From Micromonospora polyrhachis (GTDB taxonomy: Bacteria; Actinomycetota; Actinomycetes; Mycobacteriales; Micromonosporaceae): a stretch of DNA of 64,000 bases. The stretch covers positions 4,662,501 through 4,726,500 of the forward strand of contig NZ_JACHJW010000001.1 of NCBI RefSeq assembly GCF_014203835.1. Direction: 5' to 3'. The notes under the pieces are model-generated. The model had not been told where the DNA came from, did no database searches, and worked only from the letters and a program-made list of their open reading frames with translations. The position numbers and the translations under genes were made by a program. Positions 1 to 64,000 of this stretch are shown one piece after another. The first letter of the stretch is position 1, and the number at the start of each line of letters is the position of its first letter.

Positions 1-2
1 AC

Positions 3-95
3 CTCTACTACGTGGAGAACTGGTCGCTTGCCGCTGACCTGACCATCATGTGGAAGACCTTCGGGGCGGTCGTCAACAGTCGAGGTGCCTACTGA
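3..95 (+). CDS. C-terminal end of a bacterial sugar transferase (partial)
   Basis: The open frame enters from the left edge and ends at the TGA at 93-95, giving 30 residues. The piece YYVENWSL followed by LTIMWKTFGAVV matches the conserved C-terminus of polyprenyl-phosphate glycosylphosphotransferases (undecaprenyl-phosphate sugar transferases). These membrane enzymes load the first sugar phosphate onto the lipid carrier in exopolysaccharide synthesis. Only the tail is visible, so the assignment rests on this short but characteristic motif. About 270 bases without a gene follow, ending in the promoter of the protease. Confidence 0.7.
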   Translation, partial: LYYVENWSLAADLTIMWKTFGAVVNSRGAY

Positions 96-264
96 CCATC
101 GGTCAGCCGTAGCGGCATAGCTCGGGTTGGTGGGGATGCCCCCGAAGTCAGCGCCCGGCCGGCCGTGCTCGACTAGCCCAACCGTCCAGTCGTACTCGCT
201 GGAATTCGGCGGGTAAATCGTCGATCGCAAATTCGACACAGCCGCGAACCGACGGTTTCACTCA

Positions 265-294
265 TTGACATACATCTATGTTTGTCGATATGTT
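265..294 (+). promoter_or_regulatory. Sigma-70-type promoter of the secreted protease
   Basis: A perfect -35 box TTGACA lies at 265-270. After an 18-base spacer comes TATGTT at 289-294, a 4/6 match to the -10 consensus. The predicted start is near base 301, giving a leader of about 64 bases before the protease start at 365. A near-consensus housekeeping promoter suggests strong expression. This is seen by eye only. Confidence 0.55.
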
Positions 295-364
295 GCCGGT
301 ATCGCGATGAACCACGGGGGCGCTCCAGTTTTCGATCCGAGAATCGAACGCTGGGAAGGATTTC

Positions 365-1336
365 ATGAGAACGTCAAGACGGCTTCTGGCCCTGTCGGCC
401 CTGATCCTGCCGGCGGTCCTCGCCGGTACGCCGGCGCAGGCCGCCACCAACATCGACACCACGCTGGGCGCGGCCGTGCCGGCCGGTGTCACATCGATCG
501 AGCGCGAGGCCGGGTCCACCTCGCAGGCCGCTGCATACTGGACGGCCGACCGGATGGCGGCGGCCACACCGGCGGACGAGGTGGAGAAGTCCGCCGGCCC
601 AATCGCCCAGAGTCCCGCGCCGGAGCAGGTGCGGCGCTTCGCGGAGGCCGTGGCGCCGAAGGATGGCGGCGACTTCAACACCCAGCTGAACGAGTCGATC
701 ACCGTGGGGAAGATCTTCTATACCAGTTCCACAGACGGTCGCGGCCACTACTGCTCCGCAAGCGTGGTCAACAGCACGGCACGCAACATGGTCTTCACGG
801 CCGCGCACTGCGTACACGACGGGCCGGGCCGGGACTGGCATACCGCGAACTGGATGTTCGTGCCGTCGTACCGCAACGGTGCACAGCCGTACGGCACCTG
901 GGACTGGTCCACGCTTGCGGTGCCGAGCGGCTGGATCAGCACCCGTGAGCGGCAGTACGACGTGGCGATCGCACTCGTCCACGGCAGTCGATCCATCGTG
1001 GATGCGGTGGGTGCCAACGGGCTGCTCACCGGCGGTGGCCGTGAGTACCACTACGACATCTTCGGCTACCCGAGCAACAAGGACAGCGGCCAGATTCAGT
1101 GGGTCTGCTCCGGCACGTCGCGGGACGCAGGCAGCAACCGGATCGAGATGGACTGCGGATTCGGCGGCGGTTCCAGCGGCGGTCCCTGGTACTACAGCTA
1201 CAACAACACCACCAGACGTGGTGACGTGCACGGGGTGATGAGTTACAGCAGCGGCTCGAACACGAACGGCTCGCCGTACTTCTCCGCAGCGGTAGTGGGG
1301 ACACTTTACGATACGTATGCGAACGATACCTGGTGA
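365..1336 (+). CDS. Secreted trypsin-like serine protease (S1 family)
   Basis: This 323-residue protein starts with a Sec signal peptide (MRTSRRLLALSALILPAVLA, with a likely AQA cleavage site near residue 26). A propeptide of roughly 90 residues follows and contains AYWTADRM. The chymotrypsin-fold domain has the His motif FTAAHC, the probable Asp motif YDVAIALV and the Ser motif GGGSSGGPW. It resembles V8/glutamyl-endopeptidase-like exoproteases of actinomycetes. It should be exported and activated by propeptide removal. A GGAAGG element precedes the ATG by a few bases and a near-consensus promoter lies upstream. A strong hairpin follows directly. The substrate cannot be deduced. Confidence 0.88.
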   Translation: MRTSRRLLALSALILPAVLAGTPAQAATNIDTTLGAAVPAGVTSIEREAGSTSQAAAYWTADRMAAATPADEVEKSAGPIAQSPAPEQVRRFAEAVAPKDGGDFNTQLNESITVGKIFYTSSTDGRGHYCSASVVNSTARNMVFTAAHCVHDGPGRDWHTANWMFVPSYRNGAQPYGTWDWSTLAVPSGWISTRERQYDVAIALVHGSRSIVDAVGANGLLTGGGREYHYDIFGYPSNKDSGQIQWVCSGTSRDAGSNRIEMDCGFGGGSSGGPWYYSYNNTTRRGDVHGVMSYSSGSNTNGSPYFSAAVVGTLYDTYANDTW

Positions 1337-1340
1337 GTGA

Positions 1341-1380
1341 CAGTCTGCCTGGTGTGCCGCGTGGCACACCAGGCAGACTG
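1341..1380 (+). terminator. Perfect 18-bp hairpin after the protease gene
   Basis: The arms CAGTCTGCCTGGTGTGCC (1341-1358) and GGCACACCAGGCAGACTG (1363-1380) are exactly complementary around the 4-base loop GCGT. The hairpin starts 4 bases after the protease stop. There is no T-tract, as is common for actinobacterial terminators. It separates the protease from the small gene at 1412 and may act as a terminator or as a 3' mRNA stabiliser. Confidence 0.75.
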
Positions 1381-1411
1381 GTATGCAACCCACCCGACCC
1401 AGGGAGGCGAC

Positions 1412-1615
1412 ATGTCACTCCGCGTACTGCTGGGTGCGGCCGGAGCCGCAGCGCTGGCAGGGGCCGCAGCTATCGTGATCATCGCGATGCGCGACACCGA
1501 GGCGCCACACCCCGCGCCCGGCCCGGTTGTCGCGACACACAACTCGAGCCCCGGCGCCACGGACCCGTCCGGTTACTGGACCGAGGAGCGCATGAAGGAC
1601 GCGATCGGCGGTTGA
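1412..1615 (+). CDS. Small exported or membrane-anchored peptide with a protease-propeptide motif
   Basis: This 67-residue protein begins with one hydrophobic segment (residues about 2-25, SLRVLLGAAGAAALAGAAAI) that could be a signal peptide or anchor. A Pro/Ala-rich stretch follows, and it ends in SGYWTEERMKDAIGG. The ATG at 1412 is chosen because GGGAGG sits 4 bases upstream; the frame is open further back to 1337 but without a ribosome site. The end motif YWTEERM matches AYWTADRM in the propeptide of the protease immediately upstream. It could be a free-standing propeptide-like partner or the remnant of a duplicated protease gene. I do not recognise a named family. Confidence 0.6.
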   Translation: MSLRVLLGAAGAAALAGAAAIVIIAMRDTEAPHPAPGPVVATHNSSPGATDPSGYWTEERMKDAIGG

Positions 1616-1798
1616 ACCGCACTCCGCTCGGGTGACTCGTCGTAACGGGCGGTCCGGGTTTCGACTGTTGTGGCGCAGGGGCCCACTCCGAGACCCGCCG
1701 TGGGCCGGTGTCTGGCGCCGGTAGTATCGGACGTCTTTATGATCAGGTGCGTTGACCGCAGTCGCGGCCGGTGACATCGCAGGTGAGAGAGGTCAGCG

Positions 1799-2305
1799 GT
1801 GACCATCGAACGACTTGGACCGCCGTTGCGCGCAGGCGAACGCGAGACACTGCGCGCCTTCCTCGACTTCCACCGGGCGACGCTCGCCATGAAGTGCGAA
1901 GGACTCACCGACGACGAGCTGCGCCGCCAGTCGATGCCGCCGTCGACCCTCTCCCTGCTCGGCCTGGTACGACACATGGCCGAGGTGGAACGCACCTGGT
2001 TCCGTCGCGTGATCAACGCAGAGGACATCCCACTCGTGTGGTCCGCGGAGGGCGACTTCCAGGTGGCGTACGACGCGAGCGCCGCCAGCCGTCCGGAGGC
2101 GTTCGACGCCTGGCAGCGCGAGGTCGAGCACGCTCGCCGCATCGAGGCGGCGGCGGAGTCGCTGGACGTGACCGGTCACCAGGCCCGATGGGGTGAGGAT
2201 GTGTCGCTGCGACTGGTGATGCTGCACCTGATCCACGAGTACGCCCGGCACAACGGGCACGCCGACTTCCTGCGCGAGGGGATCGACGGCATCGTCGGTG
2301 CCTGA
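1799..2305 (+). CDS. DinB/DUF664 family protein
   Basis: This 168-residue four-helix protein of the DinB/DUF664 superfamily starts with GTG; a GAGAGAGG purine run lies just upstream. The conserved helices carry the expected metal-ligand histidines: VRHMAEVERTWF in the second helix and HLIHEYARHNGHADFLRE near the C-terminus. Actinobacterial members are metal-dependent enzymes, some of them mycothiol-dependent transferases. The exact substrate is unknown. It stands alone: upstream is about 180 bases without a gene, and the next gene converges on it with 3 bases between the stops. Confidence 0.85.
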   Translation: MTIERLGPPLRAGERETLRAFLDFHRATLAMKCEGLTDDELRRQSMPPSTLSLLGLVRHMAEVERTWFRRVINAEDIPLVWSAEGDFQVAYDASAASRPEAFDAWQREVEHARRIEAAAESLDVTGHQARWGEDVSLRLVMLHLIHEYARHNGHADFLREGIDGIVGA

Positions 2306-2308
2306 GTT

Positions 2309-2866
2309 CTACTCCGCACCTCTGAGTGCGTGCAGGGAGGAACGTCGTCCCGCCAGGTAGGGCTCGATGTCCTCGACCCGGACCAGGGTGATCTGGTCGG
2401 GGGTAACGCCACAGACCTCAAGTACCACGCAGTGACCGTGGTAGGCGCTGCTGGCGTACCAGTGGGTGTCGTCCTGCCACCGGGTGAACCGCTCTAGCCG
2501 GCCGTCGATCGAGATGTCGACCTCGGTGCTCGGTGATGTCGCGAGCCGCTGCTCTCGTTCGAGCAACTCGGTCATGTCGCACGGGTGGGGCGGTGTGGCC
2601 ATCCGGAGGAGCCGGACGGCGGTCGCCGGCTCTTGGACGGTGGTCCGGCTGTGGACGTACGGACCGCCGTCGAGTCGATCACCGTATACGAGCCCGACTG
2701 TGACGAGACGGTCGTCCTCCCATGACCAGTCACCAGTCGAGATCGCCCCGGTCCATCCGGCCAGCCCGTATCGGGGCAGCAGGTGCGCGGAGGAGCGTAT
2801 CTGCTCGTCATGTTGGGCCATCTGTGCCCAGAACTCGTCCGGGCTGAGCCGACCGGCGACATGCAT
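2309..2866 (-). CDS. Hypothetical cytoplasmic protein, probably leaderless
   Basis: This 185-residue soluble protein belongs to no family I can name. It starts MHVAGRLSPDEFWAQM, is rich in charged residues and Trp, and has no signal peptide or membrane segment. The ATG at 2866 is preferred because a TATACT box ends 6 bases before it. That would put transcription initiation at the A of the ATG and make the mRNA leaderless. No ribosome site is present. The frame continues open upstream across the 5' end of xylA on the other strand, but that part looks like a shadow. xylA diverges 109 bases away. Confidence 0.6.
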   Translation of the reverse strand: MHVAGRLSPDEFWAQMAQHDEQIRSSAHLLPRYGLAGWTGAISTGDWSWEDDRLVTVGLVYGDRLDGGPYVHSRTTVQEPATAVRLLRMATPPHPCDMTELLEREQRLATSPSTEVDISIDGRLERFTRWQDDTHWYASSAYHGHCVVLEVCGVTPDQITLVRVEDIEPYLAGRRSSLHALRGAE

Positions 2867-2975
2867 ATCCGGAGTATAGCGGCCGGGAGCGATCCCACGT
2901 CGATGCTCGACTGACCGGTCCGATTCGGGAAAGCTGGGGTGGACACGCCGATGCGTCGATATCCCAGGAGGCGGC

Positions 2976-4181
2976 ATGGCAACCTCGCCCACCCCGGCGG
3001 ACAAGTTCTCCTTCGGACTCTGGACGGTGGGCTGGCAGGCCCGTGACCCGTTCGGTGACGCCACCCGCCCGGCACTGGACCCGGTCGAGGCGGTGCGCCG
3101 GCTCGCCGAGCTGGGCGCGTACGGCATCACCTTCCACGACGACGACCTGATCCCGTTCGGCGCGGGCGAATCCACCCGGGACGGGCACGTCAGCCGGTTC
3201 CGTAAGGCGTTGGACGAGACCGGGCTGGTCGTACCGATGGTCACCACCAACCTCTTCACCCACCCCGTGTTCAAGGATGGCGGCTTCACCAGCAACGACC
3301 GGGACATCCGCCGGTTCGCGCTGCGCAAGGTGCTGCGTAACGTCGACCTGGCGGCGGAGCTGGGGGCCCGGACGTTCGTACTGTGGGGCGGCCGGGAAGG
3401 CTCCGAGTACGACCTGGCCAAGGACGTTCGGGCGGCACTGGACCGCTACCGTGAGGCCCTCGACCTGCTCACCGCTTATGTCCTCGACCAGGGCTACGAC
3501 CTGCGTTTCGCTATCGAACCCAAGCCCAACGAGCCGCGCGGCGACATTCTGCTGCCCACCATTGGTCACGCCATCGCCTTCATCAACTCCCTGGAGCGTC
3601 CCGAGCTGGTGGGGATCAACCCCGAGGTCGGGCATGAGCAGATGGCCGGGCTCAACTACACGCACGGCGTCGCGCAGGCGCTCTGGCACGGCAAGCTGTT
3701 CCACCTCGACCTCAACGGCCAGCGGGGCATCAAGTACGACCAGGACCTGGTCTTCGGCCACGGCGACCTGATGAACGCGTTCACCCTGGTCGACCTGCTG
3801 GAGCATGGTGCGCCCGGTGGCGGGCCGAGCTACGACGGGCCCCGGCACTTCGACTACAAGCCGTCCCGGACCGAGGACTTCGACGGTGTCTGGGCCTCTG
3901 CCGCCGCCAACATGCGCACCTATCTGCTGCTCAAGGAGCGGGCTGCCGCGTTCCGGGCCGATCCGCAGGTGCAGGAGGCGCTGACTGTCAGCAAGGTCGC
4001 CGACCTCGGCACGCCCACCCTCGACCCGGGTGAGGGGTACGCCGATCTGCTGGCCGACCGGAGCGCCTTCGAGGAGTTCGACGCCGACGAGCGGGCGGCC
4101 CGGGGCTTCGGCTTCGTACGACTCAACCAGCTCGCGGTCGAGCACCTGCTCGGTGCCCGGCCGGGTGGCGGTCCCGAATGA
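2976..4181 (+). CDS. xylA: Xylose isomerase
   Basis: This 401-residue xylose isomerase converts D-xylose to D-xylulose in the cytoplasm and resembles the short (class I) actinomycete enzymes. The visible signatures are [10 protein letters not shown] (active-site His and Asp), [20 protein letters not shown] (metal Glu and catalytic Lys), [13 protein letters not shown] (metal Glu and His), FHLDLNGQ and [12 protein letters not shown] strong AGGAGG stands 5 bases before the ATG. The stop overlaps the xylB start (ATGA), so the two are one translationally coupled operon for xylose use. No dedicated repressor lies beside it. Confidence 0.97.
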
Positions 4182-5623
4182 CCCTGGTCGCCGGGGTCGA
4201 CTCGTCGACCCAGTCGTGCAAGGTGGTGGTCCGTGACGCGGAGACCGGAGCGCTGGTCCGGCAGGGGCGGGCCGCCCATCCGGACGGCACCGAGGTCGAC
4301 CCGCAGGCCTGGTGGCAGGCGTTGCGGCAGGCCGCTGCCCAGGCGGGCGGGCTGGACGACGTGGCCGCGGTCTCGGTCGCCGGTCAGCAGCACGGCATGG
4401 TCTGTCTCGACGACGCCGGTACGGCCGTACGCCCGGCCCTGTTGTGGAACGACACCCGGTCGGCGCGGGCGGCGGCCGACCTGGTCGCGGAGCTGGGCGG
4501 CGGACAGGCCGGGGCCAGGGCCTGGGCGGAGGCGGTGGGCAGTGTCCCACTGGCTGCCTTCACCGTGACCAAGCTGCGCTGGCTGGCCCGGCACGAGCCG
4601 GAGCTGGCGGCGCGGGTGAGGGCCGTCTGCCTGCCGCACGACTGGTTGACCTGGAAACTGGGTGGGACTGGCGGCGTCGCGGCTGACGACACCAGTACGG
4701 GCGACATCGGGGCGCTACGTACCGACCGGGGGGATGCCAGCGGCACCGGCTACTGGTCCCCGGCGACCGGCGAATACCGGCTTGACCTGCTGGAACATGC
4801 CTTCGGTCGGTCTCTCGTCGTGCCCGAGGTGCTTGGACCGACGGGCCGGGCCGGAGAGTTGCGCAGCGGCGTGCCGATCGGGCCGGGCACCGGCGACAAC
4901 GCCGCTGCGGCGCTCGGGGTCGGTGCGGTCCCCGGCGATGTGGTGGTCTCCATCGGCACCTCGGGCACCGTGTTCAGCGTCGCCGACACCCCGGCGGCGG
5001 ACGCGTCCGGCGCGGTGGCCGGTTTCGCGGACGCGACCGGGCGATTCCTGCCGCTGGTCTGCACACTCAACGCGGCCCGGGTGTTGGATGCCACCGCCAC
5101 GATGCTCGGGGTGGACCTGGACGAGTTGGCCCGACTGGCGCTGTCGGCACCGGCCGGCGCCGACGGGCTTGTCGTCGTGCCGTACCTGGAAGGGGAACGC
5201 ACCCCCAACCGGCCGCAGGCCACCGGGTCGGTGCATGGCCTGACCCTGCGTACCGCCACCCCCGCCCACCTGGCTCGGGCAGCGGTCGAGGGACTGCTCT
5301 GTGCGCTCGCTGACGGGCTGGCGGCGCTGGTCGCGCAGGGAGCCACCGTCGACCGGATCATCCTGGTGGGTGGGGGAGCACGTTCCGAGGCGGTCCGCCG
5401 GATCGCGCCGCAGGTCTTCGGCTGTCCTGTCCGGGTGCCGCCGCCGGGGGAGTACGTCGCCGACGGGGCGGCCCGCCAGGCCGCCTGGGTCGCCCTCGGT
5501 GGTGCGCAGCCACCGTCGTGGACCATCGAAGAGGCACCCGAGTACGACGCGACGCCCGTCCCGGCCATCCGCCACCGGTACGCCGACGTCCGCGACCTGA
5601 CCGCGAGCCGCCCCACCGTCTGA
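4178..5623 (+). CDS. xylB: Xylulokinase
   Basis: This 481-residue FGGY-family carbohydrate kinase phosphorylates xylulose to xylulose 5-phosphate, feeding the pentose phosphate pathway. The N-terminal ATPase-fold domain begins [19 protein letters not shown] and the LLWNDTRS region line the sugar site. GTSGTVFSV and [18 protein letters not shown] are the phosphate and adenosine motifs of the second domain. The length is normal for the family. Its ATG overlaps the xylA stop by 4 bases. A GGGCCC-armed hairpin ends the operon 12 bases after the stop. Confidence 0.96.
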
Positions 5624-5634
5624 GGTGTTAGGAA

Positions 5635-5672
5635 GGGCCCCTTGCTGTCGCTTCCTGTATAGCAAGGGGCCC
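5635..5672 (+). terminator. GGGCCC-armed hairpin after xylAB
   Basis: GGGCCCCTTGCT (5635-5646) pairs perfectly with AGCAAGGGGCCC (5661-5672) around a 14-base loop. It sits between convergent xylB and the SDR gene, so it can end transcription from both sides. The arms share the GGGCCCCTT core with the hairpin at 9128-9181. Confidence 0.75.
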
Positions 5673-5692
5673 CACAGGATGCGGCGTGCCGC

Positions 5693-6436
5693 CTAGATGC
5701 TGAAGCCCCCGTCCACGTTGATCGACGCGCCGGTCACGTACCGGCCCTGCTCGCCAGCGAGGAAGGCGACCGCAGCGGCGATGTCCGCCGGCTCCGCGTA
5801 CCGACCGAGGGCGGTGAAGCCCTTGATCGTCTCGGCGGTGGGACCGTCGGCTGGGTTCGCGTCCGTGTCGGTCGGACCCGGGTTGACGATGTTGACGGTG
5901 ATGCCTCGCGAGCCCAGCTCACGGCCGAGTCCCTTGGTGAGCCCGACCAGGGCGGTCTTGCTCGTCGAGTACGCGGCGAATCCGGGGAACGGGACATGCT
6001 CGGCCATGTTGCTGCCGATACTGATGATCCGCCCGCCTTCGGTCATGTGCCGGACCGCGGCCTTCGCCGCGACGAACGGCCCCCGTACGTTCACCGCCAT
6101 CGTGTAGTCGAACTCCTCCAGACCGAGGTCTTCGAGGGGCGCCACGATGAAGGCACCGGCATTGTTGACCAGGATGTCGAGCCGGCCGAACTCCTCGGCC
6201 ACCCGGTCCACGACGGCAGTGAGGCCGTCCGGGTCGACGTTGTCCGCCTGCACCGCCAGCCCCCGGCGGCCGGCCGCCTTGATCCGCTCGACTACCTCTG
6301 CCGCCTGGTCGGCCCGGTGCTGATAGGTGAATACGACATCGGCACCATCCTCGGCCAGCCGCAACGCCACCGCCGCACCGATGCCCCGGCTACCACCCGT
6401 GACCAGTGCGACCTTGCCATCAAGAACTCTGCTCAT
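5693..6436 (-). CDS. SDR-family oxidoreductase (FabG-like)
   Basis: This classical short-chain dehydrogenase has about 247 residues. It has the NAD(P) motif TGGSRGIG near the N-terminus, NNAGAF in the middle, the catalytic pair in YSTSK, and the C-terminal NIVNPGPTDTD. The nearest functional label is 3-oxoacyl-ACP reductase-like, but no fatty-acid genes are adjacent and the substrate is unknown. Three ATGs lie within 10 bases (6445, 6442, 6436). The last is chosen because CCAGG lies 7-11 bases upstream of it. It is convergent with xylB and separated from DUF2332 by about 85 bases. Confidence 0.9.
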   Translation of the reverse strand: MSRVLDGKVALVTGGSRGIGAAVALRLAEDGADVVFTYQHRADQAAEVVERIKAAGRRGLAVQADNVDPDGLTAVVDRVAEEFGRLDILVNNAGAFIVAPLEDLGLEEFDYTMAVNVRGPFVAAKAAVRHMTEGGRIISIGSNMAEHVPFPGFAAYSTSKTALVGLTKGLGRELGSRGITVNIVNPGPTDTDANPADGPTAETIKGFTALGRYAEPADIAAAVAFLAGEQGRYVTGASINVDGGFSI

Positions 6437-6520
6437 GACCATCATCCTGGTCAGCGAGTAGCCGTACGTCTGGCGCGAAACGGACGTCGCGTTGGGGTGC
6501 AGCGGATCGGCTGGCTTCCA

Positions 6521-7456
6521 TCACCCGAACCACGTCATCGACTCTCCGTGCCCCCGGGTCCAGGCCAACGGTCTACCGTCCAGCGCCAGTACGTTGTGCA
6601 GCGCCCCCTCCGGTGGGCGCGGTAGTCCGTCGTAGGGCAGCACGTCCGAGCCCTCGATGGCGATCCAGTGACCGGGCAGTCCCCGTACGATCTCGACGAA
6701 CCGGACCCGACGGTCGGGCACCACCTGATAGAGCACGGAGCTGTGGAATACCACCAGCGTCGCGTCGGGCGGTGCCTGGGCGGCCAGGGCCGGGAGGTCG
6801 TCCACCAGGTCACCGCGGACGAGTAGCGGTGGATCCGCTGCGGCGATCGCAGCTGAGGCAAGCAGTCGGGTCCGGCGATGGGTGTGCTCGGGCCAGATGA
6901 GCGCTTCCAGCCATGCGACATCCTTGGGATTCGTGACGTCGAGCGGGTTCACGTCCAGGCCAGCCCGCCACACCACCTCGGGAAGGCGTTCCGGTGGCGT
7001 TATTCCGCTGGCTACGCAGTCGAGGACCGGTCCGCTCGAACCGACCATGTGCTCGCCGTAGCGGTAGGTGTACCGGTCGGGATAGAGGCAGAGACCGGCT
7101 GAGGTGCCGACCTCCAGCAGGGCCAGTGGCTGCGGTAGTGCGGCGAGCACCGGCAACAGCAGGGCACACCGTCCAGCCTCGTTGGTCTGGGTGGCCCGGG
7201 TGCGAAGCTCCGCCTCGACGGCCGACCAGTTCGCCAGCGTGAAGTCGTGAAAGGCCACCGGATCGTCGACCGGACCGGCGAGCATCCGTACGGTGCCGAA
7301 AAGCAGATTCGGCTGTTGTTTGGCCGGTGGCAGGGTGCCGAGCAGCGCCAGGATCTCCGCATCGTGGGAGATGGCGAGCGACAGTCGCTCGTACGTGGGG
7401 GAGACCCCTCGCGCCTCCCGCGCGGCGAAATCGACATACCTCGTTGCGATGGTCAC
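6521..7456 (-). CDS. DUF2332 family protein
   Basis: This 311-residue protein has the features of DUF2332: an N-terminal helical part with TYERLSLAISHDAEIL, a central LLEVGTSAGLCLYPDRY, and a C-terminal alpha/beta part with LVVFHSSVLYQVV. The GTSAG element and overall order resemble a Rossmann-like methyltransferase fold, but no activity is established. It starts with GTG and has GGAAG upstream. It lies in the same direction as the SDR gene, but the 85-base gap leaves a shared operon uncertain. Confidence 0.85.
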   Translation of the reverse strand: MTIATRYVDFAAREARGVSPTYERLSLAISHDAEILALLGTLPPAKQQPNLLFGTVRMLAGPVDDPVAFHDFTLANWSAVEAELRTRATQTNEAGRCALLLPVLAALPQPLALLEVGTSAGLCLYPDRYTYRYGEHMVGSSGPVLDCVASGITPPERLPEVVWRAGLDVNPLDVTNPKDVAWLEALIWPEHTHRRTRLLASAAIAAADPPLLVRGDLVDDLPALAAQAPPDATLVVFHSSVLYQVVPDRRVRFVEIVRGLPGHWIAIEGSDVLPYDGLPRPPEGALHNVLALDGRPLAWTRGHGESMTWFG

Positions 7457-7638
7457 GTCGGTATGCTTCCATGCGACACGCTGGCATAGAGGTTTGCGAA
7501 CGGTGATTGTCGCTACAGCCCGACAACTGTTCTCAAAGGCCGCTACTTCGGCTGGTCAGCCAGCCCGGTCGCGGCGCACCCCGTCACCTGGCTGTTATCC
7601 GGCCCTGGTTGTCTGCCGGACATGGTTGGGTGGCGAGG

Positions 7639-9072
7639 ATGACCAGTGATGGTGAGGGTATGACCCGAGGTGGTCGGGGCGGTGGTGCGGCGGTGCACCG
7701 CGTCTACAGCGTGGTGGTCTTCGTCGTACTCGCCTCGCTGGACAACGTGGCCATCGGCCTGGTCCCGCCGCTCTACAAACCGATCAGCGGCACCCTTGAC
7801 GTCGACGAGTCCCTGCTCGGGCTCGTCACTGCGGTCAGTTTCCTGGTCAGCGCGGTGGCCGCGGTCGCCTGGGCGTACGTCGGGGACCGCGCCAACCGTA
7901 AGCCACTGCTCATGATCGGCACGCTGCTCTGGGCCGCCGGTACGGCCGGCAGCGCCTTCGCCGACGGTTACCTGCTGTTCTTCGCCGCGCAGATGGTCGC
8001 CGCGATCGGGTTGGGCGCGGTCGGCTCGGTCGGCTTCTCCGTGGTCACCGACCTGATCTCACCGCGTCGGCGGGGCCTGGTGATGAGCTTCTGGGGACTC
8101 TCCCAGGGAATCGGCACCCTCGCCGGGACACTGCTCGGCGGGGTGCTCGGGGCCGCCGACTGGCGTCGTCCGTTCCTGCTGCTGAGCGTCGTCGGCCTGG
8201 CCGCCACGGCGGCCTACCTGTTCACGTACGACGTCCGGCGCGGCCAGAGCCAACCCGAACTGGCGGCCACCCTCGCCGACGGCACCGAGTACGACTATCG
8301 CATCACCCGGCGGGACCTGCCGAAGATCCTCGGCCGGCGGACCAACGCCTGGCTCATCCTCCAGGGGCTGCCCGCACAGGCGGCCTTCGGGTCGCTGGTC
8401 TGGCTGCCGGTGCTGTTCCAGCAGCGGGCCGAGGACCAGGGCTACTCCACGGAGACGGCGATCGTGGTGGGCAGCGTCTTCGCCACCCTGTTCCAGCTCG
8501 GCGGGGCACTGTCCATCGTCGGGGGACTCGTCGGCGACGCGCTGCAACGTCGTACGCCCCGGGGGCGGGCGCTGGTGGCGGCGGTAGGCATCCTGGCGGC
8601 CGTACCGTTCTATGTGGTGTTGTTCTTCGTGCCGATCAGCATCGACGTGCCGGACGGCGCTGGCGCGGGCGCGATCATCGGCGCGGTGCTCGGCAGCGTG
8701 GTCACCGAGCCAACCGTCGGTCTGAGTCTGCTGACGGCGATCCTGGCGTTGGCGTTGACCTCGGCCAACTCGCCCAACTGGTTCGCGTTGATCGCCGACG
8801 TCAACCCACCCGAGCACCGGGGCACCGTCTACAGCCTCGGCAACCTGGTCAACGGCGTGGGGCGGGCCACCGGCAACGGGCTGGTCGGTGCGGTGTTCCA
8901 GGGGCTGCGTACGGCGTTCCCGCCACCACTCAACTTCGCCGTCGGGCTGGCCGCGTTCCAGCTCTTCTTCATCCCTACCGGGATCATGTACTGGCTGGCG
9001 TCGCGTACCGCGCCCCGCGACATCGAGGACGTACACGACCTGCTCACCGAACGCGCCACCGCCGCCCAGTAG
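7639..9072 (+). CDS. MFS transporter
   Basis: This polytopic membrane protein of about 477 residues belongs to the major facilitator superfamily, with about 12 hydrophobic segments. The loop between segments 2 and 3 (AYVGDRANRKPLLMIG) is the diagnostic motif A. The first segment includes VYSVVVFVVLASLDNVA. The frame is open to a TTG at 7507, but ATG 7639 or ATG 7660 (GGTGAGGGT just upstream) fit the hydrophobic start better; the choice is uncertain. The substrate is unknown. A perfect 18-bp hairpin follows and separates it from the convergent glucosidase gene. Confidence 0.88.
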   Translation: MTSDGEGMTRGGRGGGAAVHRVYSVVVFVVLASLDNVAIGLVPPLYKPISGTLDVDESLLGLVTAVSFLVSAVAAVAWAYVGDRANRKPLLMIGTLLWAAGTAGSAFADGYLLFFAAQMVAAIGLGAVGSVGFSVVTDLISPRRRGLVMSFWGLSQGIGTLAGTLLGGVLGAADWRRPFLLLSVVGLAATAAYLFTYDVRRGQSQPELAATLADGTEYDYRITRRDLPKILGRRTNAWLILQGLPAQAAFGSLVWLPVLFQQRAEDQGYSTETAIVVGSVFATLFQLGGALSIVGGLVGDALQRRTPRGRALVAAVGILAAVPFYVVLFFVPISIDVPDGAGAGAIIGAVLGSVVTEPTVGLSLLTAILALALTSANSPNWFALIADVNPPEHRGTVYSLGNLVNGVGRATGNGLVGAVFQGLRTAFPPPLNFAVGLAAFQLFFIPTGIMYWLASRTAPRDIEDVHDLLTERATAAQ

Positions 9073-9127
9073 ACCGTCTCCGCCTGGCTCCGCCCGCCCG
9101 GGTTGAACACGCCCCGCCCTCAGGTGG

Positions 9128-9181
9128 GTGAGGGAGGGCCCCTTCCAGGGTAGAAAGCGCTAAGAAGGGGCCCTCCCTCAC
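9128..9181 (+). terminator. Bidirectional GGGCCC hairpin
   Basis: GTGAGGGAGGGCCCCTTC (9128-9145) is exactly complementary to GAAGGGGCCCTCCCTCAC (9164-9181) with an 18-base loop. It lies between two convergent genes and can terminate both. It shares its core with the hairpin after xylB, so it belongs to a recurring intergenic element. Confidence 0.8.
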
Positions 9182-9184
9182 ACC

Positions 9185-10864
9185 TCAGCCGAGTAGCCAG
9201 ACCGTGACGTCGGTCGGGATGTGGCCGTCGGTGTCGAGCGGGGCGCTGGCGTGCAGCAGTTCCGCGCCATCGGGCAGCGGGATCGGGGCGTCCCCGAAAT
9301 TGGTGATCACCCGCAGCCGGCCGTTGCGGAACGCGAGCACCTCGTCGGGGCTCTCCAGCCAGCAGAGTGCCCCGGTGCCGAGCGCCAACTCGCGGCGCAG
9401 CCGTAGCGCCGTGCGGTACATCTCGTAGGTCGAGCCGGGCACCCCGCGCTGCCGGTCCACGGCGTACTCGGCCCAGATCGCCGGCTGGGGCAGCCAACTG
9501 GCGTCGGTCGGGCCGAAGCCGTACGACGGGCTGTCCGCCTGCCATGGGATCGGCACCCGGCACCCGTCCCGGCCCCGCATCGCGCCACTGCTACGGGTCC
9601 AGGTCGGGTCCTGCCGGGTCTCGTCGGGCAGTGCCATGTGCTCCGGCAGGCCCAGTTCCTCGCCTTGGAAGAGGTAGGCCGAACCGGGCAGGGCGAGCAT
9701 CAGCAGGGTGGCCGCTCGGGCCCGACGCAACCCGAGTACGCCGTCCGGCTGCGGGTCGCCGATTCCGATGCCGTTGGGTCGGGTCTGCCCGACCGGCAGC
9801 CCGAGCCGGGAGGCGTGCCGTAGCACGTCGTGGTTGGACAGCACCCAGGTGGTGGGGGCATCGACGGCTTCGCTGGCGGTCAACGAGCGGGTGATGACCG
9901 CGTACTGGGCGGGTGCGGTCCAGGCCGCCTCCAGGTATTCGAAGTTGAACGCCTGGTGCATCTCGTCCGGCCGGACGTACGCGGCCAGCCGCTCGGCGGG
10001 CTGCACCCATGCCTCGGCGACGAGGATCCGGTCACCGGGGTAGCTGTTGAGGAGCCCGCGCCACTCCCGGTAGATCTCGTGTACCCCGTCCTGGTCCCAC
10101 ATCGGCGGGCGCTGGCCCTCCCTGCCCTCACCGGAGAGCGGCTCCTGTGGGTAGTGCCAGTCCGCCAGGTCGGCCTGTTTGACCAGGCCGTGGGCCACGT
10201 CGACCCGGAACCCGTCGACGCCCCGGTCGAGCCAGAACCGCAGGATGTCGAGGAACTCGGCCCGTACCTCCGGACGGTCCCAGTTCAGGTCGGGCTGGCC
10301 GGGGTCGAACAGGTGCAGGTACCACTGGCCGGGGCGGCCGTCGGACTCGGTGATCCGGGTCCAGGCCCCGCCGCCGAAGACGCTCTGCCAGTCGTTGGGC
10401 GGTTCCTCGCCGTTTGCGCCGCGGCCGTCGCGGAAGATGTAGCGCTGGCGTTCGTGGCTGCCCGGCCCGGCGGCCAGGGCGGCACGGAACCAGCGGTGTT
10501 CCGACGAGGTGTGGTTGGGCACCAGGTCGACGATGACCCGCAGCCCTCGCGTGTGGGCCTCGGTGATCAGCTTGTCGGCGTCGGCCAGTCGACCGAAGAT
10601 CGGGTCGACGTCCCGATAGTCGGCCACGTCGTAACCGGCGTCGGCCTGCGGGGAGGGATAGAACGGTGACAGCCAGACCGCGTCCACGCCGACTTCGACC
10701 AGGTGGTCGAGGCGGGCGGTGATGCCGGGCAGGTCGCCGATGCCGTCGCCGTTGGAGTCGGCGAACGACCGGGGATAGATCTGATAGATGACGGCATCCT
10801 CCCACCAGTGGGTCGGAACGGACGCCGAGTCGGATGCCGGGGCATTTTTCGCGTTGGTGTTCAG
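9185..10864 (-). CDS. GH13 alpha-glucosidase (oligo-1,6-glucosidase type), probable CTG start
   Basis: This glycoside hydrolase family 13 enzyme has about 559 residues. It starts with the conserved WWEDAVIYQIYPRSFADS. VIVDLVPNHTS, GFRVDVAHG (nucleophile Asp), ILVAEAWV (acid/base Glu) and VLSNHD (third Asp) are all present, so it should be active on alpha-glucosides. No ATG, GTG or TTG lies in frame upstream of the conserved N-terminus; the first is the internal GTG at 10687, which would delete the first strand and YPRSF. A CTG at 10864 has GGAG 6 bases upstream and is taken as the start. It is the last gene of the sugar operon, after lacI, and acts in the cytoplasm (no signal peptide). Confidence 0.88.
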   Translation of the reverse strand: MNTNAKNAPASDSASVPTHWWEDAVIYQIYPRSFADSNGDGIGDLPGITARLDHLVEVGVDAVWLSPFYPSPQADAGYDVADYRDVDPIFGRLADADKLITEAHTRGLRVIVDLVPNHTSSEHRWFRAALAAGPGSHERQRYIFRDGRGANGEEPPNDWQSVFGGGAWTRITESDGRPGQWYLHLFDPGQPDLNWDRPEVRAEFLDILRFWLDRGVDGFRVDVAHGLVKQADLADWHYPQEPLSGEGREGQRPPMWDQDGVHEIYREWRGLLNSYPGDRILVAEAWVQPAERLAAYVRPDEMHQAFNFEYLEAAWTAPAQYAVITRSLTASEAVDAPTTWVLSNHDVLRHASRLGLPVGQTRPNGIGIGDPQPDGVLGLRRARAATLLMLALPGSAYLFQGEELGLPEHMALPDETRQDPTWTRSSGAMRGRDGCRVPIPWQADSPSYGFGPTDASWLPQPAIWAEYAVDRQRGVPGSTYEMYRTALRLRRELALGTGALCWLESPDEVLAFRNGRLRVITNFGDAPIPLPDGAELLHASAPLDTDGHIPTDVTVWLLG

Positions 10865-10970
10865 GACGCTCTCCGCTCTCCCATGTTCTGTCGTCGTACG
10901 TACCCATCGGGGTGCGCCGGACCCGCAGCGGGTCGCAGCAGGCCCGTCGGGTGGAACCGCATGTGCCCAC

Positions 10971-11040
10971 GGTGGGCCGGTCGGTATCAGGTTGCCCGCG
11001 GTGGGCCGGTCGGTATCAGGTTGCCCGCGGTGGGCCGGTC
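10971..11040. repeat. 29-bp tandem repeat over the lacI stop codon
   Basis: Two identical 29-base units (10971-10999 and 11000-11028) begin GGTGGGCCGGTCGGTATCAG, and 12 bases of a third copy follow (11029-11040). The lacI stop codon (11016-11018) falls inside the second unit, so the last codons of lacI are part of the repeat. The extra copies lie in the short gap before the glucosidase gene. Confidence 0.9.
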
Positions 11041-12041
11041 GATTCGCGTACGACCAGCCGGGTGGGCAGGATCACGGGTGCGAGCTCCCGATCGTCGGGG
11101 AAGGTGCCGCAGAGCTGGTCGAGCAGCATGCCGGCGGCGAGGCGGCCCTGTTCGGTGACGGGTTGGGCGACCGTGGTCAGTCCGACGGCACCGGCGAGGT
11201 CGTGATCGTCGATACCGATCACGCTGATGTCCTCGGGTACCCGCAGGCCGGCCAGGCGCAGCGTGGTCATCGCCCCCATCGCCATCTCGTCGCAGGCCGC
11301 GAAGATGGCGGTGGGCGGTTCGCCGCGTCGGAGCAGTTCCTCGGTGGCCCGGGTGCCGCCGGCCACGGTGAAGTCGCTGTCGATGTCGAGCTGGGGGTCG
11401 GCCGGGATGCCGGCGTCGAGCAGTTCCTGCCGGTAGCCGAGCCGTCGGTCGAGGTGGGCGGTGTGCGGGAGTTCGTCGTTGGGCTCGCCGGAGATGTGGG
11501 CGATCCGGCGGTGGCCGAGCGCCAGCAGGTGGGCGACGGCGGTACGGGCGGCGGCCACGTCGTTGATCCGTACTCCCGGCCAGCCGGGTACGACGGTGCC
11601 GGAGCTGATCGTGACGCCGGGTAGCATCCGCCGGGTCGCCGTCACGAAGTCGGCGGCCTTCAGCGGCATGGCGACCAGCATCATCGCGTCGACCCGCTTG
11701 TGCAGATCGGCGGTCCGGAACAGCCGTTGCCGGATGTGTTCCCGTCCGCCGAGGGTGTAGAGCAGCAGGTCGTAACCGGCCTCGTGGAGGACCGCCTCGG
11801 CGGCTTCGACGACGGTGCCGAAGAACCAGCGAGTGATCAGTGGCACCACCACCGCGATGGTGCCGGTCCGGCCGCCCGCCAACCGGGAGGCGCTGGGTGA
11901 CACGGTGTAGCCGAGTTCGGTGGCGGCGGCCAGCACCCGGGCCCGAGTGGCTGCCGACACGGTCGGCAGGCCGCGCAGCGCCCGGGAGACGGTGGCGGTG
12001 GAGACTCCAGCGTAGCGAGCGACATCGTCGATCCTGGTCAC
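11016..12041 (-). CDS. LacI-family repressor of the alpha-glucoside operon
   Basis: This 341-residue regulator has the typical LacI N-terminal helix-turn-helix and hinge (IDDVARYAGVSTATVSRAL). A periplasmic-binding-protein-like sensor domain follows (FAACDEMAMGA, ISVIGIDDHDLA). It presumably represses the surrounding sugar genes and lets go when an alpha-glucoside or its product binds. It lies 56 bases after the malG-type permease and before the glucosidase. An AAGCGCTT palindrome at 15616-15629, upstream of the binding-protein gene, is a fitting operator. The start is GTG at 12041. Its 3' end runs into a 29-bp tandem repeat. Confidence 0.93.
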   Translation of the reverse strand: MTRIDDVARYAGVSTATVSRALRGLPTVSAATRARVLAAATELGYTVSPSASRLAGGRTGTIAVVVPLITRWFFGTVVEAAEAVLHEAGYDLLLYTLGGREHIRQRLFRTADLHKRVDAMMLVAMPLKAADFVTATRRMLPGVTISSGTVVPGWPGVRINDVAAARTAVAHLLALGHRRIAHISGEPNDELPHTAHLDRRLGYRQELLDAGIPADPQLDIDSDFTVAGGTRATEELLRRGEPPTAIFAACDEMAMGAMTTLRLAGLRVPEDISVIGIDDHDLAGAVGLTTVAQPVTEQGRLAAGMLLDQLCGTFPDDRELAPVILPTRLVVRESTGPPRAT

Positions 12042-12097
12042 TGTGTTACTCGCTTCGCTCGATCACCCCGCCACCGCCATCGGTTCGTGGCGGGAAC

Positions 12098-13063
12098 TCA
12101 ACCCTTGACGCTACCGGCGAGCAGGCCACGTACGAAGTATCGCTGTAGGGAGAGGAAGACGATCAGCGGAACCAGGATGGAGATGAACGCACCCGAGGTC
12201 AGTCGTTGCCAGTCGTTGCCCCGGGTTCCGGCCAACTCCGCCAGGCGTACGGTCAGCGGCGCGGTTTCGTTGCCGCCTCCGGCGAAGATCAGCGCGACCA
12301 GCAGGTCGTTCCAGACCCAGAGGAACTGGAAGATCCCGAAGGCCGCGATCGCCGGCGTGATCAGTGGCAGCACGATCGTACGGAAGATCTTCGGGTGGGT
12401 GGCGCCGTCCACCCGGGCCGCCTCCATCAGCTCGGTGGGCAGCTGGGAGATGAAGTTGTGCAGCAGGAAGATGGCCAGGGGCAGCGCGAAGCAGGTGTGC
12501 GCGAACCAGACCTGGATGAAGCGCTGCTCGTCCTCCAGCTGCCAGGCCGGCATCAGCGTCACGCCGCCCACCGTCACGCCGGTGGAGAAGAACCGCAGCA
12601 GCGGGACCAGCGCCATCTGCAACGGCACGATCTGGAGGGCGAAGATGCCGATGTAGACCCAGTCGCGGCCCCGGAAGTTGATCCAGGCCAACGCGTACGC
12701 CGCGAGGGTGGCGAAGGCCAGCGGGAACAGCACCGAGGGAATGGTGATCACCAGCGAGTTGATGAAGTAGCTGGCGAGCTGGCCGGAGGAGGCCGACTGG
12801 CCGAAGAGCACATCCTGGTAGTTGTCCAGGGTGACCTGCGGGTCGGTGAAGAAGGTCCACCAGCCGGTGGTCTTGATCTGGTCCTCGGGCCGGAACGACG
12901 AGACGAAGAGGCCGAAGGTCGGGATGGTCCAGACCACCGCGATGACGATCGAGACGATCGTGGCGGCCCGGGTGTTGAGTCGTTTGCGTACCCGGCCGAC
13001 GGTGGTCTTCGGCTGGTCGCTCGTGGTGGCGGTGCCGGCGAGCGGGGGTGTGGTCGTCGTCAT
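12098..13063 (-). CDS. Sugar ABC transporter permease (MalG type)
   Basis: This 321-residue inner-membrane permease has six predicted membrane segments. It carries the EAA loop EAARVDGATHPKIFRTIVLP that docks the ATPase. It pairs with the MalF-type protein encoded 1 base upstream; the start and stop nearly touch, which suggests coupled translation. No ATPase gene is present in the operon. Such actinobacterial importers usually share a global MsiK-type ATPase encoded elsewhere. The probable cargo is an alpha-glucoside, judged from the GH13 gene. Confidence 0.93.
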   Translation of the reverse strand: MTTTTPPLAGTATTSDQPKTTVGRVRKRLNTRAATIVSIVIAVVWTIPTFGLFVSSFRPEDQIKTTGWWTFFTDPQVTLDNYQDVLFGQSASSGQLASYFINSLVITIPSVLFPLAFATLAAYALAWINFRGRDWVYIGIFALQIVPLQMALVPLLRFFSTGVTVGGVTLMPAWQLEDEQRFIQVWFAHTCFALPLAIFLLHNFISQLPTELMEAARVDGATHPKIFRTIVLPLITPAIAAFGIFQFLWVWNDLLVALIFAGGGNETAPLTVRLAELAGTRGNDWQRLTSGAFISILVPLIVFLSLQRYFVRGLLAGSVKG

Positions 13064-13064
13064 G

Positions 13065-14117
13065 TCATACCTCCCGCTGCTTGCGCAGGTTGCGGATCTG
13101 GTAGATCACGATCGGGACCACCAGCACGAAGAGGATCACCGCCAGGGCCGAGCCCTGGCCGGTCTCGCCGGCCCGGAAGGCCTGGTTGTACATCTCGTTG
13201 GCGACCACACCGGTCTCGTAGTTGCCGTTGGTCATGGTCCGGACGATGTCGAAGACCTTGAGCGTGGCGATCGAGATGGTGACCACGACGACGATGAGCG
13301 CCGGCCGGATGCTCGGCAGGGTGACCCGCCAGAACATCTGCCAGGCGTTGACTCCGTCGAGCCGGGCGGCTTCGACGATGTCGGCGGGGATCGCCTTGAT
13401 CGCGGCGGAGAGTACGACCATGGCGAAGCCGGCCTGGATCCAGACCATCACGACGATCAGCAGCAGTGTGTTGAGTGGGGCGTTGAGCAGCCACTGCCGG
13501 GGTTCACCGCCGAAGAAGACCACGATCTGGTTGAGGAGACCGATCTGGTCCTGTTCCTCGGAGCGGTAGGCGTAGACGAACTTCCAGATGATGCCGGCAC
13601 CGACGAACGAGATGGCCATCGGCATGAAGATCAGTGACTTGGCGATCGACTCGAACCGGGCCTTGTCCACCATCACCGCGTAGATCAGACCGATCGAGGT
13701 GGCGATCAGCGGGACCAGGATCACCCAGAGCAGGGTGTTGGTCAGCACCTTGACGATCTCGTCCTGCGAGAACATCCAGTCGTAGTTGGCCAGTCCGACC
13801 CAGTTCGTGCCATCGCTGTCCATGAAGGACAACACGAGGGTGCGGACCGCCGGGACCACCAACCCGATGAGTAGCAGCAGCACCGTCGGGAGCAGGAAGA
13901 AGAGCCCGAGCACGCCTTCCCGCGGTTTCAGCCTGCCGATGGTCACGGTTCCGCCACTGGCGGACGCCGCGATGAGCCGGGCGTCGCGCCGGCGTGCGAA
14001 CCAGGTGGGTACGGCGTCCAGCAGGAACAACAGGCCGCCCACCACGACGACGAAGGCCACCAAGCCGTAGAGCAGGATCATGAGCTTTGGGGCTTCGTCG
14101 GCGAACTCGAAGTTCAT
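13065..14117 (-). CDS. Sugar ABC transporter permease (MalF type)
   Basis: This 350-residue permease has an N-terminal hydrophobic segment (LMILLYGLVAFVVVVGGLLF) and then the six-helix core. The EAA loop is EAARLDGVNAWQMFWRVTLP. The longer N-terminus is typical of MalF-type partners. It sits between the binding-protein gene and the MalG-type permease. A 15-bp stem-loop in the 69-base gap before it may lower its expression relative to the binding protein. Confidence 0.93.
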   Translation of the reverse strand: MNFEFADEAPKLMILLYGLVAFVVVVGGLLFLLDAVPTWFARRRDARLIAASASGGTVTIGRLKPREGVLGLFFLLPTVLLLLIGLVVPAVRTLVLSFMDSDGTNWVGLANYDWMFSQDEIVKVLTNTLLWVILVPLIATSIGLIYAVMVDKARFESIAKSLIFMPMAISFVGAGIIWKFVYAYRSEEQDQIGLLNQIVVFFGGEPRQWLLNAPLNTLLLIVVMVWIQAGFAMVVLSAAIKAIPADIVEAARLDGVNAWQMFWRVTLPSIRPALIVVVVTISIATLKVFDIVRTMTNGNYETGVVANEMYNQAFRAGETGQGSALAVILFVLVVPIVIYQIRNLRKQREV

Positions 14118-14145
14118 CCGCTCTCCCTAGAGGGGTTGTCTGCCG

Positions 14146-14181
14146 GATCGGGTGGCCCGGACCGAGCCGGACCACCCGATC
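14146..14181 (-). terminator. Stem-loop between binding-protein and permease genes
   Basis: GATCGGGTGGCCCGG (14146-14160) pairs with CCGGACCACCCGATC (14167-14181), with one mismatch and a 6-base loop. It lies 5 bases after the binding-protein stop and before the MalF-type start. Such intercistronic hairpins (as in malE-malF of other bacteria) keep the binding protein in excess over the permease by partial termination or mRNA protection. The function here is inference. Confidence 0.6.
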
Positions 14182-14186
14182 AGGGA

Positions 14187-15530
14187 TCACTTCGGCCAGG
14201 TGCCTTCGATGAAGGTGAGCGTGGCAGCGGTGTCCTTACCGTTGATCCACTCGATCATGCCCTTCCAGAACGAGCCCGAGCCGACGGCGGCCGGCATCAG
14301 GTCGGAACCGTCGAACCGGAAGACGGTCTTCGGGTCCTGGAGGATCTGGACTGACAGCTTGTCGATCGGGTTCGCGACGTTGGCGAGGTCCAGGCCCTTG
14401 TTGGCGGAGACCCAGTCACCGATCTTGGCGCGGCTGTTGGCGTGCTCGGCCGAGGCGAGGTACGTCTGCACCGCCTGGACCTCGGGCCGGTCGGCGAAGG
14501 CCACGGTGAACTCGCCGCCACCCAGCACCGGCTTGCCCTTGGCGGCGTCGATGCCCGGGAAGTAGAAGGCGAAGACGTCGCCGTCCTCGGCCACCTTGGT
14601 ACCTTCCGGCCACTGGTTGGCGTAGAACGACGCCTGCCGGTGCAGGGTGCACTTGCCCTGCGTGATGGGCAGGCCGCCCTCCTGGAACGAGGTGGTGGCG
14701 ATGCTCTTGACGCCGCCGTAGCCGCCGTTGACGTACTTCTCGTTCTTGAGGATGGTGCCGGCCTTGTCCAGCGCCTCGGCGACCTTCGGGTCGTTGAACG
14801 GGATGCCGTGGGTGACCCACTGGTCGTAGACCTCGGGGGTCTGCGTACGCAGCATCAGGTCTTCGATCCAGTCGGTGGCCGGCCAGCCGGTGGCGTCACC
14901 GGACTCGATCCCCGCGCACCACGGCTTCTGCCCGGTGGCGGCGATCTTGTCGCTCAGGGCGATCAGCTCGTCCCAGGTGGTGGGGACCGTGTAGCCCTTC
15001 TCCTTGAAGGTCTTCGGCGAGTACCACACGAAGGACTTGACGTTGGAGCCGAGCGGTGCGCCGTAGAACTGGCCCCCGACGGTGCTGTACTTCAACCAGT
15101 CCGGGGAGTAGTTCTTCTCCGCCATCGCCTTGGTTTCCGCCGAGACGGGCTTGAGCTTGCCAGCCTCGGCGAACCGGGTCAGCAGGCCCGGCTGGGGGAT
15201 GAAGGCGATGTCCGGCGCGTTGCCGCCGTCGACGCGTACCTGGAGCTGCGCCTCGAACTCGCCGCTGCCCTCGTAGTTAATCTTGATGCCGGTGCAGTCA
15301 GCGAACTCCTTCCAGGAGTTCTGTAGCCGGTCTGCCTCGAGGTCCCGAATGGACGCGTAGATGGAGACCTTCTTACCGCTGTGGCCCTGATACTCTTTGT
15401 AAGCGGCACACTCCGGAGAGTCTGCCTTGTCGTTCTTGCTGTCGCTGCCACCGCATGCGGTGGCGGTGAGCGCCAGGCCCAACACGCTGGCGATCGCGAA
15501 GGCTTGGCGTGGTCTGGTAGAGACCGCCAT
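14187..15530 (-). CDS. Sugar-binding lipoprotein of the ABC importer
   Basis: This 447-residue extracellular solute-binding protein (family 1) has a lipoprotein signal: a basic start, a hydrophobic core ASVLGLALTATAC with a lipobox ending in Cys near residue 25, then GGSDSKND. The mature part has ISIYASIRD-like sugar-binding features such as WPATDWIEDLML. The start at 15530 is fixed by AGGAGG 6 bases upstream; the frame is open about 84 bases further. It is the first gene of the operon, and an AAGCGCTT LacI-type palindrome lies about 90 bases upstream. It captures the sugar outside the membrane for the two permeases. Confidence 0.93.
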   Translation of the reverse strand: MAVSTRPRQAFAIASVLGLALTATACGGSDSKNDKADSPECAAYKEYQGHSGKKVSIYASIRDLEADRLQNSWKEFADCTGIKINYEGSGEFEAQLQVRVDGGNAPDIAFIPQPGLLTRFAEAGKLKPVSAETKAMAEKNYSPDWLKYSTVGGQFYGAPLGSNVKSFVWYSPKTFKEKGYTVPTTWDELIALSDKIAATGQKPWCAGIESGDATGWPATDWIEDLMLRTQTPEVYDQWVTHGIPFNDPKVAEALDKAGTILKNEKYVNGGYGGVKSIATTSFQEGGLPITQGKCTLHRQASFYANQWPEGTKVAEDGDVFAFYFPGIDAAKGKPVLGGGEFTVAFADRPEVQAVQTYLASAEHANSRAKIGDWVSANKGLDLANVANPIDKLSVQILQDPKTVFRFDGSDLMPAAVGSGSFWKGMIEWINGKDTAATLTFIEGTWPK

Positions 15531-15615
15531 GCCGTCCTCCTTCCTCTGCCGGCGCGCCGATAGCCGTGGCTCAGTTGCCCGTGGCTCCGTGCCGGCCTCG
15601 ATGGGCGTCACCACA

Positions 15616-15629
15616 TGTAAGCGCTTGCA
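15616..15629. promoter_or_regulatory. LacI-type operator upstream of the sugar operon
   Basis: TGTAAGCGCTTGCA is a near-perfect palindrome centred on AAGCGCTT, with the central CG step typical of LacI-family operators. It lies 86 bases upstream of the binding-protein start, in the promoter region of the operon that encodes a LacI repressor. The assignment is inferred from the palindrome and context. Confidence 0.65.
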
Positions 15630-15810
15630 AGGAAACTTCGTCTATACCCATGAGGCGGCACAGGCGTAACGATTCGGAAACCTAGCGGCCACCGATGGTC
15701 TGGTCTCGTGTCAGCCATCCCAGATCATCGATAGTTAGCCCTTCCGATGCATGTAGTTTTCTGTCACCCTCATCTGCGACAAAGAAGATTTTCGCCACGA
15801 AGGGTGCGGT

Positions 15811-16596
15811 ATGCGTCCACGCCTGCTCACGCTCGTCAGCACGACACTGCTCCTCGCCGTCGCGGCACTGGCCCCAGCCAGCCCCGCACTCGCGGCCCCC
15901 ACCTTCAAGGTTCCGTTCCCCTGTGGACAGAGCTGGAGCGGACAGACCCGACCCGATCACAGCCCGACCAACGCCATCGACTTCAACCGGACCAACGACG
16001 AGGGCGACCCGGTCGTGGCGAGCGCGCCCGGCACGGTGGACCGGGTGACGAATCTCGGCGACACCAGCTACGGCCGGTACGTACGGATCGACCACGGGGG
16101 CGGTTACACCACGTACTACGCCCACCTCAGCGCGTTCGCGGCAGGGCTCTCCGTCGGGGACACCGTCGGCTACGGCACGGTGATCGGCTACGTCGGCAAC
16201 ACCGGCAACTCGTACGGCGCCCACCTGCACTACGAGCAGCGCTCCGGCGGCAGCGACGTCCAGATCCGGTTCAACGGCAGCCTCGCGCTCTACTGGGGTG
16301 CACAGACCTACACCAGCGACAACGGCTGCTCCAGTGGCGGCACCGCCACCGGGACCGTCCGCACTGCCGGCACCCCGCTGACCGTACGCTCCGGGCCGGG
16401 CACCGGCTATTCCTCGGTGGGTACGGTCGCCACCGGCACCACAGTCACGATCTACTGCCAGACCACCGGCACCACGGTCACCGGGACCTACGGTACGAGC
16501 AACATCTGGAACCGGATCGGCACGGGCCGGTTCATCGCCGATGCGTACGTCTACACCGGTAATGACGGATTCATTCCCGGCGTTCCCCGCTGCTGA
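15811..16596 (+). CDS. Secreted M23 metallopeptidase with SH3-like tail
   Basis: This 261-residue protein has a Sec signal peptide (residues 1 to about 28, ending SPALA). An M23 (lysostaphin-type) endopeptidase domain follows: the first Zn ligands are in DHSPTNAIDF and the HxH motif is in GAHLHYEQ. The last ~70 residues (RTAGTPLTVRSGPGTGYSSV) form a bacterial SH3 domain that probably binds the cell wall. It should cleave peptidoglycan cross-bridges outside the cell. AAGGG lies 6 bases before the ATG. A long hairpin follows the gene. Confidence 0.92.
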   Translation: MRPRLLTLVSTTLLLAVAALAPASPALAAPTFKVPFPCGQSWSGQTRPDHSPTNAIDFNRTNDEGDPVVASAPGTVDRVTNLGDTSYGRYVRIDHGGGYTTYYAHLSAFAAGLSVGDTVGYGTVIGYVGNTGNSYGAHLHYEQRSGGSDVQIRFNGSLALYWGAQTYTSDNGCSSGGTATGTVRTAGTPLTVRSGPGTGYSSVGTVATGTTVTIYCQTTGTTVTGTYGTSNIWNRIGTGRFIADAYVYTGNDGFIPGVPRC

Positions 16597-16621
16597 TATT
16601 TCTCATTGACGAGACAGAAAG

Positions 16622-16677
16622 CGCTGATCCCGGTGCTCGGAGTCCAGGCCAGTGGACTTCGAGCACCGGGATCAGCG
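16622..16677. terminator. 24-bp hairpin after the M23 gene
   Basis: The arms at 16622-16645 and 16654-16677 (CGCTGATCCCGGTGCTCG and its complement, then GAGTCC against GGACTT) form a 24-bp stem. It has a single wobble and an 8-base loop. It lies between the M23 gene and the oppositely oriented GPGG gene and can act in both directions. Confidence 0.8.
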
Positions 16678-16724
16678 GCCTGAGCAGTGTGATCAGCGTT
16701 GTGCGGGGGTCAGTCGCGGGGGCG

Positions 16725-16868
16725 TCAACTGAAGATGCTGACACCACCAGGTCCAACGAGTAGCCCGATGATGATGAGGACAATTCCCCAGAGCAGCTGC
16801 CGCCGGAAGAGGGCCAGCACACCGGCGACCACCAGTACTACCGCGAGAATCCAAAGAATCAGTTCCAT
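16725..16868 (-). CDS. GPGG-motif small membrane protein
   Basis: This 47-residue protein has two hydrophobic helices (residues about 3-20, LILWILAVVLVVAGVLAL, and 26-38) joined by FRRQLLW. It ends in GPGGVSIFS. The GPGG and SIF ending is the signature of a widespread family of tiny actinobacterial membrane proteins of unknown function. The ATG is at 16868 and the TGA at 16725-16727. The ribosome site is weak (AAAGGG about 14 bases up). It lies 38 bases downstream of the metallophosphoesterase gene, so it may be the last gene of that operon. Confidence 0.8.
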   Translation of the reverse strand: MELILWILAVVLVVAGVLALFRRQLLWGIVLIIIGLLVGPGGVSIFS

Positions 16869-16906
16869 GGTCGGTTGAATACCCTTTCTGTTGCGTCTGG
16901 AAACCT

Positions 16907-17635
16907 TTAGCCAATCGCGTGCTCGGCGAGGTGGAACACGCTGTATGCCTGTTTGATGACCGGATGGGCGACGTTGCGGACCCGGACGCCACCCGGTGTC
17001 GTACCCCGTTCGGAACCGGCGTGCGCGTGGCCGTGCAGGGCCAGCGCCGTGGGGGCCGAGTCGATGGCCTGGGCGAGCAGGTACGACCCGAGGAACGGAT
17101 AGATCTCCAGGGGCTCGCCGGCCAGGGTGTCCGGTACCGGGGCGTAGTGCGTCAGCGCCACCCGCACGTCGCAGTCCAGCTCGCGTAGCGACTCGCCGAG
17201 TTGGTCGGCGACCACGCTGGTGGTACGGATGAAGGCCTTCATCTCCGGTTCGCCGAAGTCACTGGCGCAGCGGCCGGCAAAGCCACCACCGAACCCCTTC
17301 ACCCCGGCGATGCCGAGCCGGGTCCCCCCGCAGTCGAGCACCGTCGTGTCCCCCTCCAGCACGGTGATACCGGCGTCCTGGAGCACCCCGACGAGCTGTG
17401 GCACCTCGTCACAGTGGTAGTCGTGGTTACCCAGTACGGCCACCACGGGCACGTCCAGGCCACCGAACTCGGTGGCGACGCACCGGGCCTCCTCCTCCGT
17501 ACCGTGTCGGGTCAGGTCGCCCGCCAGCAGTAGTGCGTCGGCGTGCTCCGACAGGCGGTCCAGGGCCGGACGGAACCGTCCCACCACATCCTTGTCGACG
17601 TGCACGTCGCCGACCGCGGCGATCCGGATCGTCAT
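16907..17635 (-). CDS. Metallophosphoesterase (calcineurin-like)
   Basis: This 242-residue protein has the full two-metal phosphoesterase signature: GDVHVDK (D-x-H), LLLAGDLTRHG (GD), VLGNHDYH (GNHD), and C-terminal LTHYAP and LHGHAHAG. It should hydrolyse a phosphate mono- or diester in the cytoplasm; the substrate is unknown. GGAGAG precedes the ATG. It follows the BON gene by 10 bases in a tight operon with a nucleotidyltransferase. Confidence 0.9.
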   Translation of the reverse strand: MTIRIAAVGDVHVDKDVVGRFRPALDRLSEHADALLLAGDLTRHGTEEEARCVATEFGGLDVPVVAVLGNHDYHCDEVPQLVGVLQDAGITVLEGDTTVLDCGGTRLGIAGVKGFGGGFAGRCASDFGEPEMKAFIRTTSVVADQLGESLRELDCDVRVALTHYAPVPDTLAGEPLEIYPFLGSYLLAQAIDSAPTALALHGHAHAGSERGTTPGGVRVRNVAHPVIKQAYSVFHLAEHAIG

Positions 17636-17645
17636 CGTGCTCTCC

Positions 17646-17915
17646 TCACGGCAACTCCTCGGCCTCGCTTGGCTCCTGGGCGCGAATCACCCCGATGTCC
17701 ACCAGCAGCGGCAGATCGGGAAAGGCCTCGGTCACCAACTGGAGGATCTGGTCCCGGCGGCGGTGGCTCTCCACCTCACCGGAGAGGACCAGCGAATGGT
17801 CCCGACGAACCACCGCGATGCCCTGTTCGGCGATGCCGGGGTTCTCGGTCAGCAGCCGGTGGACCGCCGCCTCGAGGTACTCGTCCGGCGGCTCGGTTCC
17901 GCTCCGCTGCGGCAC
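17646..17915 (-). CDS. BON-domain protein
   Basis: This 89-residue protein consists almost only of one BON domain (EAAVHRLLTENPGIAEQGIA, then LVLSGEVESHRRRDQIL). The GTG start at 17915 is chosen because GAGGAGG lies about 8 bases upstream; an ATG 5 bases earlier is out of frame. It has no signal peptide. BON domains are thought to bind membranes, lipids or small ligands. It is the middle gene of the nucleotidyltransferase-BON-phosphoesterase operon. Confidence 0.85.
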   Translation of the reverse strand: MPQRSGTEPPDEYLEAAVHRLLTENPGIAEQGIAVVRRDHSLVLSGEVESHRRRDQILQLVTEAFPDLPLLVDIGVIRAQEPSEAEELP

Positions 17916-17927
17916 GCCATCACCTCC

Positions 17928-18500
17928 TCAGTCTTCGCGCGCCCCCGGAGAGGGCACGACGTCCAGTCGGTCCAGCAGGACGAGGAACGCCTCCGCGTAC
18001 GGCGAATGTGCCGTCTCCTTGCGTACCCGCTCCCAGTCGATCTGTTCCCGCAGCGAGCGGGCGAGCGGTAGCCCACGGGCGAAGTCGCAGTAGTGCTGCG
18101 AGAAGCTGAGCAGCTTGTGCACCATCAGCTGGGTGGCGGAGAGCACCGGCATGTGGATGGCGTCCACCGGTCGTACGACGGTGTCGCCGAAGGTCTCGTC
18201 GGTGACCGGGGTTTCGATCGGGCGGTGGATGAGGTCCACCAGGCGTCCCTCGTCGTAGACCTTCACCAGCCAGTCCTCGGGGGGCCGTTCCGCCACGAAG
18301 CCCTCCGCCACGAGTGTCTCCAGGGCCCGGTCCACGTCCTGTCCCCGGATGAGGAAGTCGACGTCATGGTCACTGGAGTGGCCGCCGTGTGCGTAGACGG
18401 CGAAACTGCCGCCGAGAGCGAACGGAATCTCGGACTGTTTGAGGACAGCGGCGACCCGCTTGAGGGTATGCAACAGCCCCTCGTCCTCGCGGTGCGCCAT
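17928..18500 (-). CDS. Nucleotidyltransferase-fold protein
   Basis: This protein of about 190 residues has a polymerase-beta-like nucleotidyltransferase core: FALGGSFAVYAHG (GGS motif), then SDHDVDFLI supplying the metal-binding D-x-D. The rest is helical. It resembles AbiEii/MNT-type transferases that act on RNA, proteins or antibiotics, but no toxin partner is adjacent. The ATG at 18500 has GGGAG about 6 bases upstream. It heads a three- or four-gene operon and diverges from the kinase-like gene. Confidence 0.82.
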   Translation of the reverse strand: MAHREDEGLLHTLKRVAAVLKQSEIPFALGGSFAVYAHGGHSSDHDVDFLIRGQDVDRALETLVAEGFVAERPPEDWLVKVYDEGRLVDLIHRPIETPVTDETFGDTVVRPVDAIHMPVLSATQLMVHKLLSFSQHYCDFARGLPLARSLREQIDWERVRKETAHSPYAEAFLVLLDRLDVVPSPGARED

Positions 18501-18531
18501 GGGTATCTCCCTGAGATCGTGGGACGGCAAA

Positions 18532-18579
18532 CCGGTAGCTGGGATGGCGATCTATCCGGCAGGTGGGATGGCGAATTAT
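18532..18579. repeat. Imperfect 24-bp direct repeat in a divergent promoter region
   Basis: Two adjacent 24-base units (18532-18555 and 18556-18579) agree at 20 positions and share GGGATGGCGA. They lie between the divergent nucleotidyltransferase and kinase genes, where a regulator could bind. No known operator was recognised. Confidence 0.6.
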
Positions 18580-18636
18580 CGGTACCCGGTGCGCCGGTCG
18601 CTCACACCTGTGACCGGAGTAGGGGGTCGTGCCCGT

Positions 18637-19386
18637 ATGGTGAACCGCTTCCCTTCTGGTAACGATCGCGTGCTCTCGGGCGGTACCGTGGCCGAGGTGG
18701 CCACATCTGCGCGGAAGCGGCATGACGGCATCTCCGACGACAGTGACAGACGGCTGCGGGCGGTAGCCCTGGTCGGCATCGACGGGTCCGGCAAGACCAC
18801 CCAGGCACACCGATTGGCCGACACGCTGGTGGCCGCCGGGGTGCCGGCCGACTACTGGCAGAACGCGGGTGGTCGGCGCTGGTTCGGGCGGATCGCCCGG
18901 CGGCTCGGCCGCCGGGACGCCCAACGGCTGTTGGGCCGCAACGGCATGCTGGTCGCCGAGTCGGTGCTGCGTTGGCTGGCCATCGCCCGGGCCCTGGTCC
19001 GGTCGACGCTACGCCGGCGGGTGGCGGTGATGGACCGCTACGCCGTCTGCCAGTACGCCAGTATCCGAGCCCATCGGGGGGACCGCTGGGAACCGTTGGC
19101 CCGGCTGCTCTACCGGATCTTCCCGGCCCCGGACGTCACGTTCCTGCTCGCCGTGGACCCGGCTGAGGCGTACCGGCGGATCGAGCGGCGTGGAACCGAC
19201 CACGAGAGCATGGAATACCTGGTCGCGGCGGATGCCGCGTACCACTCGTTGCCCGAGTTCCCCACCTTCGTGGTCATCGACGCCAACGCCACACCGGACG
19301 AGGTGAGCCGGGCCATCCAGGAGCGGCTGCGGCACTGGTCACGGGAGGCGGTGGTGGCGACCGCCTCGACCGTGGGTCAGGCCTGA
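18637..19386 (+). CDS. Thymidylate-kinase-like P-loop protein
   Basis: This protein of about 249 residues has the nucleoside-monophosphate-kinase motif VALVGIDGSGKTTQ and the DRY motif in VAVMDRYAVCQYAS that follows the P-loop in dTMP kinases. The C-terminal VTFLLAVDPAEAY matches too. An unusually long, charged N-terminus of about 45 residues precedes the P-loop. GRNGMLVAESVLRWLAIARA replaces the usual lid region, so the true substrate may differ from dTMP. The start is uncertain; ATG 18637 has GGGGGT about 10 bases upstream. Its last 10 bases overlap the convergent SDR gene. Confidence 0.75.
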   Translation: MVNRFPSGNDRVLSGGTVAEVATSARKRHDGISDDSDRRLRAVALVGIDGSGKTTQAHRLADTLVAAGVPADYWQNAGGRRWFGRIARRLGRRDAQRLLGRNGMLVAESVLRWLAIARALVRSTLRRRVAVMDRYAVCQYASIRAHRGDRWEPLARLLYRIFPAPDVTFLLAVDPAEAYRRIERRGTDHESMEYLVAADAAYHSLPEFPTFVVIDANATPDEVSRAIQERLRHWSREAVVATASTVGQA

Positions 19387-20069
19387 CCATGGACCGGGAT
19401 GGTCGCTCCGCTCGTCGGAGCCGACTCCGGGCCTGCCAGGAACCGGATCACCGCCGCGATCTCGGCCGGGGGCACCCAACGGGAGTGGTCGGCGGTGGGC
19501 TGGGCGGCCCGGTTGGCCGGCGTGTCGATGACGCTCGGGGCGACCGTGTTGCACCGTACCCCTGATCGTCGGTATTCGACCGCGACGGCGGCGGCGAACG
19601 CCTGCACGGCGGCCTTGGCCGTCACGTAGCCCGCAGCCCCGGGGAAGGGCGCGACGGCGGCGCGGGACGAGACGCAGACCACCGCGCCGCCCCCGGCGGC
19701 GACCAGGTGGGGCAGGGCGGTGTGGGTCACCAGGTAGGTGGGGCGCAGGTTGAGCGACAGCATCCGCTCGAACTCGGCTATCGGGGTCTCGTGCACCAGC
19801 CCGCCGCTGGCGTACCCGCCGACCAGGTTGACCACGGCCCGCAACGGCGCGTCCGGGTCGGCCGTCGCGGCGTCCACCGCCCGTGCCACGGCGATCGGAT
19901 CGGTGAGGTCAGCCACCGGTCGGAGCACGCCGCCGGCCGCCGGCACGGTCGTCGGTCGGGCCTCCCGGACCGGTACGACCACCCGCCAGCCCGCCTCGAC
20001 GAAGCTGTCGGTGACCGCGGTCCCGAGTCCGCCGGTGCCGCCGGTGATGAGGACGCTGCGATTCGCCAT
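19377..20069 (-). CDS. SDR-family oxidoreductase
   Basis: This short-chain dehydrogenase has about 230 residues, with LITGGTGGLG at the N-terminus, VVNLVGGYASGG in place of the usual NNAG, and YVTAK as the catalytic pair. The replaced NNAG motif makes its cofactor handling slightly unusual. The ATG at 20069 (MANRSVLITGG) is chosen because the Rossmann strand begins directly after it. Its stop overlaps the end of the kinase-like gene by 10 bases. The substrate is unknown. Confidence 0.87.
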   Translation of the reverse strand: MANRSVLITGGTGGLGTAVTDSFVEAGWRVVVPVREARPTTVPAAGGVLRPVADLTDPIAVARAVDAATADPDAPLRAVVNLVGGYASGGLVHETPIAEFERMLSLNLRPTYLVTHTALPHLVAAGGGAVVCVSSRAAVAPFPGAAGYVTAKAAVQAFAAAVAVEYRRSGVRCNTVAPSVIDTPANRAAQPTADHSRWVPPAEIAAVIRFLAGPESAPTSGATIPVHGQA

Positions 20070-20199
20070 GTGCGTCACGGTAATGCCGGTCGCTCCTTGG
20101 TCGGCAATGACTGGCCACGGGGCCGGTACGCGGGACGGGGCGAGGGATGGGACCCTTGCTATCGGCCCGGCGTGATTTTCCCGATACCCCGTGTCATGG

Positions 20200-20229
20200 T
20201 TGACGCTCCCGGCTTCATGAAAGTAAGTT
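20200..20229 (+). promoter_or_regulatory. Probable promoter of the rpiR-murQ operon
   Basis: TTGACG (20200-20205) stands 18 bases before TAAGTT (20224-20229), which fits the loose actinobacterial -10 pattern TAnnnT. The predicted transcription start, about 7 bases on, falls at the GTG at 20236, so the mRNA could be leaderless. The -10 lies inside the palindrome at 20217-20233. Confidence 0.5.
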
Positions 20230-20233
20230 TCAT
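20217..20233. promoter_or_regulatory. Palindromic operator overlapping the rpiR promoter
   Basis: ATGAAA (20217-20222), spacer GTAAG, then TTTCAT (20228-20233) form a perfect inverted repeat. GAAA-spacer-TTTC palindromes are typical targets of RpiR/MurR regulators, and this one covers the -10 box. Autoregulation by the downstream regulator is the natural reading (inference). Confidence 0.65.
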
Positions 20234-20235
20234 CC

Positions 20236-21147
20236 GTGGCGAAGAGTGCGAAGGTTTCTGTGAACCACGAGACCGGTGGATTGATAGTCCACATCAGTGG
20301 TCTGCTCCCGTCACTGTCCCCGGCCGAGCAGCGGGTCGCCCGACTGGTCGTGGCCAACCCGGCGGACGCGGCGCGGCGCACCATCACCGATCTCGCCACC
20401 GCCGCCGAGACCTCCGAGGCCACCGTCATCCGGTTCTGCCGGTCGGTCGGGATGGAAGGCTATCCGCAACTGCGGATCCGCCTGGCCGCCGAGGCGGCCC
20501 GACGGGTCGAGCCGCCGGACGCGCGGGTCGTCGGCGGTGACATCCCGCCCGGGGCCGACCTGGCTCAGATCATCGCCACCATCGCCTTCAACGACGCCCG
20601 AGCCGTCGAGGAGACCGCCGAGCAACTCGACCCCGCGATCTGCGAGCAGGTCGTGGCGGCAGTCGCCAACGCCGGCCGGATCGACATCTACGGTGCCGGC
20701 GCGAGCGGTTTCGTCGCCTCCGACTTCCAGCAGAAGCTGCACCGGATCGGGCGTACCGCCTTCTACTTCCCGGACATACACACGGCGCTGACCTCGGCGG
20801 CCCTGCTCGGCAAGGGGGACGTCGCCCTGGGCATCTCACACACCGGCACCACCTCGGACGTCGTCGAGGTGCTGGAGCAGGCGAGAGCCCGGGGGGCGAC
20901 CACCGTCGCGTTGACCAACTTCCCCCGCTCGCCGATCACCGACGCGGCGGACTTCGTGCTGACCACGGCGGCCCGAGAGACGACCTACCGATCCGGTGCG
21001 ATGGCCAGCCGGCTGGCCCAGTTGACCGTGGTGGACTGCCTCTTCGTCGGAGTGGCCGCCCGGAACCGGGCCCGGGCGAAGAAGGCACTGGAAGTAACCG
21101 CTGAGGCGGTCGCACCACACCGCGTGGGTAGTCGGAGGCGGGCATGA
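20236..21147 (+). CDS. MurR/RpiR-family transcriptional regulator
   Basis: This 303-residue regulator has an N-terminal RpiR helix-turn-helix (LSPAEQRVARLVVANPADAA, ATVIRFCRSVGMEGYPQLR) and a C-terminal SIS sugar-phosphate domain (IDIYGAGASGFVASDF, ALGISHTGTTSDVVEV). It probably senses N-acetylmuramic acid 6-phosphate and controls murQ, whose start overlaps its stop. Two starts are possible: GTG 20236, which could be leaderless behind a promoter, and GTG 20260, with GAAGG 6 bases upstream. A palindromic operator lies just before the first. Confidence 0.92.
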   Translation: MAKSAKVSVNHETGGLIVHISGLLPSLSPAEQRVARLVVANPADAARRTITDLATAAETSEATVIRFCRSVGMEGYPQLRIRLAAEAARRVEPPDARVVGGDIPPGADLAQIIATIAFNDARAVEETAEQLDPAICEQVVAAVANAGRIDIYGAGASGFVASDFQQKLHRIGRTAFYFPDIHTALTSAALLGKGDVALGISHTGTTSDVVEVLEQARARGATTVALTNFPRSPITDAADFVLTTAARETTYRSGAMASRLAQLTVVDCLFVGVAARNRARAKKALEVTAEAVAPHRVGSRRRA

Positions 21148-22091
21148 CCAGCGACGTGGCGGTGGACGACAGCGGCGAGGGATACCCGGACGTGGTCCGG
21201 GTCGGGGCACCGACCGAGCGACGCAATCCGCTCAGTCTCGACCTCGATCTGATGCCCACCCGGGACGTACTGCGGGTGATCAACGAAGCCGACCGACGGG
21301 TGCCCGAGGCGGTGACCGCGGTGCTCGACGAACTCACGGAGACGGTCGAGTTCGGCGTACGGGCGCTGCGGGCGGGACACCGGGTGCACTACTTCGGCGC
21401 TGGCACATCGGGACGCCTCGGGGTGCTCGACGCGGCGGAACTCGCCCCGACCTTCAACTCGCCCAAGCACTGGTTCTGCGCGCACATCGCGGGCGGGCCG
21501 TCGGCGATGTGGCAGGCGGTGGAGAACGCGGAGGACGACGAGGCGGCCGGTTCCGCCGAGGCGAAGGACTGCGTGCAGGACGGTGACCTGGTGATCGGCC
21601 TGGCGGCGAGTGGCCGTACGCCGTACGTGCTCGGCGCACTGCGTACCGCCCGGGCGCTGGGCGCGGCCACCGTGCTGCTCTGTGCCAATCCCGCTGCGGA
21701 TGCGGCCGGTGAGGTGGATGTCTTCATCGGCGTCGCAACCGGGCCCGAGGTGGTTACCGGCTCCACCCGGATGAAAGCCGCCACCGCCCAGAAACTGGTG
21801 CTCAACGCCTTCTCCACGGCGGTGATGGTCCGGCTCGGCCGGGTCTACTCCAACCTCATGATCGACGTGGTGGCCACCAACGCGAAGCTCCGGGGCCGGA
21901 TGATCTCCATCCTGATGGAGGCGACCGGCTGTTCCGAGGACGTCTCCCGGCAGGCGTTGACCGACACCGGCGGAGACCTGAAGATCGCTTTGGTCTCGCT
22001 CGTCTCCGGCGCGGGCGTCGACGAGGCACGTACCGCGTTGGCCCGCTCCGCCCACCAGGTACGCGGGGCACTTGCTCTTCTTGCCCCCTGA
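21144..22091 (+). CDS. murQ: N-acetylmuramic acid 6-phosphate etherase
   Basis: This 315-residue SIS-domain lyase removes lactate from MurNAc 6-phosphate to give GlcNAc 6-phosphate, recycling cell-wall sugar in the cytoplasm. The family signature GAGTSGRLGVLDAAELAPTF includes the catalytic Glu region; AASGRTPYVLGAL and TGSTRMKAATAQK follow. The length is normal. It is coupled to the RpiR regulator by an ATGA overlap. The stop codon lies in the first unit of a 27-bp tandem repeat. Confidence 0.96.
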   Translation: MTSDVAVDDSGEGYPDVVRVGAPTERRNPLSLDLDLMPTRDVLRVINEADRRVPEAVTAVLDELTETVEFGVRALRAGHRVHYFGAGTSGRLGVLDAAELAPTFNSPKHWFCAHIAGGPSAMWQAVENAEDDEAAGSAEAKDCVQDGDLVIGLAASGRTPYVLGALRTARALGAATVLLCANPAADAAGEVDVFIGVATGPEVVTGSTRMKAATAQKLVLNAFSTAVMVRLGRVYSNLMIDVVATNAKLRGRMISILMEATGCSEDVSRQALTDTGGDLKIALVSLVSGAGVDEARTALARSAHQVRGALALLAP

Positions 22092-22155
22092 GGCTGAGTT
22101 GTCCTGCTCGCCTCCTGAGGCTGAGTTGTCCTGCTCGCCTCCTGAGGTAGAGTTG
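22087..22155. repeat. 27-bp tandem repeat over the murQ stop codon
   Basis: Units start at 22087, 22114 and 22141. The first two are identical and begin CCTGAGGCTGAGTTGTCCTG; the third is partial and diverged (CCTGAGGTAGAGTTG). The murQ TGA (22089-22091) is part of the first unit. The period is a multiple of three. Confidence 0.9.
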
Positions 22156-22533
22156 CCCGGCGCCACCGGCCGGATTGTTCATCCGACGTGGGGGTAATCC
22201 ATGTCCCGTGGATGGGCCGATCAGCTGTATCGGTACGTATTGCGGTAGTGACGAACATCGCAGTACGCGCGGTGGCATCGGCTGCGGTGTGATCGGGGTT
22301 CCGCGATTTCGCCACTTTCCGGGCGAAACACCGCGACAAACTCGCGCTGGTTGGCGGGATCCCACGTTCTGGTCGCGCAACGCGGGGACCTGACAGCAAA
22401 CGTCGATCTCGCTCTCAGCAACTACTCAGGCATTCGTGACACTTTCGACTCACGAGACGGAATCCCCAGCACGTCTCATCTGTTGTGTAGGTGTCGGCAC
22501 CACAGGGCACAGCGGAAGTACGGGGGAGGGCTG
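22156..22533 (+). other. Upstream region of the sigma-factor gene
   Basis: About 380 bases without a convincing gene lie between the murQ repeats and the sigma factor. The stretch is somewhat poorer in GC and has stop codons in all frames. It probably holds the promoter or promoters and a leader. I could not single out a promoter with confidence. Confidence 0.4.
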
Positions 22534-23535
<1,002 letters not shown>

Positions 23536-23564
23536 TCTCCGATCTGCCTGAACCCCGTACGGCG

Positions 23565-23599
23565 AACGGCCGGCGTCCCCAAGCGGGACGCCGGCCGTT
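23565..23599. terminator. Terminator hairpin between sigma factor and NlpC/P60 gene
   Basis: AACGGCCGGCGTCCC (23565-23579) pairs perfectly with GGGACGCCGGCCGTT (23585-23599) around a 5-base loop. T residues follow on the right and A residues on the left in mirror fashion. It lies between convergent genes and can serve both. Confidence 0.85.
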
Positions 23600-23627
23600 T
23601 CCATGCTGCGGGCCGGTACGGCGGTGG

Positions 23628-24602
23628 CTAGCGCACCCGGCCGTAGCCATATGGCGACATCATGTCCACGCTGGATAGTTTGACGTTTTCCCCGAAGGTG
23701 GGGGCATGGATTACCTTGCCGCCACCGACATAGAGCGCGACGTGCCCGAGTTTGTTGTAGAACACCAGGTCGCCGGGTTGGAGCGCGCTGCGGTTGATCC
23801 GGGCCACCCGACCCCACTGCATCTCGGCGTTGTGCGGCAGGGACTTGCCGGCGGCCCGCCACGCCGCCTTGGTCAGTCCTGAGCAGTCGTAGCCGTTGGG
23901 GCCGTCGGCGGCCCAGACGTACGGCTTGCCGATCGCGCCGTACGCGTACCGCACCGCCACACCGGCCTGGCCGGAGACTGCCGGGATGCTGCCCCGGTAG
24001 GCAGTTCCCTTCGTGGTGGCCGAGCCGTACGCCTGGCGTCGCAACTGATAAAGCCGGGCGAGGTCAGCCTCGATCTTCTTCTTGCCGTCAGTGAGCTGTT
24101 TGGCCTGGGCGGTCTGCCGGGCCAGCGTGTTGTCCAGGCGGGCCTTCTCGGCGGTGTAGCGGCGCTGCGCCTGGTCGAGCGCGGAGACTCGCTGCTCCCG
24201 GTCTCGTGCCAACTGGTCCAGTGCGCCCAGCCGGCCGGCGAGGTTGTCAGCGCTGCCCGGATCGAGCAGGATATCGGCGGTACGGAGCCGGCCGCCCTTG
24301 TACGCGGCGACGGCCAGTCGGCCGACCTCCGAGCGGGCCTGGGCGAGCTGTTGCTCCAGTGGTCCGAGTCGCTTGCCCACCTCGGCTGCCGTGGCCTTGG
24401 TGGCCTTGATCTCCTCGTTGAGCCGGTTGTACGACTCAACGATCCGTTCCAACTCGACCGAGGCCTTGTTGATCTGTCGGGTCAGTTCGCTGACCGACGG
24501 TGCGGCCCGTACGACCGAACCGGGGGCGAGCAGGCCGATCGAGAAACCGACCAGCACGATGGCTCGTAACAGGTTTCGCGCGGACGACAAGAGTGGGGGC
24601 AC
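23628..24602 (-). CDS. Secreted NlpC/P60 peptidoglycan hydrolase (RipA-like)
   Basis: This protein of about 324 residues has a signal peptide (NLLRAIVLVGFSIGLLAP, cleavage after VRA). A long coiled-coil follows (VSELTRQINKASVELERIVE through about residue 210). The C-terminal NlpC/P60 domain has the Cys motif GYDCSGLTKAAW and the His motif LGHVALYVGGGKVIHAP. It should cleave the stem peptide (D-Glu to diamino acid) during cell separation, and the coiled coil may keep it inactive until needed. The GTG at 24602 with GGAAGGAAGG directly upstream is the best start. Confidence 0.93.
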   Translation of the reverse strand: MPPLLSSARNLLRAIVLVGFSIGLLAPGSVVRAAPSVSELTRQINKASVELERIVESYNRLNEEIKATKATAAEVGKRLGPLEQQLAQARSEVGRLAVAAYKGGRLRTADILLDPGSADNLAGRLGALDQLARDREQRVSALDQAQRRYTAEKARLDNTLARQTAQAKQLTDGKKKIEADLARLYQLRRQAYGSATTKGTAYRGSIPAVSGQAGVAVRYAYGAIGKPYVWAADGPNGYDCSGLTKAAWRAAGKSLPHNAEMQWGRVARINRSALQPGDLVFYNKLGHVALYVGGGKVIHAPTFGENVKLSSVDMMSPYGYGRVR

Positions 24603-25152
24603 CCTTCCTTCCGGCCGCCGATCCGGCTGACAAAGCGGCGGCACCGGGCCGGAGCCACAGGGATGGCGGACGGCCGGACCGGCGGGACCAACCTAACCCG
24701 ATGATCGGGATGACCAACAGTGACGCGGCAGCGATAAGAGCTGTTGACGGCTAATAGGCGAAATGTCGAAATCACCCAAAGTATCTATTTGGCGGCTCAA
24801 GGTGAGGGGTCGTTTCGATCGGCTGTGGGTCGCTCCGCCCCGCTGGCAGATTGTCCATTTAGTCGCTCGTGGCGGATGGTCGGTGGGTTTTTGGTGTCGC
24901 AAAATAAGGCAAAGTCGTACGTAAATGCGTCCAGGGAGCTAGCTGCTGCCTGGAAATCTGCCAGGTGGCTAAGGGGGCCCTTCCCTTTTCTGGCGCGGCC
25001 TTCGCACAATGGCAGCGAAAGCCGAAGAGGTCTTTCGAAAGCTTCTGGGAACGGAAGCGTCCCACGAACGATGATCGGCACCTGGCTGCCACCAGATGCC
25101 GATCTTCACAACCGTCCACACCAGCCCGCCTCACGAGTGGTTGGAGGCACGT
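24603..25152. other. 550-base AT-richer intergenic region
   Basis: This divergent region separates the NlpC/P60 and DUF6232 genes. It is visibly poorer in GC than its surroundings and I see no credible gene in it. It holds a GGGGGCCCTTCCC segment near 24975 and a 13-bp hairpin at 25073-25104. I looked for a c-di-AMP (ydaO) riboswitch, which often precedes such hydrolase genes in actinobacteria, and did not recognise its conserved blocks. Confidence 0.5.
25073..25104 (+). other. 13-bp hairpin upstream of the DUF6232 gene
   Basis: GATCGGCACCTGG (25073-25085) pairs with CCAGATGCCGATC (25092-25104) with one mismatch and a 6-base loop. It lies 48 bases before the GTG start of the next gene, so it would be part of that gene's mRNA leader or its promoter. 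It could be an operator or a leader structure. Confidence 0.5.
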
Positions 25153-25698
25153 GTGAATCCTACTCGCCCCTCTTTGCGCTCACCAGATCTACTCTCCGTA
25201 GCGCCGGATGGCGCAAAAGGCAGGATTTCGGTCACGCTGTATCGGCAGCCCGGTATTTGCGTCACCTCCACCTGGTTCACCGTCGGGGGCAACCGATACC
25301 CGGTCAGCGAACTCAGCGAACTGCACACCGCCCGGGGGCCCCACGACCGACTGACGGTGCGGGCGGTGGGGGTGACCGGGGTACTGCTGGCGGCCATCGG
25401 CATCACGCTCGGCTACACCGGCGGGCTCTACCGGTTGACCGCCCTGGCCTATCTGACGCTCGGGATCCTGACGCTCGTACCGGTGCTGCTGGCCGTCGCC
25501 GGTAACCGGTGGCGGCCACCCGCCTACGAGCTGTGGGGCACCTACCGGGGCACGACGACGCTGCTGTTCACCAGCGACCAGGAGCGGGAGTTCGGCCAGG
25601 TGACGAGGGCGCTGGTGCGGGCCCGGGAGGTCGCGCGGCTCGGCGGGCTGGCGGACCCGGTGGCCATGGGGGAGGTCTGGCGTCCGCTGCCGCGGTAA
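25153..25698 (+). CDS. DUF6232-like membrane protein
   Basis: This protein of about 181 residues has a soluble N-terminal part containing ISVTLYRQPGICVTSTWFTV and RYPVSELSEL. Two hydrophobic helices lie around residues 75-120 (VRAVGVTGVLLAAIGITLGY, LAYLTLGILTLVPVLLAVAG), followed by a cytoplasmic tail LLFTSDQEREFGQVTRAL. This layout matches the DUF6232 family of actinobacteria, whose function is unknown. The GTG at 25153 has GGAGG 7 bases upstream. It converges on the DUF5753 regulator gene. Confidence 0.78.
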   Translation: MNPTRPSLRSPDLLSVAPDGAKGRISVTLYRQPGICVTSTWFTVGGNRYPVSELSELHTARGPHDRLTVRAVGVTGVLLAAIGITLGYTGGLYRLTALAYLTLGILTLVPVLLAVAGNRWRPPAYELWGTYRGTTTLLFTSDQEREFGQVTRALVRAREVARLGGLADPVAMGEVWRPLPR

Positions 25699-25720
25699 GG
25701 GGGGAGGCTGGCGGGCGGGC

Positions 25721-26584
25721 TCAGTCGAGCTCGCCCGCCAGTTTTGCGATCCGGGCGAGGGAGTCGGTTGGACTCAGTGCCGCCTGCCGTAGCCCGGCGA
25801 AGGTCTGCATGTGCGACATCACCGCCTCGGGCTGGTCGAGTACGTCCTCCAAGCCGGTGCTCTCCAGGTAGACCACGTCTGGGTCCTCGGCGCCCGCGAA
25901 GCTGATGATCACGAACTGGCCGAGCGGGGTGTAGATCGGCGATGTGAACGGCAGTACCTGGATGGTGATGTGGTCGTTTTCGGCCAGAGCGATCAGGTGT
26001 CGAAGCTGACCCCGGATGACGTCGGTCCCACCGGTCTGTCGGTGCAGGGTCGCTTCGTCGAGGACCACATCGAGCGTGGGCGGGTTGGCTCGGTCCAGCA
26101 CCTCTCGTTGTCGGCGGATACGCAGGGCGACCGACGCCTCCGCCTCGCTGGGGTCGTTGAAGTTCGGTATCACGATCTTCGCGACGGCCTGTGCGTACTC
26201 CGGGGTCTGGAGCAGCCCGGGCATTCCGACCGACTGGTAGAAGGAGAGTCCCGACGCCTCCGCCTCCAGCCCGATGTACGAGAAGTAGGCCGGCGGGACG
26301 CTGTCGCGGTATTGCGACCACCAGGTGCGTTGCCGGGCGACCCGCGCCAGGCTGACCAACTCGGCCACCTCGGCTGGGTCGGTGACCTGGTAGTGGAGCA
26401 GCAGGGCCTTCACATCGTTGGTGGAGATGGAGACGTATCCGGCTTCGATGCGAATGAGCTTGGAGAGTGACCAGTCCATGGCCGTGGCGACCTGCTCTTG
26501 CGTCAACCCGGAGGCCTCACGAGCCCGACGAATGGCCGACCGAAGCTTTCGCCGGCCGACTTTCGGTCCGTATGTAGTGGCCAT
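25721..26584 (-). CDS. XRE-family regulator with DUF5753 (WhiJ/Scr1-like)
   Basis: This 287-residue protein has an N-terminal helix-turn-helix (LRSAIRRAREASGLTQEQVA) and a DUF5753 domain covering about residues 90-280. It contains GLEAEASGLSFYQSVGMPGL and VALRIRRQREVLDR. In Streptomyces such WhiJ-like proteins work with a small DUF397 protein to control development or act as toxin-antitoxin-like modules. Two DUF397 genes lie on the other side of the promoter region. AAGGG precedes the ATG. Confidence 0.9.
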   Translation of the reverse strand: MATTYGPKVGRRKLRSAIRRAREASGLTQEQVATAMDWSLSKLIRIEAGYVSISTNDVKALLLHYQVTDPAEVAELVSLARVARQRTWWSQYRDSVPPAYFSYIGLEAEASGLSFYQSVGMPGLLQTPEYAQAVAKIVIPNFNDPSEAEASVALRIRRQREVLDRANPPTLDVVLDEATLHRQTGGTDVIRGQLRHLIALAENDHITIQVLPFTSPIYTPLGQFVIISFAGAEDPDVVYLESTGLEDVLDQPEAVMSHMQTFAGLRQAALSPTDSLARIAKLAGELD

Positions 26585-26889
26585 CGCGGTAACCCTTCCT
26601 TCAACGGCGCGAGGCGGCCGAGCGAGGGGTCACATGGTCGTGTGCGAGGGTTGCCACCTGGCTACCCGCTACCTATCAATTGGCCAGGCTCTTGTGCAGG
26701 CTACACCGCGTTGTTTGGCAGCACCAGCTATCGACGACTGTCGCAACTGACCGATCACGCAAAGTCCTTGTGGCCCGACAGAACAACATAATTCGCGGTT
26801 TTTCGGGCTATGCGGTACGGCAATCAACGGGCTAATCTCTGGTGCGTCGCGGCACCTGCCGCAATTGACGCCGGTGCCGGGGAGGGCGC
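26585..26889. other. Divergent promoter region of the DUF5753/DUF397 pair
   Basis: About 305 bases separate the regulator from the first DUF397 gene. They are AT-richer, with segments such as TTCGCGGTTTTTCGGGCTAT before the DUF397 start. I see no gene. It probably holds both promoters and the regulator's binding site, but I cannot place them exactly. Confidence 0.4.
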
Positions 26890-27087
26890 ATGTCGCAGTT
26901 GGGTTCCACCGTGGGCGTCTGGCGTAAGAGCAGTCGGTGTGAATCTCAGCAGTGTGTCGAGGTCGCACGAACCGTCTCGGGGGTGGCCGTACGAGATTCC
27001 GCCGCTCCCGTCGACCACCTTGAGATCGCCGCACCGGCCTGGCGAAACTTCCTGTCCGCGATTCGCGTCGGAGACCTGCGGAACTGA
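26890..27087 (+). CDS. DUF397 protein (BldB-like)
   Basis: This 65-residue protein has the DUF397 signature WRKSSRCESQQCVEVA, then VAVRDS and a final APAWRNFLSAIR. DUF397 proteins (BldB, WhiJ partners) are small regulators that interact with XRE-DUF5753 proteins. GGGGAGGG lies 4 bases before the ATG. The two cysteines in SRCESQQC recur in the second copy at 27283. It diverges from the DUF5753 regulator. Confidence 0.9.
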   Translation: MSQLGSTVGVWRKSSRCESQQCVEVARTVSGVAVRDSAAPVDHLEIAAPAWRNFLSAIRVGDLRN

Positions 27088-27282
27088 ATCGTCGACCCGC
27101 GTCGATCGACGTCGGCGTACCCCGATTCGTCGCCTTCCGTATTCACGTCGATCACCGTGAGTTCATTCAAGTTTATCGTCTTCTATGGTTGGTTCGGTCG
27201 TGAGACATTGAAGCGGGCGATGAACGCCCGGTGCACACATTGCATCCGACATTGACCGAGTCGTCGGGAGTGGGCGGATCTT

Positions 27283-27474
27283 ATGGCGGATCAACCAGCG
27301 CGGTGGCGTCGGAGTAGCCGCTGCGAGTCGCACACCTGTGTCGAGGTGGCCTTCACGTCGGGCCGGGTACTGGCCCGTGACTCGAAGGTCGACGACGGCC
27401 CGGTGCTGGAGTTCGGCGCAGGCCCCTGGCAGGCGTTCTGCGCCGAACTCAAGGCCGGCCGGTTGCGCGGCTGA
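27283..27474 (+). CDS. Second DUF397 protein
   Basis: This 63-residue protein carries WRRSSRCESHTCVEVA, VLARDSK and PWQAFCAELKAGRLRG. It is a paralog of the neighbour at 26890 but lies 195 bases downstream with its own upstream region. It is therefore a tandem duplicate or a partner with separate control. GGGAG lies about 14 bases before the ATG, which is far. It converges on the DUF3817 gene. Confidence 0.88.
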   Translation: MADQPARWRRSSRCESHTCVEVAFTSGRVLARDSKVDDGPVLEFGAGPWQAFCAELKAGRLRG

Positions 27475-27484
27475 CCGGGCCGGG

Positions 27485-27820
27485 TCAGCCGCGCACCGGC
27501 TCCCGGTCCGGAGCGGGTGCCTGGGCCGAGGCCCGGACCCACCGGGCCACCACCCGTTCGGCGTAGAACGACACGAACGGGACTGTGCCCGCGAGCATCA
27601 CCAGGATCATCCGGCTCAGCGGCCAGTTCACGCGTCGACCCAGGTCGAAGACGGCCACCAGGTAGACCATGTAGAGGAAGCCATGGGCCGTACCAACCGT
27701 CTCGACGACGATCGGCTCCGCCCAGATGTACTTCAGCGGCATCCCGATCACGACCAGCGCGATCAGCACGACGCCCACCACGTAGGCGATGACGCGGTAG
27801 CGGGTCAGGGCAGCGCCCAC
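27485..27820 (-). CDS. DUF3817 membrane protein
   Basis: This protein of about 111 residues has three hydrophobic helices and the family motif GTAHGFLYMVYLVAVFDL. Function is unknown; it is common in actinobacteria. The GTG at 27820 with AAAGGACGG upstream is chosen. The frame is open to 27865, but that start would overlap the upstream gene. It lies 28 bases after the next membrane gene, so the two probably form an operon. Confidence 0.85.
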   Translation of the reverse strand: MGAALTRYRVIAYVVGVVLIALVVIGMPLKYIWAEPIVVETVGTAHGFLYMVYLVAVFDLGRRVNWPLSRMILVMLAGTVPFVSFYAERVVARWVRASAQAPAPDREPVRG

Positions 27821-27848
27821 CTCGTTCCGTCCTTTCCTCCTCCGGCGG

Positions 27849-28256
27849 TCAGCCGGGGTAGTCACTGGGGCGAGCGCCCGGATTGGCGTTCAGCCACGAC
27901 AGATAGTGGTTGTAGGCGGCCAGGTCGGGATCGTCGTTGTCCGAGGCAGGCACCGTGGCCCGGGCGGACCGGACGGGACGACGTATCCCCGGAGGCAGAT
28001 CGGCCTCGACGGGGGCCGAGGAATCCGCCGCCGCGCCCGCCGTCTCCCCGCCGCGTAGCGCGTGTCGGACCTCACGCGCCCATATGAAGATCACGAAGGC
28101 GGCGAAGACCGGCCACTCGAACGCGTACGCCCAGCTCACCGCGTTACCGGACGCCGCGCGGCTGACCTGCCACCAGCCCAGCCCGAGGCAGGCGGCAACC
28201 AGGACGACGGCGATCACATGGCGGGTGATCCATGCCGGGGTCCAGAGCCGTTTCAT
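27849..28256 (-). CDS. Small two-helix membrane protein
   Basis: This protein of about 135 residues starts MKRLWTPAWITRHVIAVVLV. It has two hydrophobic helices (about 10-30 and 45-62) with LGLGWWQVSRAASGNAVSW between them, then an acidic disordered tail ending in DPDLAAYNHYLSWLN. The LGWWQ-R pattern recalls the first helix of SURF1-like proteins, but the rest of SURF1 is missing. Similar actinobacterial proteins are of unknown role. It is co-directional with DUF3817. Confidence 0.75.
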   Translation of the reverse strand: MKRLWTPAWITRHVIAVVLVAACLGLGWWQVSRAASGNAVSWAYAFEWPVFAAFVIFIWAREVRHALRGGETAGAAADSSAPVEADLPPGIRRPVRSARATVPASDNDDPDLAAYNHYLSWLNANPGARPSDYPG

Positions 28257-28411
28257 GGACCGAGCGTACCGGGGACGCCGCTGGTTCTCCGACGGGCCGT
28301 CGTAGTCACCGCCCCGGTGTCGCTGGTTTGGTGCCGCCGGGTCCGGGCAATCGTCTAGTTGTCGACCGGTACGTCCTGGCGGCGACGAACCACGCGAACC
28401 CGGAGGTAAGG

Positions 28412-28786
28412 ATGACCGGATCTCTCTACCGTGACCAGTTCCCGCCAACCGGTCCCAGGGTGTCCACCGACGCCAGCCCGGAGCAGCGCCTCGGTGAGTG
28501 GGACGGTGATCATCTCCGCGAAGCCGAGGTGCCGCGACCGGACGGGGAACCGCTCACCGGGCTCGACCCGATCGACGAACTCGGCATCGACCCGGCCGAA
28601 CTCGACGACGAGGACCTGATCCGGGAGATGCACAGCCTGCACCGCACCCGGCTGGACGTCCTTCGGCACGCCTCCGATTCGGCGTTGGCCAACCATCTGC
28701 GCCGTACAGCCGAGCTGGAGACCGAATACCTCGCTCGCCACCCCGGACGCGAGATCGACCCCAACCGACTACGCCCAGGTGTCTGA
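28412..28786 (+). CDS. DUF6158-like protein
   Basis: This acidic, soluble protein of about 124 residues has the conserved core GIDPAELDDEDLIREMHSLH followed by a helical stretch RTRLDVLRHASDSAL and YLARHPGREI. The layout fits the small actinobacterial DUF6158 family; function unknown. CGGAGG lies 6 bases before the ATG. It ends where the SRPBCC gene begins, so the two are likely co-translated. Confidence 0.8.
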   Translation: MTGSLYRDQFPPTGPRVSTDASPEQRLGEWDGDHLREAEVPRPDGEPLTGLDPIDELGIDPAELDDEDLIREMHSLHRTRLDVLRHASDSALANHLRRTAELETEYLARHPGREIDPNRLRPGV

Positions 28787-28787
28787 T

Positions 28788-29147
28788 ATGTCCGACTATG
28801 CCTCGGCATCTGATCTGCCCGGCCACGCCGAGCGCGGCATGTCCGCGCCGCCAGAGGTCGTCTTCAACACCGCGACCGACCCGGCCCGGGCGGGGTGGCT
28901 GCCCGAGCCGCTCCGCCAAGGGCAGCGTCCCCAACTGACCACGGAGACGCTCTGCGCCCGCTGGGACAGCGAATCCGGGGAGGTGACCTGGATGGCTCAG
29001 CTCCAGGTCCGTCCGATCGACGCGGGGGGTGCACAGGTTCGGCTCGACCTGGCGGTTGACCCGCCCGAGCCGCGCCTCGACGAACTTGCCAGCGAATCGC
29101 TCGACGGCTTGGCCCGCCAAGTAGCGGACAACCTGACCGCAGGCTGA
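28788..29147 (+). CDS. Short SRPBCC/START-like protein
   Basis: This protein of about 119 residues begins like polyketide cyclase/START-fold proteins (ERGMSAPPEVVFNTATDPAR). A beta-rich middle (GEVTWMAQLQVRPI) and a C-terminal helix (LDELASESLDGLARQVADNL) follow. It is shorter than the usual ~145 residues. The ATG at 28788 has CAGG 8 bases upstream; a GTG at 28779 overlaps the previous stop and is possible. Its ligand is unknown. Confidence 0.75.
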   Translation: MSDYASASDLPGHAERGMSAPPEVVFNTATDPARAGWLPEPLRQGQRPQLTTETLCARWDSESGEVTWMAQLQVRPIDAGGAQVRLDLAVDPPEPRLDELASESLDGLARQVADNLTAG

Positions 29148-29163
29148 AACCGAAGGGGTCCAG

Positions 29164-29712
29164 ATGGGCGAACGGAGCTTTCGGGACAAGGTGTCCCGGC
29201 TACGCCAGGCGTACGCACCCCACGAACACCGACCCCTCGGCGGATACCTGGTAGCGATGGGTGGCTATGCCGGACTCCTTGGCACGCTGGCGACGGCGGT
29301 GAAACTGACCGGTCGGCCGCTTCCGTCCCGTCCCTCGACCGCCGACATCGTGCTGGTGTCGATCGCCACCCACAAACTCAGCCGGGTGCTCTCCAAGGAC
29401 GCGGTGACCAGCCCGATCCGGGCCCCGTTCACCCAGTACGACAAGCCAATCGGCAGCGGCGAGGTGATGGAGCAGGTACGCGACCAGGGCAGCGGCACCC
29501 GGCACGCGATCGGCGAACTGCTGAGCTGCCCGTTCTGCCTGGCCGTCTGGATTGCCACCGGGCTCACCGGCGGGCTGGTGCTCGCCCCTCGGTTGACCCG
29601 GCTGGCGGCCACCGCGCTGACCGCCGTGGCCGCCTCCGACTTCCTCCAGATGGCGTACGCCATGGCGCAGCAGGCGGCGCAGGGGCAGGCCAAGCCGGAC
29701 GCCTCCGACTAG
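29164..29712 (+). CDS. DUF1360 membrane protein
   Basis: This 182-residue protein has the DUF1360 hallmarks: YLVAMGGYAGLLGTL, then ATHKLSRVLSKDAVTSPIRA and ELLSCPFCLAVWIATGL. Three or four membrane helices are likely. The related Bacillus YodN-type proteins occur in sporulation settings; here the role is unknown. It follows the SRPBCC gene by 16 bases. Its stop codon is the first edge of an imperfect direct repeat. Confidence 0.85.
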   Translation: MGERSFRDKVSRLRQAYAPHEHRPLGGYLVAMGGYAGLLGTLATAVKLTGRPLPSRPSTADIVLVSIATHKLSRVLSKDAVTSPIRAPFTQYDKPIGSGEVMEQVRDQGSGTRHAIGELLSCPFCLAVWIATGLTGGLVLAPRLTRLAATALTAVAASDFLQMAYAMAQQAAQGQAKPDASD

Positions 29713-29776
29713 CGCTTCAGGGGCACCCGTACCGGCCCGTGCCGACTGGCGCTCCAGGGGCACCCACACCGGCCCG
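29712..29776. repeat. 28-bp direct repeat after the DUF1360 stop
   Basis: Two 28-base copies (29712-29739 and 29749-29776) match at 25 positions and share GGGGCACCC and ACCGGCCCG. The first starts on the last base of the DUF1360 stop codon. Confidence 0.75.
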
Positions 29777-30290
29777 CCACCGCCGGAATGGCGGCATGAT
29801 CCGAGCGGATGTCCGCCGACTCGGACAGCCAGAGCGGCACGCCACCCGATTGTCGGACCGATCGGTGGAGCATCCCGCAGCCCTGACCAAAACCGCTGCT
29901 CACCACCCGGGTACGACGAATCCAATCGGTGGTCGTGACGCCGAACAGTCCACCGTGTACCGTCTGCGTTCGAGCCGGCCCGCGCTCTGTGGTGGGGCTA
30001 ATTATCTGCGTACACTGCCCGTCGGTCACATCATGCCCGACGTTCACCCGGCATGAACGGCCGACGGCCCGTATCCGGGCGCGCGTGCCGGTAGGTCGGA
30101 CCGACAGACGGAGTTGCCACCCATCCAGCGGCCGTACTATCGGCCCGGATCGGACGGTGAGTGTCCGAAGTAGAGGTTCCGGGCCTCATTGGTTCGGAAG
30201 GTATCTGTGGCACCCGGTCAGCGATGTTCCGGCGCCGAGCGCCGGGTTCGACCCGGTAGGCCCGTTGGAACGTGTGGAAGGCAGCGAACG
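29777..30290 (+). other. Upstream region of the LamG operon
   Basis: About 510 bases without a credible gene. It contains a small hairpin CCGGG-TTCGA-CCCGG near 30242-30256, just before the LamG gene. The promoter of the six-gene operon downstream should be here, but I could not single it out. GC is lower than in the flanking genes. Confidence 0.4.
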
Positions 30291-31865
30291 ATGATCTGCT
30301 CGGCATGCGGCACCGACCAAGACGAGGTCGACAGCGGTTACTGCATAAACCCGTCCTGCGGTGCTCGACTGGACCAGGCTGAGGTGCCCGGATCGATCGA
30401 CGAGCCCGAACAGTCCGGGAAGTCTGGAAAGCCCGAGCCTGCCAGACTGGACGACCAGGGAGGGCTCGAAAGCGTTGGACTGGCCGACCAGCGGGCGTCC
30501 GAGCCGGCCGAGCGGTCTGGACAAGACGCACACCCCTGGGATGCCGACCCCACACAACCGCAGGAGCAGCAACGACCGACGGCGCTGGTCGAAGAGCCCG
30601 AGGAACGGGCACCGCTCAACCGTGCCGAGGACTCAGGGTGGGGCACGGAAGAGGACTCGGGTTGGGGCGCGGAATCAGCGTGGGGTGAGGAATCCGAGCA
30701 GCTTGACCACCTCGATCGGCTTGACCGCCTCGAACCGCTTGATCGACTCGACCGACAGCCGGCCGGCGAGCCCGGCCAGGCGGACCAGCCCGAAGATGGA
30801 GTGCCGGTTCTACCCGGCGGGCCAGCCGGGCGCGACACGACGGCCCCCCTGCCCGACCAAGACGACACTGCGGACGTGGTGGCGGCGTACGGCAGCAGCG
30901 CACCGCTGCCGTACGCCCCGCGCGCATCAGGGGCGCACCGGGCCGAAGCGGAACCTCCGTCACCGCGCCGGCGGACCGCAGTGATCGCTGTCTGCGGGAC
31001 GCTGGTGCTGTCACTCGCGGCCGTCATCGCCATCTCGCAGGTGGTGAGCAAGCCAGACGCCGATCAGTTAGCCGGTTCAGACCAGATCATCCAGCCGGTC
31101 TCCGGATCGGACGGCACTACCGCCTCCGCCGACAGCGACCCGTCACCTTCCGGGAGTGCGTCGGCGACGCCCACCTCGCCGAGTACCGGCGAGTCGACGT
31201 CGGGAAGGCCATCCGCTGCCGGCAGCACATCGTCCCGCCCCAATAACGCGGTGCGGTTCGTCGTCAACGGCAACACGAAGCGAGAGGCGAACTGCCCGCA
31301 GGGAGTCACCTGGTCGACAGATCGCACGCATGGCCCGGCCGCATCGTTCGACCACAAAGGACGAAACTGCCTTACCTCCGGCCCGATGGTCGACACCACG
31401 GCAGACTTCACCGTATCGGCCTGGGTGAAGCTCAGTGCGCGCCCGAGCGACCTGTCGATGACGGCGGTCTCCCAGGACGGCAACAAGCAGAGCGGTTTCT
31501 ACCTCCAATACAGCGGTGTGCACCGTAGCTGGGCCTTCAACCGGATGAGCGCCGACGTGATGAACCCCGACGGGAACACTACGGCGACCTCCTCTGCGCC
31601 GGTGACGCTTGAGTGGACCCACCTGACCGGCACCTTCCATGCGGGCACCGGGACGATCCAGGTGTACGTCAACGGCGCTCCCGGCACGGCCACCACCCAA
31701 CACGCGAGGTGGCGAGCCACGGGGCCGCTGGTGATCGGGCGGGCGATGTGGAACGGCGAGCGGGGCAACTTCGTCCACGGTCAGGTCGCCGACGTGCGCG
31801 TCTGGAGCCGCACCCTGACCGCACAGGAAGTGTCCGGCCTGCCATGGACCCCTCCGGCGGGCTGA
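30291..31865 (+). CDS. Membrane protein with zinc ribbon inside and LamG domain outside
   Basis: This protein of about 524 residues has four parts. Residues 1-24 form a zinc-ribbon-like motif (ICSACGTDQ and CINPSCGA). A long acidic, disordered stretch follows to about residue 225, with repeats such as WGTEEDSGWGAES and HLDRLDRLEPLDRL. One membrane helix lies at about 230-252 (VIAVCGTLVLSLAAVIAISQ). A Ser/Thr-rich linker and a C-terminal concanavalin/LamG domain (DFTVSAWVKL, GTIQVYVNG, ADVRVWSRTLTAQEV) are predicted outside. ATG 30291 has GGAAGG upstream. Codon 260 is a rare TTA. It heads the coupled operon. Confidence 0.82.
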   Translation: MICSACGTDQDEVDSGYCINPSCGARLDQAEVPGSIDEPEQSGKSGKPEPARLDDQGGLESVGLADQRASEPAERSGQDAHPWDADPTQPQEQQRPTALVEEPEERAPLNRAEDSGWGTEEDSGWGAESAWGEESEQLDHLDRLDRLEPLDRLDRQPAGEPGQADQPEDGVPVLPGGPAGRDTTAPLPDQDDTADVVAAYGSSAPLPYAPRASGAHRAEAEPPSPRRRTAVIAVCGTLVLSLAAVIAISQVVSKPDADQLAGSDQIIQPVSGSDGTTASADSDPSPSGSASATPTSPSTGESTSGRPSAAGSTSSRPNNAVRFVVNGNTKREANCPQGVTWSTDRTHGPAASFDHKGRNCLTSGPMVDTTADFTVSAWVKLSARPSDLSMTAVSQDGNKQSGFYLQYSGVHRSWAFNRMSADVMNPDGNTTATSSAPVTLEWTHLTGTFHAGTGTIQVYVNGAPGTATTQHARWRATGPLVIGRAMWNGERGNFVHGQVADVRVWSRTLTAQEVSGLPWTPPAG

Positions 31866-31872
31866 GGTGACG

Positions 31873-32421
31873 ATGCAACCGTGGCCACGGCTGCTCCTGC
31901 CGGTCGGGCTCTACCAGGGCGCGTTTCCAGACATCGAGGACGACGGTGCGGGCGAACGGCACGAGGTACGCGTCGCCGACCACATGCTGGAGCTGAACGG
32001 AACGCAGTTCGCCTGCTGGCGGGCCCCGGACGGGACGGCGGGCACCGCTGAACTGCCGGAACTGCGCGAACGCGGCCTGGTGATCGACGTCGCGCCGGAG
32101 GAGGACGCGGCCGTCGTCTTCGCCCACGGCTGGCGGATCACGCCCCTGCTGTTGGGTCTCGGCCACAGCCGGCTCGTCCCGGACCACTTCGGCATCGGGC
32201 TACCCGGGCTCGAGCGTGTCACGGTGACCCCCCTGACGTACGAGGTGTGGGTGCGCTCGGCGGTGTCCCCGTCGCTCTGGGCCGCCTGCGCCTCGCTGAC
32301 CGACTTCGGCGTGCTCGCCATGATCGATGTAACCGATCCGGCGGCCGTGCTGCGGACGGTGCTGCTGGAGTTGCCCGGGCTGCTGGCCGCCAGCGCCGCC
32401 GCGCTGGAGCCGGCGTGGTGA
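31873..32421 (+). CDS. Unknown LPVG-family protein, paralog 1
   Basis: This protein of about 182 residues belongs to no family I recognise. It has four features shared with the genes at 32418, 33664 and 34278. These are LLLPVGLYQG at the N-terminus, a helix-turn segment ending ELRERGLVIDV, GWRITPLLLGLG followed by FGIGLPG, and YEVWVRSAVSPSLWAAC near the end. The GLV...D turn looks like a winged helix, which is only an impression. It has no signal peptide. ATG 31873 has GAGG 5 bases upstream; a GTG at 31867 is also possible. It starts 7 bases after the LamG stop. Confidence 0.72.
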   Translation: MQPWPRLLLPVGLYQGAFPDIEDDGAGERHEVRVADHMLELNGTQFACWRAPDGTAGTAELPELRERGLVIDVAPEEDAAVVFAHGWRITPLLLGLGHSRLVPDHFGIGLPGLERVTVTPLTYEVWVRSAVSPSLWAACASLTDFGVLAMIDVTDPAAVLRTVLLELPGLLAASAAALEPAW

Positions 32422-33053
32422 CGCCCGCCGCCGACGGCTCGCTGCTGCTGCCGGTCGGGCACTACGTCGCCGGTCAGGGCCAGGAGCACTGGGTGCGGAT
32501 CGGTGCCCGGACCACCCGGATCCGCGACGACGAGACGGCCAACGTCTGGTGGCTGGCTCACGGACTCACCGACCAGGCGACACCGTGGACGGCCCAGGCG
32601 GTGCGGGAGCACGCGGGCCTACCCGCCGACCGGTTCGCCGAGGCGATGGCCGAGCTGCGGGCCGCCGGTCTGCTGTGCGAGGTCGACCCGGCTGACGACG
32701 TGGCCGCCGAACGATTCGCCCGCCGGCACCGGCTGCATCCGTTGCAGCCCGGACTGGGTGCCCATCCGCAGCTGCCCGGCTGGTACGCGATCGGGCTGCC
32801 GGACCTGCCGGCGGCGGTGGTGGTGCCCCCGTTCGCCTTCGAGGTGTGGCAGTGGGCCCCGGCGTTGGACAGCCTGTGGCACGCCTGCGAGGCGGTTGCC
32901 GTCCTGGAGGACGAGGCCGCCGACCCGGACGACCCGGCTGCGGCCGACGACGCCGAGCCACTGTCCGTGCTGACCGACCTGCTGTACTGTCTACACCCGC
33001 TGCTGGCCGGGCATGCGGCCTACCTGGACGAGCGGATAGGAGATCCGGTGTGA
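32418..33053 (+). CDS. Unknown LPVG-family protein, paralog 2
   Basis: This protein of about 211 residues starts with a GTG that overlaps the previous stop (GTGA). Shared features: SLLLPVGHYVAG, LRAAGLLCEVD, HRLHPLQPGLG, YAIGLPDL, FEVWQWAPALDSLWHAC. It carries an extra acidic insert (DEAADPDDPAAADDAEP) before the C-terminal helix PLLAGHAAYLDERI, which recurs in paralogs 3 and 4. Its place in a strictly coupled series suggests fixed stoichiometry with its neighbours. Function unknown. Confidence 0.72.
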   Translation: MTPAADGSLLLPVGHYVAGQGQEHWVRIGARTTRIRDDETANVWWLAHGLTDQATPWTAQAVREHAGLPADRFAEAMAELRAAGLLCEVDPADDVAAERFARRHRLHPLQPGLGAHPQLPGWYAIGLPDLPAAVVVPPFAFEVWQWAPALDSLWHACEAVAVLEDEAADPDDPAAADDAEPLSVLTDLLYCLHPLLAGHAAYLDERIGDPV

Positions 33054-33667
33054 GCGGCCTGCCTGGAACCAGCCCGCCCTGGCCGACAGCCCGCTCGGCG
33101 TGGGAGTGCCAGGCGTTCCTGACGCTGACCCCCTGTCCGGGCTGCGCCGGGCCCGGGCTGCGGCCGAGGGAGATCGCCACGTTGACCGGGGACGCCGGCA
33201 AACGGTGGGAGTACCACGCCATCTGTGCCCGATGCGGACGCTCCGAGACGTTCACCTTCGCGCTCGCCGCAGAGCCCGCGCCGGCCTATCCGGAGTTCGG
33301 CGGCGCGACCCCGTCCCAACTGCTCGACGCCGGGCAGTTCCTCGTCCTGGCCGAGGTGGTGGCCGACACGGTGGCCGCCGACCCGTACGAGATCGACCTG
33401 CCGGGTCCGGACGCGGTGGGCACCATCGCGCAGGAGCTGGCCCGGGCGCGTGACGACATCGGGGTCGCCGTCGCGGCGGCGGCCGAGTGCCTGAAGTTCG
33501 TGCCGGCCGGCGCTACCGCAGTGCCCCGCTCGGCGCTGTGGAGCCCGGCGGGACTGGCCCGCTTCGACGCTGATCCGGAGGCGTTCGAGCGCCGGCACCT
33601 GCTCTCCACGCTGGGCGCGTTCCGCGAGGTGCAGTGGGAGTATTCGCGGGTGGGAGGCGAGGCGTGA
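33050..33667 (+). CDS. Double-CxxC zinc-ribbon protein inside the paralog array
   Basis: This protein of about 205 residues starts with a GTG overlapping the previous stop by 4 bases. Residues 20-70 hold two CxxC pairs (TPCPGCAGPG and AICARCGRSE) about 30 residues apart, so a zinc ribbon is likely. A helical domain follows (LDAGQFLVLAEVVADTVAAD, ELARARDDIGVAVAAAAECL, ERRHLLSTLGAFREVQWEYS). It is not a member of the LPVG family that surrounds it. Zinc ribbons bind nucleic acid or protein; I cannot say which applies here. Confidence 0.75.
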   Translation: MSGLPGTSPPWPTARSAWECQAFLTLTPCPGCAGPGLRPREIATLTGDAGKRWEYHAICARCGRSETFTFALAAEPAPAYPEFGGATPSQLLDAGQFLVLAEVVADTVAADPYEIDLPGPDAVGTIAQELARARDDIGVAVAAAAECLKFVPAGATAVPRSALWSPAGLARFDADPEAFERRHLLSTLGAFREVQWEYSRVGGEA

Positions 33668-34281
33668 CGCAGACGGACGCGTTGGTCTTACCAGTCGGAC
33701 AGTTCGGCAGCGCCACCGGCCCACTGAACGACCCGGCCACCCGATTCGAGGTCCGGGCCGGCGACCGTACGGTGACCCTGCACCCCGACCGGTTCGCGAT
33801 CTGGTTGTCCGCGCACGCGATGCCCGGCGCGCCCCGTTGGACCGAGCGGGCGCTCACCGAGTCGCTTGTCGCCGGGGGCATGCCCGCCGCCCCGGGCGAC
33901 CTGGATGCGCTCTACGCCGACAGCCTGCTGGTACAGGTCGACCCGGATCGGGCGGTGTCGTTCGCCGCCGGGCACCGGCTGGTGCCGCTGCTGCTCGGGC
34001 TGGGGGAGAGCAGCGACCAGCCGGGCGGGTACGCGCTGGGCCTGCTGGACCAGCCCCTGGTCACGGTCGCGGGGCCGATGTTCCTGCTGTGGGCCTGGTC
34101 CCCGGTGGAGCGTGATCTCTGGTCGTCCTGCCAGCGGCTCGCCGACGACATCGGCACCGGCCCGGACACCGCCGACGCCCCGGCCCTGACCGACCCGGAG
34201 GCGGTGCTCGCCGGGGTACTGGAGGGGCTGCACGGGCTGCTCAGCTGCGGCGCCGCCTACCTGGACCGGGTGGCGTCGTGA
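33664..34281 (+). CDS. Unknown LPVG-family protein, paralog 3
   Basis: This protein of about 205 residues is coupled by GTGA to the zinc-ribbon gene. Shared features: ALVLPVGQFG, FAIWLSAHAMPG, SLLVQVDPD, GHRLVPLLLGLG, YALGLLDQP, FLLWAWSPVERDLWSSC, GLLSCGAAYLDRV. Codon 9, in the family-defining LPVG motif, is the rare Leu codon TTA, where paralogs 1, 2 and 4 use CTG. No signal peptide or membrane segment. Function unknown. Confidence 0.72.
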   Translation: MTQTDALVLPVGQFGSATGPLNDPATRFEVRAGDRTVTLHPDRFAIWLSAHAMPGAPRWTERALTESLVAGGMPAAPGDLDALYADSLLVQVDPDRAVSFAAGHRLVPLLLGLGESSDQPGGYALGLLDQPLVTVAGPMFLLWAWSPVERDLWSSCQRLADDIGTGPDTADAPALTDPEAVLAGVLEGLHGLLSCGAAYLDRVAS

Positions 34282-34841
34282 CGGCCGTCATCCTGCCGCT
34301 GGGGCACTACCTCGGCGAATATCCGGACGGCGGCGACGGGCTGGAGCCGGGACACCTGCTCCGGGTCGGTGAGCACACCCCGACCCTGGCCGGTCCGACG
34401 CAACTGTCCTGCTGGGCGTTGGCGCACGAACGGCCGGAGTCGACCTTCGACGTCACCGTGGCCGACGTCCTCGGCACCGAGGGCCGAGAGGTCGTCACCA
34501 CCCTGCTGCGTGCGGGGCTGTTGCTGCGGGTGACGGACGACGAGACGGAACGCCGGGCCTTCGCCCGCAGCCACCGGTTACGTCCCCTGCTGACCGCGCT
34601 TGGTCGGCTGGCCGGCGACCCCGAGCGCTACGCGATCGGCTTCGCCGGCCAGGTCACCGCGGTCATCGACCCGCAGACGCATGACCTGTGGTGGTGGTCC
34701 GGTCCGTCGGGGAACCTGTGGGAACTGTGCGTACGGGTCGGTGCCATGCATACCCGCCGGCCCGAGGCGCTCCTGGACCACTTCCTGGCGCACGCGCACG
34801 ACCTGCTGGCTGGCGGGGCCGCCTACCTGGACGTGGCGTAG
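34278..34841 (+). CDS. Unknown LPVG-family protein, paralog 4
   Basis: This 187-residue protein is the last gene of the series, again starting with a GTG that overlaps the previous stop. Shared features: VILPLGHYLGEYPDG, LSCWALAHE, LRAGLLLRVTDDE, SHRLRPLLTALG, YAIGFAGQ, DLWWWSGPSGNLWELC, LLAGGAAYLDVA. Codon 101 is TTA. About 230 bases without a gene separate it from the convergent end of the giant gene; they contain short inverted repeats but no clear terminator. Confidence 0.72.
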   Translation: MTAVILPLGHYLGEYPDGGDGLEPGHLLRVGEHTPTLAGPTQLSCWALAHERPESTFDVTVADVLGTEGREVVTTLLRAGLLLRVTDDETERRAFARSHRLRPLLTALGRLAGDPERYAIGFAGQVTAVIDPQTHDLWWWSGPSGNLWELCVRVGAMHTRRPEALLDHFLAHAHDLLAGGAAYLDVA

Positions 34842-35071
34842 TGGTGGAACCGGCCCGGAGTGCGTGCGTTGCGGCGGAATCACACCCCAGGCCGGTGCGC
34901 ATACGCTAGACCGTGCTCCCGGCTGGAGCGGTGACACGAAGGTGATCGTCAGGTAACGCCTTCATCACCAAGCCTGTCACCCGGCCAGAATCGACCCTTG
35001 CGGTGCAGTATCTGTTCGATGGCCGGGTCGATGGCGGGACCTGGCAGTGGCTGTGCCACCGACGGCGCGGC

Positions 35072-38000
35072 CTAGGTGGGGTCCGTCGTGGCGGGTGGCC
35101 CGCCGCGCAGGCCGTCCGCGATTGGTGACGACCGGGCCGGGCCGCGCGGCGGCGGTGCCGCAGGGCCCGCGTCCGGGCGGTCCGGACCGCCCGACGGCGG
35201 GGTGGGATCGTCGGGACCGGGACCACCGGGATCGGGATCATCCCGGTCCGGGCCCTGGGGATCGAGGGCGTCCCGACCAATATCCTGCACACCCGGCGGC
35301 AGCCGGACACCGCTCTCCTGCAACCAGGACAGGAGCACGGTGAACGTGTCCGCCAGTCGCGCCGGGTCGAGCATGGTCTGCGGCGCGATCAGCAACCGGC
35401 GGACCGGATCCCCGGGCGACCCCGGCCGGAGCTGCGCGTCCAGGCCGGCGGGAAGCGGCGTCACCTCGAACCTCACCAGTTCGTTGACCAGCCCTTCGAC
35501 GATTCTCCCGGGGACGGTGAACCGCAGTGTGTTCGAGTCCTGGAACTCGACCATATGCAGTGGCCCGATGCGCTCCATCTGGCCACTCTCGGCCATCTGC
35601 TGCAGTGCGGTCGTCACCCTGTGTCGCATCGTGTGATCGGCGAGACTCTCCACCAGCGCGTCATGGACTTTCCCGGGGCGTACGTTTTCCAGGGTGACGG
35701 CGCTTATCGTGCGCAACCTGCCCAACTGTTCGTCGCTCAGCCCGTAGCGGCGCTTCAGGAAATCTGCGTCGGCCACCCAGCGTTCTTCGCTGCCCGGTTG
35801 GCTGTCGAGTAGGCCCAGTTCGGCGAAGCGGCGCACCAGGTCGGCCTCCAGCATGTCCGGTTCGATAGCGGCCGGCACCGGAGCGTTCCGGTCGGCGAGC
35901 CGTGCGGCTCGCTCCAGGTCCTCAAGCCGCGCGCGGACTCGCTTCATCGCCGTCCGGTCGGCCGTGTTCAGCCGGCCCGGCTCGGGCCGGTTGGGGCCCG
36001 GGCGGAGCACCGATGGCAGGTTACGCAACAGGTGGCTACGTAGGCCGGCGTCGATGTTTCGCGCGTCGCGACCCACCTGGGCCACCCGGTCGCGCCGGCT
36101 GGGTGTGTCGTCGCGGGAGTCGACCACCGGAGCCGGTGTGATCTCGGCGGCGGCGGTCTTCACCGTCTCGCCCAACTCCATCGCCATCTGCGCCATATCC
36201 ACCAGGGAGTCCGGCCGGGCGGCCATGTCCATATGCAGCGCCCGCTGGGATTGGGCCCGTTTGTGCGCCGACCCCCACACCCGCATGGGCGTCTCCCCGA
36301 TCGCATTCGCCCCGGAGATCGTCAGCGAGCCCTTGAGCATAGCTATCAGCAGTGCGGGCGAGGCACCGAACAGCACCAGCACCGTCCCGCCGGCCAGGGT
36401 GAGGGCCAGCCTCGCCAGGGTCGCAGGACCGTGCTTGGAAAAGAGCTGCGACCACCAGTAGATATCGTTCGGCCGCCCGGCGATGCTGTCCGCCATGCGC
36501 TGCCGGGCCGCGTCCCCGAACCCACCCTTGAGTCGGTTCGCCAGCCCGCCCATGGCCGGGTCGAAGAGTCTACGCTTGATTCGGTCGCGCAGCCCGTTGA
36601 TCTGGCGTTGTGCAGCCGGCCGTTGGGGAAGGTCGTTGCCCCACACCATCCGTTCGATATGGTCGATGTCACGCAGCGCGTCATCAATCGCGCGCCGTGC
36701 GTCCCATGCCTCCACCGCCTGCCGGTCAGCCACCTCATCGACCTTCACCTGGCTCCAGCCTGCACCGTAGAAAGCCTGGCCCACAATGGTGACAACCCCA
36801 TTGACGACGGAGAATTTGAGCGCGAGTGCCTCCTCGAGCGGTGGCTTGTTCCTCATGGCGTTAAGGGCGAGCTGTGTCAGGACCGAGTTCACACCGCCCG
36901 GCACCTGCTGCACCCCGACCCGACCCATGTTGTCGCTCAGCCGCGGAGCGCCCGACGCATAACCCCGCCCGGCCATGGTGTAAGTCACTGCCCTGCCGTC
37001 CAACCAGGCAACCGGCACGGCGCCGGCACGCCGGATGGGCGTGATCAGTTGCCGGCGATACTCCATGTCCCTCAACTTGTGCTCGACCTCGCGGGCCATC
37101 GTGCTTTGTGCCTCGGTCAGGTCGGCGCGCAGCCGCCGCAGCAACGTCAGCAGCCGCGCCCGGTCCTGCGGGTCGAGTGTCCCGCCCTCATTACGCAGCT
37201 TGCGTACCTTCTCGTACAGTTTGCCGAGCGGGTAGGTCAACAGTCCGGCGGCGCTGTTGCGTCGGGCGTCGGGCGACAACGACACCTCGTGTTTTTCCTT
37301 GTCGGCAGCCTCGCGCTCTGGTTTGTCCTTGACGTAGTCCGCCTCGGCCTGGCCGAATCCCGTTCCGCCGACCTCGCCACCGAGGACGTACGCGGAAAGG
37401 GCAAGTTGCGCCCACCGACCCTGCACCGGTGAGCTGTTGAAATCGCCCGGGTCTTTCGCCCACAACGGGAGTGCGCTGGCAATACCGCCGGCCGCCGCTC
37501 CCCCCAGCCGTTTCGCCCAGTTCTCGCCACGATCGGGATGCGTCCGCCACTGGTAGAGGCTCGGCGCGACGTCAGGGTCCGGTGGTTTGAACCGGACCGG
37601 TTCGCTTTGGCTGGCCACGACGCCGGCGGCCTTGTTGTCGGCGAGAGCCTGACTCATGTCCCGGACGTAGGCGCGGTTCCTGCTCATCTCGGTCTGTTCC
37701 GGACCCCGATTCGCATGTTCGTTCGTAAGGTCCGCGTACGCCCAGGCCGCGCTGGCGCTGAGGATCCGCCGGAACTGGTGGAAACCAAGTCCGACTGTAG
37801 ACGGGTCGGGTGGCCCGATCAGGGAACGAAGCGGCTTGGCGAACAGCCGGTACAGGGGTATGTGCTGCGTGGGCCGCGCGTCAACGTTCAGCCTGTTCAA
37901 CAGAAACCGGGCCAGCCCAGCCCAGGCCAGCCCAGACGTCGGGTCGATGGTGCCGGTCGCCGGCAGCCATAGCCCGAGCAGCAACTGCGCCGCGAACTCC

Positions 38001-41000
38001 CTCTTCAGGTTCCAATTCGCCAACGTGGTCATTCGCTTGTTGTCGGCCGTGGGTACCCCGACCGCCCGGAACCGCAGCAGCAATTCGGCCGCCATGTGGT
38101 TCATCAGGGTCCGCTCCAGCGGAGTGGCAAACTCGCGGAAACCGAACAGGGTGTTCAACTGTGCCTCGGTCCGGGCGACCGCCCTGGACGCCGCATCCGC
38201 CTGCGGCTCGCCCTGCAACAGCGCGAGCTCGGCCAGCGTGCCGGCGACGTCGATGGCGATCGCCTGGTCGCTGGCGTCCGAGCGGACGACGATCGTCAAC
38301 TTCCCGTCGGCGTCAGTCGCCAATCGCACGGCGGCACCGGGCACCGCCGGCTCGTCAAGGACCTGCACCGGGATGTCGACTGTCCTGCCCAGCTGACCCT
38401 CGGTGGCAGGCAGCTGTACGGTCAGCACCGACTCGCCACTGTCCTGGCGTAGCCGGACGCCGTCGATCGCGGCGTCCGACCGGTTCACGTACCGGCGCGC
38501 CCGGGAGTCGAGCGCAGCCAGCACCTTCTTCTTGTCGGCGGCGCTCCGGGTATCCATCATCCGCAACGCGATCAGCCGATGGTGTCGTCCACCGGTCAGT
38601 ATGCGGCGCAGTTTCCCGCGTCGCCGGGCACTGTCGGTCTGGTCGGTGAGCAGACCCATCTCGGCCAGGCGTCGCACGACCCTGCGCGACGGATTGTCCG
38701 AACGCTCGTGCGCCGTCTGCGCCAGCCGACGCCACCGGGATTTGTCGGCGGCGGAGAGACGTAGTGGGCCGAGTCGCAACCACCCGGGCCTCGTTTCGGG
38801 GTTGGTCGAGTCACCGAGCCACAAACCCCGCCGGGCGGACAGGACCTGCTCGCCGCTGTCGGCTATCACATCCTTCAGCAGTGCGACGTCCAGCCCGGAT
38901 TCGCCAATCAGCGCAGCCGAGAGTTCCACCACGACGGTGGGATACGTCTCCGACTCTGCTACGTCCGCATCGGACGGCACCTGCACGTTGTAGAGGTTGC
39001 CCTCCGGCAACAGTGCGAACCGGAGTTCGACGTCGAAGGTTTTCCGGTCCGGATCCTGTGCCCACTCCTGGGGCGTGAACCGGATTGTCCGCGTACCGGG
39101 CAACCGCTCGGCCCGGGCCCGGGCCGAGTCGGCGTTCAACTCCTCGACCGCCTGGTCCAGCATCCGGTCCAGGGCGGCCTCGTCCATTCCGGCGAGGCTG
39201 GCCGCGAGGTCCGCTTCGTTGATTGCGTGGTTGACGGTGCTGGTCAAGGCCGTTCGGGCCTCAGTGAGCGCCTTTCTGGTCTCCCAGACGTCAGCCACCG
39301 CCTTCGTGCGTGCCTCCTCGTCAGGGCCAGTCATCGCCGCCAGCAGGGCGTCCACCGCAGCCAGAGCCTGGGTTTCGCGCTGTTGCACCTGCTCAAGCAG
39401 CGGCAGCATTCGCGACCATGCGCGTTGACCGAGCCGAGTGACGGTTCTGCGGTGGGCGTCGGTAGTGGCGTTGCGTGCGCTGTCCGCCTCCATCCAGGTT
39501 TCGAGCATGGCACCGCGCTCACGGGACAACCGTGTCCGGAGGTCGTTGGCCGCCTTCACCGCGTCGGCGAGAGCCGGCATTATCTCCGTCGCCGGCACAG
39601 TGGTGTCGGCGACGGCCAATTGGTCGGCAATTCGCTGGCGTTGCTGGACGATCGCCTGCACCCGCTGGTCGATCTGGTGGGAAACAATGTCAAGCGCCGC
39701 TTGGGCCTGCGCCGCGTTGAGATCCGTCGCCTCGGCCACCACGCTGCGAGCGTCGTAGAGGGTGTCCTCCAGCCACTTGATGGTTGTGTCGGCGGCGGTC
39801 AACTGGTCCATTACAGGTTTCAGTGACTCGTGCAGATCGGCCAGGTCCTTCGCGGCCTCGTCCATCGCCGTGACCAGCTCGTCACGTTCGGCGGCGGTCA
39901 GGTCGTCGTTCGTACCGGCCGCCCACAGCTTGGCCCGGGCGACCCGCAACCGTTCGGCCGCTTCCGCGATCCGTCCGGCGAGTGGGCTGCCCTCGATACC
40001 GAGGGCGGTGAACGTTGCCCGGATGCGCCCGGTCTTGCCCAGCGACTCGCCCACGTCCTGGGCGTTGCGCAATCGCTGCGCCAGGTGGTTGTGGGCCCCG
40101 ATGTCATCGATGAGCTTGGCGACCACCGCTGGCACGCTGGTGTCGAACACGCTGACCGCAGCGAGCGCGGCCGAGTCGATGGCCGGAGCGCCCAGGGCGG
40201 CGATCAGCGCATGGACGCTGGCGTCGAGCGCAGCGACGGCAGCCTCGTCGATGTTCGGGGCACGCAACGCGGCCGCGAGCCGGTTCACCTCGGGCAGCAG
40301 GTCCTGTCTCAGCATCGCGACATATGCCCGGGCGACTGATGCGACGGCGGTTGCCTCCAGGCTGCCCGGCTGCACGCCTTCCGGAAGGATGGTGCCGTCC
40401 GCGAGGGCCTCGAAGTACGCGATCGTGGCGTAGACCGCGTCCACGGTAGCCTCGGCCACCCGGACCTGCGGTGACTGGGGATCACGGTCACGCGGATCCT
40501 CGTCGCCGCCCCAGCCGCGCGGGCCCACCGGACCACCCGGCCCGCCGCGACCGCCTGATCCCGGGTCGTCCGGATTCTGGGCATCGCCCGGTGGGTCGGC
40601 TGGCGGAGGCGGTGACGCCGGTGGCACGTTACCGAACGGTCGCCTAATGTCCTGCACGCCTGGCGGCAGCTGGCCGCCGTGCTCCTGCACCTGGGACAGG
40701 ATCACGGAGAACAAGTCGGCGAGCCGTGCCGGGTCCGTCATGACCTGGGGCGAGATCAGCAACCGACGGGTGGACTCCCCGGGCAACGCCGGCTGTAGTT
40801 GCCCGTCCACGCCGGGTGGCAATGGTGCCACCTCGAACCCTATCCGTGTGGCGTGCCCGCCGACGATGTGCCCCTCGACGGTGAACCGCAGCGTGCTCTG
40901 GTCCTGGAGCTCGACCATCCGGATCGGCCCGTCGAGCTCCATTCGGCCGCTCTCGGCCATCTGCTGCAGGGCTGCCGTCACCGCCTGTTGCTCAGTGAGA

Positions 41001-44000
41001 CCCTCCAGCAACGCGTCACGGATCTCTCCAGGTGGCAGGGTGGCGGGGTCGGTGCCGCGAAGCTCGCTCAGGATGGACGCCTGCTCCAGGCTCAGCCCGT
41101 AGCGCCGCTGCAGGAAGCCCTCGGCGGCCTTCCAGCGGATGTCGCTACCCGGTTGGATGTTGAGCAGGCCCAACCTGGCGAGTTCACGCACCAACTCGGC
41201 CTTCAGCAACTCCGGGTCGAGTGCGCCCGTCAACAGCTCCGATTCGGGCGTCAACGGCGGCGCGTCCCGGGTCGCGAGCGCTGCGGACCGGGCGAGGTCG
41301 CCAAGCAGCTCGTGGATCCGCCTCATCGCCATCCGGTCAGCCGGGTTGAGCCGGCCCGGCGTCGACCGGTTGGGGCCCGGGCGCAGCACCGGTGGACGGT
41401 CGCGCTGCAGGTAGTCACGCAGGCCGGTGTTGATGTAGAACAGGTCGCGGCCTACCTGCGCCAACCGGGCGCGCCGGCTGGGCGTGTTGTCACTGGAAGC
41501 GACCGGGGCCGGCCGGATCTTTGCAGCGGCGTCCCTGACCTGCTCACCCAGCTGCACTGCCAGCAGCGCCATGTCCTCCAGGGTGTCCGGCCGGGCAGCC
41601 ATGTCGGTACGCATCGCCTTCTGCGCCTGAGCCCGCTTGTGCGCCGGCCCCCACACGCGCATGGGCGTCTCCCCGAGCGAAGCCGCCGCAACGACCTTCA
41701 GCGATCCCTTGAGCATGCCGAGCAGCAGCGCAGGCGCGGCACCGAGGGTGATCAGTACGGTCCCGAACACCAGGGCGAAACCCAGCCGCCCGAGGAGCGG
41801 AGGCCCGTGTTTGTAGAAGAGCTGCGACCACCAGTAGACCTCGTTCGGCCGTCCGGCGGCCCGGTCCGCGAGGCGTAGCCGGACCGCGTCCCCGAACCCG
41901 CCCATGATCAGGTTGGCCAGCCGCCGCCGCGCGGCCGGCTGCTGGGGAGCAGCTTCGTCCCGCAGCATCCGTTCGATCGCGGCGATGTCACGCAACGTGT
42001 CATCGATCGCGCGCCGCGCGTCCCACGCGTCCACCGCCTGCCGGTCGGCGACCTCCTCGACCTTCAACCGGCTCCAGCCAATGCCGTACAAGATGCCATG
42101 GCCCAGGACGCTGATCAGCGCGTTGCTGACGGTGAACTGGAGCGGAAGGCCGGCCGGAACGTCGGGGGTAGAGTTCGCCGGCGTGGTGGCTGGATCCGTA
42201 CGACCTGGGCCCTTCATCTTGCTCATGAGCATCTGGAGCAGGACCGAATTCAGACCGGTCGCTCCCTGCTGCCCCGCGACCCGTCCCGCGTTGCTGCTCA
42301 GCCGTGGCGCTCCCGACGCATAACCCCGGCCGGCCATGGTGTACGTCATCGGCACACCGTCCACGTTGACGACCGGTGCGCTGCCGGCGCGACGGAAGAG
42401 CGTGATCCGGCGGCGGCGGTACGCCATGTCCGTCAGCTTGTGCCTGACCTCGTTGGCCATCTGCTGCTGCGCCTCGGTTAGGTCGGCGCGCAGTCGCAGC
42501 AGCAACTCCAGCAGCCGCGTCCGCTCCCGTGGGTCGAGGGTGCCGTTCTCGCTGAGCAGCCGCAGCACTGTCTCGCGCAGTTCCGTGACCGGGTAGGTCA
42601 ACATGCCGGCGGCGCGATTGCGGCGCTCGTCGGGCGAGAGCGAGACCTCGTGCTTTTCCTTGTTGGCAGCCTCCCGCTCCGGTTTGTCCTTGATGTAGTC
42701 CACCTCGGCCTGGGCGAAACCCGAGCTGGCCACTTCGCTGCCGAGGACGTGCATGGAAAGGGCCAGTTGGGCCCACCGACCCTGCACCGCCGTACCCCGG
42801 AACTCGTCCGGATTGCCCTTCCACAGCGGAATCAGGCTGGCGAGACCGCCAGCCGTCGCGCCCGGCAGCCGCTTTTCCCAGTTCTCGGCCCGATTGGGAT
42901 GCGTGGGCCACCGGTAGACGCTCGGTGCCGTTTCGGGCCCGGGTAGTTTGAACCGGGCCGGCTCGCTTTGAGCGGCGACCGTGGCAGCGGCCTTCTTGTC
43001 GGACAGACCCTGAACCGGATCCCGTAGGAAGCTGCGCAGCGCGGTCATCTGGGTCTGTTGGTCGCTCCGTCCGGCATGCGTGTTCGTGTCCTCCGCGTAC
43101 CACCAGCTTGAGAAAGCGGTGAACAGTCGTCGGTACAGGTGGAACCCGACTCCAGCCGTGGCCCGGTCGGGTGGCCCGATCAGAAGGCGATACGAAAGGC
43201 CGACCCGCCGCAGTGAGTCCACCCGGCGTGCGCCCAGGTCCAGCGCTGTCAGCCGGTCGACGTCGGCACTCGGCACCCCTACCGCCGGCATCCGGGCCAG
43301 CAACTCGTCCGCCATCTGGTTGATCACGGTCCGCTCCAGCAGACTGGAACGCATGCGGAACTCGGCCAGCACCTTCAACTGCGCCTCAGCCCGGGCGACG
43401 GCACGCCGTTCGGTGAGAGACGTCGACGGTGTTTCGGCAGGGGGTGTGTCCGCCTTCGGCTTTTCGTGCAGCAGCGCGAGCTCGGCCAACGTGCCGGCGG
43501 TGTCGACGGCGATCGCCTGGTCGCTGGCGTTCGAGCGGACGACCACCGTCATATTCCCGTCCGGGTCGGTCTCCAGTCGTACGGCGGCCCCGGGCACCGC
43601 TGGTTCGTCGACGACCCGCACCGCGATGTTGATCCGCTCGCCCTGCTGCCCCTCGGCAGGGGGCAGTTGCACGGTCAGTACCGCGTCGTCACCGTCCCGG
43701 AGTAGCTCGCTGCCGGTCACCGCGACGTTCCTCGGCACGGACTCGCGGGTGGGGCGGTCGGCGGCCTGTTCGTCCTGTAAGGGGCGGGTCGCGTACCGGC
43801 GTGCCGAGGAGTCGAGTGCGGCCAGTGCCGCTTCCCGGTCGGCGGTGCTGCGGGTGTCCATCATCCGCAGCGCGATCAGCTGGTGTTCTGGATCCTCGGT
43901 CAGCCTGCCCCGCAGTGATCGACGCCGCCGGTCACTGTCGGTCTGGTCGGTGAGCAGACCCATTCCAGCCAGGTGCCGTACCACCCGGACGGACGGGTCA

Positions 44001-47000
44001 GCCTGCGTGTCGGTCGACGTCTCGGCCGGCGTTCCGGTCAGCGTTTCGGCCGCAGCTCGTACCAACCGACGCCAGCGGGACTCGTCACCGGCGGAACGGC
44101 GCCGCGGCCAACGCCGCAGCCATCCGGGTCTGGTCTCGGGGTTGGTCGCCTCGCCGAGCCACCGGCCCCGCTCGGCGAGAAGGACCTTTTCGCCACTTTC
44201 CGCGAGCGCATCGCCCAGTAGTGCGACGCCAAGTTCGGCTTCGCCGATCAGCGCAGCTGAGACCTCCAGCACGACGAGCGGATACGTCGTTGACGCCCTA
44301 ACGTCGTCATCGGACGGCAACCGAATCCGATACGGCGTGCCCTCCGGCAACGGTACGAACCGAATCTCGACATCGAAGGTGTTCCGATACGGGTCGTGCG
44401 CCCAGGCCGGGGGCGTGAACCGAATTCTCCGCCGTCCGGACGGCGTCTCTGACACGGGGGTCTGCCGTGCTACGAGTTTCTTCCCCCGGTTGGGGCCGGT
44501 ATCCCCTGGGGGCGGTTCCGGCTTTTGGCGGTCGGGGTCGGGGTCGGGGTCGGGCTCAGAGTCGGGGTCGGGGGCAGGGGTGGGGCCTTCTACCCATTCG
44601 AGGGTTGTCTCCGTTTCGGGTACCCGCTCGGCGCTGGCCCACTCGACACCCAGGTTCCTGGCAGCCTCGTCCAGCATGCTGTCCAGGGCGGCTTGGTCCA
44701 TCGCGGCGACGCGGGCCGCGACATCCGCCTCCTCGACCGCCCGGTCCATAGCTACCGTCAGGGCGTTCCGGCCCTCCGCGAGCGCTCTCCTGGTGTCCGT
44801 GACGGCGGCCAACGCCTTCGAGCGCGCCTCCTTGTCCGGACCGGCCATCGCCGTCAGCAGGGCCTCCACCGCCGTTTGCGCCTGAGCCCGGAGTTGGTCG
44901 ACCTGCTTCACCAGCGGCGACAGCCTGGCCTGAGCGCGCTCACCAATCAGATGGGCGATGCTGCCGCTGGCCGCGGTGGTGGTGTTGCGCGCCTCGATCA
45001 GCTCGATGTGGGCTTCGGACAGGGCGGCAACCTCACCCGCCAACTGCTTGCGGACGTTGCCCGCCGACTGCACCACGTCGTTGAGATCCGGCAGGATCTC
45101 CCGTGCCGGCTCGGTGGTGTCGGCGGTGGCCAACCGGTCGATGACCCGCTGACGATGCAGGGTGATTGCCTGGACCTGGGCGTCGATCTGACTTGCCATC
45201 GTGTAGAGCGCTGTCTCGGCCTGCGCCTCCATGTCTGTGCTCAGCTCGACCAGATGCGTGCTGGCCTGATCAAGGATGAGCCGTAGGGTTTCGACCATCT
45301 GGTCGGCGGCGGCGAAACCGTCCAGCACCGGTGCCAGCGACCTCTGCAGGTTGGCGAGGTCCGTCGCGGCGTCTTTCAGCGCGATGACCAGTGCCCTACG
45401 TTCGGCCGAGGGCAGGTCGCTGTTCGCTCCGGCCGCCCACAGTCTGGCTCGTGCCGCCCGCAGCCGCTCGGTTGCTTCCGCGATCCGTCCGGCGAGCGGC
45501 CCCCTCTCGGCACCGATGGTGGTGAACGTCGCGCGGATTCGCGCGGTGATGTCCAGCAATCCGCGGATCTCATGAGCGGCGTTTGACCACTCCGTCAGGA
45601 TGGTGCGAACCGTCTTTCCGTCCCGGCCGGGGAGATCGGCGATCGCCGCGCGCACCCGGGACTCGATGTCAGCGACCGCGGAGGCGTCGACGACCGGGGC
45701 GCTTACCGCCGCCCTGAGTCGGTCCACCTCGGGCAACAGGTCCCGCCGCAGTTTTCCGACGATCCTTGCGGCGGCGCGACGGGTTACGTCTTCGGAGCGA
45801 ATGGTGCCGGCCGCGACGGCTTCGAAGTATGCGATTGTGGCGTAGAACGCGTCCAGGGTCGCCTCGGCCATCTTGACTTCCAACGGCCGGGTATCGCGGT
45901 CACGCGGATCCTCGTCACCGCCCCAGCCCTGCGTACCGGTGGGGCCATTCGGCCCGCCGCGGCCGCCCGATCCGGGCCGGTCCTCCTGGAGTTGGGTACC
46001 GTCCGGCGTGTCGGGTGCCGGTGGCGCAACCGGCATCGCCGGGGTCTGCTCGGCAGGCTCCTGCTCGGTCCGGTCCCGTTCGGCCGTCGCCGTGTCGACA
46101 GGCGCAGCACCGACAGGTGTAGTACCGACGGGCGCGGTGCCGGCAGGTGCGGTGTCGGCTGGCGGCGTCTGCGTAGGTGTCGGCTCGGCGCTGTCGGCAG
46201 GGCCCTGCGAACTGTCGACCGGTGCCGCCGGGGTGGTCTCGACCGGTGGCGGCTGCTCGGCCGGTGGCTGCCCGCTCCGACTGTTGGCTGGCAGACGCAC
46301 CGACGACCGCGTCCCGCCGGGCGTGATGCTCCCTACCGGGAACAGCACGTTGCCCTGGGCGATGCCGACCCGGCTGGGGCCGCTGTCACCCGACGTCGCT
46401 TCCGGCCGGGCACCGGCGTCGCCAGGAGTGGCGGCTGTCGGTTCCTGCGTGGGCGCGGGCTGGGCGGACGCCTCCGGTTCGGATGCCGGCTGACCGGGGA
46501 TCGCCGGTGACGTCTGTGCGTCGCCGGTGGTCGGATTGTCGCCAGGCCGTCCCACGGGATCGGGTTCCCCGGCCCGGGTGCCCGGAGCATCGCCGGTCTC
46601 CACGGGAGACGCGGGTGGCGCGTCATGCACCGCTCCCGGCTCGCCGGGGGTGGGGGTGCCGGCCTGTGATGCGGGGCCGGTAGGAGTGTCCGTCCCGGTG
46701 TCGGCCGGTGCCGGCGGAGCAGCAGGGTCACCTTGGCTGGTACTCGGAGCGGCAGGGTCACCTTGGCTGGTACTCGGAGCGGCAGGATCACCAGGGCCCG
46801 TACTCGGACCGCCGCTCTCGGCGGGCCCTTGAGTGCCGGGGCCGCCAACCGGCGCGGTCGGTTCCACTGGCGCAGCCGGATCCCCCGGATCAGCCGGTGC
46901 GGTGGGGCCGGCGGGTGCAGCAGGACCAGTCGGCGCGGTAGGGCCGGTGGGTGCGGCAGGCCCGGCCGGTGCGGCGGGACCAGTTGGTGCGGCGGGAGCA

Positions 47001-48124
47001 GCGGAGCCAGCCGGAGCCCCGGCGGCCGGGCCACCGGATGCACCGGGAGCACCGGTGTTACCCGGTGCATCTGTTCCGGCCGGGTTGGCGTCTGTTCCGG
47101 CAGGGTTGGCACCGGGGCCAGTCGGGTTGGCGTCGGGGCCGCGTGGGGAGTCGGGACCTCCGTTTTCGAGACCGATGAATTGCTGGATCCGGAGGTGGTA
47201 CTGGTTACCGATCTGCTCGCGCAGTCCTCCGGTGACCACGCCGACACCGAACCGGCCCACGGCACCGACCAGGTTGTCGGTGCTGGGTGTCCAGTCTCCC
47301 TGCTCGAAACCCACCGCAAGATAGTTCGTCAGGTTGTTGGTGACCTGGTCGTGTAGGCCCTCGGCGAGGGTCTGCGCCCCCCACTGCAGGGTGGGAGTTC
47401 TGAGCTTTTGGGCCAGGTTCCGCAGCGCCAGCAGCGGTTTTGTGAGGACCTCGCCGATCCCTCCACCGACGGAACCCCATTTCAACGACTGCAGCAGATG
47501 AGCGCCGTCGTATCCGTCGCGGGTGCCCTCGGCGTTCTGGATAGCTTGAGCGGTGGCGTCGGAGGAGAGCTCCTGCAGCCCTTCGGTAGCTGCCTCGCGG
47601 CCGAGCCGAATAATGAACCTCTCCCGCAGGCTGCCGATCAGCAGGCGGTAGGCGGCCTGGGTGACGGCGCGGGTGGCAAGAATCGGCCCGGCGTTGGCGG
47701 CGGCCATGAATCCGGCGCTGAACAGCATCGCGAGCGCGATGATCGCCAGCTCGACGCAACACCAGATGACAGAGATGACGATGGTGAGCTTCTCGTGCTC
47801 GATGGCCCGGGCGGAATGGTCCATCACTTCGGCGATGTTCTCCGCTCCGCCGGTGAGCTTCGGCATCACGTTCTCGAACTTGTATCGCCAGTGGTTCTGG
47901 AACTGGGCGGCCGACGGGCCACCCCACAGGTTGCCCAGATCCGTCTGCGCGGACCCGAGGTCCCGCCCGGCAGTTTGCAGGATCTCGGCGAGGGCCAAGA
48001 GTTCGCGGGAGTACTGCCAGAGGCTGTCCTCGTCGCTGTCCGGCCAGGTCGACCCGCCGCCGACGAGCGTGACAGCGTCCCACACCCAGTCCCAGACGCC
48101 CAGGTCCGGCTTCTCTACTCCCAC
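35072..48124 (-). CDS. Giant 4,350-residue WXG100-like multidomain protein, probable type VII substrate
   Basis: The N-terminus (1-110) is a helical WXG100-like domain: WPDSDEDSLWQYSREL, then W67-G-G in LGNLWGGPSAAQFQNHW. A hydrophobic stretch follows at about 113-140. Residues ~330-700 are a Pro/Ala/Thr/Gly-rich stalk. Two modules of about 1,780 residues follow (from ~713 and ~2,516). Each has a GWGGDEDPRDRD entry motif, long helical or coiled regions, a beta-rich FDVE(I/L)RF part, an EREA..KEKHEVSLSP core, hydrophobic segments (about 2,000-2,140 and 3,780-3,930) and a closing PPGVQDI. The Pro-rich tail shows no toxin domain I know. It follows YbaB- and EspC-like genes beside the ESX locus. 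Codon 1,449 is TTA. Confidence 0.8.
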   Translation of the reverse strand: MGVEKPDLGVWDWVWDAVTLVGGGSTWPDSDEDSLWQYSRELLALAEILQTAGRDLGSAQTDLGNLWGGPSAAQFQNHWRYKFENVMPKLTGGAENIAEVMDHSARAIEHEKLTIVISVIWCCVELAIIALAMLFSAGFMAAANAGPILATRAVTQAAYRLLIGSLRERFIIRLGREAATEGLQELSSDATAQAIQNAEGTRDGYDGAHLLQSLKWGSVGGGIGEVLTKPLLALRNLAQKLRTPTLQWGAQTLAEGLHDQVTNNLTNYLAVGFEQGDWTPSTDNLVGAVGRFGVGVVTGGLREQIGNQYHLRIQQFIGLENGGPDSPRGPDANPTGPGANPAGTDANPAGTDAPGNTGAPGASGGPAAGAPAGSAAPAAPTGPAAPAGPAAPTGPTAPTGPAAPAGPTAPADPGDPAAPVEPTAPVGGPGTQGPAESGGPSTGPGDPAAPSTSQGDPAAPSTSQGDPAAPPAPADTGTDTPTGPASQAGTPTPGEPGAVHDAPPASPVETGDAPGTRAGEPDPVGRPGDNPTTGDAQTSPAIPGQPASEPEASAQPAPTQEPTAATPGDAGARPEATSGDSGPSRVGIAQGNVLFPVGSITPGGTRSSVRLPANSRSGQPPAEQPPPVETTPAAPVDSSQGPADSAEPTPTQTPPADTAPAGTAPVGTTPVGAAPVDTATAERDRTEQEPAEQTPAMPVAPPAPDTPDGTQLQEDRPGSGGRGGPNGPTGTQGWGGDEDPRDRDTRPLEVKMAEATLDAFYATIAYFEAVAAGTIRSEDVTRRAAARIVGKLRRDLLPEVDRLRAAVSAPVVDASAVADIESRVRAAIADLPGRDGKTVRTILTEWSNAAHEIRGLLDITARIRATFTTIGAERGPLAGRIAEATERLRAARARLWAAGANSDLPSAERRALVIALKDAATDLANLQRSLAPVLDGFAAADQMVETLRLILDQASTHLVELSTDMEAQAETALYTMASQIDAQVQAITLHRQRVIDRLATADTTEPAREILPDLNDVVQSAGNVRKQLAGEVAALSEAHIELIEARNTTTAASGSIAHLIGERAQARLSPLVKQVDQLRAQAQTAVEALLTAMAGPDKEARSKALAAVTDTRRALAEGRNALTVAMDRAVEEADVAARVAAMDQAALDSMLDEAARNLGVEWASAERVPETETTLEWVEGPTPAPDPDSEPDPDPDPDRQKPEPPPGDTGPNRGKKLVARQTPVSETPSGRRRIRFTPPAWAHDPYRNTFDVEIRFVPLPEGTPYRIRLPSDDDVRASTTYPLVVLEVSAALIGEAELGVALLGDALAESGEKVLLAERGRWLGEATNPETRPGWLRRWPRRRSAGDESRWRRLVRAAAETLTGTPAETSTDTQADPSVRVVRHLAGMGLLTDQTDSDRRRRSLRGRLTEDPEHQLIALRMMDTRSTADREAALAALDSSARRYATRPLQDEQAADRPTRESVPRNVAVTGSELLRDGDDAVLTVQLPPAEGQQGERINIAVRVVDEPAVPGAAVRLETDPDGNMTVVVRSNASDQAIAVDTAGTLAELALLHEKPKADTPPAETPSTSLTERRAVARAEAQLKVLAEFRMRSSLLERTVINQMADELLARMPAVGVPSADVDRLTALDLGARRVDSLRRVGLSYRLLIGPPDRATAGVGFHLYRRLFTAFSSWWYAEDTNTHAGRSDQQTQMTALRSFLRDPVQGLSDKKAAATVAAQSEPARFKLPGPETAPSVYRWPTHPNRAENWEKRLPGATAGGLASLIPLWKGNPDEFRGTAVQGRWAQLALSMHVLGSEVASSGFAQAEVDYIKDKPEREAANKEKHEVSLSPDERRNRAAGMLTYPVTELRETVLRLLSENGTLDPRERTRLLELLLRLRADLTEAQQQMANEVRHKLTDMAYRRRRITLFRRAGSAPVVNVDGVPMTYTMAGRGYASGAPRLSSNAGRVAGQQGATGLNSVLLQMLMSKMKGPGRTDPATTPANSTPDVPAGLPLQFTVSNALISVLGHGILYGIGWSRLKVEEVADRQAVDAWDARRAIDDTLRDIAAIERMLRDEAAPQQPAARRRLANLIMGGFGDAVRLRLADRAAGRPNEVYWWSQLFYKHGPPLLGRLGFALVFGTVLITLGAAPALLLGMLKGSLKVVAAASLGETPMRVWGPAHKRAQAQKAMRTDMAARPDTLEDMALLAVQLGEQVRDAAAKIRPAPVASSDNTPSRRARLAQVGRDLFYINTGLRDYLQRDRPPVLRPGPNRSTPGRLNPADRMAMRRIHELLGDLARSAALATRDAPPLTPESELLTGALDPELLKAELVRELARLGLLNIQPGSDIRWKAAEGFLQRRYGLSLEQASILSELRGTDPATLPPGEIRDALLEGLTEQQAVTAALQQMAESGRMELDGPIRMVELQDQSTLRFTVEGHIVGGHATRIGFEVAPLPPGVDGQLQPALPGESTRRLLISPQVMTDPARLADLFSVILSQVQEHGGQLPPGVQDIRRPFGNVPPASPPPPADPPGDAQNPDDPGSGGRGGPGGPVGPRGWGGDEDPRDRDPQSPQVRVAEATVDAVYATIAYFEALADGTILPEGVQPGSLEATAVASVARAYVAMLRQDLLPEVNRLAAALRAPNIDEAAVAALDASVHALIAALGAPAIDSAALAAVSVFDTSVPAVVAKLIDDIGAHNHLAQRLRNAQDVGESLGKTGRIRATFTALGIEGSPLAGRIAEAAERLRVARAKLWAAGTNDDLTAAERDELVTAMDEAAKDLADLHESLKPVMDQLTAADTTIKWLEDTLYDARSVVAEATDLNAAQAQAALDIVSHQIDQRVQAIVQQRQRIADQLAVADTTVPATEIMPALADAVKAANDLRTRLSRERGAMLETWMEADSARNATTDAHRRTVTRLGQRAWSRMLPLLEQVQQRETQALAAVDALLAAMTGPDEEARTKAVADVWETRKALTEARTALTSTVNHAINEADLAASLAGMDEAALDRMLDQAVEELNADSARARAERLPGTRTIRFTPQEWAQDPDRKTFDVELRFALLPEGNLYNVQVPSDADVAESETYPTVVVELSAALIGESGLDVALLKDVIADSGEQVLSARRGLWLGDSTNPETRPGWLRLGPLRLSAADKSRWRRLAQTAHERSDNPSRRVVRRLAEMGLLTDQTDSARRRGKLRRILTGGRHHRLIALRMMDTRSAADKKKVLAALDSRARRYVNRSDAAIDGVRLRQDSGESVLTVQLPATEGQLGRTVDIPVQVLDEPAVPGAAVRLATDADGKLTIVVRSDASDQAIAIDVAGTLAELALLQGEPQADAASRAVARTEAQLNTLFGFREFATPLERTLMNHMAAELLLRFRAVGVPTADNKRMTTLANWNLKREFAAQLLLGLWLPATGTIDPTSGLAWAGLARFLLNRLNVDARPTQHIPLYRLFAKPLRSLIGPPDPSTVGLGFHQFRRILSASAAWAYADLTNEHANRGPEQTEMSRNRAYVRDMSQALADNKAAGVVASQSEPVRFKPPDPDVAPSLYQWRTHPDRGENWAKRLGGAAAGGIASALPLWAKDPGDFNSSPVQGRWAQLALSAYVLGGEVGGTGFGQAEADYVKDKPEREAADKEKHEVSLSPDARRNSAAGLLTYPLGKLYEKVRKLRNEGGTLDPQDRARLLTLLRRLRADLTEAQSTMAREVEHKLRDMEYRRQLITPIRRAGAVPVAWLDGRAVTYTMAGRGYASGAPRLSDNMGRVGVQQVPGGVNSVLTQLALNAMRNKPPLEEALALKFSVVNGVVTIVGQAFYGAGWSQVKVDEVADRQAVEAWDARRAIDDALRDIDHIERMVWGNDLPQRPAAQRQINGLRDRIKRRLFDPAMGGLANRLKGGFGDAARQRMADSIAGRPNDIYWWSQLFSKHGPATLARLALTLAGGTVLVLFGASPALLIAMLKGSLTISGANAIGETPMRVWGSAHKRAQSQRALHMDMAARPDSLVDMAQMAMELGETVKTAAAEITPAPVVDSRDDTPSRRDRVAQVGRDARNIDAGLRSHLLRNLPSVLRPGPNRPEPGRLNTADRTAMKRVRARLEDLERAARLADRNAPVPAAIEPDMLEADLVRRFAELGLLDSQPGSEERWVADADFLKRRYGLSDEQLGRLRTISAVTLENVRPGKVHDALVESLADHTMRHRVTTALQQMAESGQMERIGPLHMVEFQDSNTLRFTVPGRIVEGLVNELVRFEVTPLPAGLDAQLRPGSPGDPVRRLLIAPQTMLDPARLADTFTVLLSWLQESGVRLPPGVQDIGRDALDPQGPDRDDPDPGGPGPDDPTPPSGGPDRPDAGPAAPPPRGPARSSPIADGLRGGPPATTDPT
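35280..45990 (-). repeat. Two tandem ~1,780-residue modules in the giant gene
   Basis: Module A covers about 40,645-45,990 and module B about 35,280-40,590. Landmarks recur at an offset of about 1,790 residues: GWGGDEDPRDRD, ATIAYFEA, PETRPGWLR, VQGRWAQLALS, KDKPEREA, GRGYASGAPRLS, ETPMRVWG, PPGVQDI. Over a ~100-residue stretch around VQGRWAQLALS I count about 70% identity by eye. The coiled parts differ more. Confidence 0.9.
46719..46808. repeat. Three 30-bp repeats in the stalk of the giant gene
   Basis: Units at 46719-46748, 46749-46778 and 46779-46808 encode a ten-residue repeat of the STSQGDPAAP type. The first two differ by one base; the third has diverged. The repeat is in frame inside the Pro/Ala-rich stalk. 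Confidence 0.9.
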
Positions 48125-48131
48125 TGAACGG

Positions 48132-48443
48132 CTATACGCGGATGTTCAGCGGAGCGGCGGCAGACCGGTCCGTTTCGAGGAGCCCGTTGACCGCGTTCGC
48201 AGCGGTGGCGGTGTCAGTCGCGGTGGTGTCGAAGAAGGCCGCCATGTCACCGAGTGAATCGTTGGCCGCGGTGATGTTCTGCTGCAGCTGTGCCCCGACT
48301 TCGCCGCCGCCGATCACGACGGGGACGGCCAGTATGCGCTCGACTTGCGCCCGCACGGCTGCCTGGTGCCGGGCGGCCCTGGCCTGTAGGTCCGCCATCG
48401 CCTCCCGGGCACCCGGCCCCAGCCGACTCTCCACGTTGCTCAC
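48132..48443 (-). CDS. Small helical protein, EspC/ESX-target-like
   Basis: This 103-residue, almost entirely helical protein is Ala-rich and has no signal peptide (EAMADLQARAARHQAAVRAQ, LQQNITAANDSLGDMAAFFD, TATAANAVNGLLETD). Its size, helix-turn-helix layout and place between a YbaB-like gene and a WXG protein resemble EspC-type type VII targets. The similarity is structural impression rather than motif. Its ATG overlaps the YbaB stop (ATGA), and it ends 7 bases before the giant gene starts, so the three are one coupled unit. Confidence 0.65.
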   Translation of the reverse strand: MSNVESRLGPGAREAMADLQARAARHQAAVRAQVERILAVPVVIGGGEVGAQLQQNITAANDSLGDMAAFFDTTATDTATAANAVNGLLETDRSAAAPLNIRV

Positions 48444-48844
48444 TCTTCCGTCAACGGCAGGCGCTGGCGCATCCGCTCCATCACCTGGGTGAGATCACCT
48501 GATGCGTACGAGTCAAAGGAATCTCCATCGACGTAGGGCTGACAGATTTCCTTGACCCGCTCCCTGGCCTCTGCCGCCGCCACCTCGATGGTGTCCAGGA
48601 TGGTACGCGCGAGCGCTGCGGCGTCGGCGTCGTGGTAGATGCGCGGATCGAGGTGTAGGTCGCGAGGCTTGCCGTCACTACCGACCGTTGCCCGGACCAA
48701 CCCGTCGCGGGACACCGCGGTCACCGACACCTGCCCGATCCTCTCCTGAAGACCGTCCATCGAGTCGGTGATGCGCTGCAGTTGGCCGGTCAGGTCACGT
48801 GCCCGCGCACGCATCGCCGCCAGCATTTCGTCATCCACGCGCAT
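48440..48844 (-). CDS. YbaB/EbfC-family protein (EspL-like)
   Basis: This protein of about 134 residues has the YbaB fold: an N-terminal helix (MLAAMRARARDLTGQLQRIT), a beta sheet with VSVTAVSRDGLVRATVGSDG and PRDLHLDP, and a C-terminal helix ALARTILDTIEVAAAEA. In mycobacterial ESX-1 loci the YbaB-like EspL accompanies secreted Esp proteins, and this gene heads the unit containing the giant protein. A TACAGT box 6 bases before the ATG and the lack of a ribosome site suggest a leaderless mRNA. Confidence 0.82.
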   Translation of the reverse strand: MRVDDEMLAAMRARARDLTGQLQRITDSMDGLQERIGQVSVTAVSRDGLVRATVGSDGKPRDLHLDPRIYHDADAAALARTILDTIEVAAAEARERVKEICQPYVDGDSFDSYASGDLTQVMERMRQRLPLTEE

Positions 48845-48961
48845 GGCATGACTGTAGCCATAGGACACTTGGCGCACTAGATTCGGTTCCGATACGCGGG
48901 ACACGCATCGCCGGGCCACAGCCGCCCCGAGGGCGCGAAGCGGGGTGGAGAGGAGCAACCG

Positions 48962-50125
48962 GTGGTACGGCGACTCGCGGCGGTAGTCCTGATGGCGGCA
49001 TCCGTACTGGTGCTCTCCCCGGCTCCAGCCCACGCCGCCTCCTGCGGCTACCAGAGTAAGCCGGTGGCCGCACCGAAGATCTCCGTGACCTCGTGGGCCC
49101 AGCGGCTGCTCGACCTGCCCAGGGCGCACCAGCTCGCCACCGGTTCGGGCGTACGCGTGGCGGTCGTCGATTCCGGTGTAGACAGAAGACATCCGCAGCT
49201 GGCGAAGGCCGTTCAGACCGGCTGGGATGTCACCACAGGCGGATCAGGTGGCACATTGGACTGTCAGCGCCAGGGGCATGGCACCGCGATCGCCAGCCTC
49301 ATCGGTGCCCGACCCGCCAGCGACGCCTCCCTCGTCGGCGTGGCGCCGCAGGCCACCCTCCTGCCGATCCGGGTCGCTGACAACGACCCTGCCACCGATG
49401 CTCCGGTCTCCGCGGCCGCGCTCGCGACGGCGGTCACCGAATCCGAGCGGTTGGGTGCCGATGTCATCCACATCTCCTACTCGCTCGCGGTCGACGACGC
49501 GCGCCTGCGCGCCGCGGTTGCCAGGGCGATCAAGAGTGGAGTCGTGGTGGTGGCCGCCGCCGGGGACGGACTACCCGGTCCGAGTTACCCCGCCGCCTAC
49601 GACGGCGTCGTCGGGGTAGGCGCACTGGCCGCGTCGGGCGACGTCCTGGACGGCTCGGCACGTGGTCCGCACGTCGACCTTGTCGCACCCGGCGAGCAAC
49701 TGGTGGCGGCAGCGCGGGTCGGGGGGCACACCGTCGTCGGCGGTACGCCGGCGGCCGCCGCCGTGGTCAGTGGTGCTGCGGCGCTGCTGCGCGGATCGCA
49801 TCCGCAGTGGACGAACGAGGAGGTGGTGCGTCGGCTGCTCGCCACAGCCGACGGCACCGCCGGTGGTACCGGCAATGCCGCGTTCGGGCAGGGCAGCGTC
49901 AACCCGTACCGCGCGTTGGTCGAACCGGCCGCGACCGTCGGTGCCGTGCCCACCTGGGCCCCTGCGCCCGCGACGTTGGCGCAGGCCCCCACCCGCCCAG
50001 GCTGGCCCGGTTCGTGGCGGGTCGCTCTGGCGTGCGCAGCACTGTTCGGCCTCGGGGCCGCCGGGCTGTTGACCGGGCGGGCGGTGGCGCGCACCCATCG
50101 GCAGCGCCACCGCCCGTCCGGCTGA
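48962..50125 (+). CDS. mycP: Mycosin-like subtilase with replaced catalytic Ser (pseudo-protease)
   Basis: This 387-residue protein has a signal peptide (1 to about 26), the mycosin N-terminal Cys (ASCGYQ), a subtilase domain and a C-terminal anchor (WRVALACAALFGLGAAGLL). The catalytic Asp70 (VVDSGVD) and His106 (QGHGTAIAS) are present. The Ser motif GTS reads G-T-P (Pro263, codon CCG at 49748-49750) in VVGGTPAAAAVVSGAAA. The oxyanion position reads AAAGDG where Asn is usual, though mycosins may vary here. Mycosins also stabilise the ESX complex without cleaving anything, so a structural role is plausible. GAGGAG precedes the GTG. It diverges from the YbaB gene. Confidence 0.9.
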   Translation: MVRRLAAVVLMAASVLVLSPAPAHAASCGYQSKPVAAPKISVTSWAQRLLDLPRAHQLATGSGVRVAVVDSGVDRRHPQLAKAVQTGWDVTTGGSGGTLDCQRQGHGTAIASLIGARPASDASLVGVAPQATLLPIRVADNDPATDAPVSAAALATAVTESERLGADVIHISYSLAVDDARLRAAVARAIKSGVVVVAAAGDGLPGPSYPAAYDGVVGVGALAASGDVLDGSARGPHVDLVAPGEQLVAAARVGGHTVVGGTPAAAAVVSGAAALLRGSHPQWTNEEVVRRLLATADGTAGGTGNAAFGQGSVNPYRALVEPAATVGAVPTWAPAPATLAQAPTRPGWPGSWRVALACAALFGLGAAGLLTGRAVARTHRQRHRPSG

Positions 50126-50443
50126 TCAGGCGAGGTTGTTCCTGGAACCGGTACGGGAGATTGCCTCCAGGTTGCGCTCCTCGGCCTGCCTGAAACTGCG
50201 ACTCGCGGCGCCGATCGCACCGGCGAAGTTCACACCGATTTGGTTCAGTTGCTGCGCGCCGGTCTGCCACTGCTGTCGCAGCCCGGTGTAGGCGGCTTTG
50301 GACGCGCCGTCCCAGGTCTGGGAACGCTCGTCCATAAAGCTCTCCAGCACGCGGAGACGGCTCTGCATTTCTTCCAACTGTGCCTGGAAGGTGGCACCGG
50401 CGCGGGCGATGTCCGCGATCGGGACGATCATGGGCTGGGACAT
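50126..50443 (-). CDS. WXG100 protein (EsxA/B-like)
   Basis: This 105-residue helical hairpin protein has the turn motif W-D-G in RSQTWDGASKAAYTGL. Long helices flank it (AGATFQAQLEEMQSRLRVLE and NQIGVNFAGAIGAASRSF). WXG100 proteins are secreted by type VII systems as dimers. I see no clear YxxxD/E export signal at its end, so its partner may carry it. Its stop shares the palindrome TGATCA with the mycosin stop on the other strand. It is co-directional with the second WXG100 gene, 31 bases away. Confidence 0.92.
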   Translation of the reverse strand: MSQPMIVPIADIARAGATFQAQLEEMQSRLRVLESFMDERSQTWDGASKAAYTGLRQQWQTGAQQLNQIGVNFAGAIGAASRSFRQAEERNLEAISRTGSRNNLA

Positions 50444-50474
50444 GTCTGCTTCTCTCCCCTGACCTGGACGGCCG

Positions 50475-50837
50475 CTAGTTGTTGGTCAGCCCGGCGCTGA
50501 CGTAGGTGTAGCTTGCTCCGGCCATCCCCGCGGGCATCGCGCCGACGCCGTCGAGCACGCCAGCCTGGCTGCCGTCGGTGCCCTTCAGGTCCGCCGCGAT
50601 CTGGTTGGAGAGCAAAGTGCTCAGATCACCGAGGGCGGTGCTGATGTTCTGCCACGCGGTCATGAACTTCTGGCGCTCGCCGGCGAAGGCGTCACCGGAC
50701 ATTCCCTCCCAGGGCAGGTTGAGCGTCTTGAGGATGTCGCCCGCCAGGGATTCCAGTCGTTTGCGGGTGTCGTCAGCGAACTGGGCTGCGTCCTCCATGT
50801 CCTGGAATTGAACTTTGACGACCTCGGGTTGAGTCAT
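50475..50837 (-). CDS. WXG100 protein (partner)
   Basis: This 120-residue protein has W-E-G in TLNLPWEGMSGDAFAGER. Helices DMEDAAQFADDTRKRLESLA and FMTAWQNISTALGDLSTLL surround it. The C-terminal ~35 residues are a flexible Gly-rich tail (AGVLDGVGAMPAGMAGAS) that lacks an obvious YxxxD/E. With the gene at 50126 it probably forms the secreted heterodimer of this locus. It lies 56 bases after the PPE-like gene in the eccD-eccB-esx series. Confidence 0.92.
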   Translation of the reverse strand: MTQPEVVKVQFQDMEDAAQFADDTRKRLESLAGDILKTLNLPWEGMSGDAFAGERQKFMTAWQNISTALGDLSTLLSNQIAADLKGTDGSQAGVLDGVGAMPAGMAGASYTYVSAGLTNN

Positions 50838-50893
50838 CGTTTACCGTCCTGCTCTCGTGTGAAAACGCCGAGCCGCAACGCAACTGCCTGAGA

Positions 50894-52348
50894 CTAGCCA
50901 GCCGCCAGCCGGTCCGCTAGGGAGGGACGTCCCTCCGATTTGGACCATTCCGGCCGACGTGGTTCCTTCGCTAGGTCGGCGTGCACCAGCTTGGGCTCTG
51001 CGGCGGGTGCCGGGCGGGGCGCGGCGTCGCCGGCCCGGGTGCGCGCCGGTGGATTCGCTGGGACATCGGCTCCCGATCGCACGGGAAGCGCCTGCGCGCT
51101 GCCCCGGGCGAGTGCCGTCGGTGGCAGGACACCCGGCAGGGGCATCGATCCGCGTCCCAGGGCCGGGACGGGCTCCGCCCCGGTGAGCGGCGGGGTGGCC
51201 GGGGTGCCGAGTAGGCCGCCAGCCGGGGCACCGAATGAGGGCCCACCCGGGGTGCCGAGTGGGGCTCGGCTGGTCAGGCCGGTGTTGCCTGGTTGGGCAG
51301 CCGACTCGGTCGGGCCGCCGAAGCGGCCGGGCAGGTCGGCTCCGAGCCGGCCGGGCGGACCGGCCGTCGGCGGCTGCCCCGGTGTGGTCACGGCCAGCCG
51401 GCCGGTGAGCGCGTTCGGCAGCGCCGGCCCCGCGCCGAGCGCGGCGCCCATCGGCATGGCGGCGAATGGACCGGGTCCTCCGGGGACCTGAGCCGGGGCC
51501 GGGACGGCCGGTGGCAGGCCCGGAGCAGCGGGAGGCCCGGGCGGCACGTTCGGGACCGCCGGCGGCCCGATCGGCCCAGCCGGTCCGGGCGGCAGCGAGC
51601 TGATGCTCGGACCACTGCCGGGCGTGCGGTCGGCGGTCGGTCCGGTCGTCGGTACCGGGCCACCGCCGGCCCACGGCTGCGCGGTGTCGGCACCGGCGTA
51701 CTGCGGGGGCACGACGCCGGGTGCTCCCAGCCAGCGAGCGCCCGCCTCGAAGTTGTCCGACAGCCGCCGGCCCACGGCGATGATGCGTTGCCGGTAGCGC
51801 TCGTGCAGCTCGGGGTAGAACCGTTCCAGCGCGGTGACGAGTTCGGATGCCCCGGCTGCCCGCAGCGCGGTGAGGTCCGGCGGGAAGGCGGGCAGCGGGC
51901 CGACCGCCGCCGCCTGCGGTGCCAGGCGCAGATATTCCTGCTGGAACTCCTGCGCCAGCTTGTCGGCCTCGTCGTGGCGTCGTCGGATGTCCCTCGCGAG
52001 AGTGTCGAGGATGTCGATTTTTTCGGCGATGCCCCGGGTCCACTGGTCGAGGCTGAACGCGTGTGCGCCGGCGAACCACAGGTACTTCGCGCGGGAACCG
52101 CCGGAGGTCCAGGCTCGGCTCAGTGCGCCCATCTGGGCACCGCTGGCACCCGCCAGCCGCTGCATGCCCTCGCGGACGGCGGCGTACCGGTTGGCCAGCC
52201 GTTCGGGGCCGGTCGGGTCCTCGCTGCGGATCGCCGCGTGGACCTCCTCGAAGGTGGTGAAGGACTGCCACTCGGTGCGCGCCGGCGGGGGCACGGCGAC
52301 TTGCTGCGTCTTCTCGCCGGTGCCGTCGAAGGTGAAGTAATCCGCCAC
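50894..52348 (-). CDS. PPE/EspB-like secreted protein with Pro-rich tail
   Basis: This 484-residue protein has a helical N-terminal domain to about residue 215, with a WXG-like turn (SRAWTSGGSRAKYLWF) and long helices (IRRRHDEADKLAQEFQQEYL). A Pro/Gly/Ala-rich tail of about 270 residues follows (GPAGPIGPPAVPNVPPGPPA). The layout resembles PPE or EspB proteins of ESX loci, which pair with a small PE-like protein. The gene 14 bases upstream encodes such a small protein. A classic PPE motif is absent, so the call is by layout and context. Confidence 0.75.
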   Translation of the reverse strand: MADYFTFDGTGEKTQQVAVPPPARTEWQSFTTFEEVHAAIRSEDPTGPERLANRYAAVREGMQRLAGASGAQMGALSRAWTSGGSRAKYLWFAGAHAFSLDQWTRGIAEKIDILDTLARDIRRRHDEADKLAQEFQQEYLRLAPQAAAVGPLPAFPPDLTALRAAGASELVTALERFYPELHERYRQRIIAVGRRLSDNFEAGARWLGAPGVVPPQYAGADTAQPWAGGGPVPTTGPTADRTPGSGPSISSLPPGPAGPIGPPAVPNVPPGPPAAPGLPPAVPAPAQVPGGPGPFAAMPMGAALGAGPALPNALTGRLAVTTPGQPPTAGPPGRLGADLPGRFGGPTESAAQPGNTGLTSRAPLGTPGGPSFGAPAGGLLGTPATPPLTGAEPVPALGRGSMPLPGVLPPTALARGSAQALPVRSGADVPANPPARTRAGDAAPRPAPAAEPKLVHADLAKEPRRPEWSKSEGRPSLADRLAAG

Positions 52349-52362
52349 GTCACCTCTCCGAG

Positions 52363-52788
52363 TCAGGAACCGGCCGGGTTTCCGTCCCGCTCCAGCAGGT
52401 CCAGCATGGCGTCGGGATCGTCCAGGAGTCGGCCCGCCGACCGGTCGGTGTCGTCGTAGTTGGCGGCGATGTAGCCGGCCGCGTTACCCAGCGCGTGTAC
52501 GCCGTGCATCGCGCTGTCAGTGAAGTCCACCAGCGCGGCCGCCTCCGCCGTGGCAACGTCACGGAACCAGTTGCCCTCCCGCACCGTGGTCGCCGGGCCG
52601 GTCGCCGCCTCGGTGACCCGGGGCGCAGCGTCCCGGACCACGTCGTCACGGAACCTGGCGTACTCGCCACCGTTGGCGTCGGGGCCGCCGACCAGCGCGG
52701 TCGCGACCCGCTGCATGGCGGATACCCGAACGGTGATGGTGGTCGTGTCCAGACGCTCGGTATCCACAGTGGAGTCGGGACTGGGCAT
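52363..52788 (-). CDS. Small PE/Esp-like protein with YxxxD export motif
   Basis: This protein of about 141 residues is mainly helical (VRVSAMQRVATALVGG, TAEAAALVDFTDSAMHGVHA). It carries Y-D-D-T-D in AANYDDTDRSAG about 25 residues before its end, which matches the general type VII secretion signal YxxxD/E. ATG 52788 has GGAGG 7 bases upstream. It lies between eccB and the PPE-like gene, which suggests that the two are exported as a pair, as PE/PPE proteins are. Confidence 0.72.
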   Translation of the reverse strand: MPSPDSTVDTERLDTTTITVRVSAMQRVATALVGGPDANGGEYARFRDDVVRDAAPRVTEAATGPATTVREGNWFRDVATAEAAALVDFTDSAMHGVHALGNAAGYIAANYDDTDRSAGRLLDDPDAMLDLLERDGNPAGS

Positions 52789-52832
52789 GGGTACCTCCGG
52801 TCGCTCGGGCGGATGGCCCGCTGATCGTAGCG

Positions 52833-54215
52833 TCACGGCACCGTCGAAACCATATTCATCGCATCGAGCGCCGGCCCCTGCGCCAGCCGCTCCACCAGGG
52901 TGCTCGGCATCCGTACGACAGCGGTTCCCGACAACCCCAGCCGTTCCAGCGCCGTCGCGGAGACGATCGGGTAGCGCCGACCGGTCTCGGTGACCAGATA
53001 GACCGGGCCCGCGTCGGCGGTCGGGCTCGGCTGCGCCATCACCAGCGCGCCACGGCCGGGGGCCACCAGCACCTCGTCGGCGAGCAGCGTGCCGGCGGCG
53101 TTCACCCCGCCGGACGACTGGGTCACCGCCGTGCGCGCTTCCGGAACGGCCCCTACCGAGATCTCGCGTTCGTCCCCACCGCCGGTGATGATCTGGCAGA
53201 CCGCTCCCCGGCTACGCGCCGCGGTGACGACCGGCGGTACCGCGCCATCGCCGAGGGCCGCAGCGGCCAGCGGTTCCAGGATCGCCGCGCCGGCGAGCTG
53301 TACGGGGTTGACGACGGTCGACGGGGCGGTGTCCTTCGCCGTGGCGCGGATCAGCGCCTCCTGTAGGGCGGTGATCGGCTGGACGCCGGCTGGTCGGGCG
53401 ACGTACCGCAGGGTGTTGCCCGCCACCGTGCTGACCAGTAGCTGGCCGACCTGTGCCCCGGGCAGGCGGTCCACCGCGCCGCCACGGCCAGCGATGTTGA
53501 TTTCGCCCAGGCTCGGCCCGACCGGAAGGGTGGCCAACCAGTCCGAGCTGACCGTCACCACGTCCCGGGTGGTGACCGCGAGGGCGGCGGTGACCACCTC
53601 CCGGTTCGTGACCGCGTGCCTCCGTCCCTTGTGGATGACGGAGAGTTGCTGCTGCACGGGGTCGAAGACGGCGACCACCTCGTCGCCGAGGGGCGCTCCG
53701 GCCGCGACCCGCTCGCCCACCACCACCACCGAACGCGCCGGGGTGCCCGACCCCGCCGGGCGCATGCAGAACGACCACGGGCCGGTCAGCAGGCCGCCGG
53801 CCGCCGGGACGGCGTTCGGCGCGCCGGGTACGCCGACGGCCTGCCCGCGCGGCCAGGTCAGCGAGGCGCGGGCGACCGACACCGGCGGATCGCCCAGTCC
53901 ACGCAGCAACGCGGCGGAGGAGAAGTTCAGCACCGGATACAGGGTCTCCCCGTCACAGACGTAGGCCGATCCGGTCTCCTTCTCGATGATCACCCGATTG
54001 CAGGCGGTCCAACTCTTGGCACCGGCCGGCCGGAAGTAGCCGTAGATGCCCGCTCCGGCGAGGCAGATCACCACGAGCATCACCGTGGCGAGGGTGACCC
54101 CGGGCAGCCGGGTGCCGGACCACTCGAGCGGATCGGGCCGGTGGGCCACCAGCGCGGTGTGTAGGCGGCGTTGCAGGAACTGCCGGGAGTGGATCAAATC
54201 GCGGCGGGTCAGCAT
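52833..54215 (-). CDS. eccB: Type VII secretion protein EccB
   Basis: This 460-residue core component has the diagnostic N-terminus TRRDLIHSRQFLQRRLHTAL, a single membrane helix at about 40-60 (TLATVMLVVICLAGAGIYGY) and a large external domain with AYVCDGETLYPVLNFSSAALL. EccB joins EccC, EccD and other subunits in the membrane pore, and its outer part binds the mycosin. It follows eccD by 24 bases and precedes the substrate genes. Confidence 0.96.
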   Translation of the reverse strand: MLTRRDLIHSRQFLQRRLHTALVAHRPDPLEWSGTRLPGVTLATVMLVVICLAGAGIYGYFRPAGAKSWTACNRVIIEKETGSAYVCDGETLYPVLNFSSAALLRGLGDPPVSVARASLTWPRGQAVGVPGAPNAVPAAGGLLTGPWSFCMRPAGSGTPARSVVVVGERVAAGAPLGDEVVAVFDPVQQQLSVIHKGRRHAVTNREVVTAALAVTTRDVVTVSSDWLATLPVGPSLGEINIAGRGGAVDRLPGAQVGQLLVSTVAGNTLRYVARPAGVQPITALQEALIRATAKDTAPSTVVNPVQLAGAAILEPLAAAALGDGAVPPVVTAARSRGAVCQIITGGGDEREISVGAVPEARTAVTQSSGGVNAAGTLLADEVLVAPGRGALVMAQPSPTADAGPVYLVTETGRRYPIVSATALERLGLSGTAVVRMPSTLVERLAQGPALDAMNMVSTVP

Positions 54216-54239
54216 GGGTGACCCGCCCGTTCAGCGCGC

Positions 54240-55658
54240 TCAGCCACCGAGACCCCGCATGTAGCCGACCAACCCGGTGATGAGGATCGCGAGCACGCCG
54301 CTCAGCGCGAGCAGCAGGTATTCGGTGATGTCCGCGAGCCGGCCGAGCTGCGGCCCGGGCGGCTGGGCGGCGTACTTGCGCCCGACGAGGTACGCACCGG
54401 CTGCGGCGAGCACCACTACCGCCAGCGCAGTCGTGACGTACCGGGTGTGGCTGGCCGGGTCGACGCCCGCCCAGCCGAACACCAGCAGCGCCAGCCCGCT
54501 GGCCAGCGCGGCGGCCAACAGCGGAACCCGGTGCCGGACCGCGACGAAGGCGCGGGCGCGCAGCGCGCACACGACGACGATGGCGGCGGCCAGCAGCCGG
54601 GCGGAGACGTCGTCCTGCCGCGCCAGGACGGTCGCGCAGCCGGCCAGGGCGGTGCACATCGCCCACAGCAGGCTGGTGAGCAGCCCGTCGCTGCGGGCCA
54701 CGATGGCGCTGATCCGTTCGGGCGACGGCAGTGGCTCGTCGACCGGGGCTTCGCTGCTGGGATTCGGCACCGTCGGTGCGGGCAGACCGCCCTGCCGCGC
54801 TGCCAGGCGGGGCAACCACGGCGAGCCGAGCAGCAGCGCCCCGGCGAGGATGCCGGCGGCCGCAGCCGGGCTGGTCACCATCGCCAGCAGCGCGCCGACG
54901 GCACCGAGCACGCCACCGCCCAGCACCGCCACGTGCACGACCCGGTGCGTGCCGACGGCGATCAGCGCGGCCACCGCCGTCCAGGCCAGCGCCGCACCGG
55001 CGACCAGCAACTGAGCCCGACCGATCCGCGCCGCACCCGTACCCAACAGTGCTGCGCCGAGCCCGAGGTAGGCGTAGGAGGCGATCGACAGCAACAGGGC
55101 GGTGCCGGCGTCCCGCAGCGCTCGGGCCGCGACCGCGGCCACGGTGAGCGCGACGAGCGCCAGCACGGCCAGGCCGATACCGGCCACGGTCCAATCCGGG
55201 CCGCCACGCAGCGCGACGAGTAGGCCGCCGACGAGCGCGACCATCATCGTCACGGCACCGGCGCGCCGGGTGTACTCGCCGGACCACGCCGCGCCGAGCA
55301 GCCGCACCTCGTGCGCCACGGCGTCGGCGAGATCGTCGTACTCGGGCTCGGGCCACTGCTGGTCCTGTGGGGCGAGCAGGACCGTCTCGCCGTCGGTGAC
55401 GTTCTGTCCGGTCAGCGAGCGGTTCGGGTCCAGCAGGGTGCCGTCCGTACGCCGGAGCACCCAGCCGTGATGGGCCAGGCCCTCGTCGGCGAGCCCCACT
55501 CCGGCGTGCCGCAACAGCGCCGGTTGCAGGTTCACCAGAGGCAGATATCCGGGAACCGCGAGGTCGGCCCGACGTTGCGGGCTGAGCAATACTATGCGCG
55601 TCAGCCCGACTTTCGTGGTCTGCAACTTGGGCACTCCAAATAGGTCAATGCGATCCAC
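54240..55658 (-). CDS. eccD: Type VII secretion channel protein EccD
   Basis: This protein of about 472 residues has a ubiquitin-like N-terminal domain (GLTRIVLLSPQRRADLAVPG, LLDPNRSLTGQNVTDGETVL) followed by about eleven membrane helices starting near residue 130. EccD forms the membrane vestibule of the secreton. The annotated GTG (55658) lacks a ribosome site. GTG and TTG codons 24 and 33 bases further in (TTTGGAGTGCCCAAGTTG) are alternatives with GGAG upstream. Only 17 bases separate it from divergent eccC. Confidence 0.95.
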   Translation of the reverse strand: MDRIDLFGVPKLQTTKVGLTRIVLLSPQRRADLAVPGYLPLVNLQPALLRHAGVGLADEGLAHHGWVLRRTDGTLLDPNRSLTGQNVTDGETVLLAPQDQQWPEPEYDDLADAVAHEVRLLGAAWSGEYTRRAGAVTMMVALVGGLLVALRGGPDWTVAGIGLAVLALVALTVAAVAARALRDAGTALLLSIASYAYLGLGAALLGTGAARIGRAQLLVAGAALAWTAVAALIAVGTHRVVHVAVLGGGVLGAVGALLAMVTSPAAAAGILAGALLLGSPWLPRLAARQGGLPAPTVPNPSSEAPVDEPLPSPERISAIVARSDGLLTSLLWAMCTALAGCATVLARQDDVSARLLAAAIVVVCALRARAFVAVRHRVPLLAAALASGLALLVFGWAGVDPASHTRYVTTALAVVVLAAAGAYLVGRKYAAQPPGPQLGRLADITEYLLLALSGVLAILITGLVGYMRGLGG

Positions 55659-55675
55659 ATCGGAGGAAAGAGTCG

Positions 55676-58600
55676 TTGACTACGGTAATTCGCAGGCGTC
55701 CCGCCCGTCGCCCCGCGCCACCATATCCCACCGGCGAGGTCGTTCTTGAGCCTGCGCCGCATATTCCGGCACCTGGCGGACGGAGCTGGTCACAGCTGCT
55801 CATGCTGCTGCCGATGCTGGCCGGTTCGCTCGCGATCGCGCTCATCTTCGCAGGCCAACGCGGTACGGGTGGGCCGCTCGCATACATCACCGGCGGTCTT
55901 TTCGGCATCTCGGCGCTCGGCATGGTGATGATGCAGATCTCGATGCACGGCTCGCGCCCGTCCAAACAGGAAATGCACGATTCGCGCCGAGAGTACATGT
56001 GGGATCTGGACGCCTACCGACGGTCGGTGCGTCGAACCGCCCGCGAGCAACGTTCGGCCGAGTACTACCGGCACCCGGCGCCGGATCGGTTGACCTGGCT
56101 GGTGGACAGTGCCCGACTGTGGGAGCGGCGGTCGAAGGACCTCGACCACTGCCTGGTGCGGATCGGGCTGGGGCCGCGGGCGCTGGCCACGCCGCTGGTC
56201 ACCGGTCCGCCCACGCCGCCGGAGAAGGCGGAGCCGGTGGCGGCAGCGGCGCTCCGCAGGTTCGTGCAGACCTACGGTGAGCTACCCGACCTGCCGGTGG
56301 TACTGGCGCTCAACGGCTTCGGCCGGATCTACCTACAGGGTGATCGTCGGCGGACCCGGGCGATGGTACGAGGCATGCTGGCCCAGGCGGTCACCTTCCA
56401 TGCACCCGGAGACCTGCTGGTGGCGATCTGCGCCAGCGAGGCGGTCCGCGCCCAGTGGGAGTGGGCCAAGTGGCTGCCGCACGTCCAACACCCGACATCG
56501 GCCGACGCGCTCGGCTCGCTGCGGCTCTTCGCACCGAGCATCGTCGGCGTGGAGGCGATGTTGGAAGACCTGCTCGCCGCGCGGCCGCGGTTCGACGCCG
56601 ACGTGGCCGAGTCGTATCTGAACGGTCCGCATGTGATCGTCGTCGTCGACGAAGGGGACATTGCCGGCGCGGACCACCTGATGACCGAGAGTGGTGTCGA
56701 GGGCGTGACCGTCATCGACCTGTCGAGTGAGCCGCCGCGCAACTTCGACCGCTCGACCCTGGTGATCGAGGTGGCCGAGGATGGTGCCCTGGTCGCGCGG
56801 ACCTTCGACGGTGTCCGGCCGTTGGGGCACGGCGACTCCTTCGGCCTGGCGGCGGCGGAGGCACTGGCCCGGCAGTTGAGCCCGCTGCGGCTCGCCGGCG
56901 TTGGCGGCGGGGACCGGGCGATGAACGCGGAGCACGGCCTGGCAGAGCTGCTGGGCGTGACCGATCCGTACGCGTTGGACCCGCGCGAGACCTGGGCCGC
57001 CCGACCGAACCGGGACCGGTTGCGGGTGCCGATCGGCATCGGCCCCAACGGTGAGCGGGTGGAACTGGACCTCAAGGAGTCGGCGCAGGACGGGATGGGC
57101 CCGCACGGCCTGCTGATCGGCGCGACCGGCTCCGGCAAGTCGGAGTTGCTGCGCACACTGGTCCTCGCCCTCGCGGTCACACACCCGCCCGAGACGTTGA
57201 ACTTCGTTCTGGTCGACTTCAAGGGCGGCGCGACGTTCACCAAGCTCGACCTGCTGCCACACACCAGCGCCGTGATCACCAACCTGGCCGACGAGCTACC
57301 GCTGGTGGACCGGATGACCGACGCGATCAACGGCGAGCTGGTCCGGCGGCAGGAGCTGCTACGTAAAGCGGGCAACTACGTGTCGCAGCGCGACTACGAG
57401 CGCGCCCGGCAGTCGGGTGCGCCGCTCGCCCCGCTGCCGAGCCTCTTCGTGGTCTGCGACGAGTTCAGTGAGCTACTCACCGCCAAGCCGGACTTCATCG
57501 ACATGTTCGTGCAGATCGGCCGGGTCGGCCGGTCCCTCGGTATCCACCTGCTGTTGGCCAGCCAGCGGCTGGAGGAGGGCCGGCTGCGCGGGCTGGACAC
57601 CCACCTGTCGTACCGGGTCGGGCTGCGTACCTTCTCCCCGGCGGAGAGCCGCGCGGTACTGGGCGTGAACGACGCCTACGAGCTACCCCGCGCCCCCGGG
57701 CACGGCTATCTGAAGTACGGTACCGATCCGCTGGGTCGGTTCCGCGCCGCCTACGTCTCCGGTGCCTACCGCAGTGCGGAGCAGCTCAAGGTGGCCGAGG
57801 CCGACAGTCGGGTCCTGGAGTTCACCTCGGCGTACGTCGCGCCGACCGAGACGCAGGAGACGTCCGCGCCGGCCACGGTGGACGAGACGCCGGATGCTCC
57901 GAGCCTGCTCGACATCATCACCGACCGGTTGACCGGCCAGGGCGCGCCGGCCCACCAGGTGTGGTTGCCGCCGCTGGGCGCGGCACCGACGCTGGACGAG
58001 CTGCTGGGCGGGCTGTGCGACACACCCGGGCGGGGGCTGGCCGCCGCCGGTCCCGAGCTGGCCGGCCGGCTGCGGGTGCCGTTGTCGTTGGTGGACAAGC
58101 CGTTCGAGCAGCGCCGCGACGTGTTGACCCTGGACCTGTCCGGGGCCGAGGGGCACGTGGTGGTGGTCGGGTCGCAGCAGTCCGGCAAGAGCACCCTGCT
58201 GCGTACCCTCATCTGCAGCCTTGCGCTCACCCACACCCCGCGCGAGGTGCAGATCTACTGTCTGGACTTCGGCGGGGCCACGCTGACCACGCTGCGCCGG
58301 CTGCCGCACGTCGGTGGCGTCGCGCCGCGTCACGAGGTCAACCAGGTGCGTCGTACCGTCGCCGAGGTGGCGGGCCTGCTCGACGACCGCGAACGGTTCT
58401 TCATCGCACATGAGATCGACTCGATGGCCACCTACCGTCGGCTGCGGGCCGCCGGCCAGTTCGCCGACCAGCCGCACGGCGACGTGTTCCTGGTCGTCGA
58501 CGGCTGGCTGACGCTGCGCAACGAATTCGAGGACGTGGCTGAGAAGGTGGTGGACATCGCCAACCGTGGCCTGTCGTACGGCATCCACGTGGTCGCCTCG

Positions 58601-59632
58601 GCGGCCCGCTGGTACGACATCCGCGGCGGTGCCCGTGACGTCTTCGGCACCCGGCTGGAGCTGCGGATGGTCGACCCCTCGGACTCCGCGATCGACCGGC
58701 GGGCCTCGGCGAACATCCCGGAGAAGTCACCCGGGCGGGGCATCACCCCGGACGGGTTCCAGTGCCTGACCGCGCTGCCCCGCATCGACGGGATCAGCGA
58801 GGCATCGGAACTCGGCCCGGCCACCCTGGAACTGGTCGACGCGATCAGCGCGGCCTGGGACGGGCCGAGGGCGCCGGCCGTCCGGCTGCTGCCCGACCAG
58901 GTGCCGTTCGCGGCCCTGCCGCAGGGCCCGCAGCTACCCGGGCTGGCGATCGGGATCGCCGAGCACGACCTGCGGCCGGTGCACGTCGACCTGGCCGGTG
59001 CCGACCCGCACTTCCTGATCTTCGGCGACTCGGAGTCGGGCAAGTCCAACCTGCTGACGGCGTTCGCGCAGGCGATCGCCGAGCGGTACAAGCCAACCGA
59101 AGCGAAGATCATCGCACTGGACTACCGGCGATCGCTGCTCGGCCGGCTGCCGACCAGCCACCTACTCGCGTACGGCACGAACAGCGAGCAGAGCACGGGC
59201 ATGCTCGCCGACGCCGCCGGCGTGATGCGCGAGCGGCTGCCCGGTCCGGACGTCACCGCCGAGCAGCTGCGGGCCCGCAGCTGGTGGCAGGGCGCGGAGC
59301 TCTACCTGCTGGTCGACGACTACGACCTGGTCGCCACCGACCGCAACCCGGTGCAGGCGCTGCACGAGTTCCTGGCCCAGTCGCGTGAGGTGGGTCTGCA
59401 CCTGGTCGTCGCCCGGCGCAGCGGCGGCGCGCAGCGAGCGTTCTACGACCCGGTGCTCAGCCGACTGCGCGACCTGGCGACGCCGGGTGTGGTGCTCTCC
59501 GGCGACCGGGACGACGGGCCGCTGCTGGGCAACGTCCGGCTCGGGCCGTTGCCGCCCGGTCGCGGTTGGTTGGTGACCCGCAAGGAGGGCGCACGCCTGA
59601 TCCAGTCCGCCCTGACAGATCAACCGGAGTAG
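55676..59632 (+). CDS. eccC: Type VII secretion ATPase EccC
   Basis: This 1,318-residue FtsK/SpoIIIE-type ATPase is the motor of the secreton, here as a single chain. Two membrane helices lie at about 36-86. Three ATPase domains follow with P-loops GATGSGKSE (about 481), GSQQSGKST (about 830) and GDSESGKSN (about 1,115). The first domain has the Walker B-like FVVCDEFSEL. The C-terminal domain normally binds the signal of the substrate dimer. The TTG start at 55676 is supported by GGAGGAAAG 6 bases upstream. Confidence 0.97.
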   Translation: MTTVIRRRPARRPAPPYPTGEVVLEPAPHIPAPGGRSWSQLLMLLPMLAGSLAIALIFAGQRGTGGPLAYITGGLFGISALGMVMMQISMHGSRPSKQEMHDSRREYMWDLDAYRRSVRRTAREQRSAEYYRHPAPDRLTWLVDSARLWERRSKDLDHCLVRIGLGPRALATPLVTGPPTPPEKAEPVAAAALRRFVQTYGELPDLPVVLALNGFGRIYLQGDRRRTRAMVRGMLAQAVTFHAPGDLLVAICASEAVRAQWEWAKWLPHVQHPTSADALGSLRLFAPSIVGVEAMLEDLLAARPRFDADVAESYLNGPHVIVVVDEGDIAGADHLMTESGVEGVTVIDLSSEPPRNFDRSTLVIEVAEDGALVARTFDGVRPLGHGDSFGLAAAEALARQLSPLRLAGVGGGDRAMNAEHGLAELLGVTDPYALDPRETWAARPNRDRLRVPIGIGPNGERVELDLKESAQDGMGPHGLLIGATGSGKSELLRTLVLALAVTHPPETLNFVLVDFKGGATFTKLDLLPHTSAVITNLADELPLVDRMTDAINGELVRRQELLRKAGNYVSQRDYERARQSGAPLAPLPSLFVVCDEFSELLTAKPDFIDMFVQIGRVGRSLGIHLLLASQRLEEGRLRGLDTHLSYRVGLRTFSPAESRAVLGVNDAYELPRAPGHGYLKYGTDPLGRFRAAYVSGAYRSAEQLKVAEADSRVLEFTSAYVAPTETQETSAPATVDETPDAPSLLDIITDRLTGQGAPAHQVWLPPLGAAPTLDELLGGLCDTPGRGLAAAGPELAGRLRVPLSLVDKPFEQRRDVLTLDLSGAEGHVVVVGSQQSGKSTLLRTLICSLALTHTPREVQIYCLDFGGATLTTLRRLPHVGGVAPRHEVNQVRRTVAEVAGLLDDRERFFIAHEIDSMATYRRLRAAGQFADQPHGDVFLVVDGWLTLRNEFEDVAEKVVDIANRGLSYGIHVVASAARWYDIRGGARDVFGTRLELRMVDPSDSAIDRRASANIPEKSPGRGITPDGFQCLTALPRIDGISEASELGPATLELVDAISAAWDGPRAPAVRLLPDQVPFAALPQGPQLPGLAIGIAEHDLRPVHVDLAGADPHFLIFGDSESGKSNLLTAFAQAIAERYKPTEAKIIALDYRRSLLGRLPTSHLLAYGTNSEQSTGMLADAAGVMRERLPGPDVTAEQLRARSWWQGAELYLLVDDYDLVATDRNPVQALHEFLAQSREVGLHLVVARRSGGAQRAFYDPVLSRLRDLATPGVVLSGDRDDGPLLGNVRLGPLPPGRGWLVTRKEGARLIQSALTDQPE

Positions 59633-59710
59633 AGGTGCCACGGCGGCGCGCGGCCGGGATATCCTCGCCGCGTCGCCGTTCGCCGGCCCGCCCGTCCGAA
59701 AGGGACCGCC

Positions 59711-61735
59711 ATGGGAGAGTCGACCATCCGCGTCGCGAGTCTCGACAAGTTCAAGGAGTTCATCGACGACCTGGGCGCGACCCCCGAGGGCCTGACCGGC
59801 AAGGACCTGCAAAAGCCGACGCTGGCCACAGGCGCGGACCAATACTTCAAGGAACTCGAATACCTGAACAAGTCCGTGGACTACCAGAGCAAGCAGTTGG
59901 TTCTCTTCGTCGAGGACGTGATCAAGGGGTACGCCGGCGCGGTCGACGTGATCAACTTTGTCGGCTCCAACTACTTCAACGCCGAGATGTACAGCGGCCA
60001 GAAGCTGCGTGAGCCGATGAGTCAGGCGGAGGCGGACGCCGCGAACAAGACCGAGATCAACGAGGACGACGGTGAGCCGTACGACGCCCACGGCTGGCGG
60101 ATTGAGGGCCCCTCGGTCAACGAAGTGGACGACCTGGACTACTACCATGAGGATAAAGAACTGGGCCTGCCCAATCCGCCTCGACCGAAGCCGACAGACT
60201 GGGCCGACCCGGGCCGGGGCTGGGAGAAGGGCGATTCCGGCAAGGCCTTCCGGCACGTGCACTGGGTCTTCATGCAGATGAAGCCCGAACGGTTGACGGA
60301 GCGTAGCGTCCACTGGACCGATGTCGCGAAGGCCCTGGAAACTGCGGCTTCCGATCTCAGGCGGTCGACCAGGCAACTTACCGATGCCTGGATAAGCCCC
60401 GCCGCGAGTAGCTTCGACGGGCGTATGCAGCAGACGATCGTCTCGGTCTCGACCTGGGCCGAGAACGCGAGGTTAAGGGCAGACGTGCTCAAGACCACTG
60501 CTGAAGTGATGGTTAAGAACATGGAGACAATCGATAGTTTGAAGCCGGGCTTCGACCATTGGGCCCAGTTGTACGAGGAGGAAAAGGGAAAGTGGAAGGG
60601 GTTTTACCATTTCTTGCAACTGAGTGACATCGCCGAGCGTTGGCTAGATTATTACGACGTTATGGGGATACTGCTCGGGAATCACCTATCCGACGCCCTC
60701 ATTCATGTTGCCGGCGGTTGGGGCGGGCCGCCACGGTATCCCGGCTTCCTCTCGGAAACGCCGTTGCCGGCACCCACGGCCGGGCCGACGCCCACGGGCG
60801 GGCCAGGCGGACCGGGCGGAGGGCGTCCCCCGGGGGCTACCGGTGGCCCCCCGGGAGGCACCCCGAAGCCGGGCGGCCCCAACAACAACGCCCAGAAGAT
60901 TATCGACGGTATGCGGGACAAGTACGAGGAGGCGATGAAGAAACAGCGGAAGGAGTACGAGAAGGCGCTCAAGGCCCAGCAGGAGGCTGCGGCCAAGCTG
61001 AAGAAGCAGTACGAGGAGGCGCTCGCCAAGCAGCGAGAGGCGGCGAACAAGCAGGCCGAGGGGTTGCAGAAGGCGCTACAGCAGGCGCAGCAGCAGGGGG
61101 TCCCGCCGGGCCTGGACGCCGCACTGCCGGGCGTCGACGACGCACTCCGGCAGCAGCAGGACCTGCTGGACTCGCTGGGTGCCACGCCCCCGCAGAGCAT
61201 CGAGGACCTGACCCGGGACCTGGGCCGGACGATGGAGAAACTCGGGCTGGACCCGACGCCCTTGGCCGCACTGCCCTCGTACCTGGCTGGCCTGAACGGG
61301 CCGGGCGCTCCCGGCGGGCCGGTGGCCGGGCTGCCGGGAGCCTCCAACTCGCCGGACCTGCTTGGTCGTAGCGGCACCGCCGCGACCACCACCGGACTCG
61401 GCACCTCGGCCCTCACCGGCCGGGTGACCCCCGGCGTCATGCCTGGGGCCACGCCCGGTATGGGTATGGGTGGCATGCCGATGATGCCGCCGATGGGCGG
61501 TATGCCGATGGGCGGTGGCGGCGCCGCACCGCTGAGCGGCCGGAAGAACCGTCCCCCGCTGCCCGGTGAGGAGGCCCAGAAGCCGGTCACCCGTCGACCG
61601 CGCATCGTCGACCCGGCCGGAGACGGCACCACCGAGTCGCGTCCGGCGCGCGCGGGCGACCGCCGTGCGGCCGTGGCCCAGCCAGTCAAGGCACCTGAGG
61701 CCGAACCCGGTCAGGCGCTTGGCCGTACGGCTTGA
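59711..61735 (+). CDS. Large WXG-like, coiled-coil, Gly/Pro-rich type VII substrate
   Basis: This 674-residue protein begins with a helical domain (DYQSKQLVLFVEDVIKGYAG). A second helical part contains the degenerate WXG turn DAWISPAASSFDGRM (about 236-250). After a Gly/Pro linker comes a coiled coil at about 395-465 (EAMKKQRKEYEKALKAQQEA), then a Gly/Met/Pro-rich region (MGMGGMPMMPPMGG) and a basic tail. It has no Sec signal. It probably is a secreted or structural partner of the ESX machine. Bases 60,430-60,720 are notably AT-rich, and codon 255 is TTA. It lies between eccC and the AAA+ gene. Confidence 0.8.
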   Translation: MGESTIRVASLDKFKEFIDDLGATPEGLTGKDLQKPTLATGADQYFKELEYLNKSVDYQSKQLVLFVEDVIKGYAGAVDVINFVGSNYFNAEMYSGQKLREPMSQAEADAANKTEINEDDGEPYDAHGWRIEGPSVNEVDDLDYYHEDKELGLPNPPRPKPTDWADPGRGWEKGDSGKAFRHVHWVFMQMKPERLTERSVHWTDVAKALETAASDLRRSTRQLTDAWISPAASSFDGRMQQTIVSVSTWAENARLRADVLKTTAEVMVKNMETIDSLKPGFDHWAQLYEEEKGKWKGFYHFLQLSDIAERWLDYYDVMGILLGNHLSDALIHVAGGWGGPPRYPGFLSETPLPAPTAGPTPTGGPGGPGGGRPPGATGGPPGGTPKPGGPNNNAQKIIDGMRDKYEEAMKKQRKEYEKALKAQQEAAAKLKKQYEEALAKQREAANKQAEGLQKALQQAQQQGVPPGLDAALPGVDDALRQQQDLLDSLGATPPQSIEDLTRDLGRTMEKLGLDPTPLAALPSYLAGLNGPGAPGGPVAGLPGASNSPDLLGRSGTAATTTGLGTSALTGRVTPGVMPGATPGMGMGGMPMMPPMGGMPMGGGGAAPLSGRKNRPPLPGEEAQKPVTRRPRIVDPAGDGTTESRPARAGDRRAAVAQPVKAPEAEPGQALGRTA

Positions 61736-61788
61736 CGACTGTCCCTGTTAGAGTCGATTGAAGATCCCCTCAGCCCACTGCTGGAGCC

Positions 61789-63459
61789 ATGAATAACATC
61801 CTGCAGGTCTCGCCGAGCCAGGCGGACGCGTACCCGTCCATCAGCGACGCGATCCGCGCCGCCGTCGACGGCGACACCATCGCGATCGGCCCTGGTGAAT
61901 ATCACGAGAACCTGACCATCTCCGGTAGGCGATTGAAACTGACTGCGGCGGCGGGCCGGGACACCGTTACCGTGCTGCCCCGGCACCCCGCCGAGGCGCT
62001 GCTGGAGGTGCGTGGGGGCGCGGTCGAGGTGCGGGAGCTGGCCCTGACCGGGCGGGATGCGCCGGCTGTCACCGTGACCGGTGGCGAGTTCGCGTTGCAC
62101 GGCTGCGCGGTCGAGGCGGGCTCCGCCACGGCGGTGCACATCGGCGGTCGGGCCACCTTCGAGGTCACCGGGTGTCGGATCTCCGGTGCCCAGATCGGGC
62201 TGTCGCTCAACAACTGCGAAGGCTCGGTCACCGACTGTGAGATCGTCGACATCGTCACCGACGGCATCCTGATTCGCTCGGCCGATCCCCAGCTAAGGAA
62301 CTGCAGCGTCACCGACTGCGGCTACCGCGGCGTGTACGTGTACGAATACTCCAAGCCCACCCTCGACAATTGCAAGATCGCCCGGATCGGTGACGTCGGC
62401 ATCGCGGTGGCCCAGCACAGCTCACCGGTGCTGCGCGGGTGCGTGGTCAGCGAGGCCCGGGGCGCTGGCATCACGGTGGCCGCCGACTGCGGTGGCGAGC
62501 TGTCGGACTGCCAAACCGAACGCACGGCGAAGCCGGGCATCCAGATCGCCCCCGGTTCCCGGGCAGAGCTGATCACCAGCGAGCGACGTCGACACGGCCA
62601 GGTGGGTGCGGCGGACCGGCCGGTCACCGCCGACCAGGCCCGGGTGGACCAGTTGCTCGCCGAGTTGGACGACCTGGTCGGGCTGCCCGCGGTCAAGGAC
62701 GAGGTCCGGGCGCTGATCGACGAGATCCAGGTCAACGAGTGGCGCCGCAAGGGCGGGCTCTCGGTGGCACCGACCAGTCACCACCTGGTGTTCACCGGCT
62801 CACCGGGCACCGGCAAGACCACCGTCGCCCGGCTGTTCGGCCAGATCCTCGCGGCGCTGGGCCTGCTGACGCGCGGCGGGTTCAAGGAGGTCGCCCGACG
62901 CGACCTGGTCGGGCAATACCTCGGCCACACCGCCGAGAAGACCACCGTCGCATTCGAGTCCGCACTCGGTGGAGTGCTGTTCATCGACGAGGCGTACACC
63001 CTGTCCCGGTCGTTCGGCTCCGGCAGCGACTTCGGTCAGGAGGCCATCGACACCCTGGTCAAGTTGATGGAGGACCACCGGCACGAGGTGGCGGTCATCG
63101 TCGCCGGCTACACCGGCGACATGCTGCACTTTCTGGACGCCAACCCCGGCCTGGCCTCCCGGTTCAGCAAGACCATCGAGTTCGAGAACTACACGCCGGC
63201 CGAGCTGGCCAGGATCCTCAGCTCGATGGCCGAGTCCCACGAGTACTACCTGGACGGCGAGGCCGCCACCGAGTCGACCCGGTACTTCGGCCGCCGGCTG
63301 GGCGACCCGAACTTTGGCAACGCCCGTGAGGCGCGCAAGCTGTTCGAGTCGATGCGCAAGACGCAGTCCCAGCGGCTGCGCCAGCTGCGTCGGATGCCGT
63401 CGCCGGAGGAACTGCAGCTGCTGACCCTCGCCGACCTGACCGCCGCCATCCCCAACTGA
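61789..63459 (+). CDS. Beta-helix/AAA+ ATPase fusion (EccA/CbxX-like)
   Basis: Residues 1 to about 265 form a right-handed parallel beta-helix, seen as regular ~23-residue repeats (VEVRELALTGRDAPAVTV, FEVTGCRISGAQIGLSL, VTDCEIVDIVTDGILI). Residues ~290-556 are a CbxX/CfxQ-type AAA+ domain: FTGSPGTGKTTVARLF (Walker A, about 337), GGVLFIDEAYTL (Walker B), and a NPGLASRFSKTIEF box. EccA proteins of ESX systems have the same AAA+ type but carry TPR repeats instead of a beta-helix. It may remodel or release substrates from chaperones. It is the last gene after eccC. Confidence 0.9.
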   Translation: MNNILQVSPSQADAYPSISDAIRAAVDGDTIAIGPGEYHENLTISGRRLKLTAAAGRDTVTVLPRHPAEALLEVRGGAVEVRELALTGRDAPAVTVTGGEFALHGCAVEAGSATAVHIGGRATFEVTGCRISGAQIGLSLNNCEGSVTDCEIVDIVTDGILIRSADPQLRNCSVTDCGYRGVYVYEYSKPTLDNCKIARIGDVGIAVAQHSSPVLRGCVVSEARGAGITVAADCGGELSDCQTERTAKPGIQIAPGSRAELITSERRRHGQVGAADRPVTADQARVDQLLAELDDLVGLPAVKDEVRALIDEIQVNEWRRKGGLSVAPTSHHLVFTGSPGTGKTTVARLFGQILAALGLLTRGGFKEVARRDLVGQYLGHTAEKTTVAFESALGGVLFIDEAYTLSRSFGSGSDFGQEAIDTLVKLMEDHRHEVAVIVAGYTGDMLHFLDANPGLASRFSKTIEFENYTPAELARILSSMAESHEYYLDGEAATESTRYFGRRLGDPNFGNAREARKLFESMRKTQSQRLRQLRRMPSPEELQLLTLADLTAAIPN

Positions 63460-63580
63460 CCACCGCCACCGGCAGCCTCCGCGGTTGGCCGAACTCCAGA
63501 TGGGCGAGAGACAGGCGCGGGAAGATGCGGTGCCTGCGCCGGCCGGCTCACCGAGGGGCGGGTGGTGTGGGAAGGTCGGA

Positions 63581-63787
63581 CTAGCGTTCCAGGCCCGACC
63601 AACCGCGTGGCGACTCCGGCTCCCGGTCCCGATCCATGCCGGTAATGATGTCGTCGGCGACAGCCGTCCGGCAGTGTTCCTCGGCGAAGTCCGGATCGCC
63701 GATCGGATCAGCGTCCCCGTCCGGCTGACCGAGGACCGGTAGGCGTTCCGCCGGCTGGTTCCGCCCAAGCCGGTCGTCGCCGATCAT
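63581..63787 (-). CDS. Small hypothetical protein
   Basis: This acidic protein of about 68 residues (MIGDDRLGRNQPAERLPVLG to PRGWSGLER) has no recognised family and no membrane segment. The ATG at 63787 lacks a good ribosome site. A GTG at 63841 in the same frame would overlap the end of the upstream gene by 29 bases and could be coupled to it. The codon pattern is only moderately gene-like, so it may be spurious. Confidence 0.35.
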   Translation of the reverse strand: MIGDDRLGRNQPAERLPVLGQPDGDADPIGDPDFAEEHCRTAVADDIITGMDRDREPESPRGWSGLER

Positions 63788-63812
63788 GGCAGCGGCTTCC
63801 GGTCGCTGACGG

Positions 63813-64000
63813 TCATATCGTCGGCTCCCGGTGCTCGTCACCGACCCTACGATCGGCGAGGATCTCGGCCGCCTCGTCGATGGCGTACTCGCCCTGCGGC
63901 ATCGCGTTGATCCGGATCAGCAGTTCGGCCGGTAGTTCTGCGGCCACTGCCCGCCGGTGGATCTCCGACTGGGTGATCCGGTCCTGCCCGAGATAGATGT
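63813..64000 (-). CDS. C-terminal part of a small hypothetical protein (partial)
   Basis: The frame enters from the right edge and ends at the TGA at 63813-63815, giving about 62 residues (YLGQDRITQSEIHRRAVAAE, LPAELLIRINAMPQGEYAID, EAAEILADRR). The G/C pattern at third positions and the helical, amphipathic character suggest a real gene. I do not recognise the family. The start lies outside the window. Confidence 0.55.
   Translation of the reverse strand, partial: IYLGQDRITQSEIHRRAVAAELPAELLIRINAMPQGEYAIDEAAEILADRRVGDEHREPTI

Follow-up and report, generated by a model that had tools for sequence, protein, structure and literature searches.

A tiny putative membrane protein carrying a protease propeptide motif, encoded behind a secreted S1 protease gene in Micromonospora polyrhachis

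Known propeptide-like partners and the M. polyrhachis locus

In Streptococcus pyogenes, the small protein Spi is encoded directly beside the secreted protease SpeB and is regarded as a propeptide analogue, a description credited to Kagawa 2005 in the available part of one report (PMC2873492). In Plasmodium, SUB1-ProM is a stand-alone, subtilisin propeptide-like inhibitor encoded beside serine protease genes, and its inhibition has been demonstrated, according to the accessible portion of another report (PMC6993865). Furthermore, staphostatins and the Bfi proteins of Bacteroides are products of small genes located beside, and co-transcribed with, genes for secreted proteases; in the portion available, the Bfi proteins are predicted to be exported or to be lipoproteins and are described as resembling staphostatins, with no propeptide identity (PMC2873492), and the binding of staphostatins is described in excerpts of a further report (PMC7863939). 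The gene pair analyzed here lies in a window of 64,000 nucleotides (the whole stretch of DNA that was analyzed; Table 1) and resembles all of these systems in that a small gene accompanies a secreted protease gene. As with Spi and SUB1-ProM, the small gene is separate and adjacent, its product resembles the propeptide of its own protease, and, as for SUB1-ProM, the neighbor is a serine protease. However, SpeB is a C10 cysteine protease of another sequence, and the window pair shares a short motif only, mostly behind a membrane segment, with inhibition being presumed; SUB1-ProM, as far as the excerpts describe it, belongs to a subtilase system of a eukaryote and resembles a folded propeptide domain; and staphostatins, which Bfi proteins resemble, are folded barrels in the portions consulted. 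A staphostatin-type β-barrel was rejected for the tiny protein, judging from its 67 residues, which form one hydrophobic segment followed by a linker rich in Pro and Ala and by a tail. In the literature searched (mostly open, with few subscription papers), only analogues of this protease with its motif peptide were found, and neither the motif string YWTPERM nor a description of the propeptide motif was encountered. Propeptide analogues as a kind are already known, and the short-motif, anchored version beside this protease appears to be new.

Both open reading frames (ORFs) and both motifs lie where the initial annotation had placed them (Table 1). The first ORF encodes a preproprotein in which TAAHC and GGGSSGG constitute the catalytic His and Ser sites, and it belongs to the S1 family (PF00089, Trypsin). 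The nearest solved relatives of its catalytic domain, 3WY8 and 3CP7, are the serine proteases Anisep and AL20, respectively, according to the available part of their description (PMC6524800). 3WY8 aligns to residues 114-319 and 3CP7 to residues 111-309; the YWTADRM motif (Y58 to M64) therefore precedes the mature domain, since these relatives align only from about residue 111. The solved chains of Anisep and AL20 differ in being devoid of the motif, and a partner gene for either was not found in the literature searched. In an alignment of 16 proteases, Y58, W59, T60, R63, A67, and P69 are invariant, and the remaining propeptide is hardly alignable. Two AlphaFold2 models, with 16 sequences each, reached mean pLDDT values of 47.6 and 56.8, with 31-43 in the motif blocks, and were not used for docking because of this low confidence in the propeptide.

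The second ORF is preceded by a GGAGG sequence that is kept in the window and six orthologues. A hydrophobic N-terminus, claimed by the initial annotation, is present; it shows no clear cleavage site and is read as a putative membrane anchor. The motif Y55-W-T-E-E-R-M61 occupies nucleotides 1574-1594, and the tiny protein resembles the protease propeptide through YWTxxRMxxA only, whole-domain similarity being absent. Searches with the 67-residue protein returned no Pfam match up to an E value of 10, and its NCBIfam matches all fell far below the cut-offs.

Table 1. Positions of the protease gene, the tiny gene, and associated elements in the window
Feature	Position	Strand	Basis or remark
Window	bases 4662501-4726500		7.15-Mb single-contig genome
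Conserved two-gene block (protease, hairpin, tiny gene)	220..1632	+	blastn
Promoter-like TTGACA-18-TATGTT	265..294	+	consensus scan, 1 found vs 0.4 expected; sequence resemblance only
Secreted S1 (trypsin-like) serine protease preproprotein, 323 aa	365..1336	+	PF00089 25.0 bits, cut-off 20.6
YWTADRM motif, propeptide residues 58-64	536..556	+	sequence
Mature catalytic domain, approximate start	686..1333	+	extent of solved mature relatives; start inferred
Stem-loop, 18-bp perfect stem, no U run, between protease stop and tiny-gene start	1341..1380	+	
Ribosome-binding site GGGAGG of tiny gene	1402..1407	+	sequence; supports start at 1412
Tiny gene encoding 67 aa (membrane segment, linker, and propeptide motif at the C-terminus)	1412..1615	+	
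Probable transmembrane segment, residues 5-26	1424..1489	+	best 19-residue hydropathy 2.32 before motif
YWTEERMKDAIGG tail of tiny protein	1574..1612	+	last 24 alignment columns pN/pS 0.16

Conservation of the two-gene block

Within the family, the protease was found at 90-100% identity in six of 250 genomes (the M. polyrhachis genome included), and the other matches listed at E values up to 1e-35 reach at most 42%. The tiny protein was detected at E values up to 2.4e-24 in an identical set of six of the 250. Named carriers of the pair are Phytohabitans flavus, Micromonospora chalcea, M. tulbaghiae, and M. humi; in M. rosaria, the protease is 66% identical and the tiny gene is diverged. By blastn, window positions 220-1632 correspond to 4221-5633 of the P. 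flavus locus L163 at 88%, with no further same-strand match at an E value of 1e-12 between the window and the P. flavus stretches compared. The matches to M. chalcea, M. tulbaghiae, M. humi, and genome G234 begin at 222-284 and stop at 1610-1618, the block match to genome G122 is split into two pieces, and the alignment with M. rosaria is limited to part of the protease; blastn was used for the surroundings, the tblastx version being mostly high-GC noise. An upstream neighbor is common to M. chalcea, M. tulbaghiae, M. humi, and G234, and the next genes of the window (mycothiol transferase, xylose isomerase, and the gene between them) are absent at an E value of 1e-5 from the loci of seven relatives, which extend about 1.2-2.7 kb beyond the tiny gene. 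The surroundings thus differ among the M. polyrhachis genome, Phytohabitans, and Micromonospora, and the pair has remained linked in three or more different settings. In G122 (L166:455-1370), the protease gene lies about 0.9 kb away from the conserved promoter segment, and the intervening DNA encodes a minus-strand ORF that is transposase-like as read from its translation, which suggests that an insertion element is lodged in the promoter region of the block.

Upstream of the protease gene, the TTGAC of the promoter-like element is conserved in an alignment of six sequences, and the 5′ leader (window 300-364), which contains TTCGAT-N6-ATCGAA in the window, is strongly conserved in six aligned sequences. 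The two genes lie on the same strand with a gap of 75 nt, yet a strong conserved hairpin (z -5.3 versus shuffles) is located between them. Six orthologues share its stem with the window, substitutions in one arm being matched in the other, and the G234 stem contains internal mismatches. Among 13 other pairs folded, eight have a long stem (M. rosaria, G248, G730, G800, G942, G972, G116, and G233) and five do not (G672, G792, G699, G680, and G069). The hairpin may act as an attenuator or message stabilizer, and it could be a terminator.

The initial annotation had offered a decayed protease copy as the alternative to a free-standing peptide, and a full protease at this site in relatives would have been its signature. 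Instead, the six other close orthologues examined carry a short ORF of 67-71 residues at the site. Pooled pN/pS over seven sequences, including the window, is 0.38 for the tiny gene and 0.12 for the protease, and the tiny gene is unevenly constrained, with 0.16 in the last 24 codon columns and 0.57 in the membrane part; the motif end of the tiny gene is under purifying selection. Decay or truncation of a protease gene copy would account for a hydrophobic N-terminus and motif that resemble the start of a preproprotein (37 residues, tblastn E value 0.013) and for 23 residues downstream that match the region near the Ser site on the plus strand (E value 0.42). However, the second match, at about 1645-1725, falls beyond the conserved block, length and end are the same in the six other orthologues, purifying selection is strongest on the motif, and the layout recurs in distant lineages, so that decay is regarded as very improbable. 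No convincing protease remnant was found behind the tiny ORF, and a protease pseudogene was rejected, given no relaxed selection, no convincing remnants, and no intact copy in relatives.

The motif in proteases and in free-standing genes

YWTxxRM was searched as a DNA pattern in 250 Micromonosporaceae genomes and matched in 96. In 80 Micromonosporaceae-derived loci, a partial census that mainly covers places with CGN arginine codons and leaves out several AGG and AGC places, 60 of 83 occurrences lie upstream of an S1 trypsin-like His motif, and the other 23 comprise two tiny genes, one frame-broken protease (L108), and 20 other frames, one of which has a stop within the motif. An alanine at +3 accompanies 59 of the 60 protease occurrences vs one of the 20 other frames in these loci; in an earlier set of 72 distinct protease segments, alanine at +3 was present in 71 and proline at +5 in 56. 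As judged from these sequences, the near-invariant YWTxxRMxxAxP is characteristic of the propeptides of such proteases and falls outside the solved mature enzymes. A motif query of a plasmid collection returned 11 records, including five of Xylella and three of S. clavuligerus; one record of each was translated and both are proteases, two further records are annotated as trypsin-like proteases, and one more is without annotation. Far outside Actinomycetota, a hypothetical protein on a Xylella taiwanensis plasmid (L282:1363-2400) is a secreted trypsin-like protease in which EKYWTEERMRTAKPMPMP precedes the catalytic domain. A composite motif query of a phage collection matched nothing. The record WNZI01000004.1 (L041), titled Vibrio cholerae 35D, contains an Arthrobacter-type protease that clusters with those of Arthrobacter in the tree, and the record looks contaminated or mislabelled.

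Free-standing motif genes were sought by scanning 396 genomes of the phylum with a motif profile and by following up matches; G257 yielded a small ORF paired with a protease, and G582 yielded a small ORF. Pairs were found in Streptomyces-like genomes (G730, G672, G792, G699, G680, and G800, later G785, G697, and G733) and in Arthrobacter-like genomes (G257, G937, G840, Arthrobacter sp. ISL-72 [L044], G942, and G972, the last two with the looser form YFTExRR); both labels are inferred, from group f4/g50 and group f3, respectively, and the named case is Arthrobacter sp. ISL-72 of Micrococcaceae. In a table of 24 tiny genes, 22 lie behind a same-strand protease and start -23 to +144 nt from its stop with the chosen start codons, which are uncertain for four overlapping Arthrobacter-like ORFs. 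With the three later pairs and the free-standing genes added, 25 of 30 tiny genes adjoin a protease. A search for such proteins beside S1 proteases in other genomes, suggested by the initial annotation, bore out the pairing, since 21 of 26 motif genes in a position-blind set, which leaves out M. chalcea, M. rosaria, L044, and G248 as found via the protease locus, lie directly behind such a protease. For five free-standing genes (G777, G582, G691, G734, and Nonomuraea), the stretch read contains no protease, the G734 gene being close to a contig end. The motif membrane proteins of G691 (L284) and G734 (L285) share an extra two-cysteine tail, PCEHFPTxLSPDCW. Three more diverged membrane genes are located behind proteases in G116, G233, and G049. 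Eight other small proteins had no Pfam match at the cut-off, and five of these had none in NCBIfam. Furthermore, a different small lipoprotein-like family (119-123 aa) lies behind the protease in three related genomes (L151, L155, and L156) and is possibly another partner of the protease. In G690 (L290:4075 / L245), an unrelated protein in a 463-aa frame, without a Pfam match, terminates in VERFWTAERMGDAEPLPMPE and 14 further residues, closely resembling the tiny-gene tails, and no protease was seen within the 8 kb read.

A first profile held five tiny-gene rows among 39, so that tiny genes scored high partly by construction; downstream of 132 protease-like ORFs, 19 tiny genes and three presumed tandem proteases (judged by their longer frames, L231 being a presumption only) scored at least 14 bits, followed by 11.0 and 5.3 bits. 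The profile was rebuilt from 34 protease segments alone because the first one included tiny genes. The rebuilt profile lowers most tiny-gene scores: 16 tiny genes reach at least 15.3 bits downstream of the 132 ORFs, the scores of G069, G730, and G248 are 13.4, 10.0, and 7.2 bits, respectively, the last two not being separated from chance, and the best downstream score outside tiny genes and tandem proteases is 9.9 bits. The best chance scores are 8.4 bits for 132 antisense controls and 5.6 bits for 105 segments at 1.5-2.3 kb. One genuine motif gene occurred per control set, with scores of 30.1 and 31.5 bits (the L267 tiny gene and a tandem protease in L143); the L267 gene was scored from a false reverse ORF (L267_3761p), and at least one such ORF is thus among the 132. 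Weak tiny-gene matches, with E values above 1e-5 in 32 of 38 genomes, are mostly low scores in large frames; G069 is a real pair among them, and the others were treated as hydrophobic-segment noise. Such weak matches, together with the abundance of small hydrophobic ORFs in high-GC genomes, would be compatible with an unrelated small membrane protein whose resemblance is due to chance, but the score gap with the protease-only profile, the clean controls, and the conservation of the motif render this explanation scarcely credible. For the window gene, which scores 21.0 bits with that profile vs 8.4 bits for the best chance control, a chance motif was rejected.

Possible roles of the tiny protein

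As the initial annotation had proposed, a free-standing propeptide-like peptide is encoded here, consistent with recurrent pairing with proteases, purifying selection on the motif, and predicted membrane anchoring in the window. Its suggestion that the peptide serves as inhibitor, chaperone, or anchor holds as far as sequence goes, and no single one of these roles is picked out. A gene composed of anchor, linker, and motif behind the protease that it resembles is best explained as encoding a propeptide mimic; most likely, the tiny protein is a tethered mimic that would restrain or hold the protease at the cell surface, in the manner of SpeB-Spi or SUB1-ProM. In this mechanism, the tail would face the outside of the cell and would dock where the protease's own propeptide motif docks, so that freshly secreted or matured protease would be held and restrained at the producer's surface until leaving, and the conserved hairpin may set the level of the partner below that of the protease. 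The full mechanism, a membrane-tethered propeptide mimic acting on the adjacent protease, is given about an even chance, and that the tiny gene is a real, selected, and dedicated partner of the protease is held much more firmly.

Several findings run counter to a simple story, namely unanchored forms, genes away from proteases, the motif tail in G690, and partnerless proteases. Regarding architecture, most tiny proteins have a hydrophobic segment, that of G680 has a lipobox-like LAVGC, which points to an importance of anchoring and to an outward-facing tail, and six Arthrobacter-like genes encode no anchor; these Arthrobacter-like forms, which lack a hydrophobic segment and appear to be cytosolic, would protect the cytoplasm instead. 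The occurrence of the motif on different anchor kinds, on genes away from proteases, and on the G690 tail would also suit a short linear signal, in an otherwise hardly conserved propeptide, that is recognized by another factor such as a propeptide-processing protease or a secretion or folding factor, with the tiny protein competing for that factor, sensing it, or serving as a platform that recruits it. In the loci read, however, the motif with alanine at +3 is nearly confined to these proteases and their neighbors, and a third-party signal of this type is considered unlikely.

Partnerless proteases were counted on a protease tree, for which the 10 of the 132 ORFs that have no recognizable motif were removed, leaving 122, of which 21 have a partner. 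The partner label undergoes eight changes, at least four of them forced by strong branches, and shuffled labels give a mean of 19.6 changes, with none of 500 as low as eight; the partner is therefore clustered but not of one origin by strong branches, on a quick tree with long-branch warnings and a sample biased toward partners by the choice of some loci for their tiny genes, in which gains, losses, and transfers are not told apart. Since 101 of the 122 motif-bearing proteases are without a partner (98 if G116, G233, and G049 are counted), the partner is not generally required. This bears on the possibility that the tiny protein is a folding helper in trans or a pure surface anchor of the protease, with no inhibition. 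Membrane or lipid anchoring of the tiny proteins is in keeping with it, and subtilase propeptides of secreted enzymes can aid folding, according to the available portion of PMC6993865. However, the shared part spans only about 15-20 residues, the proteases already own a copy of the motif in cis, and most tree relatives are partnerless, so that help in folding or pure anchoring is judged improbable, somewhat more so than recognition by another factor.

Returning to the propeptide mimic, a broader proposal, put forward tentatively and at slightly less than even chances, is that a short docking motif from the propeptides of a bacterial protease family has been repeatedly re-used as free-standing control peptides, each placed in a compartment by a membrane helix, a lipid anchor, or location in the cytosol. 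Such a minimal system of a propeptide in trans would travel with the protease as a two-gene block and would sometimes act remotely on other proteases. If true, a motif of about 15 residues, rather than a whole prodomain, could split off to control a secreted protease, and a first clue would be gained to what this propeptide motif does, no description of it having been found in the literature searched. Furthermore, a small peptide handle on a widespread protease group would become available, and the unannotated tiny proteins of Micromonospora-, Streptomyces-, and Arthrobacter-like bacteria would represent testable protease regulators.

What the first reader, a model, noticed from the sequence alone, without database searches (positions are those of the whole stretch)
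30291..34841. Six-gene coupled operon with four members of an unnamed LPVG protein family
Four proteins of 180-210 residues share LLLPVGxY, an HRLxPLLLGLG block, YAIGLP and a final LWxxC. They are encoded by genes joined by 4-base GTGA overlaps, with an unrelated double-CxxC protein in the middle and a zinc-ribbon/TM/LamG protein in front. I know no family or system with this make-up. The strict coupling implies a fixed-ratio complex. The position beside an ESX locus and a giant WXG protein suggests a partner system such as chaperones, immunity proteins or cell-surface assembly. The similarity is read directly; the role is inference.
Basis: partly seen in the sequence, partly recalled or inferred. 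Interest (0 to 1): 0.85.

Follow-up and report, generated by a model that had tools for sequence, protein, structure and literature searches.

The report
Paired RRE-like partners of giant toxins
Next to the genes of a bacterial protein-export machine and one of its giant cargo proteins sits a fixed six-gene operon whose four related, unnamed proteins have a doubled peptide-binding-type fold, and they most likely bind and disarm (or escort) the giant effector, a use of this fold that I found nowhere described.

Summary
Genes B, C, E and F (31867-34841) encode four homologous proteins (31-37% identical) joined by four exact 4-base GTGA overlaps around a double-CxxC protein (D). Gene A in front is a zinc-ribbon/TM/LamG protein, one base apart. 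Neither the LPVG nor the CxxC family matches Pfam or NCBIfam. A confident model of E (pLDDT 89.5) is a tandem duplication; both halves resemble PqqD/RiPP recognition elements (RREs). All LPVG proteins are acidic (median pI 4.6), which argues against DNA binding. The family was found only in the window's order. It splits into a tandem clade and a solo clade. Tandem-clade loci carry an ESX locus plus a WXG100_2 giant (2,100-10,900 aa) in 12 of 16 cases. The whole six-gene order, with colinear orthologues, recurs in another genus. Sister giants hold deaminase, glutamine-deamidase and calpain domains. SUKH-1 immunity genes adjoin half of the tandem loci, and one LPVG is fused to SUKH-1. Best reading: a new immunity-type set of client-binding partners for giant T7SS effectors (0.45). 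Secretion adaptor/chaperone is the main rival (0.30). The solo clade lies away from T7SS, so the link applies only to the tandem clade.

The parts
30291..31865 (+). Gene A: N-terminal zinc ribbon (CSACG..CINPSC), long acidic linker, one TM segment, Laminin_G_3 exodomain
   Evidence: Pfam PF13385 E 5.7e-25; in G599 the positional counterpart keeps zinc ribbon and TM but has a different exodomain
31867..32421 (+). Gene B: LPVG protein 1 (184 aa, shortened middle of the N-half)
   Evidence: homology to C, E, F; positional counterpart L141:7952
32418..33053 (+). Gene C: LPVG protein 2 (211 aa)
   Evidence: orthologue L141:8562, support 100/92
33050..33667 (+). Gene D: double-CxxC zinc-ribbon-like protein with helical C-terminus, unnamed family (205 aa)
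   Evidence: recurs beside tandem LPVG genes; no Pfam/NCBIfam family; single-sequence model poor, pLDDT 48
33664..34281 (+). Gene E: LPVG protein 3 (205 aa), modelled
   Evidence: AlphaFold2 pLDDT 89.5, pTM 0.85, two beta4-alpha3-beta halves; RRE/PqqD-like; orthologue L141:9834, 100/99
34278..34841 (+). Gene F: LPVG protein 4 (187 aa)
   Evidence: orthologue L141:10430, 100/95
35072..48124 (-). Giant protein, 4350 aa, N-terminal WXG100_2, internal duplication of about 1,850 aa; its 3' end faces the operon
   Evidence: PF25547 E 7e-15; the two copies are 51% identical
48132..48443 (-). 103-aa protein in front of the giant gene; about 115-aa counterparts in sister loci
   Evidence: no Pfam match
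48440..48844 (-). YbaB/EbfC-like protein
   Evidence: PF02575 E 2.3e-14 on ORF 48440-49192; conserved position
49064..50125 (+). MycP-like subtilase
   Evidence: PF00082 E 1.1e-36
50126..50443 (-). WXG100 protein
   Evidence: PF06013 E 1.8e-10
50475..50837 (-). WXG100 protein
   Evidence: PF06013 E 2.6e-7
52833..54215 (-). EccB
   Evidence: PF05108 E 1e-71
54240..55658 (-). EccD
   Evidence: PF19053 E 4.7e-65, PF08817 E 1.4e-17
55676..59632 (+). EccC-type FtsK/SpoIIIE ATPase
   Evidence: PF01580, three stretches, E 6e-88

Best explanation
The LPVG proteins are cytosolic client-binding proteins made of two RRE-like (PqqD-like winged-helix) domains. They act as a set of paralogues, probably in pairs, on the giant WXG100_2 effector whose gene ends beside them. 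The role judged most likely is immunity: each LPVG (with the CxxC protein D and, in sister loci, a SUKH-1 protein) masks an enzymatic or membrane-active module of the giant until it is exported by the ESX machine, or neutralises the same effector arriving from kin cells. Shown: homology, fold class, acidic charge, fixed order, orthology, linkage to giant and ESX, toxin domains in sister giants, SUKH-1 linkage and fusion. Inferred: physical binding to the giant, neutralisation, any toxin activity of the window's own giant, and use of the RRE cleft.
For: Tandem-clade loci sit beside the 3' end of WXG100_2 giants near EccB/C/D, MycP, WXG100 and YbaB-like genes in 12 of 16 cases; 20 random 20-kb regions held no LPVG, CxxC, YbaB-like or EccB/EccD gene and one EccC homologue. 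Sister giants carry YwqJ-deaminase E 2.5e-24, Gln_amidase E 3.7e-50 and calpain E 1.2e-22 in the window genome's own second locus, and calpain in G592/G606. In G592:C13 an 855-aa YwqJ-deaminase/Gln_amidase protein with no ESX gene seen in the fetched flanks still has SUKH, two LPVG genes and CxxC; G606:C84 has the same arrangement with an 866-aa protein that shares the giants' C-terminal domain, its toxin domains not scanned. SUKH-1 lies within about 2 kb of LPVG in G000, G001, G033, G035, G592 (two loci) and G606 (two loci), in genomes with only 1-3 SUKH-1 matches for the first four. A SUKH-1-LPVG fusion exists at G594:C15 (SUKH-1 E 1.2e-10 in the same open frame), at a locus without a giant in the regions fetched. 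LPVG-LPVG fusions exist, like polyimmunity proteins (PMC3482391). LPVG count is twice the giant's module copies in window (2/4), G599 (2/4) and G031 (1/2). Acidic pI, none above 7 of 65.
Against: No toxin domain was recognised in the window's own giant and no SUKH-1 lies in the window operon. The operon is convergent with the giant here and in several sister loci, whereas immunity genes usually follow the toxin on the same strand. Homologous LPVGs accompany giants with different enzymes, including a GH10 domain that should need no immunity. Number and order are stable between genera, while polyimmunity loci are described as variable even between strains (PMC3482391). Solo-clade relatives overlap VirD4 or neighbour FtsK-like genes, with no toxin in sight.
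Confidence: 0.45

Rival explanations
1. The LPVG set is a dedicated secretion adaptor or chaperone: the RRE-like domains bind short segments of the giant, keep the very long chain soluble and hand it to the EccC motor, working as EspG does for PE/PPE proteins.
For: RRE-like fold is a peptide-binding fold (PMC12710340, PMC7470986). Fixed set and order conserved between genera with 1:1 colinear orthologues. Relatives occur beside other FtsK/HerA-type motors: VirD4 with 4-base overlap in L057, L064, L143, and FtsK-like ATPases in L045, L050, L051, L054, L146, L147. Two LPVG per giant module. Found with a GH10/LysM giant.
Against: SUKH-1 linkage and fusion point to immunity. LPVG genes persist beside a shorter deaminase/Gln-amidase protein with no ESX gene in the flanks fetched. 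No match to the EspG family (the genome search for EspG was not validated, its controls were silent).
Confidence: 0.3
2. The LPVG and CxxC proteins form a scaffold or assembly complex for surface display with gene A as membrane anchor.
For: A is first in both six-gene operons and has a TM and an exodomain that differs between genera.
Against: tblastn of A finds no relative in the other loci fetched, so most tandem loci seem to lack it; LPVG proteins show no obvious signal or TM segment in sequence or model.
Confidence: 0.08
3. LPVG proteins are winged-helix transcription regulators of the ESX locus.
For: The N-half profile also matches MarR and GntR winged helices over 27-29 columns.
Against: All members acidic, pI 4.1-6.2; four to six co-translated paralogues would be unusual for regulators; the best full-domain match is PqqD, 61 columns.
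Confidence: 0.06
4. They are true RREs that recruit a modifying enzyme to the giant or another ribosomal substrate (a RiPP-like pathway).
For: Fold resemblance to many RREs; two giants end in LPxExxLHxMxGG-like tails resembling a double-glycine leader.
Against: No RiPP-modifying enzyme recognised among the neighbours read; the window giant lacks that tail; alpha3/beta3 is not the most conserved part.
Confidence: 0.05

Closest known systems
PqqD / RiPP recognition elements (RRE)
   Same: beta-sheet followed by a three-helix winged-helix domain in both halves; the structural list is rich in RREs (PqqD 5sxy Z 7.6, TbiB1 5v1v Z 7.0, TbtB 6ec8 Z 7.0, McbB 6gri Z 6.4, PbtF 8t19 Z 5.4, TruD 4bs9 Z 5.1); N-half profile aligns with PqqD over 61 columns
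   Different: two domains in tandem, no Pfam PqqD hit, no RiPP enzymes seen nearby, tied to T7SS giants; Z values of 8 and below are suggestive only
Polymorphic-toxin immunity proteins and polyimmunity loci (SUKH and others; PMC3482391), EsaG/TipC/TsaI strings of T7SSb (PMC9484751)
   Same: tandem acidic paralogues at the 3' end of a WXG-type effector gene, SUKH-1 neighbours and fusion, fused double copies
   Different: fixed order conserved between genera, convergent orientation in several loci, recurrent CxxC partner, RRE-like fold, no known toxin in the window's giant
EspG chaperones of mycobacterial ESX systems
   Same: would play the same part if the adaptor rival is right
   Different: no sequence match; structural comparison not available here
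ESX-type T7SS loci of actinobacteria
   Same: EccB, EccC, EccD, MycP, WXG100 pair, YbaB-like gene
   Different: giant of 2,100-10,900 aa and LPVG/CxxC genes as recurrent extra parts

Membership tests
RRE (RiPP recognition element) | beta-beta-beta then alpha-alpha-alpha order of a winged helix (strict definition in PMC12710340) | tested here: met
   half 1: strands 7-39, helices 41-85; half 2: strands 104-136, helices 137-194, each with one extra strand before and after
RRE (RiPP recognition element) | structural similarity to solved RREs clearly above background | tested here: inconclusive
   many different RREs among the top rows on both halves, but Z at most 8 and Foldseek E at best 0.03
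RRE (RiPP recognition element) | sequence relation to PqqD/RRE profiles | tested here: inconclusive
   N-half prob 56, score 26 against reversed controls at most 11; MarR and GntR also match over a shorter stretch; C-half not significant; no Pfam hit
RRE (RiPP recognition element) | binds a leader or follower peptide in the alpha3-beta3 cleft | not testable with these tools
   needs binding assay; cleft not preferentially conserved across paralogues
RRE (RiPP recognition element) | located in a RiPP biosynthetic cluster | tested here: not met
   neighbours are ESX, giant, CxxC and SUKH genes; no RiPP enzymes recognised
Polymorphic-toxin immunity family | gene next to a toxin gene, at its 3' end | tested here: met
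   next to the 3' end of WXG100_2 giant genes in the tandem clade
Polymorphic-toxin immunity family | neighbouring protein carries a toxin domain | tested here: inconclusive
   met in sister loci; none recognised in the window giant
Polymorphic-toxin immunity family | association or fusion with known immunity domains | tested here: met
   SUKH-1 neighbours and SUKH-1-LPVG fusion in sister loci; none in the window operon itself
Polymorphic-toxin immunity family | neutralises the toxin | not testable with these tools
   needs experiment
EspG | match to PF14011 | tested here: not met
   no Pfam EspG match for any of 55 members; genome search also negative but without a ringing control
EspG | EspG fold | tested here: inconclusive
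   no EspG entry in the rows shown, which does not exclude it
ESX/T7SS locus (surroundings) | EccB, EccC, EccD, mycosin, WXG100 proteins | tested here: met

The most novel reading that the evidence does not exclude
A tandem RRE-like fold has been recruited from peptide recognition to protein secretion and conflict: sets of two to six paralogues, about two per giant module, bind giant multi-enzyme T7SS effectors by recognising linear segments, serving as combined immunity proteins and export adaptors, together with a recurrent zinc-ribbon partner.
Probability: 0.3. Interest if true: 0.8.

Novelty: new variant of a known kind. Interest (0 to 1): 0.6.

Why it matters
It gives one unnamed protein family a fold and two unnamed families a context, defines an ESX locus type built around effectors of 2,100 to 10,900 residues, and offers a direct test of how such giants are kept harmless and exported. 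It would also put an RRE-like domain outside natural-product biosynthesis; in the library searched, one unrelated genome paper holds both 'RiPP recognition element' and 'type VII secretion', and none holds 'PqqD-like' with it.

Tried and rejected
Pfam, NCBIfam and PADLOC gave no family for LPVG or CxxC. EspG genome search silent, but its controls were silent too. The search for related loci in genome contigs returned one locus only; viral contigs, plasmids and phages none. The n=400 phylum search scored only 8 candidates per genome, so its negatives are not used. First PqqD alignment had wrong strands and a faulty shuffle control; replaced. Single-sequence model of D too poor to interpret. LPVG profile against the giants: no LPVG-like domain inside them. 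The double-glycine-like tail turned out to be the end of an 85-aa domain shared by several giants, absent from the window giant. DNA-binding regulator: rejected mainly on charge. PDB search with the giant gave only collagen-like low-complexity matches. phmmer of the SUKH part of the fusion against the PDB found nothing; the Pfam profile did.
Full report
What is there. The six genes are as described, with two corrections: A and B are one base apart rather than overlapping, and LWxxC is not C-terminal. The four LPVG proteins are true homologues (31-37% identity, BLASTP E about 6e-13 to 3e-26). Neither they nor gene D match any Pfam or NCBIfam family. Gene A carries a LamG domain (PF13385).

Fold. 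From nine sequences (four window proteins, five from one related contig, L076) AlphaFold2 gives a confident model of E (pLDDT 89.5, pTM 0.85): two similar halves, each four strands, three helices and a closing strand. The halves are recognisable as a duplication by profile comparison (hhalign prob 84, single-comparison E 7e-6). Among 993 PDB chains aligned by VIA-align 2, PqqD and RREs of several RiPP classes are frequent in the upper rows for both halves (5sxy Z 7.6; 5v1v 7.0; 6ec8 7.0; 6gri 6.4; 8t19 5.4; 4bs9 5.1). These Z values are in the range where chance matches occur, and Foldseek itself gave nothing below E 0.03, so I call the fold RRE-like, not RRE. By sequence, the N-half matches PqqD over 61 columns (prob 56; reversed controls at most 0.4); MarR and GntR match over 27-29 columns only. 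That places it in the winged-helix superfamily with PqqD as best full-length match. The C-half is not significant. All 65 members examined are acidic (median pI 4.6), so DNA binding is unlikely.

Distribution. Matches occur in 17 of 60 relatives and 17 of 60 same-family genomes besides the window's own, and in none of about 54 genomes of other orders of the class. Organism names are mostly hidden; one contig (L076) is titled Actinomycetales bacterium isolate RSA1.

Two clades, two settings. In the tree of 89 members, solo, FtsK-linked and VirD4-linked members form one clade of 40 (97/93) apart from the tandem members. Tandem-clade loci number 16. Twelve have a giant plus ESX core genes (window, L036, L038, L044, L046, L047, L055, L056, L063, L137, L139, L141). 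L039 lies on a 13.6-kb contig. L138 and L140 have an 855- or 866-aa protein with the giants' C-terminal domain; Pfam, run on the L138 protein only, finds deaminase and Gln-amidase domains there. L142 has a SUKH-1-LPVG fusion and no giant in the regions fetched. The twelve span 9 genera in 3 families. In G592, G606 and G001 the N-terminus of the giant was not read in one piece, so WXG100_2 there is inferred from position. Random regions are a fair baseline: 20 regions of 20 kb gave no LPVG, CxxC, YbaB-like or EccB/EccD gene. Solo members often stand behind an 84-86-aa helical protein or overlap VirD4.

Synteny with the window. G599 (another genus of the family) has zinc-ribbon/TM protein - LPVG - LPVG - CxxC - LPVG - LPVG in the same order, then, after a 5.6-kb insertion of other genes, the giant, YbaB-like, MycP, two small proteins, EccB, EccD, EccC. 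Three of the four LPVGs pair one-to-one with the window's at support 100/92 or better; B pairs by position only. Identity is 46-55%, dN/dS below 1 with dS 0.6-1.0: an old set kept under purifying selection. The exodomain of gene A is LamG in the window and something else in G599.

The giants. Lengths: window 4350; second locus of the same genome 5719; G053 3712. By contig coordinates across overlapping open stretches: G035 about 7,824, G048 about 10,929, G038 3,751, G599 about 3,643, G031 about 2,130. Pfam finds YwqJ-deaminase, Gln_amidase and calpain in the window genome's second giant, calpain in G592/G606, GH10 and LysM in G035, but only WXG100_2 in the window's giant and in G053's. The window giant holds two copies of a module of about 1,850 aa (51% identical); G599 has two copies and G031 one, with four, four and two LPVG genes. 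Three cases are suggestive, not proof; the G599 giant was searched in two separate pieces.

Immunity signal. SUKH-1, a leading immunity domain of polymorphic toxins (PMC3482391), lies within about 2 kb of tandem LPVG genes in G000, G001, G033, G035, G592 (two loci) and G606 (two loci), although the first four genomes have only one to three SUKH-1 matches in all, and it is fused to an LPVG in G594. LPVG-LPVG fusions occur (L046, L056, L150). Strings of paralogous immunity genes are known beside T7SSb (PMC9484751). Against: stable number and order, convergent orientation in several loci, and no toxin recognised in the window giant.

Conclusion. What is shown is a protein family, found only in this order in the sample searched, with a doubled RRE-like fold, forming a conserved operon with an unnamed CxxC family beside giant ESX effectors. 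What is inferred is that the proteins bind the giant. I rank immunity (0.45) above adaptor/chaperone (0.30); the two may coincide. The solo clade's role is left open.

Noticed in passing
window 35072-48124 (-): The giant has an internal duplication of about 1,850 aa (51% identical) and hydrophobic segments, but no recognised catalytic domain; function unknown.
   Followed up: partly
L036/L077/L087 (same genome, C1:904000-952900): A second ESX locus of the same genome with a 5719-aa giant carrying WXG100_2, YwqJ-deaminase, Gln_amidase and calpain domains, plus SUKH/DUF6406, two LPVG and a CxxC gene.
   Followed up: yes
L081/L088/L046 (G048:C1:7470184-7502973): One open reading frame of about 10,929 codons running through three overlapping stretches beside EccB/C/D and four LPVG domains.
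   Followed up: partly
L036, L044, L038, L138, L140: A conserved C-terminal domain of about 85 aa (ending LGFELPDEPTLHEMLGG in one) is shared by several giants and by 855/866-aa proteins; a free-standing relative of about 109 aa lies in L080.
   Followed up: partly
L057, L064, L143: A VirD4-type coupling-protein gene overlaps an LPVG gene by 4 bases, followed by a Gly/Ala-rich protein: a conserved three-gene unit of unknown role (L074 has a VirD4-type gene beside its LPVG gene in another arrangement).
   Followed up: no
L037, L051, L145, L146, L147, L068, L071, L072: An 84-86 aa helical protein directly upstream of a solo LPVG gene; in part of these loci an FtsK-like ATPase of about 850 aa lies nearby.
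   Followed up: partly
window 61789-63459 (+): Beta-helix plus AAA ATPase plus AAA_lid_6 protein that recurs in sister ESX loci (L047, L086, L087, L088, L090, L151, L153); an EccA-like role would be a guess.
   Followed up: no
window 50894-52348 and 52363-52788 (-): Two unannotated genes between the WXG100 pair and EccB with no Pfam match; proteins of similar size and start lie at the same place in G599 (L155:11339-12802 and 12802-13257).
   Followed up: no
window 30291-31865 and L141 about 7006-7941: Gene A keeps zinc ribbon and TM but differs in its exodomain between genera (LamG versus an unrecognised domain).
   Followed up: partly
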